Assembly: GCA_002781745.1 (NCBI GenBank)
Contig: PFFW01000013.1
Coordinates: forward strand, 1-64,000
Direction of reading: 5' to 3'
DNA length: 64,000 nucleotides
Source of the DNA: Rhodospirillales bacterium CG15_BIG_FIL_POST_REV_8_21_14_020_66_15
GTDB lineage: Bacteria; Pseudomonadota; Alphaproteobacteria; Rhodospirillales; Casp-alpha2
A program made the position numbers and the translations under genes. The first letter of the stretch is position 1. Each line of letters starts with the position of its first letter. Positions 1-64,000 of this stretch are shown piece by piece. A model generated the notes under the pieces. It made no database searches, was not told the origin of the DNA, and was given only the letters and a program-made list of their open reading frames with translations.

Positions 1-1386
1 GACATCCTGGTCGCCTCGATCACCGCGGACAGGCACATCAAGAAGGGAACCTACCGGCCGCACGTCCCGGAGCGCCTGCGCGCCCTCAACCTGGCGGCGT
101 TCGAGATGGTGGACTACGTGATCGTCGACGAAAACGCCAAGCCGCTCGAGAACCTGCGGACCCTGCAGCCGGATTTCTTCGCCAAGGGATTCGAATACAC
201 GTCGGGCGGCCTGCCGGCGGCGACCCAGGAAGAGGCCGACATCGTCGAGGGTTACGGCGGCGGCATGATCTTCACGCCCGGCGACATCGTCTATTCGTCG
301 TCGCGGCTGATCGAGCTGGCCCCGCCGAATATCCAGATGGAGAAGCTGCTGGCGCTGTTGCACGCGCACGATCTTGGGTTCGCCGACCTGCGCGCCGCGC
401 TCGACAAGATGAGGGGTTTCAAGGTCCATGTCGTCGGCGACACCATCGTCGACAGCTACACCCGCACGTCGCTGATCGGCGGCCAGACCAAGACGCCGAC
501 CTTCAGCGTGCTGTACCAGGGCAGGGACGACTACATCGGCGGCGCGGGGATCGTCGCGCAGCACCTGCGCGCGGCGGGCGCCGACGTCACGTTCTCGACC
601 GTGCTGGGCAAGGACGCGCTGGCCGAGTTCGTCATCGACGGCCTGAAGGAGGCCGGCGTGACCGTCAATGCGATCATCGACGAGACGCGGCCGACGACCA
701 ACAAGAACGCCATCATTGCCGGCGGCTACCGTTTGCTGAAGGTCGATACCCTCGACAACCGCTCGATCTCCGAAGGGATCCTCGAAAAACTGTCGGACGC
801 CATCGCCTCCACCGAAACGGATGCCGTGGTGTTCAGCGATTTCCGCCACGGCATGTTCAACCACTGGACCGTGCCGCAACTGACCGCCGCGATTCCCGCC
901 GACGTCTACAAGGTCGCCGACAGCCAGGTCGCCAGCCGCTGGGGCAACATCACCGAGTTCAAGAACTTCGACCTGGTAACGCCCAACGAACGCGAGGCGC
1001 GCTTCGCGCTCGGCGATCAGGATTCCACCGTGGGCGCGCTGGCCGGCGCCCTTGTCGAGGCCAATGGCTGCAAGCTTCTGATCCTGAAACTGGGAGACCG
1101 CGGCGCCTTCGTGAACCGGCCGATTTCCGGCCCCGGGGACGAGGGCAACTATTTCTCCGTCGACAGCTTCGCCCGCAACATCGCCGACGCCGTCGGCGCG
1201 GGCGACGCACTGCTGTCCTATGCGACCCTGGCCATGCTGGCGACCGGCAGCGAGGTGATCGCCGGCATTCTCGGCTCCATGGCGGCGGCCTGCGAATGCG
1301 AGATCGACGGCAACGTGCCGATCCGGCCGGGCGACGTTCTGGCGCGCATCGCCCAGGCCGAGACGGCGGCGGGATACGGCGGTTGA
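1..1386 (+). CDS. Nucleotidyltransferase-PfkB sugar kinase fusion, HldE-like (5-prime partial)
   Basis: The gene enters the window already in frame, so its start and the HxGH motif of the nucleotidyltransferase lie upstream. Visible residues 1-115 match the end of a RfaE/HldE-type cytidylyl/adenylyltransferase domain (ITADRHIKKG, then VDYVIVDEN). A PfkB-type kinase domain begins near visible residue 141 (KVHVVGDTIVD) and has the family's C-terminal anion-hole and catalytic-Asp motif DAVGAGDALL at about residues 396-405 (Asp402). The domain order is transferase then kinase, the reverse of E. coli HldE. The inferred role is phosphorylation and nucleotide activation of a sugar, possibly a heptose, in the cytoplasm. 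Next comes a Gfo/Idh gene 5 bp downstream. The exact substrate cannot be read from sequence. Confidence 0.8.
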   Translation, partial: DILVASITADRHIKKGTYRPHVPERLRALNLAAFEMVDYVIVDENAKPLENLRTLQPDFFAKGFEYTSGGLPAATQEEADIVEGYGGGMIFTPGDIVYSSSRLIELAPPNIQMEKLLALLHAHDLGFADLRAALDKMRGFKVHVVGDTIVDSYTRTSLIGGQTKTPTFSVLYQGRDDYIGGAGIVAQHLRAAGADVTFSTVLGKDALAEFVIDGLKEAGVTVNAIIDETRPTTNKNAIIAGGYRLLKVDTLDNRSISEGILEKLSDAIASTETDAVVFSDFRHGMFNHWTVPQLTAAIPADVYKVADSQVASRWGNITEFKNFDLVTPNEREARFALGDQDSTVGALAGALVEANGCKLLILKLGDRGAFVNRPISGPGDEGNYFSVDSFARNIADAVGAGDALLSYATLAMLATGSEVIAGILGSMAAACECEIDGNVPIRPGDVLARIAQAETAAGYGG

Positions 1387-1391
1387 CGCGC

Positions 1392-2345
1392 ATGCGGGTG
1401 ATCGTCGCCGGCATGGGGGTGCAGGGCGCCAAGCGGCTGGCGGTCGCCGGCGCCGACGCCATCGCCACGGTCGACCCGGCGAAGGATGGCGCCAGCTACC
1501 GCCACGTGCGCGACGTTCCCTTGGCCGATTACGATGCGGCCCTGCTTTGCGTGCCGGACGAGGCGAAGATCGAACTGCTGGAATATCTGCTGTCCGAGGG
1601 CAAGCATGTGCTGGTCGAGAAGCCGGTCCTGTCCGCCGGCGGTGACGACCTGATGCGCCTGGCGGCCCTTTCCGGGAAGACGGGCGCCGTCTGCTACACC
1701 GCCTACAACCACCGCTTCGAGCCCCATTTCGTGCGCATGCGCGACCTGATCCGGAGCGGTGCGCTGGGCAGGATCTATTCGCTCCGCATGTTCTACGGCA
1801 ACGGCACGGCGCGTCTGGTACGCGACAGCGCCTGGCGCGACCAGGGGGCCGGCGTGCTGCCCGACCTTGGCAGCCACCTGCTCGACACCCTGCGCTTCTG
1901 GCTCGGCGAGGACTTCGGCGCGACCTTCCGCATTCGCGGCGCCTACCGCCACGAGAACCGCGCCTTCGACCATGTGATCGTCGACGCGGAAGGGGCGCCG
2001 GCGATCCAGCTCGAAATGACCATGCTGAGCTGGCGCAACTACCACACCACGGACATCTATGCCGAAAAGGGCAGCGCGCATATCGAAAGCCTGTGCAAAT
2101 GGGGGCCGTCGACCTTCACCCACCGGACCCGCGTGCTGCCGAGCGGCCGCCCGCCCGAAGAGGCCGTGACCCTGGTGCAGGCCGATCCGACCTGGGCGCT
2201 GGAGTACGCGCACTTCAAGAAACTCTGCGCCGAGAAACCAGGAACCCACGGCCTGGACAACGACCTGTGGATCAACCGCACCCTTCGGTCTCTGGCCGAG
2301 CAGGCGGGCGTCTCCGACATGATCCGCGAAAGGGCCGGGGCATGA
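1392..2345 (+). CDS. Gfo/Idh/MocA family sugar oxidoreductase
   Basis: 317 residues. It starts at ATG 1392, which opens directly with the Rossmann strand MRVIVAGMGVQG; upstream in-frame codons read through the preceding gene and are unlikely to be used. The family signature EKP is at residues 76-78 (VLVEKPV), and the substrate-site segment DLGSHLLD follows in the second domain. Members use NAD(P) to oxidise or reduce a hydroxyl of a sugar or nucleotide sugar. It overlaps the next gene by 4 bp (ATGA). Its neighbours, a sugar kinase/nucleotidyltransferase and a dehydrogenase-like protein, place it in activated-sugar synthesis; the substrate is unknown. Confidence 0.85.
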   Translation: MRVIVAGMGVQGAKRLAVAGADAIATVDPAKDGASYRHVRDVPLADYDAALLCVPDEAKIELLEYLLSEGKHVLVEKPVLSAGGDDLMRLAALSGKTGAVCYTAYNHRFEPHFVRMRDLIRSGALGRIYSLRMFYGNGTARLVRDSAWRDQGAGVLPDLGSHLLDTLRFWLGEDFGATFRIRGAYRHENRAFDHVIVDAEGAPAIQLEMTMLSWRNYHTTDIYAEKGSAHIESLCKWGPSTFTHRTRVLPSGRPPEEAVTLVQADPTWALEYAHFKKLCAEKPGTHGLDNDLWINRTLRSLAEQAGVSDMIRERAGA

Positions 2346-3649
2346 CGGCGCCCATGATCGGCTTCGCCGGGCTGACCCACTTGGGCCTCAACATGGCGGC
2401 TGCCTCGGCGGCGCGTGGGTTCGACGTGGTCGGCTTCCACGGCGACCCGGCACTGGTCGACGCCATAAACGCGGGACGTCTGCCCGTGTCCGAGCCGGGC
2501 CTGGACAGGTTGATCGTTGACAACCGCAGCCGCCTGACGGTCACCGCCGATGGCTCGGCGCTTGGTCGATGCGACATGGTTTACGTCTCCGTCGACGTGC
2601 CGACGGACGATGCCGGGAAAAGCGATCTCGATCCGATTCGGGCCATGATCGCCAGGGTCGAAGCGGTTCTGTCCGACGATGCCCTGCTGATCGTCCTGTG
2701 CCAGGTGCCGCCCGGTTTCACCCGCGCCCTTTCCCGCGATCCGGCGCGGCTTTACTACCAGGTCGAGACCCTGATCTTCGGCCGCGCCGTCGAACGCGCC
2801 ATGCATCCGGAACGCTTCATCGTCGGCTGCGCCCGGCCGGATGCGCCCATCGATCCGCGCCTGGCCGCGTACCTGGGCGCCTTCGGCTGCCCCGTCCTGC
2901 CCATGCGCTATGAAAGCGCCGAACTGGCCAAGATTTCGATCAACATGTGCCTTGTCGCATCGATCGGCGTCGCCAACACCATGGCCGAGATCTGCGAGAA
3001 CGTCGGCGCCGACTGGTCGGAGATCGTGCCGGCCCTCCGCCTCGACGCGCGCATCGGACCGAAAAGCTACATCCAGCCCGGTCTCGGCCTGGCCGGCGGC
3101 AACCTGGAGCGCGACCTGGAGACGGTCATCGGGCTTGCCGACACCCATGGCACCGACGCCGGCATCGTGCACGCCTGGACCGCCAACAGCCGCCACCGCA
3201 AGGACTGGTGCTATCGCACCTTGAAGCGCGCGGTTCTGGACACGCGGCCCGACGCGGCGATCGGGCTGCTCGGCCTGGCCTACAAGGAAGACACCCACAG
3301 CACCAAGAACGCTGCGTCCCTGGCGCTGCTGGCGCATCTGGACGCGGCGCGGGTGACCGCCCATGACCCTGAAGTGCGCGCCGACGCACTGATCCCCGGC
3401 CTGCGCCGGGCCGAAACGCCGCTGGACGCCTGCGACGGCGCCGACGCGGTGGTGATCGACACGCCCTGGCCGGCCTACCGCGACCTAGACCCGGCCGAGA
3501 TCGCCCGGCGCATGCGCGGGCGCACGCTGATCGATCCCTATGGCCTGCTGCCGGGTGATGCCGTCGCCGCCGCAGGCCTGGATCATTTCACCCTCGGCCG
3601 TCCGCCCGCGCGGGCCGGCGGCGCAACCGCGGGGGCCCGCCGTGCTTGA
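2342..3649 (+). CDS. UDP-glucose/GDP-mannose dehydrogenase-like protein lacking the catalytic Cys
   Basis: 435 residues, starting at ATG 2342 (ATGA overlap with the preceding stop). The three-domain plan of nucleotide-sugar 6-dehydrogenases is present: an N-terminal Rossmann region (IGFAGLTHLGLNMA), a central segment with the conserved Lys and Asn (ELAKISINMCL), and a C-terminal UDP-binding domain (GLLGLAYKEDTHSTKN). The catalytic loop, normally GGxCLPKD, reads AGGNLERD here, so the nucleophilic Cys is Asn254 (codon 3101-3103). Enzymes of this family need that Cys for the second, thiohemiacetal oxidation step. It may therefore perform a single oxidation, act on another substrate, or be inactive. 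The gene is otherwise intact and embedded in the operon. Confidence 0.8.
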   Translation: MTAPMIGFAGLTHLGLNMAAASAARGFDVVGFHGDPALVDAINAGRLPVSEPGLDRLIVDNRSRLTVTADGSALGRCDMVYVSVDVPTDDAGKSDLDPIRAMIARVEAVLSDDALLIVLCQVPPGFTRALSRDPARLYYQVETLIFGRAVERAMHPERFIVGCARPDAPIDPRLAAYLGAFGCPVLPMRYESAELAKISINMCLVASIGVANTMAEICENVGADWSEIVPALRLDARIGPKSYIQPGLGLAGGNLERDLETVIGLADTHGTDAGIVHAWTANSRHRKDWCYRTLKRAVLDTRPDAAIGLLGLAYKEDTHSTKNAASLALLAHLDAARVTAHDPEVRADALIPGLRRAETPLDACDGADAVVIDTPWPAYRDLDPAEIARRMRGRTLIDPYGLLPGDAVAAAGLDHFTLGRPPARAGGATAGARRA

Positions 3650-4529
3650 CCACCTGAACACCCCGCCCGCGCAGCCCACGCGCGTCGTCGTCCTGGGCGC
3701 CGCCGGCTTCGTCGGCGGGGCAACCAAGGCGGCCTTCGAAGCCGAAGGAACGTCCGTGCTCGGCCTGGGCCGGGCCGAGATCGACCTGCTCTCGGATGAT
3801 GCGGCGGATGCCCTTGCCGCGCGCCTGAAAGCGACGGACACCCTCGTCGCCGTGTCGGCCGAAGCGCCCTGCAAGGACGGGGCGATGCTGGAGCGCAACA
3901 TCCGCATGATGCGCAGCGTCACCGACGCGCTCGCGCGGGTGCAGCCGGCCCATGTGGTTTACGTCAGTTCGGATGCCGTCTATGCCGACAGCAACTTGCC
4001 GCTGACGGAGACGTCCTGTGCCGAACCCGGCTCCCTGCATGGCGTCATGCACCTGGCGCGCGAGCTGATGCTGAAGGACGCGGTCAAGGGCCCGCTGGCG
4101 ATTCTCCGCCCGACCCTGATCTACGGCGCCGGCGATCCGCACAACGGCTACGGCCCCAACCGGTTCCGCCGCCTGGCCGCCGCCGGCGAGGACATCGTCC
4201 TGTTCGGCGAGGGCGAGGAACGACGCGACCACGTGGACGTTCGCGACGTGGCGGAACTGATCCGCCTGATCGCCTGGAACCAATCATCCGGCGTGCTGAA
4301 CGCGGCGACGGGCACGGTGACCTCGTTCCGCGGGATCGCCGACATGGTCGCGGCGCTCGCCGTCCGCAAGGTCGCGGTCACGGGCTCGCCGCGCCGGGGC
4401 CTCATGCCGCACGGCGGATACCGCCCGTTCGATCCCCGCGCGACCCTCGCCGCGTTTCCCGGGTTTGCCTACACCGCGCTGGCCGAGGGTCTGGCCCGCG
4501 CGCAGCAAGAGACGATGGAGACCGCCTGA
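3642..4529 (+). CDS. NAD-dependent epimerase/dehydratase-like (extended SDR) with altered catalytic pair
   Basis: 295 residues. GTG 3642 is chosen because it overlaps the preceding stop by 8 bp and places the dinucleotide-binding motif GAAGFVGG near residue 19. The SDR plan is clear: the nucleotide-binding fold, VVYVSSDAVYAD with the catalytic Ser region near residue 109, and a C-terminal substrate domain. At the position of the YxxxK catalytic pair the sequence is SLHGVMHLARE, aligned with the usual S-P-Y-G-x-S-K-L-x-x-E, so Tyr becomes His133 and Lys becomes His137. The protein keeps the fold but not the standard proton-transfer residues. It overlaps the next start by 1 bp. It is probably a sugar-nucleotide-modifying or binding protein. 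Confidence 0.75.
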   Translation: MLDHLNTPPAQPTRVVVLGAAGFVGGATKAAFEAEGTSVLGLGRAEIDLLSDDAADALAARLKATDTLVAVSAEAPCKDGAMLERNIRMMRSVTDALARVQPAHVVYVSSDAVYADSNLPLTETSCAEPGSLHGVMHLARELMLKDAVKGPLAILRPTLIYGAGDPHNGYGPNRFRRLAAAGEDIVLFGEGEERRDHVDVRDVAELIRLIAWNQSSGVLNAATGTVTSFRGIADMVAALAVRKVAVTGSPRRGLMPHGGYRPFDPRATLAAFPGFAYTALAEGLARAQQETMETA

Positions 4530-5179
4530 TGGCCGAGGTCGACCTGCTGAGATCCCTGCCCCAGGGCAGGCGCAACGTTCAGGCGCGCGAGACCGCCAAG
4601 ACCGACGAGCACATCCGTATCTCGCGCGAGTACGGCGAGATGTATTTCGACGGCCCGCGCGAATACGGCTACGGCGGCTACCGCTACGACGGGCGCTGGC
4701 GGCCTGTTGCTCGCGACATCGTGGAGCACTTTGGGCTCAAGCCCGGCGACAAGGTTCTCGACGTCGGCTGCGCCAAGGGCTTCCTGGTCAAGGATCTGGT
4801 CGCCGTCGGCATCGACGCCTACGGCATCGACGTTTCCAAATACGCGCTGATGAACTGCGAGCCGGAGATCATCGGCCGCCTGCAGATCGGATCGTGCGAC
4901 GACCTGCCGTTTCCCGACCGCAGCTTCGACGCCGTGCTGGCGATCAACACGATCCACAACCTGGACCGCGCGGGCTGCGTCCGCGCGGTGCGGGAGATCG
5001 AACGCCTGGCGCCCGGCAAGGGCTTCATCCAGGTCGACAGCTACCGCACGCCCGAGCAGAAGGCGATCTTCGAAAGCTGGGTGCTGACCGCCCGGTTCCA
5101 TGATTATCCGGATGGGTGGCTGAAGGTCTTCGACGAGGCCGGGTATACGGGCGACTGGTACTGGACCATTATCGGGTAA
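4529..5179 (+). CDS. Class I SAM-dependent methyltransferase
   Basis: 216 residues, start ATG 4529 overlapping the preceding TGA by one base. The SAM-binding motif I is KVLDVGCAKGFLVKDL (about residues 74-89), followed by an acidic residue at the end of strand 2 (YGIDVSKYA) and a motif IV-like segment FDAVLAINTIHNL. The N-terminal 60 residues are charged and Tyr/Gly-rich. Such enzymes in polysaccharide loci usually O- or N-methylate sugars. The target is not determinable, but its position between an SDR and a second methyltransferase-like gene points to decoration of the sugar built by this module. Confidence 0.8.
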   Translation: MAEVDLLRSLPQGRRNVQARETAKTDEHIRISREYGEMYFDGPREYGYGGYRYDGRWRPVARDIVEHFGLKPGDKVLDVGCAKGFLVKDLVAVGIDAYGIDVSKYALMNCEPEIIGRLQIGSCDDLPFPDRSFDAVLAINTIHNLDRAGCVRAVREIERLAPGKGFIQVDSYRTPEQKAIFESWVLTARFHDYPDGWLKVFDEAGYTGDWYWTIIG

Positions 5180-5207
5180 TCACGCCAACAGCGGCACAGA
5201 GGAAATC

Positions 5208-6098
5208 ATGGGTTACAGCGTGGAGATAATGGCCCTATTCCAATCAATGCACGGCCAAGGATTGTTCAAGGACGTACGGCGGGTCGTCGATCTTGGCTCT
5301 CAGGAACTGCATTTCGCCAAGCAGGATGTGACCAACCATGCCTATCGCCAAATCATCGCCCGCACCGTGGCCGCGATGGGCGGGCCGGAGATTTCGGATG
5401 CCAAGCTCGAGGCCCTATCAAATCGGAGTTCGGCCAAGGCGTTCTATGACCTGCTTGACATCGAATACACGGCGCTAGATGCGGACGGTTGGTACGGCAA
5501 ACCGTTCGACATCAATCTGGACGATATCGAGGAAACGGATCGCGGCGCCTATTGTCTGTGCGTCAACGCGGGAACCACAGAACACCTAATCGACCAGAAC
5601 AATGCCTTTCGGATCATTCATCGCCTGACCAGATCCGGCGGATTGATGCTACATGCGCTGCCGTTTCTTGGCTCCATCGATCATGGGTTCTTTAATTACA
5701 ACCCGAACCTGTTCTGGTCGCTGGCGCGCTTCAATTCATACGAAATGCTCGGAATATGGATCAATCCGGCAGGCACGGCCGCATTGATTCCATGGAACGC
5801 TGAAATGGCAGCGCACTTGAAAGCACCGATCGACCCAGGGAGCGGCATTAGCCTGTGGTGCCTGATGCGCAAAGAGCACGATTTGGAGTATTGCGTTCCT
5901 TTCCAAGCCGGATACGAAGAGGCCCAAGCCGAGTCAAATTTGGCACGTTATAATTATGCCATCGACGGGCGGCTGATGTCCGGGATCGACGCTTACCGCA
6001 TCTCCAAGTCACAGCAGTCGATCCAAACCATCCCAGGGCGCGCGCTGTTAAGCGAACTCAAACGGCGGATCCTCAACCGAATCGGAATCCGCAACTAA
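5208..6098 (+). CDS. Methyltransferase-like protein, low-G+C insert
   Basis: 296 residues with a good Shine-Dalgarno (AGAGGAAATC) just before ATG 5208. The N-terminus has a Rossmann-like strand (VRRVVDLGSQELHFA), and a segment CVNAGTTEHLIDQNNAF resembles the strand-4 region of class I methyltransferases; the remainder (GIWINPAGT and similar) is not diagnostic. The gene is noticeably poorer in G+C than its neighbours on the left and has non-overlapping borders (28 bp before, 60 bp after), unlike the tightly packed genes around it. That suggests separate acquisition. The methyltransferase assignment rests on fold-like motifs only. Confidence 0.6.
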   Translation: MGYSVEIMALFQSMHGQGLFKDVRRVVDLGSQELHFAKQDVTNHAYRQIIARTVAAMGGPEISDAKLEALSNRSSAKAFYDLLDIEYTALDADGWYGKPFDINLDDIEETDRGAYCLCVNAGTTEHLIDQNNAFRIIHRLTRSGGLMLHALPFLGSIDHGFFNYNPNLFWSLARFNSYEMLGIWINPAGTAALIPWNAEMAAHLKAPIDPGSGISLWCLMRKEHDLEYCVPFQAGYEEAQAESNLARYNYAIDGRLMSGIDAYRISKSQQSIQTIPGRALLSELKRRILNRIGIRN

Positions 6099-6104
6099 CA
6101 CGCC

Positions 6105-6130
6105 CTGACAGGTTCCCCTGATTGTATAAC
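6105..6130 (+). promoter_or_regulatory. Weak candidate internal promoter
   Basis: CTGACA at 6105-6110 and TATAAC at 6125-6130 each match a sigma-70 box at five of six positions. The 14-bp spacer is shorter than the usual 16-18 bp, so this is only a candidate. It lies in one of the few real gaps in the operon, ahead of the transketolase pair. Confidence 0.2.
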
Positions 6131-6158
6131 GACGCCTTAAAAAATAGGAGCGGCCCAC

Positions 6159-6983
6159 GTGCTTCTGAAACATTTTGACGCCGCCGCCGCGCGCAAGCGC
6201 TGCATGACCTATCGCCGGCGGATCCTCGACATATCGCAGCAGGTTCAGGCGCTGCACGCCGCCGGCGCATTCTCCTGCCTGGAGATGGTCGACGTCATCT
6301 ACAACGGCCTGATGCGCGGCGCCGGGTCGGACAACTGCCCGGATACGTTCCTGATGTCCAAGGGTCACGGCTGCATGGCGCAGTACGTGATCCTGGAGGG
6401 CCTCGGCGTGCTGACGCACCGAGACCTGGACCTTTACTGCAAGCCGGACGGGCGGCTCGGCTGCCACCCCGACTACGGCGTGCCGGGCATCGAGGCCTCG
6501 ACCGGATCGCTCGGCCACGGCATGGGCCTGGCGACGGGCATGGCCTATACGGAACGTCATGTGCACAAGGGCGACGGTCTGATCTTCACCGTCCTCAGCG
6601 ACGGCGAACTCCAGGAGGGATCAACCTGGGAATGCATGATGATGGCGGCCAACCTGGGCGTCGACAACCTGATCGCCTTCCTCGACCACAACGGCATGCA
6701 ATCCTTCGGCAACACGGCGGAAACGCATCCCAAATTCTACCCCATCCGCGAGAAGGTCGAGGCCTTCAACTGGGAGACGGCCGAGGTCAACGGTCATGAC
6801 GCCGGCGCCGTCTTCGACGCCGTCACCAAGCGAAAGGGCGGACGCCCGTTCATGCTGATCGGCAACACGGTGAAGGGCCGCGGCGTTTCCTACATGGAGG
6901 GCGGCGCCATCTGGCATTACCGGTCGCCCAATCCCGAGGAATACAAGCAGGCAATGGCGGAGTTGGCGGAGGTGTCGTCATGA
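6159..6983 (+). CDS. Transketolase, N-terminal (ThDP-binding) subunit
   Basis: 274 residues; GTG 6159 has AGGAG 10 bp upstream. It contains the ThDP/Mg site of transketolases: SDGELQEGSTWE at about residues 147-158, with the downstream Asn in FLDHNGM, plus KGHGCMAQY and STGSLGHGMG in the substrate channel. It is the PP-binding half only; the pyrimidine half is the next gene, with a 4-bp overlap, so the active enzyme should be a heterotetramer. Transketolase transfers a two-carbon ketol unit between sugars. In a polysaccharide locus it may supply sedoheptulose-type precursors or install a two-carbon branch on a keto-sugar; both are inferences. Confidence 0.9.
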   Translation: MLLKHFDAAAARKRCMTYRRRILDISQQVQALHAAGAFSCLEMVDVIYNGLMRGAGSDNCPDTFLMSKGHGCMAQYVILEGLGVLTHRDLDLYCKPDGRLGCHPDYGVPGIEASTGSLGHGMGLATGMAYTERHVHKGDGLIFTVLSDGELQEGSTWECMMMAANLGVDNLIAFLDHNGMQSFGNTAETHPKFYPIREKVEAFNWETAEVNGHDAGAVFDAVTKRKGGRPFMLIGNTVKGRGVSYMEGGAIWHYRSPNPEEYKQAMAELAEVSS

Positions 6984-7897
6984 GAAACAAGTTCGCCGAC
7001 GCCATCTACGAGATCGGCAAGACCAACCCGCGCATCTGCGCGCTGGTCGCCGACATCTCGCCGGCCGGATCGATGGTCAGGTTCCGCGAGGAATTCCCGG
7101 AACGCTTCGTCAACTGCGGCGTCGCCGAACAGGCGATGATCGGCATCGCCGCCGGCATGGCGCTGAAGGGCATGCGGCCGTTCTGCTACACCATCGCAAC
7201 GTTTTCCCTTTACCGGCCGTTCGAAATGGTGCGCGACGACCTCGCCTACCAGAACCTGCCGGTCACGGTGATCGGCATGGGCGCCGGCGTCATCTATTCG
7301 ACGCTGGGCGGCACGCACCACACCATGGAAGACATCGCCGTCGCCTCGGCGATTCCCAACATGACCGTGTTGGCGCCCTGCGATCCCGAGGAGATGCGCC
7401 TGGCCACCACCTGGTGCGCGACGGAAAGCACGGGACCGGTCTACATGCGCCTCGGCAAGGCGGGCGAGCCGGACCTGACGTCCGATGCCGTCGACCCGTT
7501 CGAGGTCGGCAAGATCCGGTATCTGCGGCGCGGCGACGGCGACCTGTGCATCCTGACCTACGGCATCACCACGAAGATGGCGTTCGACGTGGCCGACCGG
7601 ATCACGGCGAGGACCGGCAAGGCGCCGTCGGTGGTTTCCGTCCATACCATCAAGCCGCTCGACGAGGCCGGGATCCTTGCCGCGCTGAACGCACATGACC
7701 GGACCGTCGTCATCGAGGAACATGTTCCCCACGGCGGGCTGGCGTCGCGGGTCAAGGAGATCGCCTGGGACAACGGCGTCACCAAGGGCCTGCGAAGCTT
7801 CACCCTGAAGGACGAGTTCATTCACTTCTACGGCAGCTACGACGAGCTTCTGGTCCGCCATGGGCTGGATGTGTCACAAATCTGCGACTCGTTGTAG
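6980..7897 (+). CDS. Transketolase, C-terminal subunit
   Basis: 305 residues, start ATG 6980 overlapping the N-subunit stop (ATGA). It has the pyrimidine-binding domain with the catalytic Glu in FVNCGVAEQAMIGIAAGMA (about residues 45-63), the aromatic segment RPFCYTIATFSLYRPFE, and the C-terminal transketolase domain (VVSVHTIKPLDE, VIEEHVPHGGLASRV). This split form resembles DXPS/transketolase pairs seen in secondary pathways. It acts only with the upstream subunit. An 18-bp gap separates it from the low-G+C cassette beginning with the cupin gene, so this may close the first sugar module. Confidence 0.9.
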   Translation: MRNKFADAIYEIGKTNPRICALVADISPAGSMVRFREEFPERFVNCGVAEQAMIGIAAGMALKGMRPFCYTIATFSLYRPFEMVRDDLAYQNLPVTVIGMGAGVIYSTLGGTHHTMEDIAVASAIPNMTVLAPCDPEEMRLATTWCATESTGPVYMRLGKAGEPDLTSDAVDPFEVGKIRYLRRGDGDLCILTYGITTKMAFDVADRITARTGKAPSVVSVHTIKPLDEAGILAALNAHDRTVVIEEHVPHGGLASRVKEIAWDNGVTKGLRSFTLKDEFIHFYGSYDELLVRHGLDVSQICDSL

Positions 7898-7915
7898 CAC
7901 TGGCAAGAATCTGTC

Positions 7916-8428
7916 ATGTCTGGTTTTGCGGAGTTTATTACAGGGCCGGTGGTGACACTGGGCGCTCCCGATTTGGCCCGCCTTAAGGAATTGGCCTCCA
8001 AATCCGCGAAAAATCGGTACCGCTTCTGCGTTCATGACAGCACGGACCATCCCGTTCAGGAAATGCTGATCTGCGCGCGAGGACACACCTATCTCCCACC
8101 CCATCGGCATCCGCCCGGCAAATGCGAATCCTACCACGTTGTGGAGGGCCAGGCCGAAGTTTACCTGATGGACGAGTCGGGCGCCGTGCTGACAACGCAT
8201 CTGCTTGGGGATTCCCAACACGAAGGAGCGGTGTTCATTCGCATCGCCGAACCAATTTTTCACTTCGTGTTCCCGAGAAGCGACTGGTTTATCTATCACG
8301 AAGTCTTCTCGGGCCCCTGGTCGTTGGAGAAATCCGTCATCCCCGCGCCCTTCAGCCCTCCGGAAGATGACGCACAAGCCATCGCGGCGTTTGTTCGCGA
8401 AGTTACAGGCGTATCGATTGACCTCTAG
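7916..8428 (+). CDS. WbuC-like cupin metalloprotein
   Basis: 170 residues. The cupin metal motif is HTYLPPHRHPPGKCES (His98-type and Glu ligands around residues 58-72), followed by the beta-strand run YHVVEGQAEVYL and the second cupin motif near FHFVFP. Length and sequence style fit the WbuC family of cupin-fold metalloproteins found in O-antigen loci, whose biochemical role is not settled. It is the first gene of a block with clearly lower G+C than the flanks. Its end overlaps the proposed TTG start of the next oxidoreductase by 11 bp. Confidence 0.75.
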   Translation: MSGFAEFITGPVVTLGAPDLARLKELASKSAKNRYRFCVHDSTDHPVQEMLICARGHTYLPPHRHPPGKCESYHVVEGQAEVYLMDESGAVLTTHLLGDSQHEGAVFIRIAEPIFHFVFPRSDWFIYHEVFSGPWSLEKSVIPAPFSPPEDDAQAIAAFVREVTGVSIDL

Positions 8429-9434
8429 TCGACGCGCGCGCGCCGTACAGGGAGACATCCTCCCTGTCGCTCAGATCGGTGTGGGCCGCTGGGGACGCAA
8501 TATTGCCAGAACGATCAGGGATGACGTTCCGGGGATGCGCCTGGTCGCCGTCTCGTCGACAAACAAGGATGTCCGGGAATTGGTCGGCTCGGAATGCGAG
8601 GTATATCCCGACTGGCGCTCATTGGTCGAACGGTTCGACATTCAAGCTGTGTTCATAGCCGTGCCCCCCCGCCTGCACGTCGAGATGACCGAAGCATTCG
8701 TAACCGCCGGCATCTCCGTCTTTGTCGAGAAGCCGATGTGCCTTTCTGTCGACGATGGTCAACGTATCTTGGAGGTTGTCGAACGGCGCCAGGGGCATGT
8801 TCACGTCGACCACATAGATTTGTTCAATCCCGCCCTCGTCGCCGCTCGGAACTTGGGGAAAAGCGCCGGTCAGTTGAGGCGCGTTAGCGGCCGGATAGGG
8901 GCTTCTTACGACCGAAGATCAGATATCTCGCCGCTTTGGGAGTATGCACCGCATTTCATAGCGGTATGTCTCGACATGCTGGGCACGCCGGCCAAGATTT
9001 CAGCGACGAAGCTGCGGCCCGAGCCTCCTTTCGCCGACGACCCGCAGCGGTCGCTCGTCAGATTGGTCATGACGTTTGCCGACGGAACGGAGGCAGACCT
9101 GATCGCGGGCAACGCCATGAACAAGAAAAGCCGAACGCTGACCTTCGAGTTCGAGCGCTCGCGCATTGTGTTCAACGACCAGGCCGACCACAAACTGGTC
9201 GTTGCGACGCCGGACGACGGACAAGAGATTCCGGTCGATGTCCCCGACATTCGTCCCCTCACTGCATCGATCCGTGCATTTGAGTCCGATATTCGCCGAC
9301 ACGAAACGTCGAAGCGAAACGTGCGGGCAGCCCTGGAGGTCATCAATGTTCTCGAGCACGCATCGAAAGCGATCGGCGAACCTTTGCCGAACTCCCATCA
9401 AATCGACAACCCACAGAACAACGGTCTGAAATGA
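8418..9434 (+). CDS. Gfo/Idh/MocA family oxidoreductase
   Basis: 338 residues if initiated at TTG 8418; no ATG or GTG lies between the upstream cupin region and the Rossmann motif AQIGVGRWGRNIAR (about residues 18-31), so this start is the best available but uncertain. EKP is present in FVEKPMCLS near residue 105, and the substrate segment HVDHIDLFNP follows. It is expected to reduce or oxidise a nucleotide sugar with NAD(P). It is directly followed, with an ATGA overlap, by a DegT aminotransferase. This is the WbpB-WbpE or QdtC-type order in which an oxidoreductase makes a 3-keto sugar that is then aminated. Confidence 0.75.
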   Translation: MTSSRRARAVQGDILPVAQIGVGRWGRNIARTIRDDVPGMRLVAVSSTNKDVRELVGSECEVYPDWRSLVERFDIQAVFIAVPPRLHVEMTEAFVTAGISVFVEKPMCLSVDDGQRILEVVERRQGHVHVDHIDLFNPALVAARNLGKSAGQLRRVSGRIGASYDRRSDISPLWEYAPHFIAVCLDMLGTPAKISATKLRPEPPFADDPQRSLVRLVMTFADGTEADLIAGNAMNKKSRTLTFEFERSRIVFNDQADHKLVVATPDDGQEIPVDVPDIRPLTASIRAFESDIRRHETSKRNVRAALEVINVLEHASKAIGEPLPNSHQIDNPQNNGLK

Positions 9435-10642
9435 CGACAAACACAAGCACACTCGCTATCCACGGCGGCGCGCCGGTTCGCAGCATACCGATGCCGTCGC
9501 GCAAGGCGTTCGGGGACGAGGAGATGCGCAGCCTGCTGGAAGCCGCGCAGTACTATCGCGACAGTCCGGTCGACCTTCCCTATCAAGACCATTTCGAAAA
9601 GGCATTCTGCGAGGAGTTCGTCAAATTCATGGGAGGTGGCTACGCAGATGCGGTCGCTACCGGAACCGCATCCGTTTTTGTCGCCTTGCAGGCTTTAGAT
9701 CTGCCAAAGGGTTCAGAAGTGATCCTCTCCGGCGTGGTAGACTCCGGCCCTCTCAACAGTATCCTCTTCCTTGGTTATGTACCCGTCATCGCCGATACTG
9801 CGCCCGGAAGCTACAACATCGACGTTGCCCAGTTCAAAGCGAGGTGCACGGACAGAACCTCCGCCTTGATCGCCGTACATTGTGCTGGCGAAGCGTTGGC
9901 GATCGACGAGATCGTCGACGCAGCTCATGCGTCTGGCATTAAAGTATTGGAGGACTGTAGTCAGGCACCAGGAGCGGTTTGGAAAGGAAAACGGGTCGGA
10001 ACCTTCGGCGACATCGCCGCAACGTCGACAATGTATCGCAAGTCCCTCATGTCAGGCAGCAGCGGCGGCATCGTTTACGCGACGAAAGAGAAAATCTACC
10101 AACGCGCTCTCGCCTGCGCCGACCGCGGAAAGCCTCTTTGGAGGGATGACTACAACATACGCGACCCGCGGACGAATCTATTCCCCGCATTGAATTGGAA
10201 TACCGACGAATTGTCGTGTGCCATCGGTCTTGCCTCGTTGCGACGCCTCGAAGACACGATTGCGCGTCGAACCAGATTCCTTGATAGCCTCAGCAAGCGG
10301 TTACAGTCGGAAAGTCAAGTGTGCCGCGTTTACAAGTTCCGAGGCCAACCGTCGCCGTTTTTCGTCCCTGTCGTTGTGGATCTCGAGAAGATTTCATGTC
10401 CGAAAATTACCTTTGCGAATGCCGTACAGGCTGAGGGAATCGACTTGAATCCGCACTACGCCTTCCTAGTGACCGATTGGCAATATGCCCTCCCCTATTT
10501 GCCCGCGGACACAGCAATTCCCAACGCAATTGCGTTCCGTGACTCTAGCTTCAATCTATTCGTGAACGAAAATTACGGCGATGATGAAGTGGACGATACG
10601 ATCAAGGCGATCCTGAAAGTGGAAGCATGCTTCGCACGCTGA
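9431..10642 (+). CDS. DegT/DnrJ/EryC1/StrS sugar aminotransferase
   Basis: 403 residues. PLP enzyme of the sugar aminotransferase family: GTASVFVALQAL (phosphate/anchor region, residues 78-89), EDCSQAPGA (residues 174-182, the Asp that contacts the pyridine ring), and the Schiff-base Lys204 in STMYRKSLMSGSSGG. It transfers an amino group, usually from glutamate, to a keto-sugar nucleotide. With the preceding Gfo/Idh and the following AAC(3)-type acetyltransferase it forms a plausible oxidise-aminate-acylate set. The N-terminus (LAIHGGAPVR) is typical of the long form of the family. Low G+C compared with most of the locus. Confidence 0.88.
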   Translation: MTTNTSTLAIHGGAPVRSIPMPSRKAFGDEEMRSLLEAAQYYRDSPVDLPYQDHFEKAFCEEFVKFMGGGYADAVATGTASVFVALQALDLPKGSEVILSGVVDSGPLNSILFLGYVPVIADTAPGSYNIDVAQFKARCTDRTSALIAVHCAGEALAIDEIVDAAHASGIKVLEDCSQAPGAVWKGKRVGTFGDIAATSTMYRKSLMSGSSGGIVYATKEKIYQRALACADRGKPLWRDDYNIRDPRTNLFPALNWNTDELSCAIGLASLRRLEDTIARRTRFLDSLSKRLQSESQVCRVYKFRGQPSPFFVPVVVDLEKISCPKITFANAVQAEGIDLNPHYAFLVTDWQYALPYLPADTAIPNAIAFRDSSFNLFVNENYGDDEVDDTIKAILKVEACFAR

Positions 10643-10679
10643 GGATTGCATCAGCAACATCCCCCCTTGGGCTTGGGTT

Positions 10680-11474
10680 ATGACCCGCACGTCTACGCTG
10701 AAACGGCTTCTGGATGACTTAAGGATTCCACAAGACGGGGTGCTCCAGGTTCATGCGTCATTCAGGGGGCTATCGGAAGAAGGCTGGAAGCCGGAGACTG
10801 TTTGCGGCGCTTTCACCGAGTACATGTCAAACGGCACTCTATTGATGCCAGCGATGTCATGGAGCATCGTCACTCCTCGCAATCCGGTGTTCGACGTGCG
10901 GACGACCCCCTGTCAAACGGGTATCCTTTCGGAGACTTTTCGGACGCAGTATGCCGAGCATCGCAGCTTGCATCCAACTCACTCAGTATGCGGCGTCGGT
11001 CGCTTGGCCGCAGAGTTGCTCTCCCAACACTCTCGAGATGGAACACCTTGCGGCAATTACAGTCCCTACGGCCGCATCAGCACAGATGGCGTGCTCGGCG
11101 AGGCATTCGTGATTTTAATCGGTACGGGATTCGAATGCTGCACGGCCATTCACAGACCCGAGGAAGCCGTCGCGCCGGACATCTATCTGCAACCTCCGGA
11201 AAAGGCTGAGGATTATGAACTGGTCGCGATGAATGGGGTTATTTCAACCATTTCGCTCCGCCGGCATGCCCGGCGGGTCCGCGATTTTCAACAGTACGGA
11301 CACATACTTGCTGCTCGAAACGCTCTACGGATCACCACGCTCGGGAATGTTGGCTTCATAGCCGCAGATATGAGGCTCCTCATGCAAATCGTCGAACAGC
11401 GGCTTCGCAGCGATCCATATGTGCATTTCCCTTATCGAGCCTACGTCAACCCAGTTCACCCGTCTGATGAATAA
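10680..11474 (+). CDS. AAC(3)-family N-acetyltransferase (sugar acylation)
   Basis: 264 residues. Conserved blocks of the aminoglycoside 3-N-acetyltransferase fold are visible: VLQVHASFRGL at the N-terminus, SLHPTHSVCGVG near residue 100, and HSRDGTPCGNYSPYGRI with GEAFVILIGTGFE. In polysaccharide loci, members acylate amino sugars rather than antibiotics; the preceding DegT gene would provide the amine. A 37-bp gap with no good Shine-Dalgarno precedes the ATG. I would not read this as a resistance gene. Confidence 0.8.
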   Translation: MTRTSTLKRLLDDLRIPQDGVLQVHASFRGLSEEGWKPETVCGAFTEYMSNGTLLMPAMSWSIVTPRNPVFDVRTTPCQTGILSETFRTQYAEHRSLHPTHSVCGVGRLAAELLSQHSRDGTPCGNYSPYGRISTDGVLGEAFVILIGTGFECCTAIHRPEEAVAPDIYLQPPEKAEDYELVAMNGVISTISLRRHARRVRDFQQYGHILAARNALRITTLGNVGFIAADMRLLMQIVEQRLRSDPYVHFPYRAYVNPVHPSDE

Positions 11475-11495
11475 AATTAAGGAACTCGCCCAGCG

Positions 11496-13496
11496 ATGAT
11501 CGTGCTTGGCATTCATTTTGGACATGACGCTTCCGTTTCCGTCGTTCGGGACGGTCGGGTCGTCAACTGCATCGAACGCGAACGTCTAACCAGGGCTAAG
11601 CATGCGATCGGGATCACCAAGGAAGAGATCAACATCGCCCTTCAGGATGCCGGCATTACTGCAGATGACGTTGACTACTGCGCTGTGACGTCGACTCAGC
11701 GTATCGAATATTTATTTATTGATCCTGACGATCTCTCCTTCGAGTTCGCCTTCGACGCGCCGCACGCCGCATATTGCAGAGCGCCCGGCATCGACGCAGC
11801 AGCGAAATCTACTGCAAAGGGATACGTTAAGGAGACGGTCCGTACCGGTCGCGATCACCCTTATGTGAAAAGGTTGTCCAGCGATTTCCGGGCCAATCTC
11901 CTCGACATGCCCGACATCCCCGCCATTGATGACTTTTTTTTGCCGGATCTCTGGCTCAACAAAACGGGTCTTGAGGACTTGGCGGCAATGCCGGTCGATG
12001 ACGTGCTGAACGACGAGCACCGACTTGGCATGCAGTTGCCAATTAAACTTAGGTTGGAATCCCGCGTGATCCCGGGCTTTTTGGTGGCGCACCATTTTGC
12101 CCACGCGGCTTATGCCTTCTACTCTACAAACTTCTATTCCGCCGCGATATTGTCACACGACGGCAGCATGCCAGAGACCGCTTATTGGGGCGGCATGTTC
12201 TATTACGGCGAGGAAAACAAGTTATACGCCGTTGCGCCACATTACCTCTCGGCGGGCAACTTGTATGAGCGCGTGGCGTTTCTGTTGAACTTAGGGTTCG
12301 ACACGGGGGCAGGCAAGTTGATGGGCTTGGCTCCATGGGGTAAGCCCACGTTTTTCGACCCCGCTTTCGTCGGTAACTGGCACGATGGGTTTTCCGCGCC
12401 ACTATCCGAAGACCCGCTGCCGGATGGCGTGCGGATACCCGATTGGATTCATGATGACCGCCATCCACTGCTCTATCGCTGGCTTCGACACTGCTTCATC
12501 CAGGCCGGGCGCTTGGGTTACGATTTCGGACCGCTGGGCAACACCGATCTCGCACTTGCACCAATCAATACGGATTTGGCGGCGAGTACCCAGAAACTTC
12601 TGGAGGAGGTTCTCCTGCGTGCGGTCGAAATCCAATACGACCTGCAAGCCGCCATGTCGCGACCCACGGAAAATCTGTGTTTGACCGGCGGCGTCGCCCT
12701 GAACTGTCCCGCAAACTCAGCAATATTCAACAGGTCGCGGTTTCGCGAAGTTTCCGCCTTGCCTGCCGTCAGCGACGGTGGGCTCTCGATTGGCGGAGCC
12801 CTCGCGGTATGCCACAACGTGTTCAATGAGCCGAGACCGCGACGATCTATGGATGCGAGGGAATGCGCCTACTTAGGACGGGCCTATTCGGACAGCGTCA
12901 TTGCCGATGCGTTGGAAAAGTTCGCGGCCAGCGTTATCGTCGAGACCCCACCCAATGCCGCGGCAGTCGCTGCAACCGACCTTGCCAGAAATGAGGTAGT
13001 TGCTTGGTTCGATGGCCGTAGCGAGACTGGACCGCGTGCATTGGGTCACCGATCCATCCTTGCCCATCCCGGCATTAAGGAGAATTGGGAGCGCGTGAAT
13101 CGGATCAAGGGTCGTGAACTTTGGCGCCCCTTCGCGCCGGTGGTCCAGGAAGATCAAGCGCAGGACTACTTTGAAGGAGCGCCAATCCCCTCTCCGTTCA
13201 TGCTGTTTACCGCAATGGTGCGGGACCCTGAAAAGCTTCCCGCAATCACACATGTCGATGGCAGTTCGCGTATACAGACGGTAACAGCGTCCGACGGCGA
13301 GTACTTCCGGGTCCTAGAAGAGTTCTATTCCCGGACGGGAGTGCCCGTCCTCATGAACACGTCTCTGAACGGCCCGGGAGAACCCATCGTCGAAACAGCC
13401 GACGATGCAATCCGTCTTTTCATCAGCTCTGACCTCGACGTGCTTTACCTGAACGGTCGAAGATTGACCAAAAGGATCTCCTGTTCTCCGAAATGA
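11496..13496 (+). CDS. Carbamoyltransferase, NodU/CmcH/TobZ type
   Basis: 666 residues, full length for the family. The N-terminal Kae1-like ATPase/carbamoyl-adenylate domain starts MIVLGIHFGHDASVSVV, with the metal-binding HHFAHAAYAFY segment near residue 200 and ILSHDGSMPE. The C-terminal domain carries GGVALNCPANSAIF, SDGGLSIGGAL and the SETGPRALGHRSIL motif. These enzymes use carbamoyl phosphate and ATP to put a carbamoyl group on a sugar hydroxyl, so the glycan is probably O-carbamoylated. It overlaps the next gene by 4 bp. Low G+C, like the rest of the cassette. Confidence 0.92.
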   Translation: MIVLGIHFGHDASVSVVRDGRVVNCIERERLTRAKHAIGITKEEINIALQDAGITADDVDYCAVTSTQRIEYLFIDPDDLSFEFAFDAPHAAYCRAPGIDAAAKSTAKGYVKETVRTGRDHPYVKRLSSDFRANLLDMPDIPAIDDFFLPDLWLNKTGLEDLAAMPVDDVLNDEHRLGMQLPIKLRLESRVIPGFLVAHHFAHAAYAFYSTNFYSAAILSHDGSMPETAYWGGMFYYGEENKLYAVAPHYLSAGNLYERVAFLLNLGFDTGAGKLMGLAPWGKPTFFDPAFVGNWHDGFSAPLSEDPLPDGVRIPDWIHDDRHPLLYRWLRHCFIQAGRLGYDFGPLGNTDLALAPINTDLAASTQKLLEEVLLRAVEIQYDLQAAMSRPTENLCLTGGVALNCPANSAIFNRSRFREVSALPAVSDGGLSIGGALAVCHNVFNEPRPRRSMDARECAYLGRAYSDSVIADALEKFAASVIVETPPNAAAVAATDLARNEVVAWFDGRSETGPRALGHRSILAHPGIKENWERVNRIKGRELWRPFAPVVQEDQAQDYFEGAPIPSPFMLFTAMVRDPEKLPAITHVDGSSRIQTVTASDGEYFRVLEEFYSRTGVPVLMNTSLNGPGEPIVETADDAIRLFISSDLDVLYLNGRRLTKRISCSPK

Positions 13497-14707
13497 AAAA
13501 GATGAAGCAAGCCCTCCATCGGTTGGCTTATGCCGGGTTTTCGGCATTGGCAGCAGTTTTCTTCATGCCGTTACTGTGGCTCATCCGCCCGCTGGTGTCG
13601 GTCAAGATCGTTTGTATCCAGGGGCACCGAATTGGACACTTAGCCCATGATTTCGGGTCGATAGTGCTATTGCGGCAGTCGGAAAAGGGAAGGCACGCCT
13701 ATGTTGTGTTCACCCCACCGGTCGCTAATGCCTATATCCGGGACGTCTATGCAGAATGCATGACAATCATCGAACATGCGCGCTTGTTCGACTTCGTTCT
13801 CTCGAGCGTTCCGGTGATGGAGGCTTGGGGTATATATGTCGAACCGCCCTACACGCATAACGCCTACGCCACGTTCTCAGGGAACGAGAAGGTCCTCGGC
13901 TTACCGAAAAACGTAGAATCTCAAGGCGCTGAACTGCTTGAAAGCATCGGTATCCCCCGAGACGCATGGTTCGTCGCATTCCACTCCAGAGACGCGCAAT
14001 ATTTCCAGCAGCGGTTTCCGAATGAGCGGTTAGAGTACCACGATTTCAGGAACTCTCGCGTTGAGACCTACCTGAAAGCCGCTGAACAGATCGCCCGCAA
14101 AGGAGGTTTTGCGTTTCGCATGGGAACGCGGAGCAGTCCGCCATTGCCAGCGGACCGGCATCCAAGAGTGATCGACTATGCAACGGAACAGTCCAATGCC
14201 CTTTTGGATTTCTACCTTTGTCTGAAGAGCCGCTTCATCCTCGCGAATTCGTCAGGTCTATACGCGGTTGGAACCATGGCAGGCGTACCTGTAGCGGCCG
14301 CCAACATGGCCCCTCTCTTCACGATGCCGATCACACGGAACGACCTGTTTATTCCGAAACTCTTGAAACGCAGAAAAGACGGCCGAATTCTAAATTTTCT
14401 TGAAGTCGCCAATGTCGGGGCCGGTGAATTCTATCGCTTAGAACAATACGAGAAACAAGGGCTTCAAGTTGTCGATAATACCGAGGATGAAATTGCCGAC
14501 CTTTGCGAAGAAATGTTCGAACGCATTGCGGGAAAGGAGCCCCCTCCTGATGGAAAGGCAAACCAAGAAGCGTTTCGACGTTTTGTGCAGGAGCACCATC
14601 CGGAAATTATCGAGTTCGGAGACATATCGTATCGGTTTTTAGAACGTCATCCGTATCTGCTGCCATGGCAGACAGACACCACAGAAGGCGCGCGAGACAC
14701 TGCATAG
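13493..14707 (+). CDS. TIGR04372-type putative glycosyltransferase
   Basis: 404 residues. A hydrophobic stretch at about residues 10-35 suggests a membrane anchor. Then come IQGHRIGHLAHDFG, the block HDFRNSRVETYLKAAEQIA, FAFRMGTRSSPP, and a C-terminal donor-site-like segment ANSSGLYAVGTMAGVPVAAAN. This pattern fits the uncharacterised TIGR04372 glycosyltransferase family found in surface-glycan loci; that match is from memory and not computed. G+C falls to about 40% in one 60-base line I counted near 14341, the lowest seen in the locus. It ends in TAG at 14705-14707, where the next gene begins without a normal start codon. Confidence 0.65.
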   Translation: MKKMKQALHRLAYAGFSALAAVFFMPLLWLIRPLVSVKIVCIQGHRIGHLAHDFGSIVLLRQSEKGRHAYVVFTPPVANAYIRDVYAECMTIIEHARLFDFVLSSVPVMEAWGIYVEPPYTHNAYATFSGNEKVLGLPKNVESQGAELLESIGIPRDAWFVAFHSRDAQYFQQRFPNERLEYHDFRNSRVETYLKAAEQIARKGGFAFRMGTRSSPPLPADRHPRVIDYATEQSNALLDFYLCLKSRFILANSSGLYAVGTMAGVPVAAANMAPLFTMPITRNDLFIPKLLKRRKDGRILNFLEVANVGAGEFYRLEQYEKQGLQVVDNTEDEIADLCEEMFERIAGKEPPPDGKANQEAFRRFVQEHHPEIIEFGDISYRFLERHPYLLPWQTDTTEGARDTA

Positions 14708-14708
14708 C

Positions 14709-15437
14709 ATAGCCGTCCTTCAAGCCCGGATGACCTCGACCCGCCTGCCGGGAAAGGTGCTGCGGCCGATCTGCGGAATCGCCTCTTTGCAACTGCAGAT
14801 GGAACGGGTACTTCGTGCCGAAACGCTTGACGGCGTTATCATTGCGACCACGGTGAAGCCGACTGACGACCCAGTCGTCACACTGGCCTCACAGTTGCAA
14901 ATACCCTGTTTCCGGGGAAGTGAGGACGATGTCCTTTCGCGTTTCGTCGGCGCGGTGGCCGACACCACCGCCACGCACATCGTCCGACTCACCGGGGATT
15001 GCCCACTCGCCGATCCAGCGATCATCGACCGCGTGGTGCAGTCGCTCTTCCACTCGGGGGCCGACTACGCCTCCAATACGTTGGAGCGCACCTACCCTAT
15101 CGGCATGGATGTCGAAATTTTCAACCGCGAGGCCTTGGGGCGCGCCAATGCTCGCGCCACACGTGTGGACGAACGCGAGCACGTCACCCTGCACATCTAC
15201 CGCCATCCCGAGGACTACCGTCTCCTGAATGTGCTAGCTCCGGCGGAGCAGACCCGACCGGACCTTCGCCTTACCCTGGATACAGTCGAGGACTTGCGTT
15301 TGATTGAATCAATTTACGACGCGCTCTACCCGACCAAACCCGATTTCGACCTCGACGACATCCTGGCCCTTCTGGACGCGCGCCCCGAACTCGCCAAGAT
15401 CAATTCCGCCGTTCCGCACAATTGGGTGAACACCTGA
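14709..15437 (+). CDS. SpsF-like cytidylyltransferase
   Basis: 242 residues from the non-standard start ATA 14709; the first ATG (14730) would give 235. The frame reads IAVLQARMTSTRLPGKVL, and the family's N-terminal strand and nucleotide loop (usually M-x-IIQARMGSTRLPGK) needs the residues before that ATG. No ATG, GTG or TTG exists in frame upstream within the intergenic stretch, so translation may begin at ATA 14709 or CTG 14700. Later motifs are VRLTGDCPLADPAIID and DEREHVTLHIY. SpsF-type enzymes activate sugars with CTP and often sit near NeuB-like synthases, as here (19600). Confidence 0.8.
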   Translation: MAVLQARMTSTRLPGKVLRPICGIASLQLQMERVLRAETLDGVIIATTVKPTDDPVVTLASQLQIPCFRGSEDDVLSRFVGAVADTTATHIVRLTGDCPLADPAIIDRVVQSLFHSGADYASNTLERTYPIGMDVEIFNREALGRANARATRVDEREHVTLHIYRHPEDYRLLNVLAPAEQTRPDLRLTLDTVEDLRLIESIYDALYPTKPDFDLDDILALLDARPELAKINSAVPHNWVNT

Positions 15438-15439
15438 CG

Positions 15440-17371
15440 ATGACGGCGCACGTCCGACCGATCGTCATCTTCCGCTGGCTCGGCCCGGTCAGCCTGATTC
15501 CGGCATTGTGTTTCCGTGCATTGGGGCGCCGCGTCATATTCCTTGAGCCGGTGGGCCCGATGCGCTCCGAAGCCGCCGCTGCCCGCCTTCGGCGGTTTGG
15601 TGTCGAGTGGGTCGACTACCATGCCTGCCCGGGGTTCACCGTCAATGCAGACATTGCGGTGACCGCGAGGTATGCGAAGGCGCTTGTTGCCGGCGCGTCC
15701 TTCCAGGCCGCCCTGGGTTCGCTCTGCGAATGCGTCCCGGGCTTGGCCGGCGACCCGCGAAAGGCGCGCGCCCTTCTGTTCGATGGATTGGCAAACAACC
15801 TTGCCGTCGCAGCGTCGTCCTACGCGCTGGCAGAGTACTTTCGCGCCTGCGGCGTCAAGGCGGATGTATTTCACCGGCCGGTCCCGATGGAAACCCTGAT
15901 CGCCCGCGAAGGCGTCACGAAGGTCCGCAACCTGTTTCCGCCCGGTTTCGGCCTGGCGGCGGGTATCGGCGGTCCCCGCACCTGGGCACGAGCCCTGCGG
16001 GCGATCTGGCGGCACCGATCATCAACAGGGGCCACGGTCTCGGAGCGCGCGCGGGCCAATCCCGCGCCCGCGGCGTTCTTCGTGCACAAGGGGCTTTCCT
16101 ACGGCCGGCTGTTCGTCAAGAACCAGTATTTCTCCGATGATCCGGCAAGCCCGCTTCATCCAAGCCGCCTTCGCGTGGTGGAACTTGCCTGGATGTTGTC
16201 GGACAGGGAACGGGCGGCAATCGAGGCGGATTACGGGCGCCTCGGCGTCCGGGTGACGTTTCTGGAACAGGCACCGCGATCGATCGGCGACAAGCTTCGG
16301 GCGGTCCTGTCCCATCTTGCCCGCCGCCCCGGCGGACCGGCGGCCTTGGCGCGCGCGATGATCCTGGCTCAAATCGAAATTCAGGTACGCTCCTACCGGG
16401 ACAGCTTGCGCGCGCTGGATGGGACCCGGCTGGCCTTGATCGATTCCGACAACCTGTTTCCGCGCGCCGGCACGGTCGCGCTGCAGTCCCTTGGAATAAG
16501 GGTTGTGGCGCTGCAGGAACGTTTCATGAGCGTCTTCCACGAGGCCTTCGTTCCTCTTTTCGACGACCTGTTCGTGCATGGCGATTTCGTCAAACGACAG
16601 ATCGAGGCAAACCCGAACGCCGATGTGGATCGAATCGTCGTCACCGGCGACCCGCGCGTCGCCAAGATCGCCGCCAACCGGGACGCGGCGCTCGCCGAGC
16701 GCGAACAGTGGTTCGCGGACTTCTCCCGTGTCTGTCTCGTGCTTGACTTTCACAGCCCCGCCGATCCCTTCGCCGACGCCCTGGCCTATGGCCCCGATTG
16801 GCGGAGCAACCGCATGTTCTACGACGCGGTCGCCGGACTTGCCGAGGCAAACCCCGATTGCGCTTTTGTCGTTCGGGGCAAGGACAACGCATGGCTCGAC
16901 CTGCCTGCGATGGAGCCGGTACGACGCAAATTCGCCGGGCTCGGAAACCTTTTCGTCGATGACCGATACGACCATTACGATCGTTCCTATACGCTGGCCG
17001 CGATGGCCGATCTTGTCGTCGCCCGCTACACCTCGCTGTGCGACCAATGCCTCGCGGCCGGCATCCCGGTGCTGATCTACGACGCCCTGCCCGACGGCGG
17101 ACGGTTGATTTCGGCGTGGCACGATTACGCGCCCTATCCGGTCATGGTGTACGACGACATCGACCTGCGCGAGCGTTTCGATCGAGTCATCAGGCGGAAC
17201 GACTTCATGGATGCGGAGCAGTTCACCCGCTTTCGCCGCGACTATTACAACGTCGGCGGCACCTCGCCGCAGACCCGTGTGCGGGACGAACTGACGAAGC
17301 TGGTCGACGACCGACAGGCCAAACCTGCCGTCTCCGCACTGCGGGCCGCCGGCGGACGGTGCCTCAACTGA
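15440..17371 (+). CDS. Large glycosyltransferase-like protein of unrecognised family
   Basis: 643 residues from ATG 15440, 2 bp after the previous stop (TTG 15422 is a weaker alternative). I do not recognise a named family. The N-terminus resembles a GT-B acceptor domain (VIFRWLGPVSLIPALCF, then RRVIFLEPVGP). The C-terminal half looks like a nucleotide-sugar or capsule-synthesis GT-B domain: VVTGDPRVAKIAANR, CAFVVRGKDNAW, then ADLVVARYTSLCDQCLAAG with GIPVLIYD. This layout resembles CDP-glycerol-type or capsular glycosyltransferases. A second protein of similar size and plan lies at 29184-31061. It is probably a cytoplasmic glycosyltransferase of this locus. Confidence 0.5.
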   Translation: MTAHVRPIVIFRWLGPVSLIPALCFRALGRRVIFLEPVGPMRSEAAAARLRRFGVEWVDYHACPGFTVNADIAVTARYAKALVAGASFQAALGSLCECVPGLAGDPRKARALLFDGLANNLAVAASSYALAEYFRACGVKADVFHRPVPMETLIAREGVTKVRNLFPPGFGLAAGIGGPRTWARALRAIWRHRSSTGATVSERARANPAPAAFFVHKGLSYGRLFVKNQYFSDDPASPLHPSRLRVVELAWMLSDRERAAIEADYGRLGVRVTFLEQAPRSIGDKLRAVLSHLARRPGGPAALARAMILAQIEIQVRSYRDSLRALDGTRLALIDSDNLFPRAGTVALQSLGIRVVALQERFMSVFHEAFVPLFDDLFVHGDFVKRQIEANPNADVDRIVVTGDPRVAKIAANRDAALAEREQWFADFSRVCLVLDFHSPADPFADALAYGPDWRSNRMFYDAVAGLAEANPDCAFVVRGKDNAWLDLPAMEPVRRKFAGLGNLFVDDRYDHYDRSYTLAAMADLVVARYTSLCDQCLAAGIPVLIYDALPDGGRLISAWHDYAPYPVMVYDDIDLRERFDRVIRRNDFMDAEQFTRFRRDYYNVGGTSPQTRVRDELTKLVDDRQAKPAVSALRAAGGRCLN

Positions 17372-17401
17372 CGGGACGCGAATAGGAAGACCTTTAGAAC
17401 G

Positions 17402-18220
17402 ATGGATCGCGACGACATCAAGGCTCACTGGCGCAATTGGGCCAATACCTACGGAACCGACCTGCGCGCGACGACCAAGACGTCGACCGCAAAGAAGCTG
17501 GAATTGGACGCGCTCACCCGCGCTTTCCGCCGCGCGATGGGTCCCCGTCCCCAAGGGCGCGTTCTTGAAATCGGTTGCGGCAACGGGGCGAACTGCCTCC
17601 ACCTCGCCGCCGCGTTTCCCGATCTGCGCTTCACGGGCGTGGACTTCATTCCGGAAATGATCGAGGCGGCGGCAACGAGGCGAGCCGACTCCGGCTTGTC
17701 CGAAAATCGCCTGAGCCTTGTCGTCGGCGACGTTCTCGATCCATCGTTAACCCTGGGGGACGCATTCGATCTGATCTTCACGGACCGCTGCCTGATCAAT
17801 CTCCGCAGCGACGATCAGATCTGCACCGCCCTGACCCGGCTGTCGTCGATGCTCGCGCCGGGCGGCCATCTGGTCATGATCGAGAACAGCACCACGTCCT
17901 ACGCGCAGCAGAACTGGGCGCGCGAGGTGCTGGGCCTTCCTCCTCGAACCCCGGCGGCGTTCAATCACTTTCTGGACGAGCAGGTTGTCATCCCCCACCT
18001 GGAGGAGGCCTGCGGCCTGAAGGTTCTCGACATCGAGGACTTCATCAGCCTGCACGATCTGGTGCTCTATGCCCTTCTGCCCGCATTGAACGGCGGAGAA
18101 ATCGATTACGAGCATCCGCTGGTGGAATTCGCAACGACGTTGAATATCGCCGCCTCGGGCAGGACCCCGAGCAGCTTCGGAATGTTCGGGCAGAACCGTT
18201 TATTTTTCTGTCGCAAGTAG
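17402..18220 (+). CDS. Class I SAM-dependent methyltransferase
   Basis: 272 residues. Motif I is GRVLEIGCGNGANCLHLA near residues 50-67, followed by FTGVDFIPEMIEAA and the motif IV-like DAFDLIFTDRCLINL. Methylation of a small molecule or sugar is likely. It stands 30 bp after the large glycosyltransferase-like gene and 38 bp before the HAD gene, at the head of the NeuB-containing module. Confidence 0.82.
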   Translation: MDRDDIKAHWRNWANTYGTDLRATTKTSTAKKLELDALTRAFRRAMGPRPQGRVLEIGCGNGANCLHLAAAFPDLRFTGVDFIPEMIEAAATRRADSGLSENRLSLVVGDVLDPSLTLGDAFDLIFTDRCLINLRSDDQICTALTRLSSMLAPGGHLVMIENSTTSYAQQNWAREVLGLPPRTPAAFNHFLDEQVVIPHLEEACGLKVLDIEDFISLHDLVLYALLPALNGGEIDYEHPLVEFATTLNIAASGRTPSSFGMFGQNRLFFCRK

Positions 18221-18258
18221 CTTTGAGGGACGCGGAAATTCGGAATGGGACGGACCCC

Positions 18259-18894
18259 ATGAACAGCCTGGGGCTTTTCCTCGATTTCGACGGCACACTG
18301 GCGGACAGCCTGGATGTCATGCGGAACGTCTATTCCCGGTTCCTTAGCGACCACGGGGCACGTCCCACCGATGAAGAGTTCGATCGCCTGAACGGTCCGC
18401 CGCTGAACGTGATCGTCGCGGATATGAAGGAAACCCACCAGCTTCAAGACGACGTGCCGACACTCCGCAATCGGTATCTGACCGCCGTCCGAAGGGGACT
18501 CGCCGATGCGCCGCCCGCGCCCGGCGCCGGCGAGTTGTTGGCGGCGGTGCATGGCCGGAACTGGACGGTAGGAGTGGTGACATCGTCCGACCGGCGCCTT
18601 GTCGACGATTGGCTCGACCGAACGGGACTTCGCCCGTTCGTCGCGGAAGTGGTCGGCGGCGGTGACGTGGCCCGGGGCAAACCGGACCCGGAACCGTACC
18701 GCGTGATGCTCGCCCGCACCGGCTGCGATCCGGAGCGGTCCTGGGCCATCGAGGATTCCCGCAAGGGCGCCCAATCGTCGCTGTCGGCGGGGCTGCGGAC
18801 CGCAGTCGTCGCCGCGCGGGCGAACCGGGAGAATTGGCCCGCGGGCGTGCATTTCATTTCCGATCTTCGCGACATGTTGGCCCGCATTGACTGA
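18259..18894 (+). CDS. HAD-family phosphatase
   Basis: 211 residues from ATG 18259. All HAD motifs are present: I, LFLDFDGTLADS (nucleophile Asp near residue 9); II, VGVVTSSD; III/IV, ARGKPDPEPY followed by WAIEDSRKGAQS. A small alpha-helical cap sits between motifs I and II, as in beta-phosphoglucomutase and sugar-phosphate phosphatases. In a module containing a NeuB-like synthase it may remove the phosphate from a sugar-acid phosphate, the job NeuB-pathway and KdsC-type phosphatases perform. It overlaps the following NUDIX gene by 8 bp. Confidence 0.85.
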   Translation: MNSLGLFLDFDGTLADSLDVMRNVYSRFLSDHGARPTDEEFDRLNGPPLNVIVADMKETHQLQDDVPTLRNRYLTAVRRGLADAPPAPGAGELLAAVHGRNWTVGVVTSSDRRLVDDWLDRTGLRPFVAEVVGGGDVARGKPDPEPYRVMLARTGCDPERSWAIEDSRKGAQSSLSAGLRTAVVAARANRENWPAGVHFISDLRDMLARID

Positions 18895-19603
18895 TCCGAC
18901 GGCCGAGAGGATCGCCGGCACCTGCCGGGCCGTGCTCGGTTCGCGGGCACCGCAACCAGAAGGCCGGCTCCTTGCCGAAGTCGAGCGGCTCTGGCAGGCG
19001 GCGCGGAGCCGTAAAGGCCCCGCCCTGTTCAACGGAAACCTGTTCAGCGTCGCGGAGAGAACCGGCGGCAGCATTTCCGGTTTCATCGCCGAATACAGAT
19101 GGTTTATTGCACAGCGGATGAACCCCGGATTGACCCGGCAACTCGACATCCGCCCCTTGAGCGTTACCGGATATCTGCAGTGCGATGACGGCGTGATCGT
19201 CGGCCGGAGAAGCGACTGGGTCGAACAGAACCCCGGCGAATGGGAATTCGTCCCGTCAGGCACGGTCGACCCGTCATCGATTGATCCCGACGGCCATGTC
19301 GATTTCCAACGGGCGCTGTTGACGGAACTGGGGGAAGAAATCGGGATTGCCGAGGATCAGGTCGCCCTCCCGCTTGAGCCGTTCGTCATCGTGGAGGATC
19401 ATGACGCGATGGTGACGGATGTGGTGCTGCGCGGCCATCTGCGGGCTTCCGCGGCGAGCGTCATGTCCGCGTTCGACGCCCTTCGGAACCGGGAATACAC
19501 GGAAATCATGGTCCTGCCCCTGACGTCGGTAGGTTGCGGCTGCCCTGTCGCCCTCACGCCGGTTTCCCGGGCCATCGTCAAAGCCGCGGTTAACGAAACA
19601 TGA
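18887..19603 (+). CDS. NUDIX hydrolase with degenerate Nudix box
   Basis: 238 residues, TTG start 18887 overlapping the HAD stop. The strand pattern of the fold is present (LDIRPLSVTGYLQCDDGVIVGRR in pieces, then EWEFVPSGTVD). The Nudix box is imperfect: the Arg of the R-E-U-x-E-E-x-G-U core is Thr (TELGEEIGI), and the Glu normally after the first Gly is displaced by an insertion; the two metal-binding Glu residues remain. NUDIX enzymes cleave nucleoside diphosphates linked to other groups. A role in regulating or editing a nucleotide sugar made by the neighbours is an inference. It overlaps the next start by 4 bp. Confidence 0.75.
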   Translation: MTDPTAERIAGTCRAVLGSRAPQPEGRLLAEVERLWQAARSRKGPALFNGNLFSVAERTGGSISGFIAEYRWFIAQRMNPGLTRQLDIRPLSVTGYLQCDDGVIVGRRSDWVEQNPGEWEFVPSGTVDPSSIDPDGHVDFQRALLTELGEEIGIAEDQVALPLEPFVIVEDHDAMVTDVVLRGHLRASAASVMSAFDALRNREYTEIMVLPLTSVGCGCPVALTPVSRAIVKAAVNET

Positions 19604-20661
19604 GACACCGGATCACCATCGCCGGCCGCGTCGTCGGCCCCGGTCAGCCGCCCTATGTGATCGCCGAGATGTCGGGCAATCACAACGGCGATCTCGACCG
19701 CGCCTTGGCGCTGGTCGACATGGCGGCCGAGATGGGCGCCGACGCGGTCAAGCTGCAGACCTACACGGCGGACACCATCACCATCGACCACGACGGGCCG
19801 GGATTCACGGTCGAGGGTGGATTGTGGGACGGGCGCACGCTCTATGACCTGTACGAAGAGGCGCATACCCCATGGGAGTGGCACGCCGATCTGTTCGCGC
19901 GCGGCCGCGAACGGGGCATCACCATGTTCTCGTCCCCGTTCGACGAAACCGCGATCGACTTCCTGGAAGAACTCGGCTGCCCCGCCTACAAGATCGCGTC
20001 GTTCGAGGCCATGGACCTGCCGTTGATCCTGAAGGCGGCAGCGACGGGCAAGCCGCTCATCATCTCCACGGGGATGGTCACGCCCGAGGAAATCGATGAA
20101 CTCATGGGCCTGCTCGGTGAAACCGGCACGGCGCAGGTTGCACTCCTGCATTGCGTCAGCGCCTATCCGGCCCCCATCGAGGCGTCGAACATCCGCACCA
20201 TCCCGGAGCTGGCCGCCCGCTACGACGCGGTTATCGGCCTGTCGGACCACACCCCGGGCACTGCCGTTGCCGTCGCCGCCGTCAGTCTGGGTGCCGCCAT
20301 CGTTGAAAAGCACGTCTGCCTGTCCCGCGCCGACGGCGGCGTCGACAGCGCCTTTTCCCTGGAACCCGCGGAACTGGGTGCCCTGGTCGCCGATTGCGGC
20401 AATGCGTGGGCCGCCCTGGGCGAGCCGCGCATCGGCCGGCAGAGCGCGGCCGAGCCGAGTACCGTGTTCCGGCGTTCGCTGTATGCCGTCGCCGACATCC
20501 CTGCCGGCGCGGTGCTGACCAGGAAGAACGTGCGCTCCATCCGTCCGGGATACGGCCTGGCGCCGAAGCACCTGGACGGCGTGCTGGGCCGCACGGCCGC
20601 GCGCGACATCGCTCGCGGCACGCCGCTTTCCTGGGACCTGATCTCAGGTCCGCGGGATTGA
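19600..20661 (+). CDS. NeuB/PseI-like nonulosonate synthase (PEP condensing)
   Basis: 353 residues. NeuB-type TIM barrel: YVIAEMSGNHNGDLDRAL, ADAVKLQTYTADT, MFSSPFDETAIDFLEEL, YKIASFEAMDLPL, LHCVSAYPAP, GLSDHTPGTAVA and VEKHVCLSRADGGVDSAFSL in pieces. A C-terminal SAF/antifreeze-like domain follows (RRSLYAVADIPAGAVLTRKNVRSIRPG in pieces). Sequence style is closest to pseudaminic acid synthase PseI, which condenses PEP with a 6-deoxy aldose. PseB, PseC and PseG equivalents are not clearly encoded beside it, so the substrate may differ. It sits in the same run as an AroB-like cyclase and a KdsB-like activating enzyme. Confidence 0.87.
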   Translation: MRHRITIAGRVVGPGQPPYVIAEMSGNHNGDLDRALALVDMAAEMGADAVKLQTYTADTITIDHDGPGFTVEGGLWDGRTLYDLYEEAHTPWEWHADLFARGRERGITMFSSPFDETAIDFLEELGCPAYKIASFEAMDLPLILKAAATGKPLIISTGMVTPEEIDELMGLLGETGTAQVALLHCVSAYPAPIEASNIRTIPELAARYDAVIGLSDHTPGTAVAVAAVSLGAAIVEKHVCLSRADGGVDSAFSLEPAELGALVADCGNAWAALGEPRIGRQSAAEPSTVFRRSLYAVADIPAGAVLTRKNVRSIRPGYGLAPKHLDGVLGRTAARDIARGTPLSWDLISGPRD

Positions 20662-20677
20662 ACCGAAGAAAGACCTC

Positions 20678-21562
20678 ATGCTGCAAATCATAAAGTGCAT
20701 TCTGGTCGGGTTGGTCCGCGGGCTGACTTGGCCGCTCGGCACCGGCGGACGGCGGCGCGTGTTGCGCATCCTGCGCCAGGGAATGAACACGGCCGGGTTC
20801 GACGAGGTCATCGCGGAGATCCCCACTCCGCGCGGTGCCGTCAGGTTCTACTGCCTGGGCGACCTGCCCCTGTGGCGTGCCCAGACGCTGCTGACCAAGG
20901 AGCCCGAAACCATCGAATGGATCGACACGTTCGACGACGACGAGGTCCTGTTCGATATCGGCGCCAACGTCGGCGTGTACACGGTCTACGCCGCGATCAA
21001 TCGACGGACTCGCGTCCTGGCGTTCGAGCCATTGGCCGCCAACTATTTTCTGCTCAACCGAAACATCGAGGAGAACCGGCTGTCGAACACGGTGAACGCC
21101 TATTGCCTTGCCCTCAACGATACCGACGGTCTGGACAAGTTCCACGTCAGGGACACGGGCTTCGGATCGGCGCTGTCCAGCTTCGCGGAAGCCGTCGACC
21201 ACAACGGGGAAGCCTTCACCGCCCGCTTCGAACAAGGCATGGTCGGCATGTCGCTGGACGGCTTCATCGCAAAGTTCGGCCCGCCCTTCCCGAACCACGT
21301 CAAGATCGACGTCGACGGCATCGAGGATAAGATCGTCATCGGCGCGAAACGCACTCTGGCGGACCCGCGCCTGCGGTCCCTGTCCATCGAACTGGACGCC
21401 GCCCGCCCCGATTACACGGACGCCGTCATCCGTGACATCGAGGCCGCGGGCCTGACCCTGGTCAGCAAGCGCCGCTCGCCGGATCTGGACGGCACGCCGT
21501 TCGGCAACATATACAACTACCTGTTCCGGCGACCCGACCAAGACGGAGACAAGCGGCAATGA
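20678..21562 (+). CDS. FkbM-family methyltransferase
   Basis: 294 residues. FkbM signature: LFDIGANVGVYTVYAAI, then VLAFEPLAANYFLLNRNI, and the downstream VKIDVDGIEDKIVIGAKR, where the DVDG/DVEG loop is diagnostic of this O-methyltransferase family. It likely O-methylates a sugar hydroxyl. It overlaps the Gfo/Idh gene downstream by 4 bp and follows the NeuB-like synthase by 16 bp. Confidence 0.85.
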   Translation: MLQIIKCILVGLVRGLTWPLGTGGRRRVLRILRQGMNTAGFDEVIAEIPTPRGAVRFYCLGDLPLWRAQTLLTKEPETIEWIDTFDDDEVLFDIGANVGVYTVYAAINRRTRVLAFEPLAANYFLLNRNIEENRLSNTVNAYCLALNDTDGLDKFHVRDTGFGSALSSFAEAVDHNGEAFTARFEQGMVGMSLDGFIAKFGPPFPNHVKIDVDGIEDKIVIGAKRTLADPRLRSLSIELDAARPDYTDAVIRDIEAAGLTLVSKRRSPDLDGTPFGNIYNYLFRRPDQDGDKRQ

Positions 21563-22599
21563 CGACGGACGCGCGACGGCTTCGCGTCGCCATCGCCGGG
21601 TACGGTGTCGTGGGACAGCGGCGGCGACAGTTCATCGATGGCCACCCGGACCTTGAAACCGTCTGCGTCTGCGACAGGGCCTTCGACGGCAGCGGCCGGA
21701 TGGCGGACGGCGTCGCCTATTTCCGTACACCCGAGGACCTGCTGACCCAGGAGTTCGACGCCCTGTTCGTGTGCATGACCAACGACGTCGCCCCAGACGT
21801 CACCATCGCCGGGCTGGAGAAGGAGGTCCACGTGTTCTGCGAAAAGCCGCCGGGCCGCGACGTGGCAGACATTCGGCGCGTCGTCGACGCGGAGAGGGCG
21901 CACCCCGGCCAGGCGTTGAAATACGGCTTCAACCATCGCTATCACGAATCGGTCCGCGACGCCCTGGCGCTGGCGCAAAGCGGGCAGTTCGGCCGGATCA
22001 TCAACATGCGCGGGGTGTACGGCAAGTCCCAGTTCATCAGCTACGGCAGGCATTCCGACTGGCGGACCGAGCGCGCCGTCGCCGGCGGCGGCATCCTGCT
22101 CGACCAGGGCATCCACATGGTCGATCTGATGCGCCTGTTCGCCGGTGAGTTCACCCAGGTTCACAGTTTCGTTTCCAACGATTACTGGCGCCACGACGTC
22201 GAGGACAACGCCTACGCCCTGATGCGCACCGAGGCGGGCGTCGTCGGCATGCTGCATTCCAGCGCCACGCAGTGGCGCCACCGTTTCTCGCTCGACATCA
22301 CGCTGGAGAAGGGCGCCCTGATCCTCAGCGGCATCCTGTCCGGATCGAAGAGCTACGGCGCCGAGACCCTGACCGTGGTCCATGCCGGCGAGGACGACCT
22401 GGGCGACCCGAAGGAACAGGTGACGCGCTACAACACGGATCCGTCCTGGGCCGACGAGATCGCCGACTTCGCCGACGCCATCAGGACGGGCCGGCCGATC
22501 ACGGAAGGCTCGTCGGAAGACGCGCTGAAGACCATGGACCTCGTCTACCGGATCTACAAGGCCGACCCCGAATGGCGGACACGCTGGAACCTGGACTGA
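21559..22599 (+). CDS. Gfo/Idh/MocA family oxidoreductase
   Basis: 346 residues. N-terminal Rossmann motif VAIAGYGVVGQRRRQF, EKP signature in VFCEKPPGRDVAD (about residue 95), substrate motif GFNHRYHESV, and GGGILLDQGIHMVDL in the second domain. It probably performs a redox step on a sugar or sugar acid of the NeuB-like/AroB-like module. It is one of five Gfo/Idh-type proteins or domains in the window. Confidence 0.85.
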   Translation: MTTDARRLRVAIAGYGVVGQRRRQFIDGHPDLETVCVCDRAFDGSGRMADGVAYFRTPEDLLTQEFDALFVCMTNDVAPDVTIAGLEKEVHVFCEKPPGRDVADIRRVVDAERAHPGQALKYGFNHRYHESVRDALALAQSGQFGRIINMRGVYGKSQFISYGRHSDWRTERAVAGGGILLDQGIHMVDLMRLFAGEFTQVHSFVSNDYWRHDVEDNAYALMRTEAGVVGMLHSSATQWRHRFSLDITLEKGALILSGILSGSKSYGAETLTVVHAGEDDLGDPKEQVTRYNTDPSWADEIADFADAIRTGRPITEGSSEDALKTMDLVYRIYKADPEWRTRWNLD

Positions 22600-22603
22600 C
22601 GCC

Positions 22604-23392
22604 ATGGCCAACATCCAGTTCCGCACGCCCCATCTGGCGGCCTACTTCATGACCCACCGGCGCTGCTGGGACGAGTTCTATCCCTCGGAACGCTGGGTGT
22701 TCGACCGTATCGGCGCGCTGCCCGGCGGGTTCGGCCGCGTGCTCGACGTCGGCTGCGCCGTCGGCGGCCTTGGCCGCGCGTTGGAGGAGCGATTCCCGCT
22801 CGCCTCCTACCTGGGCCTGGACATCAATGCCGGCGCCGTCGACGCGGCGCGGACGCAGCCAGCGCTCGCCGCGCCCGCGCGGTTCGAATGCGCGGACATC
22901 GTCGACTGCGAGTGGCTGGACGACGGCGCCTTCGACACGGTGGCCTCGCTGTCCGTCGCCGACTGGAACGTGGAGACGGACGCCATCGTCGCCGCCTGCT
23001 GGCGCCGCGTGGCGCCGGGCGGACGGCTGGTCGTTTCCCTGCGCCTGACCGAAGGCGCCGGAACCCGCGATCCGGCGGTCAGCTATCAGCCGATCGTCCC
23101 GGCCGAGGAGATCGATGCCGCCGATGCCGGCGACGTCGAGAACGCGCCCTATGTGGTGCTTAACGGCGGCGAAGCGTTGCGTCTGTTCCTGGATCTCGAA
23201 CCGGCGCCGGCCGGGATCCTCGCCTACGGCTATTGGGGTGCGCCGTCGAAGACGGCGATCACGCCCTACGACCGCCTCGCCTTCGCGGTGCTCTCCGTGA
23301 GTCGGGGCAAAACCGACGCGCCGGCGACGGACACCCGCCTGGAATGCCATCTCCCCGCGGCGCTGTTCGCCGCGGCGTCGAAGCAGGGATAA
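22604..23392 (+). CDS. Class I SAM-dependent methyltransferase
   Basis: 262 residues. SAM motif I GRVLDVGCAVGGLGRALE near residues 45-62, then YLGLDINAGAVDAAR and the motif IV-like FDTVASLSVADWNV. The target is unknown; the gene lies between a Gfo/Idh and a HisC-like aminotransferase, 4 bp after the former. The C-terminal domain (residues 150-262) may carry substrate specificity and has no motif I recognise. Confidence 0.82.
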   Translation: MANIQFRTPHLAAYFMTHRRCWDEFYPSERWVFDRIGALPGGFGRVLDVGCAVGGLGRALEERFPLASYLGLDINAGAVDAARTQPALAAPARFECADIVDCEWLDDGAFDTVASLSVADWNVETDAIVAACWRRVAPGGRLVVSLRLTEGAGTRDPAVSYQPIVPAEEIDAADAGDVENAPYVVLNGGEALRLFLDLEPAPAGILAYGYWGAPSKTAITPYDRLAFAVLSVSRGKTDAPATDTRLECHLPAALFAAASKQG

Positions 23393-23401
23393 CGCCCGCC
23401 A

Positions 23402-24493
23402 ATGACCAAATCCATTCCCGTTCCCCGTCCCGGCGTCCGCGACGAATCCCTGGTCCGGCCCGACTGGACCTCCCAGGCCGCGCGCTCCAAGGGCGCCCTG
23501 TGGCTCGACCGCAACGAAAACATCGACCCGGCGCTGGCCGAGGTGACGACCGGCGTCCTTCGCGCGCTCGATGGCCACGCCCTCTACACCTATCCGGACC
23601 TGGGCGCACTCTACGCCAAGCTGGCGCGCTCGCTGGGCACGGGAGGCGCCGACCAGCATGTGCTGGCGGCCGGCTCCGACGGCGCCATCCGGGCGACCTT
23701 CGAGGCTTTCGTCTCGCCGGGCGACGTGGTGATCCACACGGCGCCGACCTTCGCCATGTATTCGGTCTATGCCCGCATGTACGCCGCCGACGCGCGGCCG
23801 GCGGAATACCTTGCCTCGGACGACGGGCCCTACCTGGACGCCGAGGCCCTGATCGGCGCCATCGCGTCGTCGTCCCCCCGCCTGGTCTGCCTGCCCAATC
23901 CGGACAGTCCCACCGGTACGGTGGTGGATGCGGAAACCCGGAGGCGGATCGTCTCCGCCGCCGGCCGGGCCGGCGCGGTCATGCTGATCGACGAAGCCTA
24001 CTTCCCGTTCCATCCGGAAACGGCCGCGGCCTGGGTCCTCGATCATCCGCACCTGATCGTCACGCGGTCCTTCGGCAAGGCCTGGGGCCTGGCGGGCTGC
24101 CGCGTCGGGCTTGCCGTCGCCCACCCGGACATGGCCCGCATCCTGCACAAGGTGCGCCCGATGTACGAGATCGGCGCGCTGTCCGCCAACGTGCTGGAGA
24201 ACATGCTCGACCACGCGGACGCGGTCGCCGCCAGCGTCGCGCGGATCAACGAAGGCAAGGATTGGTTCGTGGGCGAGATGCGCGCCCTGGGCTACAAGGT
24301 TCTGCCGGGGCACGGCAATTTCATGCACGTCGCCTTCGGCGCCGACGGCCCGGGCGTCCATGCCGCCCTGGCGGACCGCGTGCTGTACCGCCGGGATTTC
24401 CCGAACTCGGTGCTCGCGGGATACAGCCGGTTTTCGATGGCGCCCAAGGACATCATGGAGGAAGTGGCGGGATTGATCCGCGCCGCCGCATAA
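23402..24493 (+). CDS. HisC-like class I/II aminotransferase
   Basis: 363 residues. Fold-type I PLP enzyme of the histidinol-phosphate aminotransferase type: YTYPDLGALYAKLA, AGSDGAIRATFEAF, CLPNPDSPTGTVVD, LIDEAYFPFH, and Schiff-base Lys226 in TRSFGKAWGLAGCRVG. No his genes other than the acetamidino-type hisH2/hisF2 pair are nearby, so histidine synthesis is unlikely. It should aminate a keto group on a precursor of the module. Similar HisC-like enzymes occur in polysaccharide and phosphonate pathways. Confidence 0.82.
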   Translation: MTKSIPVPRPGVRDESLVRPDWTSQAARSKGALWLDRNENIDPALAEVTTGVLRALDGHALYTYPDLGALYAKLARSLGTGGADQHVLAAGSDGAIRATFEAFVSPGDVVIHTAPTFAMYSVYARMYAADARPAEYLASDDGPYLDAEALIGAIASSSPRLVCLPNPDSPTGTVVDAETRRRIVSAAGRAGAVMLIDEAYFPFHPETAAAWVLDHPHLIVTRSFGKAWGLAGCRVGLAVAHPDMARILHKVRPMYEIGALSANVLENMLDHADAVAASVARINEGKDWFVGEMRALGYKVLPGHGNFMHVAFGADGPGVHAALADRVLYRRDFPNSVLAGYSRFSMAPKDIMEEVAGLIRAAA

Positions 24494-24506
24494 CAGGAAA
24501 ACAACG

Positions 24507-25622
24507 ATGAACGAAGCTCCTCTGAATGTCGCCCTGGTCGGATGCGGCCGCATCGCCGGCCATCACTGTCGCGCCATCCGTGCGACCGAAGGCCTCAGGC
24601 TCGCCGCCCTCTGCGACCTCAAGCCGGAGACCGCTGAACAGTGGATCGAGGGCGACGACATCCCCGTGTTCACCAGCTACCACGAGATGCTGACGACCCT
24701 GCCGGAGATCGACATCGTCGCCGTCATCACGCCGTCCGGCATGCATTTCGAGCACGGCGCGGAAATCCTCGAGGGCTACGGCAAGCACCTGATCCTCGAA
24801 AAGCCGACGGTGCTGCGGTTCTCGGACCTGAACCGTCTGGACGAGATGGCGCGGGCGCGGAGCCTGCGCCTGTTCCCGGTCTACCAGAACCGCTACAACA
24901 AGGCCGTCGTCCGCACCCGCCAGGCAATCGAGGCCGGCGAACTGGGAGAACCCCGGATCATCACCGTGCGCGTGCGCTGGTGCCGACCGCAACGCTACTA
25001 CGATCTGGCGCCGTGGCGCGGCACCTATGCGCTGGACGGCGGGGCGCTGACCAACCAGGGCATCCACCACATGGACCTGCTGCGCCACCTGGGCGGCGAG
25101 GTGAAGCGCGTGAACGCGCAGATGCGCACCCTGGGCGCCGAGATCGAAGTCGAGGACACGGCCGTCGCCGTCATCGAGTTCGAATCGGGCGCCGTCGGCA
25201 CGGTCGAGGTGACGACCTCAGCCCGGCCGCTCGATTTCGAGGCCTCGGTCTCGGTCGTCGGCAGCGAGGGCCTGGCCCAGATCGGCGGCATCGCCGTCAA
25301 CGAACTGCAGATCTTCACGCCGGACCCGGACGCCTGCGCGGCCAACAGCGAGGACTTTTCCGACTGCGTCTACGGCAACGGCCATTACCGGCTGTACGAG
25401 GACCTGGCGGCCGACCTGAACGGCGGCGCCCCCTATCCCATGAGCGTCGACGAGACCGCGAAGACGCTCGCCCTGCTGCACGCCTTCTACGTCTCGGACG
25501 AGAAGGGCGATTGGGTCGCGCCGGGAGAGGAATCCGTGCGCCTGGGCCGCACGGGCGATCCCGTCGCCGACCTCTACCGCACGCCGGCGCCCGGCGCGGA
25601 AAAAAGAAAAGCATCGGAATAA
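24507..25622 (+). CDS. Gfo/Idh/MocA family oxidoreductase
   Basis: 371 residues, with AGGAAAACAACG before the ATG. Motifs: NVALVGCGRIAGHHCRAI, EKP in LILEKPTVLRFSDL (about residues 95-97), YQNRYNKAVVRTRQAI, and GGALTNQGIHHMDLLRHLGG. The C-terminal tail (TPAPGAEKRKASE) is extra. The sequence resembles WlbA/WbpB-type UDP-sugar 3-dehydrogenases in the middle domain, but a substrate cannot be given. Next is the KdsB-like gene 12 bp downstream. Confidence 0.85.
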   Translation: MNEAPLNVALVGCGRIAGHHCRAIRATEGLRLAALCDLKPETAEQWIEGDDIPVFTSYHEMLTTLPEIDIVAVITPSGMHFEHGAEILEGYGKHLILEKPTVLRFSDLNRLDEMARARSLRLFPVYQNRYNKAVVRTRQAIEAGELGEPRIITVRVRWCRPQRYYDLAPWRGTYALDGGALTNQGIHHMDLLRHLGGEVKRVNAQMRTLGAEIEVEDTAVAVIEFESGAVGTVEVTTSARPLDFEASVSVVGSEGLAQIGGIAVNELQIFTPDPDACAANSEDFSDCVYGNGHYRLYEDLAADLNGGAPYPMSVDETAKTLALLHAFYVSDEKGDWVAPGEESVRLGRTGDPVADLYRTPAPGAEKRKASE

Positions 25623-25634
25623 ACGGAGACATCC

Positions 25635-26402
25635 ATGCCAAAGATCATCGGCATCGTGCCCGCGCGCATGAAGGCGTCGCGGTTTCCCGGAAAACCCCTG
25701 TTCCCGATCCTGGGCCGTCCGCTCGTCGAACACGTTTACCAGCGGGCCAGAAAATTCGACAAGTTCGACGGCCTGTTCCTAGCGACCTGCGACCAGGAGA
25801 TCGCCGGCGCCGCCAAGGAGTTCGGCGCACCCGTCATCATGACCGCCGACACCCATACCCGGGCCCTCGACCGCGTGGCCGAGGCCGCGGGAAAATGCGG
25901 CATCGACCTTGCCCCCGACGACATCGTCGTCAACGTCCAGGGGGACGAGCCGATGATGGAACCGGCCATGATCGAGGCGTCCTATCGGCCGCTGCTGGAG
26001 GACCCAAGGGCCGACTGTACGCTGCTCGCCATGGCGATCCGCGACGAGGAGACCTATCGCGACCCCAACGCGCTGAAGGTCGTGTGGAACCTGAACGGCG
26101 ACGTGCTGTACACCTCGCGCTCGCCGATTCCCTACTGCAAGGAGTTCTCGCCGGAGTTGGGCGCCGTGCGCATCTACGGCATCTTCGCCTTCCGCTGGCA
26201 CTTCCTGCAGACCTTCACGAACATGCCGGAATCGCCCCTGGAGCTGGTCGAGGCCTGCGACAGCAACCGCATCATGGACAACGGCTACATCCAGAAGGTC
26301 GCCCCTTATCCGTGGCGGAAGTCCTATTCCGTCGATTCGCGCGAGGACGCGGCCCGCGTCGAGACCGCCATGAAGGAAGACCCCCTGTGGGGCACCTACT
26401 GA
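25635..26402 (+). CDS. KdsB-like CMP-sugar synthetase (3-deoxy-ulosonate cytidylyltransferase)
   Basis: 255 residues, full length for KdsB. Motifs: GIVPARMKASRFPGKPL (canonical IPAR-x-x-STRLPGKPL), VNVQGDEPMMEPAM, SRSPIPYCK. It transfers CMP to the anomeric OH of a 3-deoxy-ulosonic acid. The window shows no other Kdo gene, and the altered first motif plus the operon context suggest a dedicated homologue for the product of the NeuB-like synthase rather than housekeeping Kdo activation. RBS GGAGACATCC precedes the ATG. Confidence 0.82.
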   Translation: MPKIIGIVPARMKASRFPGKPLFPILGRPLVEHVYQRARKFDKFDGLFLATCDQEIAGAAKEFGAPVIMTADTHTRALDRVAEAAGKCGIDLAPDDIVVNVQGDEPMMEPAMIEASYRPLLEDPRADCTLLAMAIRDEETYRDPNALKVVWNLNGDVLYTSRSPIPYCKEFSPELGAVRIYGIFAFRWHFLQTFTNMPESPLELVEACDSNRIMDNGYIQKVAPYPWRKSYSVDSREDAARVETAMKEDPLWGTY

Positions 26403-26424
26403 GGACGAAGGGAGGTCCGGTTCA

Positions 26425-27144
26425 GTGACGCAGCCTCTTTCCGGCAAGTCGGCCCTGGTGACCGGCGGCACGCGCGGCATCGGCCGAGCCATCGCCGAGC
26501 GCCTGGCCGCCGACGGCGCCCGCGTCACCGTGACCGGCACCCGGCCGGGCGGCGACGCGCCCGGCGGCGGCGCCTACTTGGCCTGCGACTTTCTCGACGT
26601 CCGGGCAACCGCGGCCTTCGCCGAGGACGTCGCCCGGCTCGACCCGGACATCCTGGTCAACAACGCCGGCATCAACAGGATCGCCCCCTTTGCCGAGATC
26701 GATCCCGCCGACTTCGCCGCCATCCAGCAGGTCAACGTCACCGCGCCCATGATGCTGTGCCGCGCGGTGGTGCCGGGCATGCGGGCACGCGGCGGTGGCC
26801 GGATCGTCAATATCGCCTCCATCTGGGGCGTCATCTCGAAGGCCCAGCGGGCGTCCTATTCCGCCAGCAAGTTCGCCGTCGACGGCATGACCAAGGCGCT
26901 GGCCGCCGAGGTCGCCGCCGACGGCATCCTCGCCAACTGCGTCGCCCCGGGGTTCATCGACACGGAGATGACGCGCACGGTCCTGGGCGAGGCCGGCATG
27001 GCGGAACTGGCCGCTCAGGTGCCGATGAAGCGCGTCGGCAAGCCTGCGGAGATCGCCGCCCTGGTCGCCTGGCTGACGGGCCCGGAGAACACGTACATAA
27101 GCGGTCAGACGATCGTCATCGACGGGGGCTTCACCAATGTCTGA
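26425..27144 (+). CDS. Short-chain dehydrogenase/reductase (FabG-like)
   Basis: 239 residues from GTG 26425, preceded by GGAGGT. Classical SDR: TGGTRGIGRAIAERLA, DILVNNAGIN, IASIWGVISKAQRASY with the intact YSASKFAVDG catalytic YxxxK, and the C-terminal GQTIVIDGG. FabG-like SDRs in polysaccharide operons reduce keto sugars or cyclitols. It overlaps the AroB-like gene by 8 bp. Confidence 0.87.
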   Translation: MTQPLSGKSALVTGGTRGIGRAIAERLAADGARVTVTGTRPGGDAPGGGAYLACDFLDVRATAAFAEDVARLDPDILVNNAGINRIAPFAEIDPADFAAIQQVNVTAPMMLCRAVVPGMRARGGGRIVNIASIWGVISKAQRASYSASKFAVDGMTKALAAEVAADGILANCVAPGFIDTEMTRTVLGEAGMAELAAQVPMKRVGKPAEIAALVAWLTGPENTYISGQTIVIDGGFTNV

Positions 27145-28228
27145 CGCCGTCGGAGCCGGTCTGACCGTCCGGTCCCACAAGGGCCCCTACGACGTGCTGT
27201 TCGGCGACCGGGCGGCGGCGGGCCTGGACGCGCTGGCGGCGGGCGGACGCCCGCTGCACGTCATCGTCGACGAGCGGGTCGCGGATCTGCACGGCGACCG
27301 CCTGGCGCCGCTGCTGGCCGGACCGTCCGTGCTCCGTCTGGCGGCGACGGAGACCAACAAGTCGCTGGAGAAGTTTCCCGCCTACGTCGACCACCTGGTC
27401 GCCACCGGCATCCGCCGCGACCACCTGCTTGTCGCCGTCGGCGGCGGCATCATCCAGGACATCACCTGCTTCCTGGCGGCGACGATGCTGCGCGGCGTCG
27501 AATGGGCGTTCTGCCCGACCACGCTGCTGGCCCAGGCCGACAGCTGCATCGGCTCGAAAAGCTCCATCAACTCGGCGGCCGCCAAGAACATCCTGGGCAC
27601 CTTCACGCCGCCCCGGACGATCTATCTGGACGTCGCGTTCCAGGCCACCCTCGACGCGCGGGACGTGCGGTCCGGGATCGGCGAGATCCTCAAGGTGCAT
27701 GCCATCGACGGCCCGGAAAGCTTCGCCGTGATCGCCGCCGACTACGACCGCCTGTTCACCGAACCGGATGTCATGCTGCGTTATGTTCGCGCCGCGCTTG
27801 AGATCAAGAAAGCCTACATCGAAGAGGACGAGTTCGATCGCGGACCGCGCAACATCTTCAACTACGGCCATACCTTCGGACACGCCATCGAGGCGGCGAC
27901 GGAGTTCGCCATCCCGCACGGCATCGCCGTGACCATCGGCATGGACATGGCCAATTTCGTCGCGACGCGCGTCGGCGACGGCAGCGAAGACCACTTCCGC
28001 CGCCTGCGCCCGACCCTGGCGGCGAACTACGAGGGCTTCCAATCCCATCCCGTTCCGTTCGATGCGTTCCTCGGCGCGATCCTCAAGGACAAGAAGAACA
28101 CGGGCGCCGGGTCGGTCACCATGATCCTGCCGGGCGCCGACGGCCGCCTGGCCAAGGTCACCCATGCGGCCGACGATGCCTTCACGTCGGCCTGCCGCAC
28201 GTTCCTCGAAGAGGTCCGTCCCGCATGA
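27137..28228 (+). CDS. AroB-family sugar-phosphate cyclase / 3-dehydroquinate synthase-like
   Basis: 363 residues. The 3-dehydroquinate-synthase fold is clear: VAVGGGIIQDITCFLAATML, FCPTTLLAQADSCIGSKSSI, KNILGTFTPPRTIYLD, SGIGEILKVHAI (metal Glu), DRGPRNIFNYGHTFGHAIEA (metal His) and IPHGIAVTIGMDMA (second His). Relative to AroB, VVGDLAGF reads IIQDITCF and SxxGGKTGIN reads SCIGSKSSIN, so this is a divergent cyclase and not obviously the shikimate enzyme. AroB relatives cyclise ulose phosphates to carbocycles using bound NAD and a metal. It is embedded between an SDR and a hydroxyacid dehydrogenase with overlapping starts. Confidence 0.83.
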   Translation: MSDAVGAGLTVRSHKGPYDVLFGDRAAAGLDALAAGGRPLHVIVDERVADLHGDRLAPLLAGPSVLRLAATETNKSLEKFPAYVDHLVATGIRRDHLLVAVGGGIIQDITCFLAATMLRGVEWAFCPTTLLAQADSCIGSKSSINSAAAKNILGTFTPPRTIYLDVAFQATLDARDVRSGIGEILKVHAIDGPESFAVIAADYDRLFTEPDVMLRYVRAALEIKKAYIEEDEFDRGPRNIFNYGHTFGHAIEAATEFAIPHGIAVTIGMDMANFVATRVGDGSEDHFRRLRPTLAANYEGFQSHPVPFDAFLGAILKDKKNTGAGSVTMILPGADGRLAKVTHAADDAFTSACRTFLEEVRPA

Positions 28229-29187
28229 CCCCGAACAGCCAACGCGTCGCCGTCGCCTCGCGGTCCTTTTCCAAGCACCCCGAACTGCGCCGGGCGTTGC
28301 TTGACCGCTATCCCAACACGACCTTCAATGACGCCGGCGACAACCTGCGCGGCCAGGCCCTGATCGATTTCCTGAAGGGCCACGAAAAGGCGATCACGGC
28401 GCTCGAGCCACTCGACGCCGCCCTGTTCGACGCCGTGCCGGAACTGCGCGTGGTCGGCAAGTACGGCGTCGGCCTGGACATGCTCGACCTGGAGGCCATG
28501 CGGGCGCGCGGCGTGAAGCTGGGCTGGACCGCGGGCGTCAACCGCCGCGCCGTGGCCGAACTGACGCTCGGCTTTGCGCTGTCGTTGATCCGCCGGGTAC
28601 CCGCGTCGCTGTCCGTCGTCGCCGGCGGCGGTTGGCGGCAGATCCCGGGACGGCAGTTGACCGGCCGCACGGTCGGCATCATCGGCCTCGGCAACGTCGG
28701 CAAGGACCTGGCCGGGCTGCTCCGCGCCTTCGACTGCCGCATCCTGGCCCACGACATCCGCACGGACGCGGCGTTCTGCGCCCGCGTCGGCGTCGAGATG
28801 ACCGATCTGGACCGCCTGCTCGGCGAGAGCGAGATCGTCTCCATCCACCTGCCCTTGGACGACAGCACGCGGGGCATGATCGGCGCGCGCGAACTGGCCC
28901 TGATGCCGGCGGGCGCGATCCTGATCAACACGGCGCGGGGCGCCATCGTGGACGAGGCGGCCTTGGCGGCCGAACTGAAATCGGGCCGGCTCGGCGCGGC
29001 GGCGTTCGACGTGTTCGCCGTCGAACCGCCCGGGAACAACGTTCTGATCGGTCTCGACGACTTCGTCGCGACGCCGCACATCGGCGGCAGCACGGAAGAG
29101 GCCATCCTGGCCATGGGCCTGGCGGCCATCGACGGTCTCGACAATGCGGGCGATCCGCTCGTCGTGGCCCGGGGGGACCGGCCATAA
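28225..29187 (+). CDS. D-3-phosphoglycerate dehydrogenase-like 2-hydroxyacid dehydrogenase
   Basis: 320 residues. NAD domain motif VGIIGLGNVGKDLAGLL, followed by the catalytic trio: Arg in LINTARGAIVDEAAL, Glu in FAVEPPGNN, and His in TPHIGGSTEEA. It is the short form without ACT regulatory domains, so serine synthesis is less likely. It may reduce the 2-keto group of an ulosonic acid or related acid from the module. Its TAA stop overlaps the next gene at an ATAA junction. Confidence 0.83.
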   Translation: MTPNSQRVAVASRSFSKHPELRRALLDRYPNTTFNDAGDNLRGQALIDFLKGHEKAITALEPLDAALFDAVPELRVVGKYGVGLDMLDLEAMRARGVKLGWTAGVNRRAVAELTLGFALSLIRRVPASLSVVAGGGWRQIPGRQLTGRTVGIIGLGNVGKDLAGLLRAFDCRILAHDIRTDAAFCARVGVEMTDLDRLLGESEIVSIHLPLDDSTRGMIGARELALMPAGAILINTARGAIVDEAALAAELKSGRLGAAAFDVFAVEPPGNNVLIGLDDFVATPHIGGSTEEAILAMGLAAIDGLDNAGDPLVVARGDRP

Positions 29188-31061
29188 CGCCGTCGGTCAC
29201 CATCGCCGACGCGCGCCATCTGCTCGCCCGGTCCGCGCCGGCCGTCCCGCCCGGGTCCACGGCCTGGTACTTCGGCGACGATTACGAACGCTATTGCGCG
29301 TTGAAGGAACGGCTGTCCGCCGCGGTGTCTTGGGGCGACACGGGACGGCGCCTGAACGACATCGCCGAACGTCACGAGGACTCGTTCGTGAATCTTGCCA
29401 ACCGCTTCGACATCGGCGACTGGGACTGGTGGGAGAGCCGCAACCTGGCGGAACGCGGGCCCCTGTCGTCGACCTTCACGGTCGAGTGCTGCCGCCTGAT
29501 CCTGTTCGGCGACTGCCTGGAGCGGGGCGGATCGCACCTCTTCATCGTCGAGGTCCACGACCTGGCCGATATCCTGCTGGCCGAGGCCCGCCGCCGCGGC
29601 GTTCCGGTCCGGTGGCGGGGCCCCGGCGCCGTCCGGCGCCGTGCGGAACGGGCCGCGACCCAGGGCATCGCGTTCCTGCGGTTCGCGCGTGCGGCCCTGC
29701 GCCGCGCGGCGCGGCTTCGCCGCCTGCGCGTCCTCAGGCGGCGGCATCCGATCGACTGGGACCGCCTGCGCGCATGCGACGTGCTGTTCGCCGCCTGGAG
29801 CGCGCCGGACGACTTTCCCGACCGGGGACCGCGCGACGTCGCCCATTACATGGGCGCCCTGCCCCGCGAGGCGCGCGCCGCCGGGATCACGGCCGGATAC
29901 GTCGCCCTGCCGCTCGACTGGATTTACGACGCCGACGAGATTCACAGGAACGCGGTCGCATCGGCGGAGGCGGCGATGGTCGCGGATGACGCCGTGACGA
30001 CCGGCGCCCTGTGGCGGGTGGCGGCGGATGCGGTCCGCCTGCGCGCCGGGCCGAAGCCGGACATGGCGATCGGCGGCCAGCCCCTGGGGACGGTCGCCCG
30101 TATGGTGTTGGCGCGCGAACGTTTCGACTGGCGCGCCGTCACCGCCCGCCTGATGGCGGAGATCGGGCCCTTTCTCGCGCGCCACGGCTGCCGGCCCGGG
30201 GCCGTCTGCCACGTCTATGAGAACCAGACGTGGGAAAAGGGACTGCGGGCCGGACTCCGGCGGGCGCTTCCCGACACGCGGGTCGCCGGCGTCCACCAGT
30301 CGCCGTTCTCCAAGATGTATCTCAACATGCTGCCGTCACAAGCGGAAGTTGCCAAGGGGCGGTGGCCCGACGTCGTGTTCACCCACGGCGCCCGCAGCCG
30401 TCGGCAGTTGACGTCCACCGGCGCCCCGGAAAATCGCGTGATCGACGCCGGGCTGTTCCGCCAGGGATCCTTCATCCTGAACCGCGTTCCCGGCACGGGA
30501 ACGCATCGGCGGTTGGTCGTCGCCACCGGCGTCGATTTCCAGGAATGTTGCGAACTGGTCGCCAAGGCCGCCGCCGCGGCCGGGGACGATTGGGAGCTGG
30601 CGGTCAATTTCCATCCGTCGACCGCGCCGTCGTTCCGCGACGGCATCCGGCGGTTTCTTGAAACGCGGGGCCTGACCGGACCGCGCGTGACCTTTGTCGA
30701 TCACTCGGTCGCCGACCTTTTGAAGAACGGCGCGGACGCGATCCTCTACACCGACACCAACGCCGCGTTCGAGGGCGTATCCACCGGAGCGCGGGCGATC
30801 AACGTCGAACGCGACAGCGCCTTTTCGTTCGACAAGCTTCCCGATGGATTGTCGCGGCGGCTTTACACGGCGGCGGAAATTCGCTCGGCCCTCGGCGAGA
30901 TCGCCGACGACGGGGCCTGGCCCGGGCCTTCCGAGGTCGAGGCCGCCCTGGCGGACTGTTTCAGCGCGGCCGACGCGGCCAAGGTGGTCGCCGCCCTGGG
31001 CCGTGCCGAAAAGAACGCTTCTCCGACGTTTTCCCAGACAGACAAGGTGATGGAACGATGA
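29184..31061 (+). CDS. Large glycosyltransferase-like protein of unrecognised family, apparent ATA start
   Basis: About 625 residues if translation starts at ATA 29184, which overlaps the preceding TAA as ATAA, analogous to the ATGA junctions elsewhere. No ATG, GTG or TTG is in frame near this point; the next TTG (29301) would remove about 39 conserved-looking residues. Contents: TAWYFGDDYERY near the N-terminus, an Arg-rich linker, then a GT-B-like C-terminus with RLVVATGVDFQECCEL, LAVNFHPSTAPSF and ADAILYTDTNAAFEGVSTG. It looks like capsule or surface-polysaccharide glycosyltransferases; the donor and acceptor are unknown. Its end overlaps the RfbF gene by 4 bp. Confidence 0.5.
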   Translation: MTPSVTIADARHLLARSAPAVPPGSTAWYFGDDYERYCALKERLSAAVSWGDTGRRLNDIAERHEDSFVNLANRFDIGDWDWWESRNLAERGPLSSTFTVECCRLILFGDCLERGGSHLFIVEVHDLADILLAEARRRGVPVRWRGPGAVRRRAERAATQGIAFLRFARAALRRAARLRRLRVLRRRHPIDWDRLRACDVLFAAWSAPDDFPDRGPRDVAHYMGALPREARAAGITAGYVALPLDWIYDADEIHRNAVASAEAAMVADDAVTTGALWRVAADAVRLRAGPKPDMAIGGQPLGTVARMVLARERFDWRAVTARLMAEIGPFLARHGCRPGAVCHVYENQTWEKGLRAGLRRALPDTRVAGVHQSPFSKMYLNMLPSQAEVAKGRWPDVVFTHGARSRRQLTSTGAPENRVIDAGLFRQGSFILNRVPGTGTHRRLVVATGVDFQECCELVAKAAAAAGDDWELAVNFHPSTAPSFRDGIRRFLETRGLTGPRVTFVDHSVADLLKNGADAILYTDTNAAFEGVSTGARAINVERDSAFSFDKLPDGLSRRLYTAAEIRSALGEIADDGAWPGPSEVEAALADCFSAADAAKVVAALGRAEKNASPTFSQTDKVMER

Positions 31062-31852
31062 AAACGGTCATCCTCTGCGGCGGCAAGGGAACCCGTATCC
31101 GCGGCGTTTCCGACGACCTGCCGAAACCCATGATCCCCATCGGTCCCTATCCGATTCTGTGGCACATCATGCGAGGCTTTGCCGCCGCCGGGCACAAGGA
31201 CTTCGTGCTCTGCCTCGGCCACAAGAGCGGCGCCATCAAGGACTTCTTCCTCAACTACCGCACGCGGGTCGCCGACTTCACCATCGATTTCTCGCATGAC
31301 CGGTCGCTCGAATTCCACGGGGCGGAGAACGGCATCGACTGGCGCGTCACCATGGCCGAGACGGGCGAGGAAACCCTGACGGGATCGCGCGTCAAGCGCA
31401 TCGAACGCTACATCGGCGACGACGACGCCTTCATGCTGACCTACGGCGACGGCGTCGCCGACGTCGACGTCGCCGCCCTGGTCGATTTCCACAGGTCCCA
31501 CGGCAGGATCATGACCGTGTGCGGCGTGCGGCCGCCGGGCCGCTTCGGCGAGATGGAGCACGACGACGTCGGCGCGGTCACCGAATTCAACGAGAAGCCC
31601 CAGGCCACGGGCGGGCGCATCTCGGGCGGTTTCTTCGTCTGCAACCGGGGCGTCTTCGACTATCTGGACGGCAGCCGCGACGACGAGGTGCTGGAAACCG
31701 AACCCATGCGGCGGCTCGCCGCCGACGGCGAGATGATGATGTATCGGCATGACGGCTTCTGGCAGTGCATGGACACCTACCGCGACTTCGCCCTGCTGAA
31801 CGACCTTTACGAAGCCGGCAAGGCGCCGTGGCTGGCACAGGTGACGCGATGA
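31058..31852 (+). CDS. rfbF: Glucose-1-phosphate cytidylyltransferase
   Basis: 264 residues. Nucleotidyltransferase signature VILCGGKGTRIRGVSDDLPKP in pieces, then PMIPIGPYPILWHIM, LTYGDGVADVD, FNEKPQATGGRISGGFFV and a C-terminal GFWQCMDTYRDF typical of RfbF/DdhA. It makes CDP-glucose from CTP and glucose-1-phosphate in the cytoplasm. It is followed with a 4-bp overlap by the CDP-glucose 4,6-dehydratase, so the pair is certain to work together. Confidence 0.93.
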   Translation: MKTVILCGGKGTRIRGVSDDLPKPMIPIGPYPILWHIMRGFAAAGHKDFVLCLGHKSGAIKDFFLNYRTRVADFTIDFSHDRSLEFHGAENGIDWRVTMAETGEETLTGSRVKRIERYIGDDDAFMLTYGDGVADVDVAALVDFHRSHGRIMTVCGVRPPGRFGEMEHDDVGAVTEFNEKPQATGGRISGGFFVCNRGVFDYLDGSRDDEVLETEPMRRLAADGEMMMYRHDGFWQCMDTYRDFALLNDLYEAGKAPWLAQVTR

Positions 31853-32907
31853 CCGACTTCTCCCAGTTGAAGGGCCGCCGGGTCCTCGTCACCGGCTCGA
31901 CCGGGTTCAAGGGGAGCTGGCTTTGCGCCTGGCTGACCGATCTGGGCGCCGAGGTCACGGGTCTTGCCCTGCCGCCCAAGGAGGATGCGCCGCTGTACGG
32001 CCAGTTGCGCCTGGCGGATCGCATCGACCAGCACTTCGTCGACATCCGCGACTACGCGGCCGTGGCCGGGCTGTTGGAGCGCGCGGCGCCCGAGGTCATC
32101 ATTCATCTGGCGGCCCAGGCGCTGGTGAGGCGCAGCTATGCCGAACCGATGGAAACCTTCCACACCAACGTGACCGGCGGCATCAACCTGCTGGAGGCCG
32201 TGCGCCTGACGCCGTCGGTGCGGTGTCTCGTCTTCATCACGTCCGACAAATGCTACCGCAACAAGGAGTGGGAGCACGGCTATCACGAGGACGACGTGCT
32301 GGGCGGGCCCGATCCCTATTCCGCCTCCAAGGGCGCGGTCGAGCTGGTGTTCTCCGGCTATCAGGATTCGTTCTTCCGCGCCCGCGACGGATTGATCGCG
32401 GCGACGGCGCGGGCCGGCAACGTGATCGGCGGCGGCGACATGGCGATGGACCGCATCGTGCCCGACTGCATCAGGGCCCTTCGCGCCGGAAAGCCGGTGG
32501 TGGTGCGCAACCCGACGGCGACGCGCCCGTGGCAGCATGTCCTGGAACCCTTGTCGGGTTACCTGACGCTGGCGGTGCGGCAGCTTGCCGACGACGACAC
32601 GGCGGCGGGGGCGTGGAACTTCGGCCCCGATCCCGAGAACGTGCGCCCCGTACAGGAGCTGGCGGAAACCGCGGTGGGCGCCTGGGGCGCGGGCGAGGTC
32701 CGCGTCCAGCGGGATCCCGACGCGCCGCACGAGGCGACCCTGCTGATGCTCGACAGCACAAAGGCAAAACAGGGGCTCGGCTGGCGCCCGCGCTGGGACT
32801 TCACCTCCGGCATCACCAGGACCGTCGACTGGTACCGGGCCGTCGACGGCGGCGCCGATCCGGTCGACGTTACCCGCCGCCAGATCGCCGAATACGACGC
32901 GGCGTGA
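31849..32907 (+). CDS. rfbG: CDP-glucose 4,6-dehydratase
   Basis: 352 residues from ATG 31849. Extended SDR: VLVTGSTGFKGSWLCAWL, HLAAQALVRRSYAEPMETF, FITSDKCYRNKEWEHGY (RfbG-specific), catalytic YSASK in DPYSASKGAVELVFSGY, and TRPWQHVLEPLSGYL. It converts CDP-glucose to CDP-4-keto-6-deoxyglucose. No RfbH-type 3-dehydrase was found, so 3,6-dideoxyhexose synthesis is not supported; the following epimerase-like and SDR genes probably convert the keto-sugar to a CDP-6-deoxyhexose. Confidence 0.94.
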   Translation: MTDFSQLKGRRVLVTGSTGFKGSWLCAWLTDLGAEVTGLALPPKEDAPLYGQLRLADRIDQHFVDIRDYAAVAGLLERAAPEVIIHLAAQALVRRSYAEPMETFHTNVTGGINLLEAVRLTPSVRCLVFITSDKCYRNKEWEHGYHEDDVLGGPDPYSASKGAVELVFSGYQDSFFRARDGLIAATARAGNVIGGGDMAMDRIVPDCIRALRAGKPVVVRNPTATRPWQHVLEPLSGYLTLAVRQLADDDTAAGAWNFGPDPENVRPVQELAETAVGAWGAGEVRVQRDPDAPHEATLLMLDSTKAKQGLGWRPRWDFTSGITRTVDWYRAVDGGADPVDVTRRQIAEYDAA

Positions 32908-32909
32908 CC

Positions 32910-33377
32910 ATGGCCGGCTCCGCGATCCACGGCGTCGTCGTCACGCCCCTCAGCATTATCCGCGACGGCCGCGGGGCCGTCATGCACATGCTGCGGGCCG
33001 ACGCGCCGCACTTCACGGCCTTCGGCGAGATCTATTTCACCACCGTCGATCCGGGCGCGGTGAAGGCCTGGAAACGCCATCGCGAGATGACCCTGAACCT
33101 GTGCTGCGTCGTGGGGACCGTCCGGCTGGCGCTGTTCGACGACCGCGACGGCAGCGCGACGCGGGGCGCGGTGCAGGAGATCGTCCTGAGCCCTGACGTG
33201 GTCGCCGCCTATTGCCTGGTCACCGTTCCGCCCGGCATCTGGACCGGTTTCGCCTGTGCCGGCGACACGCCGGCCCTGATGGCGAACTGCGCCAGCCTGC
33301 CGCACGACCCGACGGAGGCCGACGGCCTGCCCGCCGAGACCGGCCGCATTCCCTACCACTGGCCCGCCCGAACCTGA
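32910..33377 (+). CDS. RmlC-like cupin, dTDP-4-dehydrorhamnose 3,5-epimerase family (short form)
   Basis: 155 residues from ATG 32910; GTG 32904 (GTGA overlap with rfbG) is an equal alternative. Cupin strands resemble short RmlC/FdtA-type proteins (TLNLCCVVGTVRLALFDDR, then TVPPGIW). The catalytic His region usually written WHxH is WKRH here, and the HGF near the C-terminus is TGF, so the proton-transfer residues of true RmlC are not evident. It may epimerise or isomerise the 4-keto intermediate made by RfbG through another residue. Position in the CDP-sugar set supports this. Confidence 0.7.
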   Translation: MAGSAIHGVVVTPLSIIRDGRGAVMHMLRADAPHFTAFGEIYFTTVDPGAVKAWKRHREMTLNLCCVVGTVRLALFDDRDGSATRGAVQEIVLSPDVVAAYCLVTVPPGIWTGFACAGDTPALMANCASLPHDPTEADGLPAETGRIPYHWPART

Positions 33378-33382
33378 CCATC

Positions 33383-34324
33383 ATGCGCGTCATCGTCACC
33401 GGCACCTCGACCTTCGTCGGCTGCCACCTGGCGCATGCCTTCGCCCGGGCCGGCCACACGGTCACGGCGACGCATCGCCGGCCCCGCGGCGATTACGACG
33501 GCATCCGCGCCGAGCGCCTGGCCTTCGCCGGCGCGCGCGCCGCGCTGCTGCGACTGGACATCACCGACGCCGCCGCCGTCGCCTCCCTGGCGGCGCGCGC
33601 CGCACCGCAGGTATGGATACATCATGTCGGCTACGCGGATTATGCCTCGCCCGATTTCGATCCGGTCAAGGCCGCCGAAGTCAGCGTGGCCCCCCTCGAT
33701 GCCGTCTACCGCGCCATGTCCGAAACCGGCGGCGGCGTGATCGTCACCGGCAGCAACGCCGAATACCCGGATGGTCCCGGACCGGATCGCGAGGATGCCG
33801 GCGGCATCCCCTCAAGCCCCTATGGCCGCGCCAAATTGGCGGAGACTGATCGCGCCCGCGACCTTGCCGAACGCACCGGCGTGCCGACGCGGGTCGGCCG
33901 CGTGTACATCCCCTTCGGCCGCCTGGACAATCCAGCCAAACTATTGGCGCAGGTGATGGATGGGTTGCGGCACGGGCGCCCGGTGGACCTCTCGGCCTGC
34001 AGCCAGCGGCGCGATTTCATCGGCGTCGCCGACGTCTGCCGCGCCTGGCTGGCCCTGGCGGCGGACCTGGCGCGGGGCGGCTTCGACATCTTCAACGTCT
34101 GTTCCGGCGAGGCGACGGAACTGCGGGACCTGCTGGACCGCCTGGCGGCGATGATGGGTGCGGAACCGTCGCTGCTGCGGTTCGGCGCGCGGCCCATGCG
34201 GCCGGGCGAGCCGCCCGTCTCGTTCGGCGACAATGCCAAGGCGCGGCGCCTGCTGGACTGGTCGCCGCGGCCCCTGGACCAGGCCCTGGCCGCGGATCTT
34301 CTGGCCCCGATGCACGCGTCATGA
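33383..34324 (+). CDS. NAD-dependent epimerase/reductase (extended SDR) of the CDP-sugar branch
   Basis: 313 residues from ATG 33383. VIVTGTSTFVGCHLAHAF, a Ser-bearing strand GVIVTGSNAEYPDG, and the intact catalytic YxxxK in SPYGRAKLAETDRA. The C-terminus (SFGDNAKARRLLDW, followed by SPRPL) is typical of sugar-nucleotide epimerases/reductases that recognise an assigned D-x-x-K/R-A pattern. It follows RfbF-RfbG-RmlC-like and is the likely final 4-keto reductase or epimerase. It overlaps the GT2 gene by 4 bp. Confidence 0.82.
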   Translation: MRVIVTGTSTFVGCHLAHAFARAGHTVTATHRRPRGDYDGIRAERLAFAGARAALLRLDITDAAAVASLAARAAPQVWIHHVGYADYASPDFDPVKAAEVSVAPLDAVYRAMSETGGGVIVTGSNAEYPDGPGPDREDAGGIPSSPYGRAKLAETDRARDLAERTGVPTRVGRVYIPFGRLDNPAKLLAQVMDGLRHGRPVDLSACSQRRDFIGVADVCRAWLALAADLARGGFDIFNVCSGEATELRDLLDRLAAMMGAEPSLLRFGARPMRPGEPPVSFGDNAKARRLLDWSPRPLDQALAADLLAPMHAS

Positions 34325-35223
34325 CGTCCCCGAAAGTCAGCGTCCTGATGTCCGTCCTGAACGGCGAGGCCTACCTGGCCGAGGCGATCGACAGCGTGCT
34401 GGCCCAGACGTTCGAGGATTTCGAGTTCCTGATCGTCGACAACGCCTCGACCGACGGCACGGCGGCGATCATCGCGGCCTATGACGATAAACGGATCGTC
34501 CACCTTCGCAATCCGGATACGCTGAACCTGAGCCAGTCCCTGAACAAGGGTCTGGCGGCCGCCCGGGGCGACTACATCGCGCGCCTGGATGCCGACGATA
34601 TCGCCATGCCGGAGCGGCTTGAAAAACAGGCGCGGTTCCTCGCCGCGCATCCGGACGTGGCCCTGGTGGCCAGCGCATGGACCGACTTCGGCGACGGCGT
34701 TCCCCTGCCGGGCACGCCGGGGCCCGTCCCGCCCCCGGATCACGACGCGCTGGTGAGCGCCCTGGCGCGTTCGAGCATCCTCGCCCATTCGTCGATCATG
34801 TTCCGCCGGCAGGCGGCCCTCGATATCGGCGGCTATGACGAGGCCTATGCCTACTGCATGGACTATCTGCTTTATTTTCGGTTGGCCGAGACCCACGGGC
34901 TCGCGGCCCTGCCGGAACCGCTGGTCGCCGTCCGCGTCCACGCGGGCCAGATCACCCAGCGCCCGGAATGGGAGGCGCGTCGACACCGGGAGGCGGCGGC
35001 CGCGTTCCGCGACATCCTGGCGCGCGGCGGCCTGGCGTCCGCAGTGCGGGCGGGCCTGCGGCGTTATCTGATCTTGACGTGCTTGCGCATGACGTTACTG
35101 TCCCTGCGCACGGCCAGTCCGGGCAAGGCCATTTGTTGGTTCGGCCGGGCCTTGGCGGTGGGACCATTGTTGTTCATCTGCGTGGTGCTGTCGGCGTCGT
35201 GCCGGCGGGTGCAGCACGCCTGA
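34321..35223 (+). CDS. Glycosyltransferase family 2
   Basis: 300 residues. GT-A family 2 features: SVLMSVLNGEAYLAEAID, QTFEDFEFLIVDNASTDGT, NKGLAAARGDYIARLDADD with the DxD metal motif (about residues 80-98), then ERLEKQARFL. The C-terminal 80 residues are hydrophobic and Arg-rich (RYLILTCLRMTLLSLR, then FICVVLSAS) and may associate with the membrane. It transfers a sugar from a nucleotide donor to the lipid-linked repeat unit. The stop is 13 bp before the next methyltransferase. Confidence 0.88.
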   Translation: MTSPKVSVLMSVLNGEAYLAEAIDSVLAQTFEDFEFLIVDNASTDGTAAIIAAYDDKRIVHLRNPDTLNLSQSLNKGLAAARGDYIARLDADDIAMPERLEKQARFLAAHPDVALVASAWTDFGDGVPLPGTPGPVPPPDHDALVSALARSSILAHSSIMFRRQAALDIGGYDEAYAYCMDYLLYFRLAETHGLAALPEPLVAVRVHAGQITQRPEWEARRHREAAAAFRDILARGGLASAVRAGLRRYLILTCLRMTLLSLRTASPGKAICWFGRALAVGPLLFICVVLSASCRRVQHA

Positions 35224-35236
35224 CGCCCCCGGCACC

Positions 35237-36274
35237 ATGAGACCCGAACACCTGAACCTGCTGCGCTGTCCGATGAGCGGCGCGGAACTGGCGATCGCCG
35301 ACGGCATCATCGAGGACGGTCGCGTGCGGTCGGGCCGCCTGGTGGCCAAGGGCGGGGGCGCGGCGGCACCCGCCTATCCCATCGTCGACTTCGTGCCGCG
35401 CTTCGTGTCGTCGGAGAACTACGCGCGCAACTTCGGCTTCGAGTGGAATCTGCATGCGCGAACCCAATATGATTCCGAATCGGGGCACAAGGTGTCCGAG
35501 GAGAGGCTGTTCAAGTATTCGGGCTGGCCGCGGCGGATGGACAGTGAGGTCATCCTGGAGGCGGGGTCGGGATCGGGCCGGTTCACGGAGTCGCTTCTGC
35601 GCACGGGCGCGACCGTGGTGTCCTTCGACTATTCGGACGCCGTGGAGGCCAACCGGGATTCCAACGGCGCCGACCCGAATCTGTTGCTGGTCCAGGCGGA
35701 CATCTACGCGATGCCGTTTCCCAGGGGGGCCTTCGACCGGGTGCTGTGTTACGGCGTGCTGCAACATACGCCGGACCCGGAGGCCGCCTTCAAGGCGCTG
35801 GTCCCGCACCTCAGGCCCGGCGGCCAGCTCGCCACGGACATCTATCTCAAGTCTCTGACCTATTACTGGCTGAACACGCGGTACTGGGTGCGCCCTCTTA
35901 CCCGCGACATGGATCCGGAAAGGCTCTATCGCTGGTGCAAGGCCTATGTCTCCTTCATGTGGCCCTTGGTGCGGGCGCTCCGCCATCTGCCCTTCGGCCA
36001 GGCCGTCATCTGGCGCCTGCTGATCGCCGACACCATTGACGACATGCCCGGCGCGGACGACGCGACCTTGAAGGAATGGGCCTATCTGGACAGCTTCGAC
36101 ATGCTGTCGCCCCGCTACGACCTGCCGCAGACACCTGCGGTGTTCGAGCGGTGGCACCGCGACTGCGGCTTGGAGCATATTGACGTACGGCTCGGCTCCA
36201 ACGGCGTGGCCGGCTCGGCACGCCGCCCGGTGGGCGGCTCGGTGCCCACTGAAAAGGAAGCGACGGACGCATGA
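35237..36274 (+). CDS. SAM-dependent methyltransferase
   Basis: 345 residues. The first 60 residues resemble the N-terminal small domain of methyltransferases with a Trm112-like start (LNLLRCPMSGAEL, later PIVDFVPRFVS). The catalytic domain has ILEAGSGSGRFTESLL, VVSFDYSDAVEANRD and FDRVLCYGVLQHTPDPEAA. It overlaps the HisH gene by 4 bp. It probably methylates a sugar residue. Confidence 0.82.
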   Translation: MRPEHLNLLRCPMSGAELAIADGIIEDGRVRSGRLVAKGGGAAAPAYPIVDFVPRFVSSENYARNFGFEWNLHARTQYDSESGHKVSEERLFKYSGWPRRMDSEVILEAGSGSGRFTESLLRTGATVVSFDYSDAVEANRDSNGADPNLLLVQADIYAMPFPRGAFDRVLCYGVLQHTPDPEAAFKALVPHLRPGGQLATDIYLKSLTYYWLNTRYWVRPLTRDMDPERLYRWCKAYVSFMWPLVRALRHLPFGQAVIWRLLIADTIDDMPGADDATLKEWAYLDSFDMLSPRYDLPQTPAVFERWHRDCGLEHIDVRLGSNGVAGSARRPVGGSVPTEKEATDA

Positions 36275-36891
36275 TCGCCATCGTCGACATCGGCGTCGGC
36301 AATTTGGGCGCCATCAAGAACATGCTGCGCAAGGTCGGTGCCGCGGCCCAGATCACCGACGACGCCGAAGCGATCCGCGCGGCGGACAAGATCGTGCTGC
36401 CCGGTGTCGGCGCCTTCGATCAGGGCATGCGGGCGCTCGCCGCCAGCGGCCTGACGGACGTCCTCAACGAACAGGCGTTGGACGCGCGGAAGCCGATCCT
36501 GGGAATCTGCCTGGGCGCGCAGATGCTGGGCCGGAAAAGCGAGGAAGGCACCCTGCCCGGGCTCGGCTGGATCGACATGGACGTCGTGCGGTTCCCCCGC
36601 GAGCGGGTTCTCAAGGTTCCGCACATGGGCTGGAACACGGTTTCGCCGGCCAAGGTCGACGGCGCCGGCCACCCCATGTTCGGCGGCGGCGCGGCCGAAC
36701 CCCGCTTCTATTTCGTCCATTCCTATTTCATGGAATGCGACCGCGCGGAGGACGTCGCCGCGACCTGCGACTACGGCCGCCGGTTCGCCGCTGCCGTCGC
36801 GCGAGGCAACATCTGGGGCGTGCAGTTCCACCCCGAGAAGAGCCACAAGTTCGGCGCCGCGCTGCTGCGCAATTTCGCGGAGAACGCCTGA
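36271..36891 (+). CDS. hisH2: HisH-type glutamine amidotransferase, acetamidino-sugar pathway
   Basis: 206 residues. Class I glutaminase triad: Cys80 in LGICLGAQML, and His/Glu in VQFHPEKSHKFG near the C-terminus; N-terminal IVDIGVGNLGAIKNML and IVLPGVGAFDQGM. It supplies ammonia from glutamine. Location beside a HisF-like protein and a PseA/WbpG-type amidotransferase, with no other his genes, shows it is the HisH2 partner for making an acetamidino group on a sugar, as in Pseudomonas O-antigen loci, and not histidine synthesis. Confidence 0.87.
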   Translation: MIAIVDIGVGNLGAIKNMLRKVGAAAQITDDAEAIRAADKIVLPGVGAFDQGMRALAASGLTDVLNEQALDARKPILGICLGAQMLGRKSEEGTLPGLGWIDMDVVRFPRERVLKVPHMGWNTVSPAKVDGAGHPMFGGGAAEPRFYFVHSYFMECDRAEDVAATCDYGRRFAAAVARGNIWGVQFHPEKSHKFGAALLRNFAENA

Positions 36892-37659
36892 ATGAACTGG
36901 CCCCGGGTCATCCCCGTCCTGTTGCTGCGCGGGCGCGGTCTTTACAAGACCGTCAAGTTCAAGGACCCGGTCTACGTCGGCGATCCGATGAACACGGTGC
37001 GCCTGTTCAACGAGAAGGAGGCGAACGAACTCGTCGTCCTGGACATCGGCGCCACGGCCGAGGGGCGCGGCCCCAATTTCGATTTCCTGGAAGACCTGGC
37101 CTCGGAATGCTTCATGCCCTTTGCCTACGGCGGCGGCATCACGTCCGTCGAGCAGATCAAGAAGCTGTTCTTCCTGGGCGCCGAGAAGGCGGTGATCAAT
37201 GCCCAGGCCTTCGATCGGCCCGGCCTGATCGACGAGGCGGCGCGTCTGTTCGGATCGCAAAGCGTCGTCGTCTCCATCGACGCGAAGAGAAGGATGCTGG
37301 GCGCTTACGATGTCTGCACCCACAACGGCACCAAGGCCCGGCGCCGCAGGCCGGCGGAATTCGCCCGGGAAATGGAATCGCGGGGCGCCGGTGAAATCCT
37401 GATCAACGCCATCGATCGCGACGGCACCATGACCGGGTACGACCTGGAGCTGGTGCGCGAGGTTTCGGAAGCCGTCTCCGTCCCGGTCGTCGCCTGCGGC
37501 GGGGCCGGCCGCCCGCAGGACTTCCGCGCCGCTGTGGCCGCGGGTGCCGCGGCGGTGTCCGCCGGGGCCTATTTCGTGTTTCAGGGAAAGCACCGGGCCG
37601 TCCTGGTCAGCTATCCCAGCGAGGACGAACTTCGCGCCATCTTTTCACCGGAACAGTAA
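36892..37659 (+). CDS. hisF2: HisF2/AglZ-type cyclase-like subunit, acetamidino-sugar pathway
   Basis: 255 residues, starting directly after the HisH2 stop. The TIM barrel is HisF-like: RVIPVLLLRGRGLYKTVKF, VLDIGATAEGRG, FAYGGGITSVEQIKKLF, NAIDRDGTMTGYD and VPVVACGGAG. The catalytic Asp of the first strand in true HisF (PCLDVKDGRVVKG region) is missing here (PVLLLRGRGLYKT), whereas the Asp in NAIDRDGT remains. This fits the HisF2 branch, which channels ammonia to an amidotransferase rather than closing the imidazole ring. The stop abuts the next start. Confidence 0.86.
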   Translation: MNWPRVIPVLLLRGRGLYKTVKFKDPVYVGDPMNTVRLFNEKEANELVVLDIGATAEGRGPNFDFLEDLASECFMPFAYGGGITSVEQIKKLFFLGAEKAVINAQAFDRPGLIDEAARLFGSQSVVVSIDAKRRMLGAYDVCTHNGTKARRRRPAEFAREMESRGAGEILINAIDRDGTMTGYDLELVREVSEAVSVPVVACGGAGRPQDFRAAVAAGAAAVSAGAYFVFQGKHRAVLVSYPSEDELRAIFSPEQ

Positions 37660-39960
37660 ATGAGCCAAGCCCACTACCAAGTCTGCTCGCGCTGCGTGAT
37701 GGATACCTCCGATCCGGAAATCACGTTCGACGAACACGGCGTGTGCAGCCACTGCCGCAATTTCGATCAGGTCGTCGCGACCGAGTGGTTTCCCGGAGAG
37801 GCCGGCAAACCCCGACTGGATGCCCTCGTCGAGGAAATCAAGGCCTGGGGGCGGGGGCGCGAATACGACTGCACGATCGGTCTGTCAGGCGGCGCGGATT
37901 CTTCGTATCTGGCTTATCTCGCGGCCAAGGAATGGGGCCTGCGGCCGCTGGCGGTGCACGTGGACACGGGCTGGAACTCTCCCTTCGCCGTGCGCAATAT
38001 CGAAAATCTGGTCAAGAAGCTGAATATCGACCTTTATACCTTCGTCATCGATTGGGAGGAAATGCGCGACCTGCAGGTCGCCTTCCTGAAATCCGGCGTC
38101 GCCAACCAGGATACGCCCCAGGACCATGCCATCTTCGCCAAGCTGTTCAGCTTCACCGCCGAGAACAAAATTCGCTACGTCCTGTCCGGCCACAACATCG
38201 CGACGGAAAGCGTGCTGCCCGAGTCCTGGGAATACACGGCGCGGGACGACAAGCACATCCGCGCCATCCACCGCCGGTTCGGGACACGGTCGCTCCGGAC
38301 GCTGCCGATCATGTCGGTGTTCCGCAGTTTCCTGTACGCCCGCCTGGCGCCGTTCAGGTTTCTGCCCGGGATGAAGATCGTCAATCCCCTGGACTTCGTC
38401 GATTACAACAAGGACCGGGCAAAGGCCCAACTGGCCCGCGAAATCGGCTGGCAGGAATACGGCGCCAAGCATTTCGAATCCCGGTTCACCAAGTTCTTCC
38501 AGGCCTATTGGCTGCCGGAACGATTCGGTTACGACAAGCGCCGCGCCCACCTTTCCAGCCTCATCCTTGCCAAGCAGATGACCCGGGATCAGGCACTGGC
38601 CGAGCTGGAAAAACCCATGTATCCGCCGGAGGAACTCGCGGAAGACAAGGAGTTCGTACGCAAGAAGCTCGAACTCACCGAGACGGAGTTTGAGGAAATC
38701 CTGTCGGCGCCGGTCCGCCACCACACGGAATATCCGTCCTATGCCCGGCTTGCCCGGGCATGGCGGTTTCTGCAGAAAGGCATTCGATCGGTCCGCCTGC
38801 GCAATGCCCCCTTGCTTCGTGAAGCCGCCACGGCCTCGGACGGAACGCTCGACATCTGCATTCTCGGTTCGGCCCGGGACACGCACGTCGTTACGCGCGC
38901 ACGCGCGATGTCGCGCCAAGGCCATCGCGTAACGATGATTTCACGCACCGCGGGCTCGACGACGGAACTGCCCGTGATCGTTCCGCACAGCCTGAAGACC
39001 CCGTTTGAATTCCTCAACAAGCCGCTCATGGTGTTACCGTTGGCCTGGGCGATCTACCGGCAGCGCGCCGACGTGTTCTACGCTCATTATGCGGCGGAGT
39101 ACGAATGCTGGCTGGCCGCCTTGCTGTTTCGCCGGCCGTTCGCCGTCAACGCCATGGGGTCGGACGTTCTGATCGAGGCCACGGGTCGGCGTGGCCGGCT
39201 TCGCGCCTGGCTGACGATGTTCGCCCTTCGCTCGGCCGAAGTGATCACGGTCAAATCCCCCTACCTGGCGCAGACCGCACGCGACCTGGGCATCCCCGGG
39301 AACCGGATAACGGAGGTCCTGTGGGGAATCGACCCCAGGAACCATCACCGCGACGATGCCGCGCGCCGGGCGTGGCGCGCGCAGTGGGGCGCCGATGAAA
39401 CCACCCCGGTGGTGCTCAGCCCGCGGCCGCTGGAACAGCTCTATCGCCAGCATCTGGCCGTGCAGGCGATGCCCGAAGTGATGAAGACGTATCCCGACGC
39501 GATCCTGGCGTTGTCGGAATTCAAGCAGGATAAGGAATACCGGAAAACCCTTGAAGAAATCGCCGAGACCCTGGGCGTTGCCGACCATGTCAAGTTCGTC
39601 CCGGCGCTGGGCGAAGACCGCATGGCGGGCCTGCTGTCCGCCGCCGACATCGTCGTCAGTCTGGCCTATACCGACGGCACGCCGCAGACCGTGCTGGAAG
39701 CCCAGGCCTGCGAGACGCCGGTTCTGATCGCCGACATTCCCGACATCCGCCACGTCTTCACGGATCGCAAGGATTGTCTTATCTCGAAGGACGACCCCCA
39801 CGCGATCGCCGAGGGATTGATCGCCATCCTGGAAGACGACAATCTGCGAAACACGATCGTCGCCGGCGGTCTTCAACTGGTTTCCGAAAAAGCGAATCTT
39901 CCGCGCGAGGTCGACCGCGTGGAACGGCTCCTGCGGGCGATCGCGGTCACGCGCCGCTGA
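37660..39960 (+). CDS. Fusion: N-acetyl sugar amidotransferase (PseA/WbpG) + GT4 glycosyltransferase
   Basis: 766 residues. Residues 1-375 form a PseA/WbpG-type amidotransferase: Cys pairs in CSRCVMDTSDPEI and CSHCRNFDQV (possible Zn site), an adenylating PP-loop SGGADSSYLAYLA near residue 75, HVDTGWNSPF, and SGHNIATESVLPESWEY. These enzymes use ammonia from HisH/HisF to convert an N-acetyl to an acetamidino group. From about residue 397 (LDICILGSARDTHVVTRA) a complete GT4 domain follows, with YAHYAAEYECWLAALLF, NAMGSDVLIEATGRRG, and the donor-site segment GTPQTVLEAQACETPVLIAD. The join shows no stop or frameshift. It could modify a residue and then transfer it. Confidence 0.85.
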   Translation: MSQAHYQVCSRCVMDTSDPEITFDEHGVCSHCRNFDQVVATEWFPGEAGKPRLDALVEEIKAWGRGREYDCTIGLSGGADSSYLAYLAAKEWGLRPLAVHVDTGWNSPFAVRNIENLVKKLNIDLYTFVIDWEEMRDLQVAFLKSGVANQDTPQDHAIFAKLFSFTAENKIRYVLSGHNIATESVLPESWEYTARDDKHIRAIHRRFGTRSLRTLPIMSVFRSFLYARLAPFRFLPGMKIVNPLDFVDYNKDRAKAQLAREIGWQEYGAKHFESRFTKFFQAYWLPERFGYDKRRAHLSSLILAKQMTRDQALAELEKPMYPPEELAEDKEFVRKKLELTETEFEEILSAPVRHHTEYPSYARLARAWRFLQKGIRSVRLRNAPLLREAATASDGTLDICILGSARDTHVVTRARAMSRQGHRVTMISRTAGSTTELPVIVPHSLKTPFEFLNKPLMVLPLAWAIYRQRADVFYAHYAAEYECWLAALLFRRPFAVNAMGSDVLIEATGRRGRLRAWLTMFALRSAEVITVKSPYLAQTARDLGIPGNRITEVLWGIDPRNHHRDDAARRAWRAQWGADETTPVVLSPRPLEQLYRQHLAVQAMPEVMKTYPDAILALSEFKQDKEYRKTLEEIAETLGVADHVKFVPALGEDRMAGLLSAADIVVSLAYTDGTPQTVLEAQACETPVLIADIPDIRHVFTDRKDCLISKDDPHAIAEGLIAILEDDNLRNTIVAGGLQLVSEKANLPREVDRVERLLRAIAVTRR

Positions 39961-40134
39961 CGTCCATGCGTTCCTTTTCAGCCGGTTTTCACCATCGGTT
40001 CTTCAATATGGTCACGCCGGACGCGAGACCGTCGGGCGACCGCACGTCATGCCCCCGAGGGGAACCGTCTTAATGCATTCGTGCGCCCTCTATGAATTCC
40101 AGGCCTTCCGGGCCACTGCCCGATTGACGCGGCC
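39961..40134 (+). other. 174-bp gap without a gene
   Basis: One of the longest gaps inside the rightward locus. I see no convincing open frame, stable hairpin with a T-run or clean promoter pair; TTGACG just before the start of the next gene is too close to serve as a -35 box for it. A cryptic promoter cannot be excluded. Confidence 0.3.
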
Positions 40135-42072
40135 ATGTGCGGCCTGACCGGATTTCTCGACCCGCGCGGCACGGTGCCGCTCGACGCGACCGCGCGCGCC
40201 ATGGCCGCGACGCTGGCCCATCGCGGCCCGGACGCCGACGGCGTGTGGGCCGACGACGCGGCGGGCGTCGCGCTCGGCCACCGGCGCCTGTCCATCATCG
40301 ACCTGAGCCCGGCCGGAGCGCAGCCGATGGCCTCGGCCTGCGGGCGCTACGTCATCGCCTACAACGGCGAGGTCTACAACGCCGAGGACCTGCGCCGCGA
40401 GCTGGCGGCGGCGGGCCACGCCCCGAACTACCGCGGCCATTCCGACACGGAAGTGATCGTGGAAGCCTGCGTCCGCTGGGGCGTGCGCGCCGCCGTGGAC
40501 CGGCTGGTCGGCATGTTCGCCTTCGCGCTCTGGGACAAGGAGACACGAACCCTGGTCCTGGCCCGCGACCGCCTGGGCATCAAGCCGCTGTATTGGGGCG
40601 AAGCGGGCGGGCTGTTCCTCTTCGCGTCGGAGCTGAAGGCGCTGCACGCCCATCCCGGATTCCGCGCCGAGGTCGACCCGGCGGCGCTCGCCGCCTACAT
40701 GCGCCACAACTACGTGCCGGCGCCGGCCTGCATCTACAAAGGTGTCTTCAAGCTGGAGCCGGGATGCCTCCTGGTCAAGCGCGCCGGCGAGGCCGCGCGC
40801 ATCGAGCGCTACTGGGACCTGCGGCGCGTCGCCCGCGAGGGCCAGCGGTCGCCCCGCGATCTGACGGACGCCGAGGCCGTGGACGAGGCGGACCGGCTGA
40901 TCGGCGACGCGGTGAAGCGGCGCATGGTGTCCGACGTGCCGCTCGGCGCGTTCCTCTCGGGCGGCATCGATTCCTCCACCGTCGCCGCCCTCATGCAGGC
41001 GCACAGCGACCGCCCGGTGAGGACCTTCTCCATCGGCTTCGACGTCGACGGGTTCGACGAGGCGCCCCACGCGGCCGCCGTCGCCCGCCACCTGGGCACC
41101 GACCATACGGAGCTTTACGTCGATCCCGGCCAGGCGCTCGACGTCATCCCGCGCCTGCCCGAGTTCTATGACGAACCCTTCGCCGACTCGTCGCAGATCC
41201 CGACCTACCTGGTGTCCGCCCTGACGCGCCGGCACGTCACCGTGGCGCTGTCCGGCGACGGCGGCGACGAGGTGTTCGCCGGCTACACACGCTATGCCTG
41301 GGGCGACCTGCTGCGCCGGCGCACGGGCTGGCTGCCGCGCCCGCTTCGCCGCGCGGCCGCCTGCGGGCTGCACGCCCTGAGCGAGGAAGCGTGGGACCGG
41401 CTGCTTGCGGTCCTGCCCGCATCCAGGCTGCCGAGCCATCCCGGCCAGAAGGTGCACAAGCTCGCCGACGTCCTGGCCCAGCCCGACGACATGGCGCTTT
41501 ACCGCAGGTTGATCACCGCCTGGCGCGATCCGTCGGCCCTGGTGCCGGGCGCACAAGAGACGCCGACCGTCGCCTGGGACGACGGCGCGCGCGACGACGT
41601 GCCCGCCTTCATGGAATGCATGCAGATGCTGGACAGCCTGACCTACCTGCCCGACGACATCCTGACCAAGGTCGACCGCGCCTCGATGGCGGTGTCGCTG
41701 GAGGCCCGGGTGCCGCTGCTCGACCATCGGGTGGTCGAGTTCGCCTGGTCCCTGCCGCGCCGCCTGCGCGTGCGGGACGGCCAGGGCAAATGGATCCTGC
41801 GCCGCGTGCTCGACCGTTACGTTCCGCCGGCCCTGACCGAGCGGCCCAAGATGGGCTTCGGCATTCCCGTGGACAAATGGCTCAGGAGACCGCTGCGCGA
41901 CTGGGCCGAGGACCTGTTGTCGCCCCAGGCACTGACCGAGGGCGGCCTGCTGAACCCGGCGCCGGTCCGCCATGCCTGGGCCGAGCACCTGGCGGGCACC
42001 CGCAACCGCACGACGGAGCTGTGGTGCGTGCTGATGTTCCAGGCCTGGCGCCGCCGCTGGGGGGCGGCCTAG
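40135..42072 (+). CDS. Asparagine synthase-type glutamine amidotransferase, copy 1
   Basis: 645 residues. N-terminal class II glutaminase with nucleophile Cys2 (MCGLTGFLDPRG) and Asn/Gly oxyanion segment AYNGEVYNAEDL; synthetase domain with PP-loop FLSGGIDSSTVAAL (about residues 274-287), FSIGFDVDGFDE, and LSGDGGDEVFAGY. AsnB-like enzymes in O-antigen loci amidate carboxyl groups of uronic acids or otherwise transfer nitrogen; asparagine synthesis is less likely given the context. It is followed immediately by a second, distinct copy. Confidence 0.88.
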   Translation: MCGLTGFLDPRGTVPLDATARAMAATLAHRGPDADGVWADDAAGVALGHRRLSIIDLSPAGAQPMASACGRYVIAYNGEVYNAEDLRRELAAAGHAPNYRGHSDTEVIVEACVRWGVRAAVDRLVGMFAFALWDKETRTLVLARDRLGIKPLYWGEAGGLFLFASELKALHAHPGFRAEVDPAALAAYMRHNYVPAPACIYKGVFKLEPGCLLVKRAGEAARIERYWDLRRVAREGQRSPRDLTDAEAVDEADRLIGDAVKRRMVSDVPLGAFLSGGIDSSTVAALMQAHSDRPVRTFSIGFDVDGFDEAPHAAAVARHLGTDHTELYVDPGQALDVIPRLPEFYDEPFADSSQIPTYLVSALTRRHVTVALSGDGGDEVFAGYTRYAWGDLLRRRTGWLPRPLRRAAACGLHALSEEAWDRLLAVLPASRLPSHPGQKVHKLADVLAQPDDMALYRRLITAWRDPSALVPGAQETPTVAWDDGARDDVPAFMECMQMLDSLTYLPDDILTKVDRASMAVSLEARVPLLDHRVVEFAWSLPRRLRVRDGQGKWILRRVLDRYVPPALTERPKMGFGIPVDKWLRRPLRDWAEDLLSPQALTEGGLLNPAPVRHAWAEHLAGTRNRTTELWCVLMFQAWRRRWGAA

Positions 42073-42077
42073 GCGCC

Positions 42078-44012
42078 ATGTGCGGCATCGCGGGCATTGT
42101 CGCGAAGGACGGACGCAGCGTCGATCCGGCAGAGTTGGCGCGCATGTCCGCGGCCATCGCCCACCGCGGGCCCGACGACCAGGGGGCGGCGGCATGGTCG
42201 CCCGAGGGCGGCGTCACCCATGCCCCTCATTGCGCAGCTCTGCCGACCGACGCGCGGATCGGCCTCGCCCACCGGCGGTTGTCGATCATCGACACGGGAC
42301 CGGGCGGCCATCAGCCCATGGCGACGCCCGACGGCCGCCATGTCCTGATCACCAACGGCGAGATCTACAACTACCTGGAACTGCGCCGAGAGCTGGAGGC
42401 CGAGGGCACGGTCTTCGCGTCCCAGTCGGATACGGAGGTGCTGCTGATCGCCCTCTGCCGCTGGGGCGTGGCGCGGACCCTGCCCCGTCTGACCGGAATG
42501 TTCGCCTTCGCGTTCCTGGACACTGTCGCCGGAACCCTGACCCTTGCGCGCGACCCTTTCGGCATCAAGCCGCTGATGTGGGCCCTGCGCGGCGGCGACC
42601 TGGCCTTCGCGTCAGAGCCGGGGGCGCTGTTGGAACTGACGGGCCTGTCCCGCGCCGTCGAACCGCAGGCGCTTTACGACTACCTGCGCTTCGGCCTGAC
42701 CGACCGGGGCGAGCGGACCCTGTTCCGCGAGATCCATCATCTGCCGCCGGCGTCGTTCGCGGTGATCGACCTGGACCGTGTCGCGGCCCCCGCGCCCGAA
42801 ACCTATTGGCGGCCGCGCACGGACGTCACGTCCGGCATCACCTTCGACGAGGCCGCCCGCGAACTGCGCCGCCTGTTCATGGACTCGGTGGCGTTGCACC
42901 TGCGCGCCGACGTGCCCGTGGGTGCGGCCCTTTCGGGCGGCATCGATTCGTCGGCCGTGGTCTGCGCCATGCGGGAGATCGAAGGGCAAGACCTGCGGCT
43001 CCACACCTTCAGCTTCACCGCCCCGGGCGACCGCCATGACGAGGCGCATTGGGCCGACATGGCGGGCCGCGCCGCGCGGGCGACCATACACAAGACAACC
43101 TCGTCGGGGGCGGCCCTGTCGGAAAGCCTCGACGGGCTGATCCGGATCCAGGGCGAGCCCTTCGGATCGACCAGCATCTTCGCCCAGAGCCGGGTCTATG
43201 CCCTGGTCAAGGATGCCGGGATCAAGGTGACGCTCGACGGCCAGGGCGCGGACGAGATCCTCGCCGGCTACGTGCCCTTCCTCGCGGCGCGCCTGGCCGG
43301 CATGTTGCGCCGGGGCGAGGTGATGCGCGCCGCGCGGTTCCTCTGCGCGGCGACGGACCAGGCCGGCCCTCTCGGCATGCTTGCCCGCGCGGCGCGGTTC
43401 ATCCTGCCCACCGGCCTGCAGGGCATCGCCCGCCGCCTGGTCGGCGAGGACCTGGTGCCCGATTGGATGGACGGCCGCTGGCTGGCGGCCCGAGGCGTCG
43501 CCGCCCGCGCGCCCCAGCAGCCGAAAGGCGGCCGGGTGCTCGTGGACGAGTTGGCGGAAAGTCTGCAGAGCCGCGTGCTGCCGGCCCTGCTGCGCTATCA
43601 GGACCGCAATTCCATGTCCTACGCCGTCGAAAGCCGGGTGCCCTTTCTGATCCCCGAACTGGCCGATTTCGTCTACTCCCTGCCCGAGGAATGCCTGATC
43701 TCCGGCCGGGGCGAGACCAAGTCCGTGTTCCGCGCCGCCATGCGCGGCCTGGTCCCCGACGCGATCCTGGACCGGCGCGACAAGATCGGCTTCATCACGC
43801 CGCAGGACGCCTGGCTGCGCGAATCGGGCGGCTGGCTTCGGACCCTCATCGACAGCGACGCCGCACGCGCCGTGCCGGCGCTCGATCACGGCGTCCTGGC
43901 GCGGCGCGTCGACGCCCTGATGACCGACGGCGGGCCGATACCGCAACAGGTCTGGCTGGCCGCGAACCTGATCCGCTGGTCGGAAATCCATCAGGTCGAT
44001 TTCGCCGCGTGA
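42078..44012 (+). CDS. Asparagine synthase-type glutamine amidotransferase, copy 2
   Basis: 644 residues from ATG 42078, 5 bp after the first copy. MCGIAGIVAKDGR with Cys2, TNGEIYNYLELRRELEAE, PP-loop LSGGIDSSAVVCAM near residue 287, FSFTAPGDRHDEAHWADM and LDGQGADEILAGYVPFL. The sequence differs substantially from copy 1 throughout, so this is not a recent duplication. The repeat may contain two amidated uronic residues, or the copies act on different sugars. It is followed after 7 bp by a methyltransferase. Confidence 0.88.
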   Translation: MCGIAGIVAKDGRSVDPAELARMSAAIAHRGPDDQGAAAWSPEGGVTHAPHCAALPTDARIGLAHRRLSIIDTGPGGHQPMATPDGRHVLITNGEIYNYLELRRELEAEGTVFASQSDTEVLLIALCRWGVARTLPRLTGMFAFAFLDTVAGTLTLARDPFGIKPLMWALRGGDLAFASEPGALLELTGLSRAVEPQALYDYLRFGLTDRGERTLFREIHHLPPASFAVIDLDRVAAPAPETYWRPRTDVTSGITFDEAARELRRLFMDSVALHLRADVPVGAALSGGIDSSAVVCAMREIEGQDLRLHTFSFTAPGDRHDEAHWADMAGRAARATIHKTTSSGAALSESLDGLIRIQGEPFGSTSIFAQSRVYALVKDAGIKVTLDGQGADEILAGYVPFLAARLAGMLRRGEVMRAARFLCAATDQAGPLGMLARAARFILPTGLQGIARRLVGEDLVPDWMDGRWLAARGVAARAPQQPKGGRVLVDELAESLQSRVLPALLRYQDRNSMSYAVESRVPFLIPELADFVYSLPEECLISGRGETKSVFRAAMRGLVPDAILDRRDKIGFITPQDAWLRESGGWLRTLIDSDAARAVPALDHGVLARRVDALMTDGGPIPQQVWLAANLIRWSEIHQVDFAA

Positions 44013-44019
44013 GGCAGCA

Positions 44020-44856
44020 ATGACGGAACCGGACGGCACGCCGCTGAATATCACCGGGCTCCTCGACGCCGGAGGGACGCTCCGGCTTTCCGGCGCCGGC
44101 GACGCGGAATGGCGCCGGATCACCGAGGCATCCCTGGAGGAGTACCGCCGGCATCATCAGGCGCAGGACTATCCGCCATCGACGCTCCATGTCATGGCCG
44201 CGTTCGAAGGGTTCATCGCCAAATGGGCGGGAATCTGGGACGCCCGGACCATGATCGACCTGGGCTGCGGCATCGGCACCGCCCTGCCGCCCTATGTGCG
44301 CAACATCGCGGGGTCGCCGGCCTACGTCGGGCTGGACCCGCTGGACGAGAATCCGCAACGCGACTATCCCTTCATCCGCGGGCGGCTCGAGGATCTGGCG
44401 GTCCGTCCGCTCGACAAAAAATTCGACCTGGCGCTGTTTGCGACCTCGCTTGATCACTTCGAGGATGCTAGGAACGCCCTGGCCCTCGCCGCCAAGATCA
44501 CCGGCGGCGGCCACGCGGTCATCTGGTGCGGCCTGCACGATTCGCCCCTGATCGCGCGCAACGACCTGTCCGTCCGGATTGCCGACCTGTGCCGAAACAA
44601 CCGATCCTTCCCGACCCGCACCTTGGCCTTTCTGGGTCTCGCCATCCTGACCTGGCCGCGCGTGGCCTGGGCGCTCGCCCGCCGCGAGCGCGCGCTTGCC
44701 GCCGGTCGGCCGCTCGACGACCTGCATTTCCATTACTTCACCGAGGACAGGCTGAGGGCGCTGCTGGCGTCCGCCGGCACCATTCACGAGTTTGTCCATT
44801 GCCCCGGCACCAACAGCGTGTTCGCCGCCGTGACCCTTTCCGCCGAAACCGAATGA
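44020..44856 (+). CDS. SAM-dependent methyltransferase
   Basis: 278 residues. Motif I is [17 protein letters not shown] (about residues 85-101), then [17 protein letters not shown] and [17 protein letters not shown] hydrophobic segment around residues 205-220 ([18 protein letters not shown]) could contact the membrane. Function is inferred as glycan methylation. It precedes the WbpB-WbpD fusion by 10 bp. Confidence 0.8.
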
Positions 44857-44866
44857 CAGGCCCCGC

Positions 44867-46446
<1,580 letters not shown>

Positions 46447-46450
<4 letters not shown>

Positions 46451-47586
46451 CCGCTGCTTCCGACGCCCCCATCGCCTTCATCGACCTGCAGGCCCAGCGC
46501 GCGCGCCTGGGCGACAGTATCGACCAGGCCATCGCCAGGGTCCTCGACCACGGCCGCTTCATCATGGGGCCCGAGGTCGCGGAACTGGAGAAACGCCTGG
46601 CCGAAATGGCAGGCGCCCGGCATTGCGTGACCTGCTCAAGCGGCACGGACTCCCTGCTGCTGGTCCTCATGGCCTGGGGCATCGGCCCCGGCGACGCCGT
46701 CATCGTGCCGGCCATGACCTTCGCCTCGACGGCCGAGGTGGTGGCGCTGGCGGGCGCCACGCCCGTGTTCTGCGACGTGCTGCCGGACACCTTCAACATG
46801 GATCCGGCGAGCCTGGAAGGCGCCGTCGCCACGGCGAGGGACCAGGGCCTGAACCTGAAGGCCGTGATCCCCGTCGACCTGTTCGGCCAGCCCGCCGACT
46901 ACCCCGCGATCCGGAAGATCGCCGGGGCGCACGGCCTGAAGGTCCTGGCCGACGCGGCGCAGAGCTTCGGCGGCACCCTGAACGGCAAACCCGTGGGATC
47001 GTGGGGCGACGCGACCTCGGTCAGCTTCTTCCCGGCCAAGCCCTTGGGCTGTTACGGCGACGGCGGCGCGGTGCTGACCGACGACGCGGACCTGGCGGCG
47101 CGCATGCGCAGCCTGCGCGTGCACGGCCAGGGCACCAACAAGTACGACAACGTGGCGATCGGCCTGAACGCGCGGCTCGACACCCTGCAGGCGGCGATCC
47201 TGCTGGCCAAGCTCGACATCTTCCAGGACGAGATCGCCAAGCGGCAGGACGTGGCCGCCCGCTATGCCGAGGGCCTCGCCGGCGTCGCCGCCGCACCCGT
47301 GGTGGTGGAAGGGGCGCTCAGCGCCTGGGCCCAGTACACGATCCGCGTGACGGACCGCGACGCCGCGCAGAAAAAGCTGAACGCCGCCGGCGTGCCGACG
47401 GCGGTCTACTACCCGGTGGCGCTGTCGGATCAGCCGGCCTATGCCCATTACCCCCGTGCGGGCAATGGCACGCCGGTGTCGGCGGCGTTGGCCCGGGACG
47501 TGCTGAGCCTGCCCATGCATCCCTACCTGGATGCCGCGACCCAGGACCGCATCCTGGCGGCCCTGAAGGAAGCGATCGCGGCGTGA
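46447..47586 (+). CDS. wbpE: WbpE/WlbC-type UDP-3-keto sugar aminotransferase
   Basis: 379 residues. DegT family: [18 protein letters not shown] start typical of WbpE/Wlb[31 protein letters not shown], Schiff-base Lys198 in [16 protein letters not shown], and [10 protein letters not shown]. It aminates UDP-3-keto-GlcNAcA to give the 3-amino sugar that the WbpD domain then acetylates. It is nested between the WbpB-WbpD fusion and the 2-epimerase with 4-bp overlaps on both sides. Confidence 0.9.
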
Positions 47587-48620
47587 CCCGCATCGCAACC
47601 GTCGTCGGCGCGCGCCCGCAGTTCATCAAGGCGGGGCCGGTCAGCCGCGCCTTCGAGGACGCCGGCATCGCCGAGGTGCTGATCCACACGGGCCAGCATT
47701 TCGACGACGGCATGTCGGACGTGTTCTTCCGCGAACTGGGCCTGGCCGCCCCCGACCATCATCTGGGGATAAGCGGCGGCGGCCACGGCGACATGACGGG
47801 GCGCATGCTGATCGCGCTGGAGCCCGTCCTGATGAACGACAGGCCCGACGGCCTGCTGATCTACGGCGACACCAATTCGACCCTGGCGGGGGCGCTGGCG
47901 GCGGCCAAGCTCGACATCCCCGTGTTCCATGTCGAGGCCGGGCTGCGCTCGTTCCGCCGCGCGCAACCCGAAGAGATCAACCGCCGCGTCGCCGACCACC
48001 TGTCGACGCTGCTGTTCTGCCCGACGCCGCAGGCGATCTCCAACCTGGCCGAGGAAGGCATTTCGCGCGGCGTCATGCTGGTCGGCGACGTCATGTACGA
48101 CGCGGCCCTGCAGGCGGCCGGCCGGCCCGAGGGATCGGACATCGTCGCACGCCTGGGTCTGACCGCCGGCGAATACGAGGTCGCGACCGTGCACCGGGCC
48201 GAGAACACGGACGACGACGCGACCCTCGCCAAGGTCGTCGATTTCCTCAAGGCGCGGCCGGGCACGGTCGTCCTGCCCCTGCATCCCCGCACCAAGGCCG
48301 CGCTGGCCCGCGCCGGCCTGACGCTCGACGGCGTCACCGTGACGGAGCCCCTCGGTTACCTGGAGATGACGCATCTGGTTAAGGCGAGCGCCGGGGTGCT
48401 GACCGATTCCGGCGGCCTGCAGAAGGAAGCCTATTTCCACCGCGTGCCCTGCGTCACCCTGCGCGACGAGACGGAATGGGTCGAGACGGTCGAGGCCGGA
48501 TGGAACCGCCTGTGGCAGGGGCCGGACTTCAGCCGGCCGCGCCGCGACATCGACGCCTACGGCGACGGCGGCGCGGCCACCCGCATCGCCCAGGCCATCC
48601 GGGAGTTCATGGCCGCGTGA
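47583..48620 (+). CDS. wbpI: UDP-GlcNAc(3NAcA) 2-epimerase, WbpI type
   Basis: 345 residues from GTG 47583. Non-hydrolysing 2-epimerase: VVGARPQFIKAGPVSRAF, IYGDTNSTLAGALAAAKL, HVEAGLRSFRRAQPEEINR, VATVHRAENTDDD and LTDSGGLQKEAYF. The ARPQFIKA form of the first motif is typical of WbpI-like enzymes that epimerise UDP-GlcNAc3NAcA to UDP-ManNAc3NAcA. It sits directly behind WbpE, completing the pathway with WbpA at 53454. Confidence 0.9.
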   Translation: MTRIATVVGARPQFIKAGPVSRAFEDAGIAEVLIHTGQHFDDGMSDVFFRELGLAAPDHHLGISGGGHGDMTGRMLIALEPVLMNDRPDGLLIYGDTNSTLAGALAAAKLDIPVFHVEAGLRSFRRAQPEEINRRVADHLSTLLFCPTPQAISNLAEEGISRGVMLVGDVMYDAALQAAGRPEGSDIVARLGLTAGEYEVATVHRAENTDDDATLAKVVDFLKARPGTVVLPLHPRTKAALARAGLTLDGVTVTEPLGYLEMTHLVKASAGVLTDSGGLQKEAYFHRVPCVTLRDETEWVETVEAGWNRLWQGPDFSRPRRDIDAYGDGGAATRIAQAIREFMAA

Positions 48621-49720
48621 TCGGGCGCAAGCACCTCCTTTATCTCGCCCTGGAAGCCCCCCGCGAGGGCCAGGCGTCCTATGCGCACATCCACGAAATC
48701 TGCGGCGGCCTCAGGCGCCGGGGCTGGACCGTCGATCTGTTCGCGCCGTCCTATTCCGGCGCGTGGAAACGGCCCGGCCTGGCGCGGCGCATGCTGGAAT
48801 ACCTGTGCCTGCAATGGCGCCTGATGCGCGCCTTCGAGGACGGACAGGTCGTCTACGTGCGCTCCCACTTTCTGGCCTTTCCGGCGTCGTTCTGGGCGCG
48901 GCTGCGCGGCGCGCCCATCATCCATGAAATCAACGGGCCCTACGAGGACGTCGCCATCGCCTATGCCTGGGCGCGGCCGCTCGCCGGCGTCATCAAGTGG
49001 ATGTGGCGCAGGCAGTTCCGATGGGCCGGGCGGCTGATCACGGTGACGCCGCAACTGGCCGACTGGGTGCGCGCCCAGGGCGTCACGACCCCGGTCGACG
49101 TGGTGCCCAACGGCGCCAACACGGAGCTGTTCCACCCCCACGCTGATTGCGGCCTGGACCTGCCCGAACGCTACGCCGTGTTCTTCGGCGGGCTCGCCCG
49201 CTGGCAGGGCATCCCGACCCTGCTGGCCGCCAGACGGTCGCCCGCCTGGCCGCAAGGCGTCGACCTAGTGATCGTCGGCGACGGGCCGGAGCGCCCGGCG
49301 GTCGCGGCGGCGGCGGCCGGAGACCCCGGCATCGTTGATCTGGGCCGCCAGCCCTACCGCGTGCTGCCCGGCATCGTCGCCCGCAGCCTCTGCGGCCTGG
49401 TGCCCAAGAACAACCTGGGCGACCGCACGGGCACCGGGCTTTTTCCCCTGAAGGTGTTCGAGACCCTGGCCTGCGGCGTGCCGGCGATCGTCACCGACTT
49501 TCCCGGGCAGGCGGACCTGGTGCGCGACAACGATTGCGGCCTGGCCGTTCCGGCCGAGGACCCCGACGCCCTGGCGCGGGCCGTCGCGGAACTCGCCAGC
49601 GATCCAGCCCGCGCCGCAGAGATGGGCCGGCGCGGGCGCGACGCCGTCGTCGCCGCCCATTCCTGGGACATCCGGGCGGGCGAAACCGAAGCCGCGCTGC
49701 AGAGACTGACCGCCGCCTGA
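48617..49720 (+). CDS. GT4 glycosyltransferase
   Basis: 367 residues from GTG 48617 (GTGA overlap). GT-B fold of family 4: EAPREGQASYAHIHEI at the N-terminus, VPNGANTELFHPHAD linker motif, LVIVGDGPERPAV, and the donor-site GLFPLKVFETLACGVPAIVT with E-x7-E-like spacing in the family. It likely adds the diacetamido- or acetamidino-uronic residue, given that it follows the genes making it; this is an inference. The final A of its stop starts the wzx gene. Confidence 0.87.
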   Translation: MIGRKHLLYLALEAPREGQASYAHIHEICGGLRRRGWTVDLFAPSYSGAWKRPGLARRMLEYLCLQWRLMRAFEDGQVVYVRSHFLAFPASFWARLRGAPIIHEINGPYEDVAIAYAWARPLAGVIKWMWRRQFRWAGRLITVTPQLADWVRAQGVTTPVDVVPNGANTELFHPHADCGLDLPERYAVFFGGLARWQGIPTLLAARRSPAWPQGVDLVIVGDGPERPAVAAAAAGDPGIVDLGRQPYRVLPGIVARSLCGLVPKNNLGDRTGTGLFPLKVFETLACGVPAIVTDFPGQADLVRDNDCGLAVPAEDPDALARAVAELASDPARAAEMGRRGRDAVVAAHSWDIRAGETEAALQRLTAA

Positions 49721-51051
49721 TGGCCCTGCCCCGCAGCCTGCGCCCGCTCCTGGGCGACCTGCTGGTGGTCGACGGCGCCAGGATCCTGGCCGTCAACGTG
49801 GCGGGGGCGGGCCTCGCCTTCGTCTCGCACGTGCTGTTCGCGCGCTGGCTTTCCGTCGGCTCCTACGGCACCTACGTGTTCGCGCTCGGCTGGCTGAACA
49901 TCCTGTTCATCGCCGTGCAGGCGGGCCTGAACCTCGCCATGGTCCGCTTCATCGCCGAATACCGCGCCCAGGGAAACCGCGCGGCGATGCAGGCGGTGAT
50001 CGGCTTTTCCAACCGGGTCGTGCTGACCCTGGGCTTGTGCGCCGCCGCCGGCGGATCGCTTGCCGTCGCCGTGGCCTGGCCGGACGCCGCCGACGAGACG
50101 CGCCGCACCTTCCACGCCGCCCTGGCGCTGACCGTCGTGATGGCCCTGATCCAGCAGCGGGCCGCCGTCCTCCAGGGCCTGGAGCGCGTCGTGCAGTCGA
50201 CCATGATCTTCGAGATCGTGCGCCCGCTGCTGCTGCTCGGCGCCGTGCTGGTTCTCGCGCAAGCCTCGGACCTTGACGCCGCCGTCGTGATGGCGGCGAA
50301 CCTGGGCGTCAGCGCGGGCGTGCTCATCCTCCTGACGGCCTATGCCCGTGCCTGCGTCCTGGCCGAGCCGGCGAAATCCGATCGTCCCGTGCCGTCATGG
50401 CGCCACTGGTTGAAGACCAGCCTGCCCTACGTGGCGGTCACGGGACTGACCATCCTTCTGACGCAGATGGACATCCTGATGATCGGCCACATCCTGGGCC
50501 CGGAACAGGCGGGGCTTTACGCGCCGGCGGCCAAGGTCGCCCTGCTGGCGATTTTTCCCGCCGTCGCCATCCGCACGCGCTTCGGCCCGATGGCGGCCAA
50601 GCTGTTCGCCGAGAAGCGGACCGGCGACCTGCAGCGCCGCGTGAACACGGCGACGTCGCTTTCGCTGCTCGCCTGCCTGGGCATGCTGGCCGTGATCGTG
50701 CCCGGCCGCGCCGTGATCCTGGGCCTGTTCGGCGAGGCCTACACGCCGGGCGCGGCGGTGGTGGCGATCCTGGGCGCGGGGTATCTGGCCTACTCCATGT
50801 TCGGCGCGGTCGAGATGTTCTTCCTGGTCGGGCCGTTCGAGCGCGCCAACGCCCTTGTCGCGGCCGCGACGCTGGGCGTGAACCTGATCCTCAACCTGGT
50901 CCTGATCCCCCGCCTCGGCATCGAGGGCGCCGCCGTGGCGACGGGCGCGGCCATGGCGTTCCGCGCCGCCCTGTCGGCGGCCGTCGTCAACCGCCGCACG
51001 GGGATACGTCCCTGGGCGCGGCCCGCGCCGTCGGCCGGCACCGCGCCGTGA
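49720..51051 (+). CDS. wzx: Wzx-like polysaccharide flippase
   Basis: 443 residues with about twelve hydrophobic segments, opening MALPRSLRPLLGDLLVVDGA and then AGLAFVSHVLFARWLSVGSYG, a region typical of the polysaccharide transporter (PST/MOP) family. Pro- and Gly-rich turns and IGHILGPEQAGLYAPAAKVA in the centre match Wzx/RfbX proteins. It would flip undecaprenyl-linked repeat units across the inner membrane. It is followed with a 4-bp overlap by the polymerase candidate. Confidence 0.86.
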   Translation: MALPRSLRPLLGDLLVVDGARILAVNVAGAGLAFVSHVLFARWLSVGSYGTYVFALGWLNILFIAVQAGLNLAMVRFIAEYRAQGNRAAMQAVIGFSNRVVLTLGLCAAAGGSLAVAVAWPDAADETRRTFHAALALTVVMALIQQRAAVLQGLERVVQSTMIFEIVRPLLLLGAVLVLAQASDLDAAVVMAANLGVSAGVLILLTAYARACVLAEPAKSDRPVPSWRHWLKTSLPYVAVTGLTILLTQMDILMIGHILGPEQAGLYAPAAKVALLAIFPAVAIRTRFGPMAAKLFAEKRTGDLQRRVNTATSLSLLACLGMLAVIVPGRAVILGLFGEAYTPGAAVVAILGAGYLAYSMFGAVEMFFLVGPFERANALVAAATLGVNLILNLVLIPRLGIEGAAVATGAAMAFRAALSAAVVNRRTGIRPWARPAPSAGTAP

Positions 51052-52403
51052 CCCTGGCGCTGATCCTGAGCGGCGCCCTGACGGCGCTGATGGCGGCGGT
51101 GGAGGTTCTGCGCTTCCGCCGGGTCCGGCGGTTCACCTTCCTGACCGCGGCCCACGCGCTGATCGCCGTGGGCTACTGCCTGCCGGCGTTTCTTATCGCG
51201 TTCCTGCCGGGCACCCCCTGGGCGGCGGGGATGATGGACACGTTGGGTCCCAACCCCTGGGGCGTGCGTCTCTATATCCTGGATCTGGCCGACGCCCTGA
51301 ACCTTGCCGAAGGGGCGTACGTCTCGGCCGGGATCATCCTGGGGGGCGGCTATGCCGTCATGTTGGGGGGATACCTGCTGGCCGCGCGCCGTGCGCCCAT
51401 GCCTCTGCAAAGCCGGGCCATCCCGGCGGGCGGCCTGGCGGTGATCGGCTTGGTTTTGGGCGCGATGGCCGCCCTGGCCCTGACCGCATACGCATTCCAG
51501 TTCGACGGCCTCCGCGACATGGCCCAGGCGGGACTCGACCTGCGCCGTGGCGCCCGCAGCGTGCGGTGGGGAGCCCTTCAGGTCCTCGCACAGATCGCCT
51601 TTCCCGCCTTCCTGATCCTGGCGGCGGCGGCCCTGCGCTTCGACGGATGGCGGCGGGCCGTCCTGGCCGCCGCCGCCGCCGCGATCTGGGCCGTGGCGGC
51701 GGTTCGCCTGCTGCACGTCGGAGGCCGCCTGGATACGGCGGGATTCCTGGTTACGCCGCTGCTCGCCTGGGTGTTCGTGGCCCGGTCGCGGGTGACGGCG
51801 ATGGCCGTGCTGGCCGGCCTGGGCGCGCTCGCGCTATTCCTGGCCAGCGTCGACCCCGCGTTCTTCCGCGATCCGGTCGCCACCGCCGGCACCGAGGCCA
51901 AGCAATTGACCTCGGCCCTGGCCGACAACGTCCTCTATATCCTGGCCTATCTCGGGTTTCCCCATATAACCGCGGCCCATGCCTTAACCGTCAGTCCGGG
52001 GGTGATCGACTTCCGCTGGTTCATCGACATCCCCCTGGGCGTCGCCTACATGCTGCCCAATTTCACGGGCGTCGAGACCCTGCCGCCCATGATCCTGAGC
52101 CTGCACGTCAAGCTGCTGCCGTGGATTCCGGTCGATCTGTTCTCGTTCGGGTATTACAGCCTGGGCACGCTCGGCGTGCTGATCGTCTTCGCCGCGTTCG
52201 GCGCGGTGCTCGCGCTGTTCGACGGCTGGCTGACGGAGAGTCCGGGCTGGCTCGGCCAGGCGCTGCGCGCGGCCTGGCTGTTCTACCTGCCGTTCCGCCT
52301 GCTCTATGCCGATCCCTATGCCGCCCTGCAGGCCGGGTTCGGCCTGATTGCGGGGACCGTGGTCATCCTGGCCCTGTCCCTGTGGGCGCGCCGGTGGGCA
52401 TGA
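51048..52403 (+). CDS. wzy: Wzy-like O-antigen polymerase candidate
   Basis: 451 residues from GTG 51048; strongly hydrophobic with roughly ten or more membrane spans and a long loop near residues 280-360 (between LFLASVDPAFFRDP and VKLLPWIPVDLF), the shape expected of Wzy polymerases, which share little sequence. Position right after wzx supports the call. It would join repeat units in the periplasm. The last 41 bp overlap the end of the oppositely oriented glycosyltransferase gene. Confidence 0.65.
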   Translation: MTLALILSGALTALMAAVEVLRFRRVRRFTFLTAAHALIAVGYCLPAFLIAFLPGTPWAAGMMDTLGPNPWGVRLYILDLADALNLAEGAYVSAGIILGGGYAVMLGGYLLAARRAPMPLQSRAIPAGGLAVIGLVLGAMAALALTAYAFQFDGLRDMAQAGLDLRRGARSVRWGALQVLAQIAFPAFLILAAAALRFDGWRRAVLAAAAAAIWAVAAVRLLHVGGRLDTAGFLVTPLLAWVFVARSRVTAMAVLAGLGALALFLASVDPAFFRDPVATAGTEAKQLTSALADNVLYILAYLGFPHITAAHALTVSPGVIDFRWFIDIPLGVAYMLPNFTGVETLPPMILSLHVKLLPWIPVDLFSFGYYSLGTLGVLIVFAAFGAVLALFDGWLTESPGWLGQALRAAWLFYLPFRLLYADPYAALQAGFGLIAGTVVILALSLWARRWA

Positions 52404-53337
52404 CCTTCGCAGGCGCGGCCGGCGCGATCAGCTTTACCGCATCCGGATAGGTCAGTCCCGTGGTCACCGCGCCGCCGCCGACCCGGGCGATGTCGAAGAC
52501 CTTGTCCTGGATGCGGTCGCCCGCCATGTGCATGACGCCGAGCGGCTCGTGCGGGGCGTGGGGCTCCACGAACAGGCGGCGCGCCGGATCGTACATGGGC
52601 GTGCCGTGGCCGCACAGCCAGTTGCAGTAGGCGGGCAGGAACGTCGCGGGGGCCTTGTCGCGATAGACGACGTAGTTGAGCGCGGTCTGCTCCGAAATGC
52701 GGCCGTAAAGATCGCGCACGCCGGGCTTGAGGCGCCAGCGGCACATGGCGGCCTTGTGCGCCGCCTGCCACAGCGCCCAGTGGGGCGCGTCGCCGCGCAA
52801 TGCGAACACGCCGGAATTGAGGACGGGGTTGCGGCCCAGGCGGTCCGCCACCGCCCAGCCGTAGGCCCAGCGGTACATGCGGTGGCTGAGGCGCCGCCAA
52901 TAGGGCCGAGGCCGCTTGTAGTACATGGTGTAGCCGCGGTCGATCTCGGGCACGACGGCGAGCCGGCCCCCACGGGCGGCGGACAGGAACCGTTCGATCA
53001 CCGAGGCGTCCTGCACCCAGGCGTCGGAATCGATCCACATGTAGAGGCCGTAGCCGGGAAACAGGCGCGGCAGATAGGGCCGCGAGGTCATCGCCTTGAA
53101 ATATCCAGGCGTGCGGTCGCGCCCGGGGAAATCGTATTCCCACCCGGCGGTCACCACCCTGGCCGTCAGGTCGCGCAACCGCGCCGCCTGCTCCTCCGTC
53201 AGCCCGACGTCGAGAATGCACAGATCGAAATCGATGCCCGCCGCGCGATCCCTGAGCGACGTCACCGTGCCCATGAGCAGGTCGAAGTAGTTGGCGTCCG
53301 AGGAGACGATGATGGCGGTCGTGGAACCGAGAGGCAT
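52363..53337 (-). CDS. Glycosyltransferase with DxD motif (GT8-like), opposite strand
   Basis: 324 residues from ATG 53337. A longer reading starting at 53430 would leave only 23 bp to the divergent wbpA gene and begin with residues that do not look like a glycosyltransferase N-terminus, so it is not used. GT-A features: TTAIIVSSDANYFDLLMG, FDLCILDVGLT, and the metal motif DSD at residues 103-105 (YMWIDSDAWVQD). The C-terminal His/Asn segment (NSGVFALRGDAP, MHMAGDRIQD) resembles GT8-type or LPS transferases. It is the only leftward gene in the glycan part of the window. Confidence 0.78.
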   Translation of the reverse strand: MPLGSTTAIIVSSDANYFDLLMGTVTSLRDRAAGIDFDLCILDVGLTEEQAARLRDLTARVVTAGWEYDFPGRDRTPGYFKAMTSRPYLPRLFPGYGLYMWIDSDAWVQDASVIERFLSAARGGRLAVVPEIDRGYTMYYKRPRPYWRRLSHRMYRWAYGWAVADRLGRNPVLNSGVFALRGDAPHWALWQAAHKAAMCRWRLKPGVRDLYGRISEQTALNYVVYRDKAPATFLPAYCNWLCGHGTPMYDPARRLFVEPHAPHEPLGVMHMAGDRIQDKVFDIARVGGGAVTTGLTYPDAVKLIAPAAPAKVMPTGAPTGTGPG

Positions 53338-53453
53338 GAGCGGGGTCCGGCGGCTGACGGTCACTGCGGGCGGATGCGGGGCGATCTTAGGCGCAACGCC
53401 GCCGATGCGGAACCTTGTTGTTTCCACCACCCGGAATGGGCTAAGAGCCTGAC
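53338..53453. promoter_or_regulatory. Divergent intergenic region before the reversed GT and wbpA
   Basis: 116 bp separate the proposed starts of the leftward glycosyltransferase and rightward wbpA. Promoters for both directions are expected here since neither gene can be read through from its neighbour. I see AT-richer sequence around 53410-53420 but no boxes I would assign with confidence. Confidence 0.4.
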
Positions 53454-54740
<1,287 letters not shown>

Positions 54741-54765
54741 GCGCGGGCGGCGCGGGCTGACCGCC

Positions 54766-55950
54766 ATGTCGGAGGCCCGGCCCGAGCGCAAGCGGCTGCT
54801 GTTCGTCGTCACCGAGGACTGGGCGTTTCTGCGCCACCGCCTGCCCATGGCGCGGGCCGCCCTGGACATGGGCCTGGAGGTCGCCGTGGCGACGCGAACC
54901 GGGAATCACGCCGACGCCATCCGCGCGCTCGGCATCACGGTGTTCCCCACCCCCGTCGAGCGCGCCGGCCTGTCGCCGGTCAAGGACATCGGCTACCTCT
55001 TTCGCCTCGTCCGTGTCCTGCGGCGCTTCCGCCCGCACCTGATCCACAACGTCGCCGCCAAGCCGGTGCTCTACGGCACCCTGGCGGCGCGCCTGGCCGC
55101 CTTCCCGGGGGGGGCGGGGGCGGGCATCGTCAACGCCTTCACGGGGCTCGGCATCCTGTTCACCGACGGGGGCAACGGCCGGCGGTCCCTGAAAAGCCGG
55201 GTGGTGGGCGGTCTGCTGGTTTCCGCGCTGCGCCGGCTGTGCGGCCACGAGCGGGTCCATATGCTGGTCCAGAACACGGACGACCGTGATTTCCTGCTGG
55301 CGCGCGGCATCGGCCGGGCGGGGCGCATGCATCTCATCCCCGGATCGGGGGTCGACCTGACGCAGTTCCCCGCGACCCCCGAACCGCCGGCGCCGCCGGT
55401 CCGCGCGGTGCTGGTCGGCCGCCTTCTGAAGACCAAGGGAATCATCGAATTCGCCCGCGCCGCGCGCCTGTTGAAGGAGCGGGGCCGCGACGTCCGCATG
55501 ATCCTGGTCGGCGCGCCCGATCCCGGCAATCCGACGACGGTCGCGCAGCGCCAGCTCGACGCCTGGGTCCGCGAGGGGCTGGTCGAATGGGCGGGCGAAC
55601 GCGACGACGTCGCCGCCGTCTGGGCGACGGCGCACATCGCCGTACTGCCGTCCTGGCGCGAGGGCCTGCCGAAAAGCCTTCTCGAGGCGGCGGCTTCGGG
55701 CCGCCCGATGGTCGCCACGGACGTGCCCGGCTGCCGCGCCCTGGTGCGCGACGGCGGGAACGGCCTGCTGGTGCCGCCAGGCGACGTCGAAGCCCTGGCC
55801 GGCGCGATCGAACGGCTGGCCGGCGACAGCGCGCTGCGGGCGCGCATGGGGGCCGCCGCACGCCGCGATGCCGAGGAATCGTTTTCGGCGGCCCGCGTGG
55901 GCGCTCGGATCGCCGCCCTTTACGCCAAGCTGTTGGAGGCGGCCGCATGA
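54766..55950 (+). CDS. GT4 glycosyltransferase (PglA/WbpY-like)
   Basis: 394 residues from ATG 54766. N-terminal KRLLFVVTEDWAFLRHRLPM, then HLIHNVAAKPVLYGTLAARL, AFTGLGILFT, AVLVGRLLKTKGIIEFARAA and the donor-site SWREGLPKSLLEAAASGRPM. Relatives with this order act early on undecaprenyl-linked sugars, adding the second residue. That fits its place between wbpA and the initiating transferase. It overlaps the WbpL-like gene by 4 bp. Confidence 0.88.
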   Translation: MSEARPERKRLLFVVTEDWAFLRHRLPMARAALDMGLEVAVATRTGNHADAIRALGITVFPTPVERAGLSPVKDIGYLFRLVRVLRRFRPHLIHNVAAKPVLYGTLAARLAAFPGGAGAGIVNAFTGLGILFTDGGNGRRSLKSRVVGGLLVSALRRLCGHERVHMLVQNTDDRDFLLARGIGRAGRMHLIPGSGVDLTQFPATPEPPAPPVRAVLVGRLLKTKGIIEFARAARLLKERGRDVRMILVGAPDPGNPTTVAQRQLDAWVREGLVEWAGERDDVAAVWATAHIAVLPSWREGLPKSLLEAAASGRPMVATDVPGCRALVRDGGNGLLVPPGDVEALAGAIERLAGDSALRARMGAAARRDAEESFSAARVGARIAALYAKLLEAAA

Positions 55951-56966
55951 CGGACCTGGCGCGCGTTGTGACCCCCGAAGTCCTGCTCCTGGCCGCCTTC
56001 TGCTTCGCCGTGGTCGCCGGCGGGTCGGGGCCGCTGATCCGGCTTCTTGTCAAATTCGACCTGATGGCCCATCCGAACGAGCGCAGCAACCACACCGTGG
56101 CGACGCCGGAAGGCAGCGGCATTCTGGTCATCGCGGCGCTGATCCCGGCCTGGTTCCTGATCGCCGACCGCCCGATGGCGCATGTCCTGGTTCCGGCGCT
56201 GGTGCTGGGCGTGCTGTCGTGGCTCGACGATACCCGCGGCCTGTCGCCGGCGATTCGCTTTCCCGCCCATATCCTGGCAGTCGCCGCCGCCCTGTGGTTC
56301 GAGCCGACCTTCATCTATCCGCTGCAGCAGTTCGTGCCGGAACCGCTGGCCTATTTCATCATTGCCTTCGTCTGGGTCTGGTTCATCAACCTGTTCAATT
56401 TCATGGACGGAATCGACGGCATCACCGGGGCCGAGACCGCCTCCATCGGGATCGGCGTGGCGGCCGTGGTTGCCGTGCACGGGTTGGCGGCGGATTTCGG
56501 TGCGCTCGGCATCTGTACGGCGGCAACCGCGCTCGGCTTCCTGATTTGGAACTGGCCCCCCGCGAAGGTCTTCCTCGGCGACGTCGGCAGCGTGCCGCTG
56601 GGGTTCCTGCTCGGCTGGCTGTTGCTGTCCCTCGCCGCCGCTGGTCCGTGGATCGTCGCCATCATCCTGCCCGCCTATTACCTGGCCGATTCGACGCTGA
56701 CGCTGCTGTACCGGATGGTCCGGAGAAAGAAGATCTGGCGCGCTCACCGCGAGCATTTCTACCAGCGGGCCGCCGTCGGCTGGCGCAACCACGGTCGCGT
56801 GGTGATCTGCATGCTGGCCTGCAATCTGGTGCTGATCGCGATTTCCGTCACCTACGACCGATTCGGGTTTTTCGGATCCTGGGTGCTGGCGGCGGTGCCG
56901 GTGGCCGTCCTGCTGGCGGTCTTTCTGGGGGCCGGGCGGTCGGCCTCGACACCGCCCGGCGCTTGA
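55947..56966 (+). CDS. wbpL: WbpL-like undecaprenyl-phosphate sugar-phosphate transferase (MraY/WecA family)
   Basis: 339 residues from ATG 55947, with about ten membrane spans. Family signatures: MAHPNERSNHTVATPEGSG, LSWLDDTRGLSPAIRF with the Asp pair, NLFNFMDGIDGITGAE and AKVFLGDVGSVPLGF, plus a His-rich loop RAHREHFYQR. It transfers a sugar-1-phosphate to undecaprenyl phosphate and so starts each repeat. Together with the WbpM-like dehydratase next door, it points to an N-acetylfucosamine or QuiNAc-type first sugar, as in Pseudomonas. Confidence 0.92.
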   Translation: MTDLARVVTPEVLLLAAFCFAVVAGGSGPLIRLLVKFDLMAHPNERSNHTVATPEGSGILVIAALIPAWFLIADRPMAHVLVPALVLGVLSWLDDTRGLSPAIRFPAHILAVAAALWFEPTFIYPLQQFVPEPLAYFIIAFVWVWFINLFNFMDGIDGITGAETASIGIGVAAVVAVHGLAADFGALGICTAATALGFLIWNWPPAKVFLGDVGSVPLGFLLGWLLLSLAAAGPWIVAIILPAYYLADSTLTLLYRMVRRKKIWRAHREHFYQRAAVGWRNHGRVVICMLACNLVLIAISVTYDRFGFFGSWVLAAVPVAVLLAVFLGAGRSASTPPGA

Positions 56967-57037
56967 GCTTGCGCCGATTGATGGTAAAACCAGGGACGCC
57001 GATGCGACACCCGCTTGGAAGCGGCACCTGAACGAAC

Positions 57038-58999
57038 ATGAACCTGCTGAACTTCGCCCTGCGCCGCATACCGCCGAGAGGCTGGATCGCCTACGGCCAT
57101 GACATCCTCATGGCCGGGGCGTCGTTCCCGCTCGCCCTGTTCCTGCGCATGGGCGACGACATGTGGGTGCAGCCGCTGAACGTGATGGCGCCCGCCGGCC
57201 TGTTCTTCACCGCCGAGGCGGCGGTGATCTTCTATGCCATGGGGCTTTACCGGGGCGTGTGGCGCTACGCCTCGATCTCGGACCTGCTGGCGATCGCCAA
57301 GGCGGTCAGCCTGGCGGTCCTGATCTTCCTGATCGCCATGTTCGCCTGGGTCCGCCTGGAGGACTTCCCCCGCTCGCTGTTCGCCATCCAGTGGATTCTC
57401 CTGATCGGCATGCTTGGCGGGCCGCGCTTCGTGCACCGCATCCTCAAGGACCGCCGGGCCCCGATCCTGGCGATGGGCGGCGAGGACGACCGCATCCCGG
57501 TCCTGCTGGCCGGCGCCGGGGACGAGGCCGAACTGTTCATCCGCTCGCTCGCGGCAACGGACCGCCCGGAATACCGCGTCGTCGGCCTGTTGTCGGAGCG
57601 CCCGGGCCGTGTCGGCCAGGTCATCCGCGGCGTCGAGATCGTCGGCACGGTCCAGGACCTTGCCGCCGCCGCCCGGCGCTTCGCCGGCACGCCGGACCAG
57701 CCGCGCCGGGTCGTCCTGACCCGCCCCGCCATGGACGGCGAGGTCGTGCGCGATCTCCTGGCCGAGGCGGACCGCCTGGGCCTGAACCTGGCCCGCCTGC
57801 CCAAGATGACCGAGTTCAAGGACGGCGTGGCCGACAAGCTCGACCTGCACCCGGTCGCCGTCGAGGACCTGCTGGGCCGGCCGCAGACGCCGCTCGACCG
57901 TGACGCCATGGCCGGCCTGATCGCCGGCCGGCGGGTGCTGATCACCGGGGCCGGCGGCTCCATCGGCAGCGAGCTGGCGCGCCAGGTCTGCCAGTACGGG
58001 CCGGCCGCGGTCGCGCTCCTCGACCTGTCCGAGTTCGCGCTCTACGAGATCGATCAGGAACTTTCACGCGGCTTCCCCGCCGTTCCGCGCCGCGCCGTCA
58101 TGGCCGACGTGCGCAACGCCGGGCAGATGGCGCGCGCGTTCGCTGGCCTCGCCCCCGACCTGGTGTTCCACGCCGCCGCGCGCAAGCACGTGCCGCTGGT
58201 CGAGGACAACAAGGCCGAGGGCATTGAAACCAACGCCATCGGCACGCTCTGCGTCGCCCGCGCCGCGCGCGACGCCGGTGCCGCGGCCATGGTCATGATC
58301 TCGACGGACAAGGCCGTCAATCCGACCAGCGTCATGGGGGCGAGCAAGCGCCTGGCCGAAATCGTCTGCCAGGCCATGGACGTGGAAAGCCGCCGGAACC
58401 AACGACGGGGCGGCGGAACCCGCTTCGTCACCGTGCGCTTCGGCAACGTCCTGGGATCGACCGGATCGGTGGTCCCGCTGTTCGAACGCCAGCTCGCCGC
58501 CGGCGGGCCGCTGACCGTGACCGACCCCGAGATGACGCGCTATTTCATGACCATCCGCGAGGCGGTCGAGCTGGTGCTGTCGGCCTCGGCATTGGGCGTG
58601 AAAAGCGACGCCGACGGCCGCATCTTCGTGCTCGACATGGGCAAGCCGGTGAAGATCGTCGATCTGGCGCGCCAGATGATCCGCCTCGCCGGCCTGGTTC
58701 CCGACAAGGACGTGAAGATCGAATTCACCGGCATCCGCCCCGGCGAAAAGCTGTTCGAGGAAATCTTCCACGGCGACGAGGCCCCCGTGCCGACGGTGCA
58801 GCCGGGGGTGCTGCTGGCGGCGCCGCGCCTGGTCCCGCTGGCCGAGGTCGAGGCCGCCTTCGGCCGCCTTGACGCGGCCTGCCGCGCGGGCGACCTCGCC
58901 GCCGCCGCCGGCATCGTCGCCGACCTTGTGCCCGAATTCTCGGGCGTCATCGCCGAGCCCGTCCGAAATCATCAGGAAAAGAGAGCCGAACAAGCATGA
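57038..58999 (+). CDS. wbpM: WbpM/CapD-like UDP-GlcNAc 4,6-dehydratase, membrane form
   Basis: 653 residues. The N-terminal 130 residues contain about four membrane spans, then a first nucleotide-binding domain ([16 protein letters not shown]), and from about residue 298 the SDR dehydratase domain with [18 protein letters not shown]. The WbpM-type catalytic triad Ser-Met-Lys is present: [20 protein letters not shown] has Met in place of Tyr. It makes the UDP-4-keto-6-deoxy-GlcNAc precursor of the initiating sugar. Its last 4 bases overlap purH. Confidence 0.92.
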
Positions 59000-60567
59000 C
59001 CGAGCCGATCCGCCGCGCCCTGATTTCCGTTTCCGACAAATCCGGCCTGGCCGAACTGGGCGCCTTCCTGGCCGGCCGGGGGGTCGAGATCCTGTCCACG
59101 GGCGGGTCCGCCAAACTGTTGAAGGACGCGGGCGTGCCGGTGATCGAGGTCTCCGACTTCACCGGCTTCCCCGAGATCATGGACGGCCGGGTCAAGACCC
59201 TGCAGCCCAGAATCCACGGCGGCCTGCTGGCCGTGCGCGCCAACGCCGAGCATCGCAAGGCCATGGAAACCCACGGCATCCAGCCCATCGACCTGCTGGT
59301 GGTGAACCTGTACCCGTTCGAGGCGACGGTCGCCAGGGGCGCCGATTTCGACGACTGCATCGAGAACATCGACATCGGCGGCCCGGCCCTGATCCGCGCC
59401 GCCGCCAAGAACCACGGCGACGTCACCGTGGTGGTCGACGCCGGCGACTACGGTGCGCTGATCGACGAAATGAACGCCAACGGCGGCGCCACCACGGCGG
59501 ACTTCCGCCGCCGCCTGGCCGCCGCCGCCTATGCCCGCACCGCCGCCTACGACGCCGCGATCTCGGGCTGGTTCGCGGACCGGCTGGGCGACACCTTCCC
59601 CAAACGCCTGACCTTCGGCGGCGAATTGCGCCAGGTGCTGCGCTACGGCGAGAACCCGCATCAGGAGGCGGCGTTCTATGCCGGCGGCGCGGCGCGGCCC
59701 GGCATCGCCACGGCCGAGCAGCTGCAGGGCAAGGAACTCAGCTTCAACAACCTGAACGACACCGACGCGGCCTTCGAGCTGGTCGCCGAGTTCCGGGACC
59801 GCCCCGCCTGCGTCATCGTCAAGCACGCCAACCCCTGCGGCGTGGCGCTCGACGACGATCTGTATTCGGCCTATCGGCGGGCGCTCGCCTGCGACACGGA
59901 AAGCGCCTTCGGCGGCATCATCGCCGTCAACCGGGCGCTGGATGCCGGGACGGCCGAGGCCGTGGCCGACCTGTTCGCCGAGGTCGTCATCGCGCCGGCG
60001 ATCGACGGCGCGGCCCGGGCCGTATTGGCGGCCAAGAAGAACCTGCGCGTGCTGGTCACCGGCGCCATGCCCGACCCGGCCGCGCTGGGCATGACCCTGC
60101 GCTCGCTGGCCGGCGGCTACCTGCTGCAGGGCCGCGACGCCGGGCTGGTCGGCGACCTCAAGGTCGTGACCAAACGGACGCCGACCGACAGGGAGATGGC
60201 CGACCTGGCCTTCGCCTTCACGGTCGCCAAGCACGTCAAGTCCAACGCCATCGTCTACGCCAAGGACCAGGCCACGGTCGGCGTGGGGGCGGGGCAGATG
60301 AGCCGCGTCAACTCGAGCCGCATCGCCGCCTGGAAGGCCCGGGACGCGGCGCGCGTGGCGGGCGACGACGAAAGCTGGGCGGTTGGTTCCGTGGTCGCGT
60401 CCGACGCCTTCTTCCCCTTCGCCGACGGCCTGCTGGCCGCCGCCGAGGCGGGCGCCACGGCGGTCATCCAGCCGGGCGGCAGCATGCGCGACGACGAAGT
60501 CATCAAGGCCGCCGACGAGGCGGGCCTCGCCATGGTGTTCACGGGGATGCGGCATTTCCGGCATTAG
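58996..60567 (+). CDS. purH: Bifunctional AICAR formyltransferase/IMP cyclohydrolase
   Basis: 523 residues, typical for PurH. The N-terminal IMP cyclohydrolase domain has [31 protein letters not shown] and [18 protein letters not shown]; the C-terminal AICAR transformylase has [26 protein letters not shown] and [10 protein letters not shown]. It carries the last two steps of purine biosynthesis. It starts inside the wbpM stop (ATGA), so this housekeeping gene looks coupled to the glycan operon. Palindromes and a terminator follow. Confidence 0.97.
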
Positions 60568-60568
60568 T

Positions 60569-60612
60569 CGCAAAACCCGAGCGGCCTGACGGGCCGCGAA
60601 GGTTGTTTTGCG
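60569..60612. repeat. Nested palindrome directly after purH
   Basis: The outer arms CGCAAAAC (60569-60576) and GTTTTGCG (60605-60612) are exact inverted repeats, and between them GCGGCC (60581-60586) pairs with GGCCGC (60592-60597) across a 5-base loop. The structure begins 1 base after the purH stop. A short T-run on the leftward strand (after GGCCGC) suggests it could also act as a weak terminator for leftward transcripts from the fic gene. Confidence 0.55.
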
Positions 60613-60650
60613 CGACATAAAACAGAATCAACCTCGACAACGGGGATCGC

Positions 60651-60674
60651 AGGGCCGCTCGCGCGGCCCTTTTC
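60651..60674 (+). terminator. Rho-independent terminator of the purH end
   Basis: AGGGCCGC (60651-60658) and GCGGCCCT (60663-60670) form a perfect 8-bp stem with a TCGC loop, followed by TTT CC. It stands 84 bp after the purH stop and would end the rightward operon. Confidence 0.75.
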
Positions 60675-60697
60675 CGTTACGCTGGTGGCGTAAAAGG

Positions 60698-61300
60698 CTA
60701 CGGGGTCAGGGCGTCGTACAGCATGCCGCGGAACACGGCCGCCGTCGGACGCCAGTCGCCGTTCATGGCCGCAGCGGCGGCGGCCCCGTACCCGCCGTCG
60801 GGTCGCGGCCGCAGGGCGACGAAGGGCGGCACGCCGTAGCGCATGGCGATGACGTTCGCCCACATGCGGGCGGTGCGGCCGTTGCCGTTGGCCAAGGGAT
60901 GGATACGGACCCATTCCGCATGGGCCCAGGCGCAGAGGTCGATGACTGCATTCAGGGTGTCGGCGTCCAACGCAGCGCCGGGCGGGATAATTTCGTCCAG
61001 GACGTTGAGTGCGGCGAAGAGCCTGTCGTCGAAAGACGCAAGGGCCATACCCACGGCGCCAGGCAGCACTCCCGGCTGGCCGTTCACATGGACCTGACAG
61101 GTCTCGAGCCCCGGAGCGCCGCGAAACCGGCCCACGTAGGCGGGGTCGGGGACGACCAGCCCGGTCATGATCGTCTTCTGCCACTCCAAAGCATCCAGCG
61201 AGGAAAGCCGGTGCCGTGCGGCGGCCCGATCCCGCTCGGCCCGCAAGACGGTGGACAGGTTGGCCTGTAGGCGCGGACCCTCAGCGTCCCAGTCAACCAT
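60698..61300 (-). CDS. Fic-domain protein (toxin-like)
   Basis: 200 residues from ATG 61300, overlapping the upstream RHH gene by 8 bp. The Fic core reads HPLANGNGRTAR, compared with the canonical HPF-x-(D/E)-GNGR-x-x-R; the catalytic His is present, but Phe is Leu and the acidic Mg-binding residue is Asn. WANVIAMRYGVPPFVALRP follows, as in many small Fic proteins. Fic enzymes AMPylate or otherwise modify target proteins. No (S/T)-x-x-x-E-(G/N) inhibitory motif was seen here or in the partner. Confidence 0.82.
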   Translation of the reverse strand: MVDWDAEGPRLQANLSTVLRAERDRAAARHRLSSLDALEWQKTIMTGLVVPDPAYVGRFRGAPGLETCQVHVNGQPGVLPGAVGMALASFDDRLFAALNVLDEIIPPGAALDADTLNAVIDLCAWAHAEWVRIHPLANGNGRTARMWANVIAMRYGVPPFVALRPRPDGGYGAAAAAAMNGDWRPTAAVFRGMLYDALTP

Positions 61301-61616
61301 TTAGAAGGGCGCGCAGCCGCTGTTGGGCCGCGCCGGTCACCACTTGTCCTTCTGCCGGGTCGGGCAGGCCGCTGGTTTCGGCCTCGACGACGCGGGCGAT
61401 GGCCTTTTCGAAGTCCGGGTCTTGCGCCCGATAGGCCTTGAGGTCCGCCAGCAGCGCCTCGAGATCGACTTCGACTTCCGCCATGCGCCTGGGGATGTAG
61501 GCGCTGAGCGCTTCGTTCACCAACCGGTTCTGGGACACGTGAAGCATCTCGCTCAACTTCGCGAGGCCGGCCTGAACGGACGCGTCGAGTCGAAAGGTGG
61601 TCATCTTGCGGGACAT
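61293..61616 (-). CDS. RHH (CopG/Arc-like) antitoxin-type protein
   Basis: 107 residues. The first 45 residues match a ribbon-helix-helix DNA-binding domain (KMTTFRLDASVQAGLAKLSE, then VSQNRLVNEALSAYI). The rest is acidic and probably binds the partner (EVDLEALLADLKAYRAQDPD). AAGGGGA lies before the ATG. A promoter and inverted repeats sit just upstream, which suggests autoregulation of the two-gene operon. Confidence 0.75.
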   Translation of the reverse strand: MSRKMTTFRLDASVQAGLAKLSEMLHVSQNRLVNEALSAYIPRRMAEVEVDLEALLADLKAYRAQDPDFEKAIARVVEAETSGLPDPAEGQVVTGAAQQRLRALLNG

Positions 61617-61641
61617 GACATCCCCTTGCGTAGCCGCACCG

Positions 61642-61678
61642 ATGATATCACTTTAGCTATTTGATATCATTTTTTCAA
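61642..61678 (-). promoter_or_regulatory. Promoter with overlapping operator for the RHH-fic operon
   Basis: On the minus strand TTGAAA (61673-61678) and TAAAGT (61650-61655) are separated by exactly 17 bp. ATGATATCA (61642-61650) and TGATATCAT (61662-61670) form a 9-bp inverted repeat overlapping the -10 and spacer; each contains the palindrome TGATATCA. This is the arrangement of an RHH-type operator that would block the promoter. Confidence 0.7.
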
Positions 61679-61688
61679 CGGGCGGCGC

Positions 61689-61712
61689 GGTAGTGTCTCA
61701 GTTTGAATTTGC
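61689..61712 (+). repeat. Left terminal inverted repeat of the element
   Basis: 24 bp starting GGTAGTGTCTCA and continuing GTTTGAATTTGC. It pairs with the right repeat at 62020-62044. Confidence 0.7.
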
Positions 61713-61753
61713 CTTCTCATCACCTTTGGGGCCTTTGGGCATGGGTTAATAAC

Positions 61754-61948
61754 CTATCTCTTGGCTGGCGTTAGCGGGTCATTCGACCAAACTGTCCTGC
61801 CATCGTGATCAACGGCGATCCACTTAAATCGCCCGGCATCAAACAACTCTTGTGCCTTTCCGAAGGCAAGATCACGCGCGTCTGTTTCAAAGATAAGGCG
61901 TGTCCATTCCGCTTCGTCGTTGGACGCCCAAACTTCGTAAGCAGTCAC
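61754..61948 (-). CDS. Small 64-residue protein in the element
   Basis: 64 residues from GTG 61948. A strong Shine-Dalgarno (ACGGAGG, 6 bp before the start) supports translation. The protein is Trp-rich and acidic at first (MTAYEVWASNDEAEWTRLIF), ends in a basic segment, and contains no motif I recognise. It fills over half of the MITE-like element, so it may be mobile with it. No transposase signature is visible. Confidence 0.55.
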   Translation of the reverse strand: MTAYEVWASNDEAEWTRLIFETDARDLAFGKAQELFDAGRFKWIAVDHDGRTVWSNDPLTPAKR

Positions 61949-62019
61949 CGGAAAACCTCCGTTGCTTTACGATAAGCATAGCATGGACCTGGGCCGGTAG
62001 GCGACGGAAGTCAATTCCT

Positions 62020-62044
62020 GCAAACTTCAAATTGAGACACTACC
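62020..62044 (-). repeat. Right terminal inverted repeat of the element
   Basis: 25 bp; its reverse complement begins GGTAGTGTCTCA and continues ATTTGAAGTTTGC, matching the left end with one mismatch and one indel. Confidence 0.7.
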
Positions 62045-62053
62045 CACGGCGCT

Positions 62054-62674
62054 CTAGAACTTGCGCCCGCGGATCAGGTCGGCGGGCATGCGGTCCTGGC
62101 GGATGAACTGGGCCAGGATGTGCATGAGCGCCTGGTGGGTGTCCTCGACGACGCCGTAGTTGTCGCCCGTCACGTGCAGGTTGACGTCGCACAGGGCCTG
62201 CGTGCGGCCGCCGGCGAAGCCGGTCATGGCGATCACCGCGAGGTCGTTGTCGCGCGCCCAGTCGCAGGCGCGCACCACGTTTTCCGAATCGCCCGAGGAC
62301 GAGATGGTGACCAGCACGTCGCCCGGATCGGCCAGTGTGCGCAGCTGGTAGACGAAGATCTCGTCATAGGAGATGTCGTTGGCGACGGCCGTGATGGTCT
62401 CGATGGTGGACGACAGCGAGACCACCCGGGGGTGCAGGTCCGTATCGGTCTGCGCGCCCTTCAGGTGGTCGCACACGAGGTGGTTGGAAATCGCCGCCGA
62501 GCCGCCGTTGCCGCAGACGAACACGCATTTGCGCGCCGCATAGGCGCCGGCCAGCAGCGCCCCGGCGCGGGCCAGCGCCACCCGGTCGACGGAGGCCTGG
62601 GCCGCCTGCGACGCCCGGAAATAGGCGTCGGCGAAGGCGCCGATGTCGGCGAATTTGTCGTCGGGAAAGGTCAT
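62054..62674 (-). CDS. gmhA: Sedoheptulose-7-phosphate isomerase (GmhA, SIS domain)
   Basis: 206 residues, with GGAGGA 9 bases before the ATG on the minus strand. SIS-domain motifs: CVFVCGNGGSAAISNHLVCD in pieces, LSSTIETITAVANDISYD, VTISSSGDSENVVRAC, and a C-terminal HILAQFIR. It converts sedoheptulose-7-phosphate to D-glycero-D-manno-heptose-7-phosphate, the first heptose step. The HldE-like fusion at the other end of the window would continue that pathway, though the two are 61 kb apart. The transketolase pair can make its substrate. The stop lies 9 bp from the MITE-like element. Confidence 0.88.
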   Translation of the reverse strand: MTFPDDKFADIGAFADAYFRASQAAQASVDRVALARAGALLAGAYAARKCVFVCGNGGSAAISNHLVCDHLKGAQTDTDLHPRVVSLSSTIETITAVANDISYDEIFVYQLRTLADPGDVLVTISSSGDSENVVRACDWARDNDLAVIAMTGFAGGRTQALCDVNLHVTGDNYGVVEDTHQALMHILAQFIRQDRMPADLIRGRKF

Positions 62675-62805
62675 GCGGGACTGTCCTCCAAACGGGCCCC
62701 GAATTCAACGGCGAAAATACCCCCTTGAAGCGCCGTGATTATGATCATGCGGCACACCTTAATTCAGAAACCGCCTGAAATCGCCCGGTTCCGGGGCGCG
62801 ATTAC
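62675..62805. other. 131-bp gap between gmhA and the glutamate dehydrogenase
   Basis: Contains the gmhA ribosome-binding site (around 62683-62690) and probably its promoter, but I cannot assign -35/-10 boxes with confidence. An imperfect palindrome lies near 62733-62754; no open frame is evident. Confidence 0.35.
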
Positions 62806-64000
62806 CTAGGCCTGCGCGTCGGCGAGCGCCCGGAGCTGGCGCGAGGCGACGGCGACCATGGACAGGTCGTTGACCTCGGTCGCCCACAGTTCGTTGAGCA
62901 GGACCTCGGTCTGGTCGACGGCGGCCTGGTTGCGCCCGACCCAGGCGGCGATCGCCTTGTCCGCGTCCTTGCCGGCCTTGGCCAGGTGGTCGAGCGCGTT
63001 GGACGCCAATGCCAACTGGTGGGAATAGACCTCCTCGACCAGGGCCGCGACGGCGAGCTGCTGCCAGTGGTCTTCCGATTCCAGGTTCGAGGCCGCGGCG
63101 CGCAGGCGGCCCAGGCGGAACCGGGTGCCGAGCGCGAAGTAGACCTTGGCGACCTCGCGCACGTCCATCTTGCGCCGGTTGGCGAGACCGACGATGTCGC
63201 AGGCGGAATACAGGTTCACCAGATGCGCGACCTTGTGGGCCAGGGCCGCCGGCACGCCGTCGTCGAGATAGGGCTTGGCCCGCGACTTCATGTCGTCGAC
63301 GTAGTGCCGGGGCACCACGGCCGAGATGTGATCGGCCAGTTCGGCCATGCCGGCGCCGAATTCGCCCACATGGGCGCCGATGTCGAGCCCGCGCTTGCCG
63401 TTTCTGAGGTACCACAGGGTGACCCATTCGAGCAGGCGGTTGAGATCGGCCAGCATGGAGGTCTGGGCGCGGGTCGGCACCTTGTTGTCGAGCGCCTCGA
63501 TCTCGGCCCAGATGACGCGCGCGCGCAGGACCTCGCGGGCGATGGTGTAGGCGCGGGCGATCTCCGACGGCGAGCGCCCCGTCTTCTCCATGAACTCGGT
63601 GACGAAGGTGTCGCCGACGCGGTTGACCATGGAGTTGGTGACCCGCGTGGCGATGATCTCGCGCTTGAGGCGGTGGCTCTTCATCTCGTCCAGGTACTTC
63701 ACGCGCAGGTCCGAGGGGAAGTACTGCACGATTTCGTCGAGCAGGAAGGGATCGTCGGGCAGGTCGCTTTTCAGAAGCTCGTCGTAGAGCCAGTTCTTGG
63801 CATAGGCGATGAGCACGGACAGCTCGGGCCGGGTCAGGCCCTTGTGCTGGGCGGCCCGTTCGGAAAGCGTCTCGTCGTCGGGCAGGAATTCCACCGCGCG
63901 CTCCAGAAGCCCGCGCTTTTCCAACAGGCGCATGAGGCGGATCTGGTTGTCCAGCGCGTGCACGCCCTTGGCCTGGATCGAGGAGATCGCCTGGGTCTGG
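62806..64000 (-). CDS. NAD-specific glutamate dehydrogenase, C-terminal part (5-prime beyond window)
   Basis: The visible part is about 398 residues; the reading frame continues to the window edge (residues SIQAKGVHALDNQ precede RLMRLLEKRGLLE), so this is only the end of a very large protein, usually about 1600 residues. The sequence fits the C-terminal alpha-helical domain of the 180-kDa GDH family: LTRPELSVLIAYAKNWLYDE, FPSDLRVKYLDEM, LKREIIATRVTNSMVNRVGD in pieces and LEWVTLWYLRNGKRG. Glutamate catabolism; housekeeping and unrelated to the glycan locus. Confidence 0.88.
   Translation of the reverse strand, partial: QTQAISSIQAKGVHALDNQIRLMRLLEKRGLLERAVEFLPDDETLSERAAQHKGLTRPELSVLIAYAKNWLYDELLKSDLPDDPFLLDEIVQYFPSDLRVKYLDEMKSHRLKREIIATRVTNSMVNRVGDTFVTEFMEKTGRSPSEIARAYTIAREVLRARVIWAEIEALDNKVPTRAQTSMLADLNRLLEWVTLWYLRNGKRGLDIGAHVGEFGAGMAELADHISAVVPRHYVDDMKSRAKPYLDDGVPAALAHKVAHLVNLYSACDIVGLANRRKMDVREVAKVYFALGTRFRLGRLRAAASNLESEDHWQQLAVAALVEEVYSHQLALASNALDHLAKAGKDADKAIAAWVGRNQAAVDQTEVLLNELWATEVNDLSMVAVASRQLRALADAQA

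Follow-up and report, generated by a model that had tools for sequence, protein, structure and literature searches.

The window, the whole 64,000-nucleotide stretch of DNA that was analysed, contains a forward-strand open reading frame (37660..39960, +) that runs from an ATG to a stop codon over 766 amino acids with zero internal stops, and in which a WbpG/WbuX-type N-acetyl sugar amidotransferase (AT) and a GT4 glycosyltransferase are joined in frame. The sequence-only reading had placed an AT-GT4 fusion at exactly these coordinates, with a complete GT4 domain behind the AT, and this is borne out. Directly upstream lie a HisH2-type glutaminase with Cys-80, His-187, and Glu-189 (36271..36891, +; TIGR01855, 232.7 against 105.4 bits) and a HisF2/AglZ-type ammonia-channel partner (36892..37659, +; NF038364, 350 bits against a cut-off of 310). 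The three genes abut with 0-base gaps on either side of HisF2. Other HisF-like matches lie side by side on contig C122 (43 and 25% identity) and look like the histidine-pathway pair. The glutaminase gene overlaps by 4 bases the gene for a methyltransferase, MT1 (35237..36274, +; Pfam). Downstream of the fusion are two asparagine-synthase-like amidotransferases, AsnB1 (40135..42072, +; PF00733) and AsnB2 (42078..44012, +; PF00733 203 bits, PF13522 135 bits), followed by a second methyltransferase, MT2 (44020..44856, +; Pfam). In a comparison with 101 other loci (L082-L182), MT1 and MT2 both lack a match above 60 bits.

Further downstream, the set of enzymes predicted to make UDP-ManNAc3NAcA is complete, with a dehydrogenase, oxidoreductase, aminotransferase, acetyltransferase, and 2-epimerase. 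The oxidoreductase is WbpB-like and fused to a WbpD-like N-acetyltransferase (44867..46450, +), which matches the LPS-biosynthesis acetyltransferase 3mqg with 194.7 bits; at an E value of 1e-20 the WbpB-like part matches just two oxidoreductase structures, neither carrying a pathway name. The WbpE-like aminotransferase (46447..47586, +) matches WbpE (3nu7/3nyu) with 381 bits, and the WbpI-like UDP-2,3-diacetamido-2,3-dideoxyglucuronic acid 2-epimerase (47583..48620, +) matches 8sxv with 373 bits, the next differently named enzyme scoring 258. Next comes a second GT4 glycosyltransferase, GT4b (48476..49720, +; Pfam), whose true start is probably near 48617. The WbpA/TviB-like UDP-GlcNAc 6-dehydrogenase (53454..54740, +) scores 379 bits with TIGR03026 against 189.8, and 481 with the TviB model, below its cut-off of 592.

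The AT domain occupies residues 1-348 (37660..38703, +) and belongs to the TIGR03573 (WbuX) family, which it matches over residues 7-348 with 295.6 bits against a cut-off of 203.2. The tetracysteine zinc motif (Cys-9, Cys-12, Cys-29, and Cys-32; 37684..37755, +) and the PP-loop SGGADS (residues 76-81; 37885..37902, +) are intact and fit the CXXC...CXXC zinc motif and the SGGXDS PP-loop described for LpNASAT (PMC10607449). In the AlphaFold2 model of the full-length fusion the AT part has a pLDDT mostly above 85; the model has 259 residues with a pLDDT below 50, and its GT4 half is unusable. The AT C-terminal tail (about residues 349-386), which also occurs in free-standing homologues, and a junction of ~10 residues (together 38704..38844, +) connect the two domains, and the model places a helix at residues 362-393 in the tail with falling confidence. 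The earlier label was PseA/WbpG. Because the gene has HisH2/HisF2 directly ahead of it and the UDP-ManNAc3NAcA genes behind it, the AT is WbpG-like (the ManNAc3NAmA type) and not PseA-like. The source genome has a second HisH-HisF-WbuX set on contig C114, which shows 31% identity over residues 7-119 and represents a separate system; this set together with the locus content rules out the PseA-type assignment.

The GT4 domain spans residues 396-766 (38845..39957, +). Residues about 399-744 exceed the gathering scores of several Pfam GT4/GT1 models (PF00534, 91.4 against 26.4 bits; PF13439, 46.9 against 28.5), and the AlphaFold2 model of residues 393-766 (pLDDT 91.0, pTM 0.89) predicts a GT-B fold. 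Solved GT4 enzymes that share the GT-B fold are BshA (6n1x, Z 40.1 with an rmsd of 2.2 across 357 residues; 3mbo, TM 0.85), HepE (Z 36.7), MshA (Z 35.4), and PimA (Z 34.3); these enzymes are 16-20% identical to the fused GT4 and have different substrates. The GT4 EX7E motif has a putative equivalent in Asp-672-x7-Glu-680 (39673..39699, +), with the first acid an Asp in the fused GT4 and likewise in its six free-standing relatives. Eight positions are fixed differently between the three fused and the six free-standing GT4s, and five of these eight fall inside the loop 495-508 (AxxAMGSDVLIEAT; 39142..39183, +), which is altered in all three fused copies and aligns to the HGTD loop of BshA (5d00).

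The fusion is genuine and not a sequencing error, since two same-genus genomes share it, its linker indels are in frame, and it is under purifying selection. The orthologous fusions are 764 amino acids and 80% identical in G029, and 762 amino acids and 77% identical in G032, a single-contig genome, and they exclude the lost stop near residue 390 that had been named as the refuting case. Linker indels among the three fusions are whole codons only, and in-frame start codons in the linker are few and lie at different residues across the three genomes. Purifying selection acts through the AT-GT4 junction, with dN well below dS in the AT part (dN 0.076-0.080, dS 1.12-1.51), the tail and linker (dN 0.35-0.51, dS 1.13-2.47), and the GT4 part (dN 0.18-0.22, dS 1.21-1.85) of the fusion orthologues. 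The source genome, a draft, comprises 198 contigs, which could favor an overlooked stop codon or a frameshift where one gene ends and the next begins; given the same fusion in two further genomes, one of them in a single contig, with linker indels in frame, such an artefact is rejected as exceedingly improbable.

Elsewhere the AT is usually a separate protein, as the sequence-only reading had supposed. A contig end truncates one AT frame (L119) among 78 named WbpG-homologue loci, and the 77 free-standing AT frames that remain end 28-88 residues (median 38) past the position of fusion residue 348, so that a C-terminal GT4 is present in 0 of 77. A gene downstream of the AT is found in 57 of the 78 loci, and it matches PF13692 in 28 of the 57 and does not in 29. 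Among the matches listed, further frames of at least 700 amino acids (G188, G344, G055, G680, G622, G578, and G640) and several of 600-698 amino acids, all judged by eye and partly with the AT and GT4 profiles, show no GT4; the length of these frames is due to fortuitous 5' extension, to fusion of HisF with the AT or, in one case, to fusion of the AT with an amidase. The suggested search for more WbpG-GT4 fusions thus yields G029 and G032, of the same genus, besides the source genome. Across 385 genomes of the class, with at most two candidates scored in each, the matches listed include both domains in the source genome only. None of 41 plasmid records with a match covers 80% of the query. Viral contigs have three loci with AT matches, with AT frames of 351 and 377 amino acids and a third (L162) cut by the contig end. 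An 825-amino acid frame in a Bacteroidia MAG (L151) has the GT4 first and the AT second; a CT-rich simple repeat forms the junction, directly ahead of an ATG of the AT's own at residue 442, and for this reason the GT4-AT fusion is doubtful. The open-access literature, as covered by titles and abstract openings, contains no description found of a WbpG-glycosyltransferase fusion.

Comparison of eight same-genus genomes shows the fusion in three (G000, the source genome, with G029 and G032), a free-standing GT4 in three (G031, G033, and G034), and neither GT4 in two. In G031, G033, and G034 the same locus is present without HisH2, HisF2, and AT, and its free-standing GT4 is 35-39% identical to the fused GT4, from which it differs in the loop (VMGGDVLF[DE]EQ, compared with AMGSD[VI]LIEAT in the fused GT4). 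The fused and same-locus free-standing GT4s form sister clades (support 85/83; fused clade 100/100) in a tree that leaves out L159 and L140 and includes four neighbour glycosyltransferases, as expected for enzymes of the same step; GT4b sits on a long branch (2.78) there, and its placement is uncertain. The free-standing GT4 lies between AsnB1 and AsnB2, whereas the fused GT4 lies upstream of AsnB1 adjoining HisF2, and therefore the fused GT4 goes with the module and is absent from the old slot.

The close pair G032 (fusion) and G031 (no fusion) has 23 shared genes, 18 of them at 82-98% identity, and the least alike are GT4 (36%), MT2 (54%), and MT1 (68%), then AsnB2 (74%) and GT2 (77%). MT1 is 78% identical within the fusion state (G000-G032) and 82% within the other (G031-G034), compared with 65-68% between states; for MT2 the values are 76% within either state (same pairs) and 54-58% between. 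AsnB1 follows the genome and not the state (91% between G032 and G031). HisH2, HisF2, AT, GT4, MT1, and MT2 switch jointly across six same-genus loci, and the change of GT4, MT1, and MT2 with the acetamidino genes links the fused GT4 to the acetamidino residue, the manner of the link aside. The comparison rests on three fusion and three non-fusion loci of one genus, with the G029 and G033 loci split over contigs, and the pattern amounts to one correlated change and not to several that arose independently. It does not single out the GT4, since MT1 and MT2 switch too, and part of the GT4 divergence is unrelated to the acetamidino state because the free-standing GT4s also change fast among themselves (48-52% identity). 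In the six other genomes with ManNAc3NAcA genes the conservation of GT4b is 70-85%, and in the eighth genome, which is without a close WbpD, it is only 27%; G028 has the pathway and GT4b and neither form of the fused or free-standing GT4. Of the fused GT4 and GT4b, it is thus GT4b that follows the ManNAc3NAcA pathway more closely.

The fusion is probably a bifunctional surface-polysaccharide enzyme in which the GT4 handles the acetamidino residue directly and modification and transfer are coupled; we infer both activities and their coupling. The AT domain would use ammonia from HisH2/HisF2, plus ATP, and would convert the 3-acetamido group of a ManNAc3NAcA unit to an acetamidino group (ManNAc3NAmA). 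The fused GT4 would be a transferase of the same repeat unit, acting directly on the modified residue, and the single chain would couple the two steps. In non-acetamidino loci the free-standing GT4 may do the corresponding job on the unmodified sugar.

The earlier suggestion that the GT4 uses the acetamidino sugar is partly upheld, in that the GT4 co-segregates with the acetamidino genes across six loci; its narrower form, transfer from a nucleotide donor, is rather doubtful. In that form the AT would make UDP-ManNAc3NAmA, and the fused GT4 would take it at once, apart from the UDP-ManNAc3NAcA pool of GT4b. Such a separate pool would be useful where two transferases serve two forms of one sugar, a glycosyltransferase gene commonly follows the AT directly (the 28 of 57 above), and PseA and PtmG, the counterpart enzymes of Campylobacter jejuni, are named acetamidino-synthases of CMP-sugars (PMC13317340), and their naming therefore gives a precedent for amidination at the nucleotide-sugar level. 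However, it is GT4b and not the fused GT4 that tracks the pathway genes over the eight genomes, and G006 and G040 (90-91% complete drafts) and G042 (98%) encode distant relatives of the fused GT4 but no close WbpD (best 21.5-33.4 bits) or WbpI (33-36%). GT4 enzymes are retaining and the commonly described ManNAc3NAmA residues are beta-linked, which would also speak against donor use. Since GT4b tracks the pathway and these GT4 relatives occur without a close WbpD or WbpI, the fused GT4 could extend, rather than deliver, the acetamidino residue, and it is towards this use of the sugar as acceptor that we tentatively lean. GT4b would place ManNAc3NAcA, the AT would amidinate the placed residue, and the fused GT4 would read the acetamidino group and add the next sugar, so that only modified chains are extended. 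The co-occurrence of GT4b with the pathway and the presence of the GT4 family also without it are consistent with this order. Deletion of the WbpG homologue MMP1081 in Methanococcus maripaludis leaves the third sugar in place but lacking the acetamidino group, and the fourth sugar is lost (PMC2952790), and therefore the next transfer can depend on an acetamidino group; however, that paper calls the result unpublished, and the loss of the fourth sugar could be indirect. The Campylobacter precedents, which place amidination at the nucleotide-sugar stage (PMC13317340), also argue against the acceptor order. Fused and free-standing GT4s share 41% identity over the N half and 32% over the C half, compared with 57 and 45% among the three free-standing GT4s, and the fixed differences from the three same-locus GT4s alone number 18 in each half; the half-by-half identity pattern is the same in both comparisons and so gives no choice between donor and acceptor.

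The joining could also be neutral, with neighboring operon genes joined, both halves working, and the GT4 acting on an unrelated sugar. AT and glycosyltransferase genes are often adjacent, which makes accidental joining easy, and the cassette could swap as a unit regardless of what its components do, the two methyltransferases MT1 and MT2 having changed too. The fused GT4 is nevertheless present only with the module and missing from the old GT4 slot, and the fusion is kept in three genomes under purifying selection, so that a neutral joining is unlikely.

Returning to the coupled enzyme, it is quite possible, if not quite probable, that channelling or gating couples acetamidino formation to glycosyl transfer and that the unit is exchanged as a cassette (MT1, HisH2, HisF2, AT-GT4, and MT2) within a conserved polysaccharide locus. 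If so, a glycosyltransferase that reads the acetamidino group would be named, and the loci with and without the module would form a natural pair for finding the stage of acetamidino formation. For the WbpG type, the literature covered here allows two stages for acetamidino formation, the nucleotide sugar and the growing chain, and the fused pair makes it possible to distinguish, in a single protein, amidination at the donor level from amidination at the lipid level. G032 and G031, with a near-identical locus with and without the module, point to the transferase and the methyltransferases as of first interest.

As read from its sequence, the fusion is a new domain architecture built from known families, with a putative function. 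The functional properties of the WbuX/NASAT family are described as little known in PMC10607449. Other WbuX-family fusions (HisF-AT, class II GATase-AT, and AT-amidase) join the AT to another protein, as here, but their partner is an ammonia-supplying or amidase domain and no glycosyltransferase. By family model and locus content the AT resembles WbpG of Pseudomonas aeruginosa O5 in its TIGR03573 membership, tetracysteine motif, PP-loop, adjoining HisH2/HisF2, and UDP-ManNAc3NAcA genes. The wbpH gene encodes a glycosyltransferase, and GT4s that follow wbpG homologues are here called WbpH-like by position, after the order of the PAO1 cluster. Six such WbpH-like GT4s share with the fused GT4 the GT4 family and a place directly after the AT; against a profile built on the fused and free-standing GT4s they reach 29-36 bits, and in the tree they group in a clade of their own (100/100) that excludes the fused GT4, and this separation rules out WbpH orthology. 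In PAO1 the gene numbers run in the order hisH2, hisF2, wbpG, and wbpH in the gene table of PMC2658670, with wbpG and wbpH as separate genes, whereas here the GT4 is joined to the AT C terminus.

The ORF at 37660-39960 on the plus strand is a single open frame of 766 amino acids in which, as the sequence-only reading claimed, a WbpG/WbuX-type N-acetyl sugar amidotransferase (AT) is followed by a GT4 glycosyltransferase. The AT domain (residues 7-348) matches TIGR03573 with 295.6 bits against a cut-off of 203.2, and the tetracysteine C9/C12/C29/C32 and the PP-loop (residues 76-81), as defined in PMC10607449, are both intact. The top solved relative of this half by sequence is the Legionella enzyme 8wex (30.9 bits). 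Residues 399-744 have GT4/GT1 Pfam matches, and this part modelled alone gives a confident GT-B fold (pLDDT 91.0, pTM 0.89) with BshA as nearest structure (Z 40.1, 357 residues) and HepE, MshA and PimA also similar, ranked under it. Free-standing AT frames of 77 loci from the best 80 of 579 relatives extend 28-88 residues (median 38) beyond fusion residue 348, which indicates that the fusion retains the AT C-terminal tail to about residue 386, the GT4 beginning about ten residues on.

The same fusion is present in two further genomes of the genus, G029 (764 amino acids, 80% identical) and G032 (762 amino acids, 77% identical, on one contig). Linker indels among the three are whole codons, in-frame start codons of the linker lie at differing residues in each, and dN is well below dS across AT, linker and GT4. 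The recurrence, the whole-codon indels and the low dN rule out a sequencing or assembly artefact, including the stop lost near residue 390 that the sequence-only reading considered.

HisH2 (36271-36891, overlapping the methyltransferase MT1 by 4 bases), HisF2 and the fusion follow one another with zero-base gaps; HisH2 keeps C80, H187 and E189, and HisF2 scores above the AglZ/HisF2 cut-off. Located 3' of the fusion are two AsnB-like amidotransferases (AsnB1 and AsnB2), the methyltransferase MT2, a WbpB-WbpD fusion, WbpE (381 bits with WbpE structures), WbpI (UDP-2,3-diacetamido-2,3-dideoxyglucuronate 2-epimerase, 373 bits) and a second GT4, GT4b (48476-49720), and further downstream a flippase, WbpA, GT4c, a polyprenyl-phosphate sugar transferase and a WbpM-like protein. 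With these pathway genes and HisH2, HisF2 and AT, the locus is equipped to make UDP-ManNAc3NAcA and carries the acetamidino machinery, the situation of WbpG; of the earlier label "PseA/WbpG" the second name is kept and the first dropped.

The WbpB-like oxidoreductase and WbpD-like N-acetyltransferase occupy one ORF of 527 amino acids (44867-46450), a second pathway fusion, likewise a single ORF in L065, L067, L072 and L215. Elsewhere in the genome, contig C114 holds a second HisH-HisF-WbuX set and contig C122 two adjacent HisF-like matches, probably hisA and hisF. A minus-strand ORF within the plus-strand operon (52363-53430) is conserved in all seven other same-genus genomes (53-79%), and a long ORF (28632-31061) in G031, G032 and G034 (59-84% pairwise); neither has a Pfam match at 1e-6 or an NCBIfam match at 1e-20. 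GC falls to 0.55-0.59 within 8001-16000, compared with 0.63-0.64 alongside and about 0.66-0.73 over much of the window, and this stretch may have been acquired.

The locus frame is common to the genus, and the fusion occurs in three of its eight genomes, the same three among 48 same-family genomes searched; of the eight, only these have a close HisF2 (83-84% in G029 and G032). The order in the window's genome (G000) and G032 is MT1-HisH2-HisF2-[AT-GT4]-AsnB1-AsnB2-MT2, as in G029 pieced from two contigs. G031 and G034 are without HisH2, HisF2 and AT and have the order MT1-AsnB1-GT4-AsnB2-MT2; G033 shows GT2-AsnB1-GT4-AsnB2 in a locus likewise split over contigs, and G028 and G030 carry this GT4 neither fused nor free-standing. 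Among 23 genes shared by G032 and G031 the least similar are GT4 (36%), MT2 (54%) and MT1 (68%), then AsnB2 (74%) and GT2 (77%), with the remaining 18 at 82-98% and the UDP-ManNAc3NAcA genes at 92-98%. Within one state GT4, MT1 and MT2 are 71-78% (G000-G032) or 53-82% (G031-G034) identical. The low identity between states and higher identity within them indicate that HisH2, HisF2, AT-GT4, MT1 and MT2 change as a set, with the UDP-ManNAc3NAcA genes outside it. MT1 (35237-36274) and MT2 (44020-44856) switch with the acetamidino genes although AsnB1 and AsnB2 separate MT2 from them; one of the two may methylate the acetamidino group. For C. jejuni, PMC13317340 gives PtmH as an N-methyltransferase alongside PtmG.

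From the observed gene content and joint switch we infer that HisH2 would release ammonia from glutamine, HisF2 would conduct it to AT, AT would form the acetamidino group at the expense of ATP, and the GT4 would handle the AT product. In the tree the fused GT4s group together (100/100) and have the same-locus free-standing GT4s as their sister group (85/83), which fits the same step on modified versus unmodified sugar; counting against this, the free-standing GT4s are themselves divergent (48-52%) and the switch is a single correlated event within one genus.

Two versions of the GT4 step are to be weighed. The fused GT4 could transfer the acetamidino sugar ManNAc3NAmA from UDP, with precedents in PseA and PtmG, named acetamidino-synthases of CMP-sugars in a figure legend of PMC13317340, or it could extend the acetamidino-modified residue as acceptor. 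For the latter, PMC2952790 describes, as unpublished, M. maripaludis without its WbpG homologue, in which the fourth sugar is absent and the third unmodified. Conservation of GT4b is 70-85% across the six other genomes with ManNAc3NAcA genes and only 27% in G030, which is without close WbpD, and G006, G040 and G042 have relatives of the fused GT4 although none of them has a close WbpD or WbpI; these two observations favour acceptor extension, not decisively. Eight positions separate the three fused from six free-standing GT4s, five of them in loop 495-508, aligned to the HGTD loop of BshA; fixed differences against the three same-locus GT4s only are evenly spread (18 and 18). Such differences mark a changed protein and do not indicate which substrate. 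The suggestion that the fusion may reveal which glycosyltransferase uses the acetamidino sugar holds in part: the fused GT4 switches with the acetamidino genes, which links it to the acetamidino residue as either donor or acceptor.

That WbpG is usually a separate protein agrees with 78 named loci from the best 80 of the 579 relatives: one AT frame (L119) is interrupted by a contig end, and a C-terminal GT4 is present in 0/77 of those with a visible end. A gene downstream of AT is found in 57/78 of these loci, with a PF13692 match in 28 and none in 29, so the fusion unites two gene kinds that are frequently adjacent. Reading of the remaining frames of at least 700 amino acids among the TIGR03573 matches listed for the phylum (398 genomes) and the order (297 genomes) shows no GT4. 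In the genomes and loci sampled, further WbpG-GT4 fusions thus come down to G029 and G032, plus one doubtful case among the 78 loci, L151:8657-11134 of a Bacteroidia MAG, an 825-amino acid frame with the GT4 first and AT second; it may be two genes rather than one, because a CT-rich simple repeat lies at the join.

Other joins involve different partners. Six genomes from the order or phylum samples (L199, L200, L201, L202, L077/L078 and L079) show a HisF-AT join, judged from the N-terminal sequence or from tblastn; Pfam confirms it in L200 only. A second AT copy in L087 with 282 in-frame residues upstream may be another, since HisF matches are present in that locus. In the 870-residue frame L198:1008-3620 a WbuX-type amidotransferase is fused with an amidase domain (PF01425) at residues 442-843, a possible alternative ammonia source. 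A class II glutamine amidotransferase-like N-terminal domain precedes a WbuX-like domain in L080:9637-11634 (Pfam GATase_6), and a similar join is seen by sequence similarity in L081:8346-10169; in both it may replace HisH/HisF. The AT-GT4 architecture, found neither in the literature searched nor, apart from the doubtful L151, outside the genus in the sampled genomes, would be the new part of a system whose two domains, partners and neighbourhood are all of known kinds.
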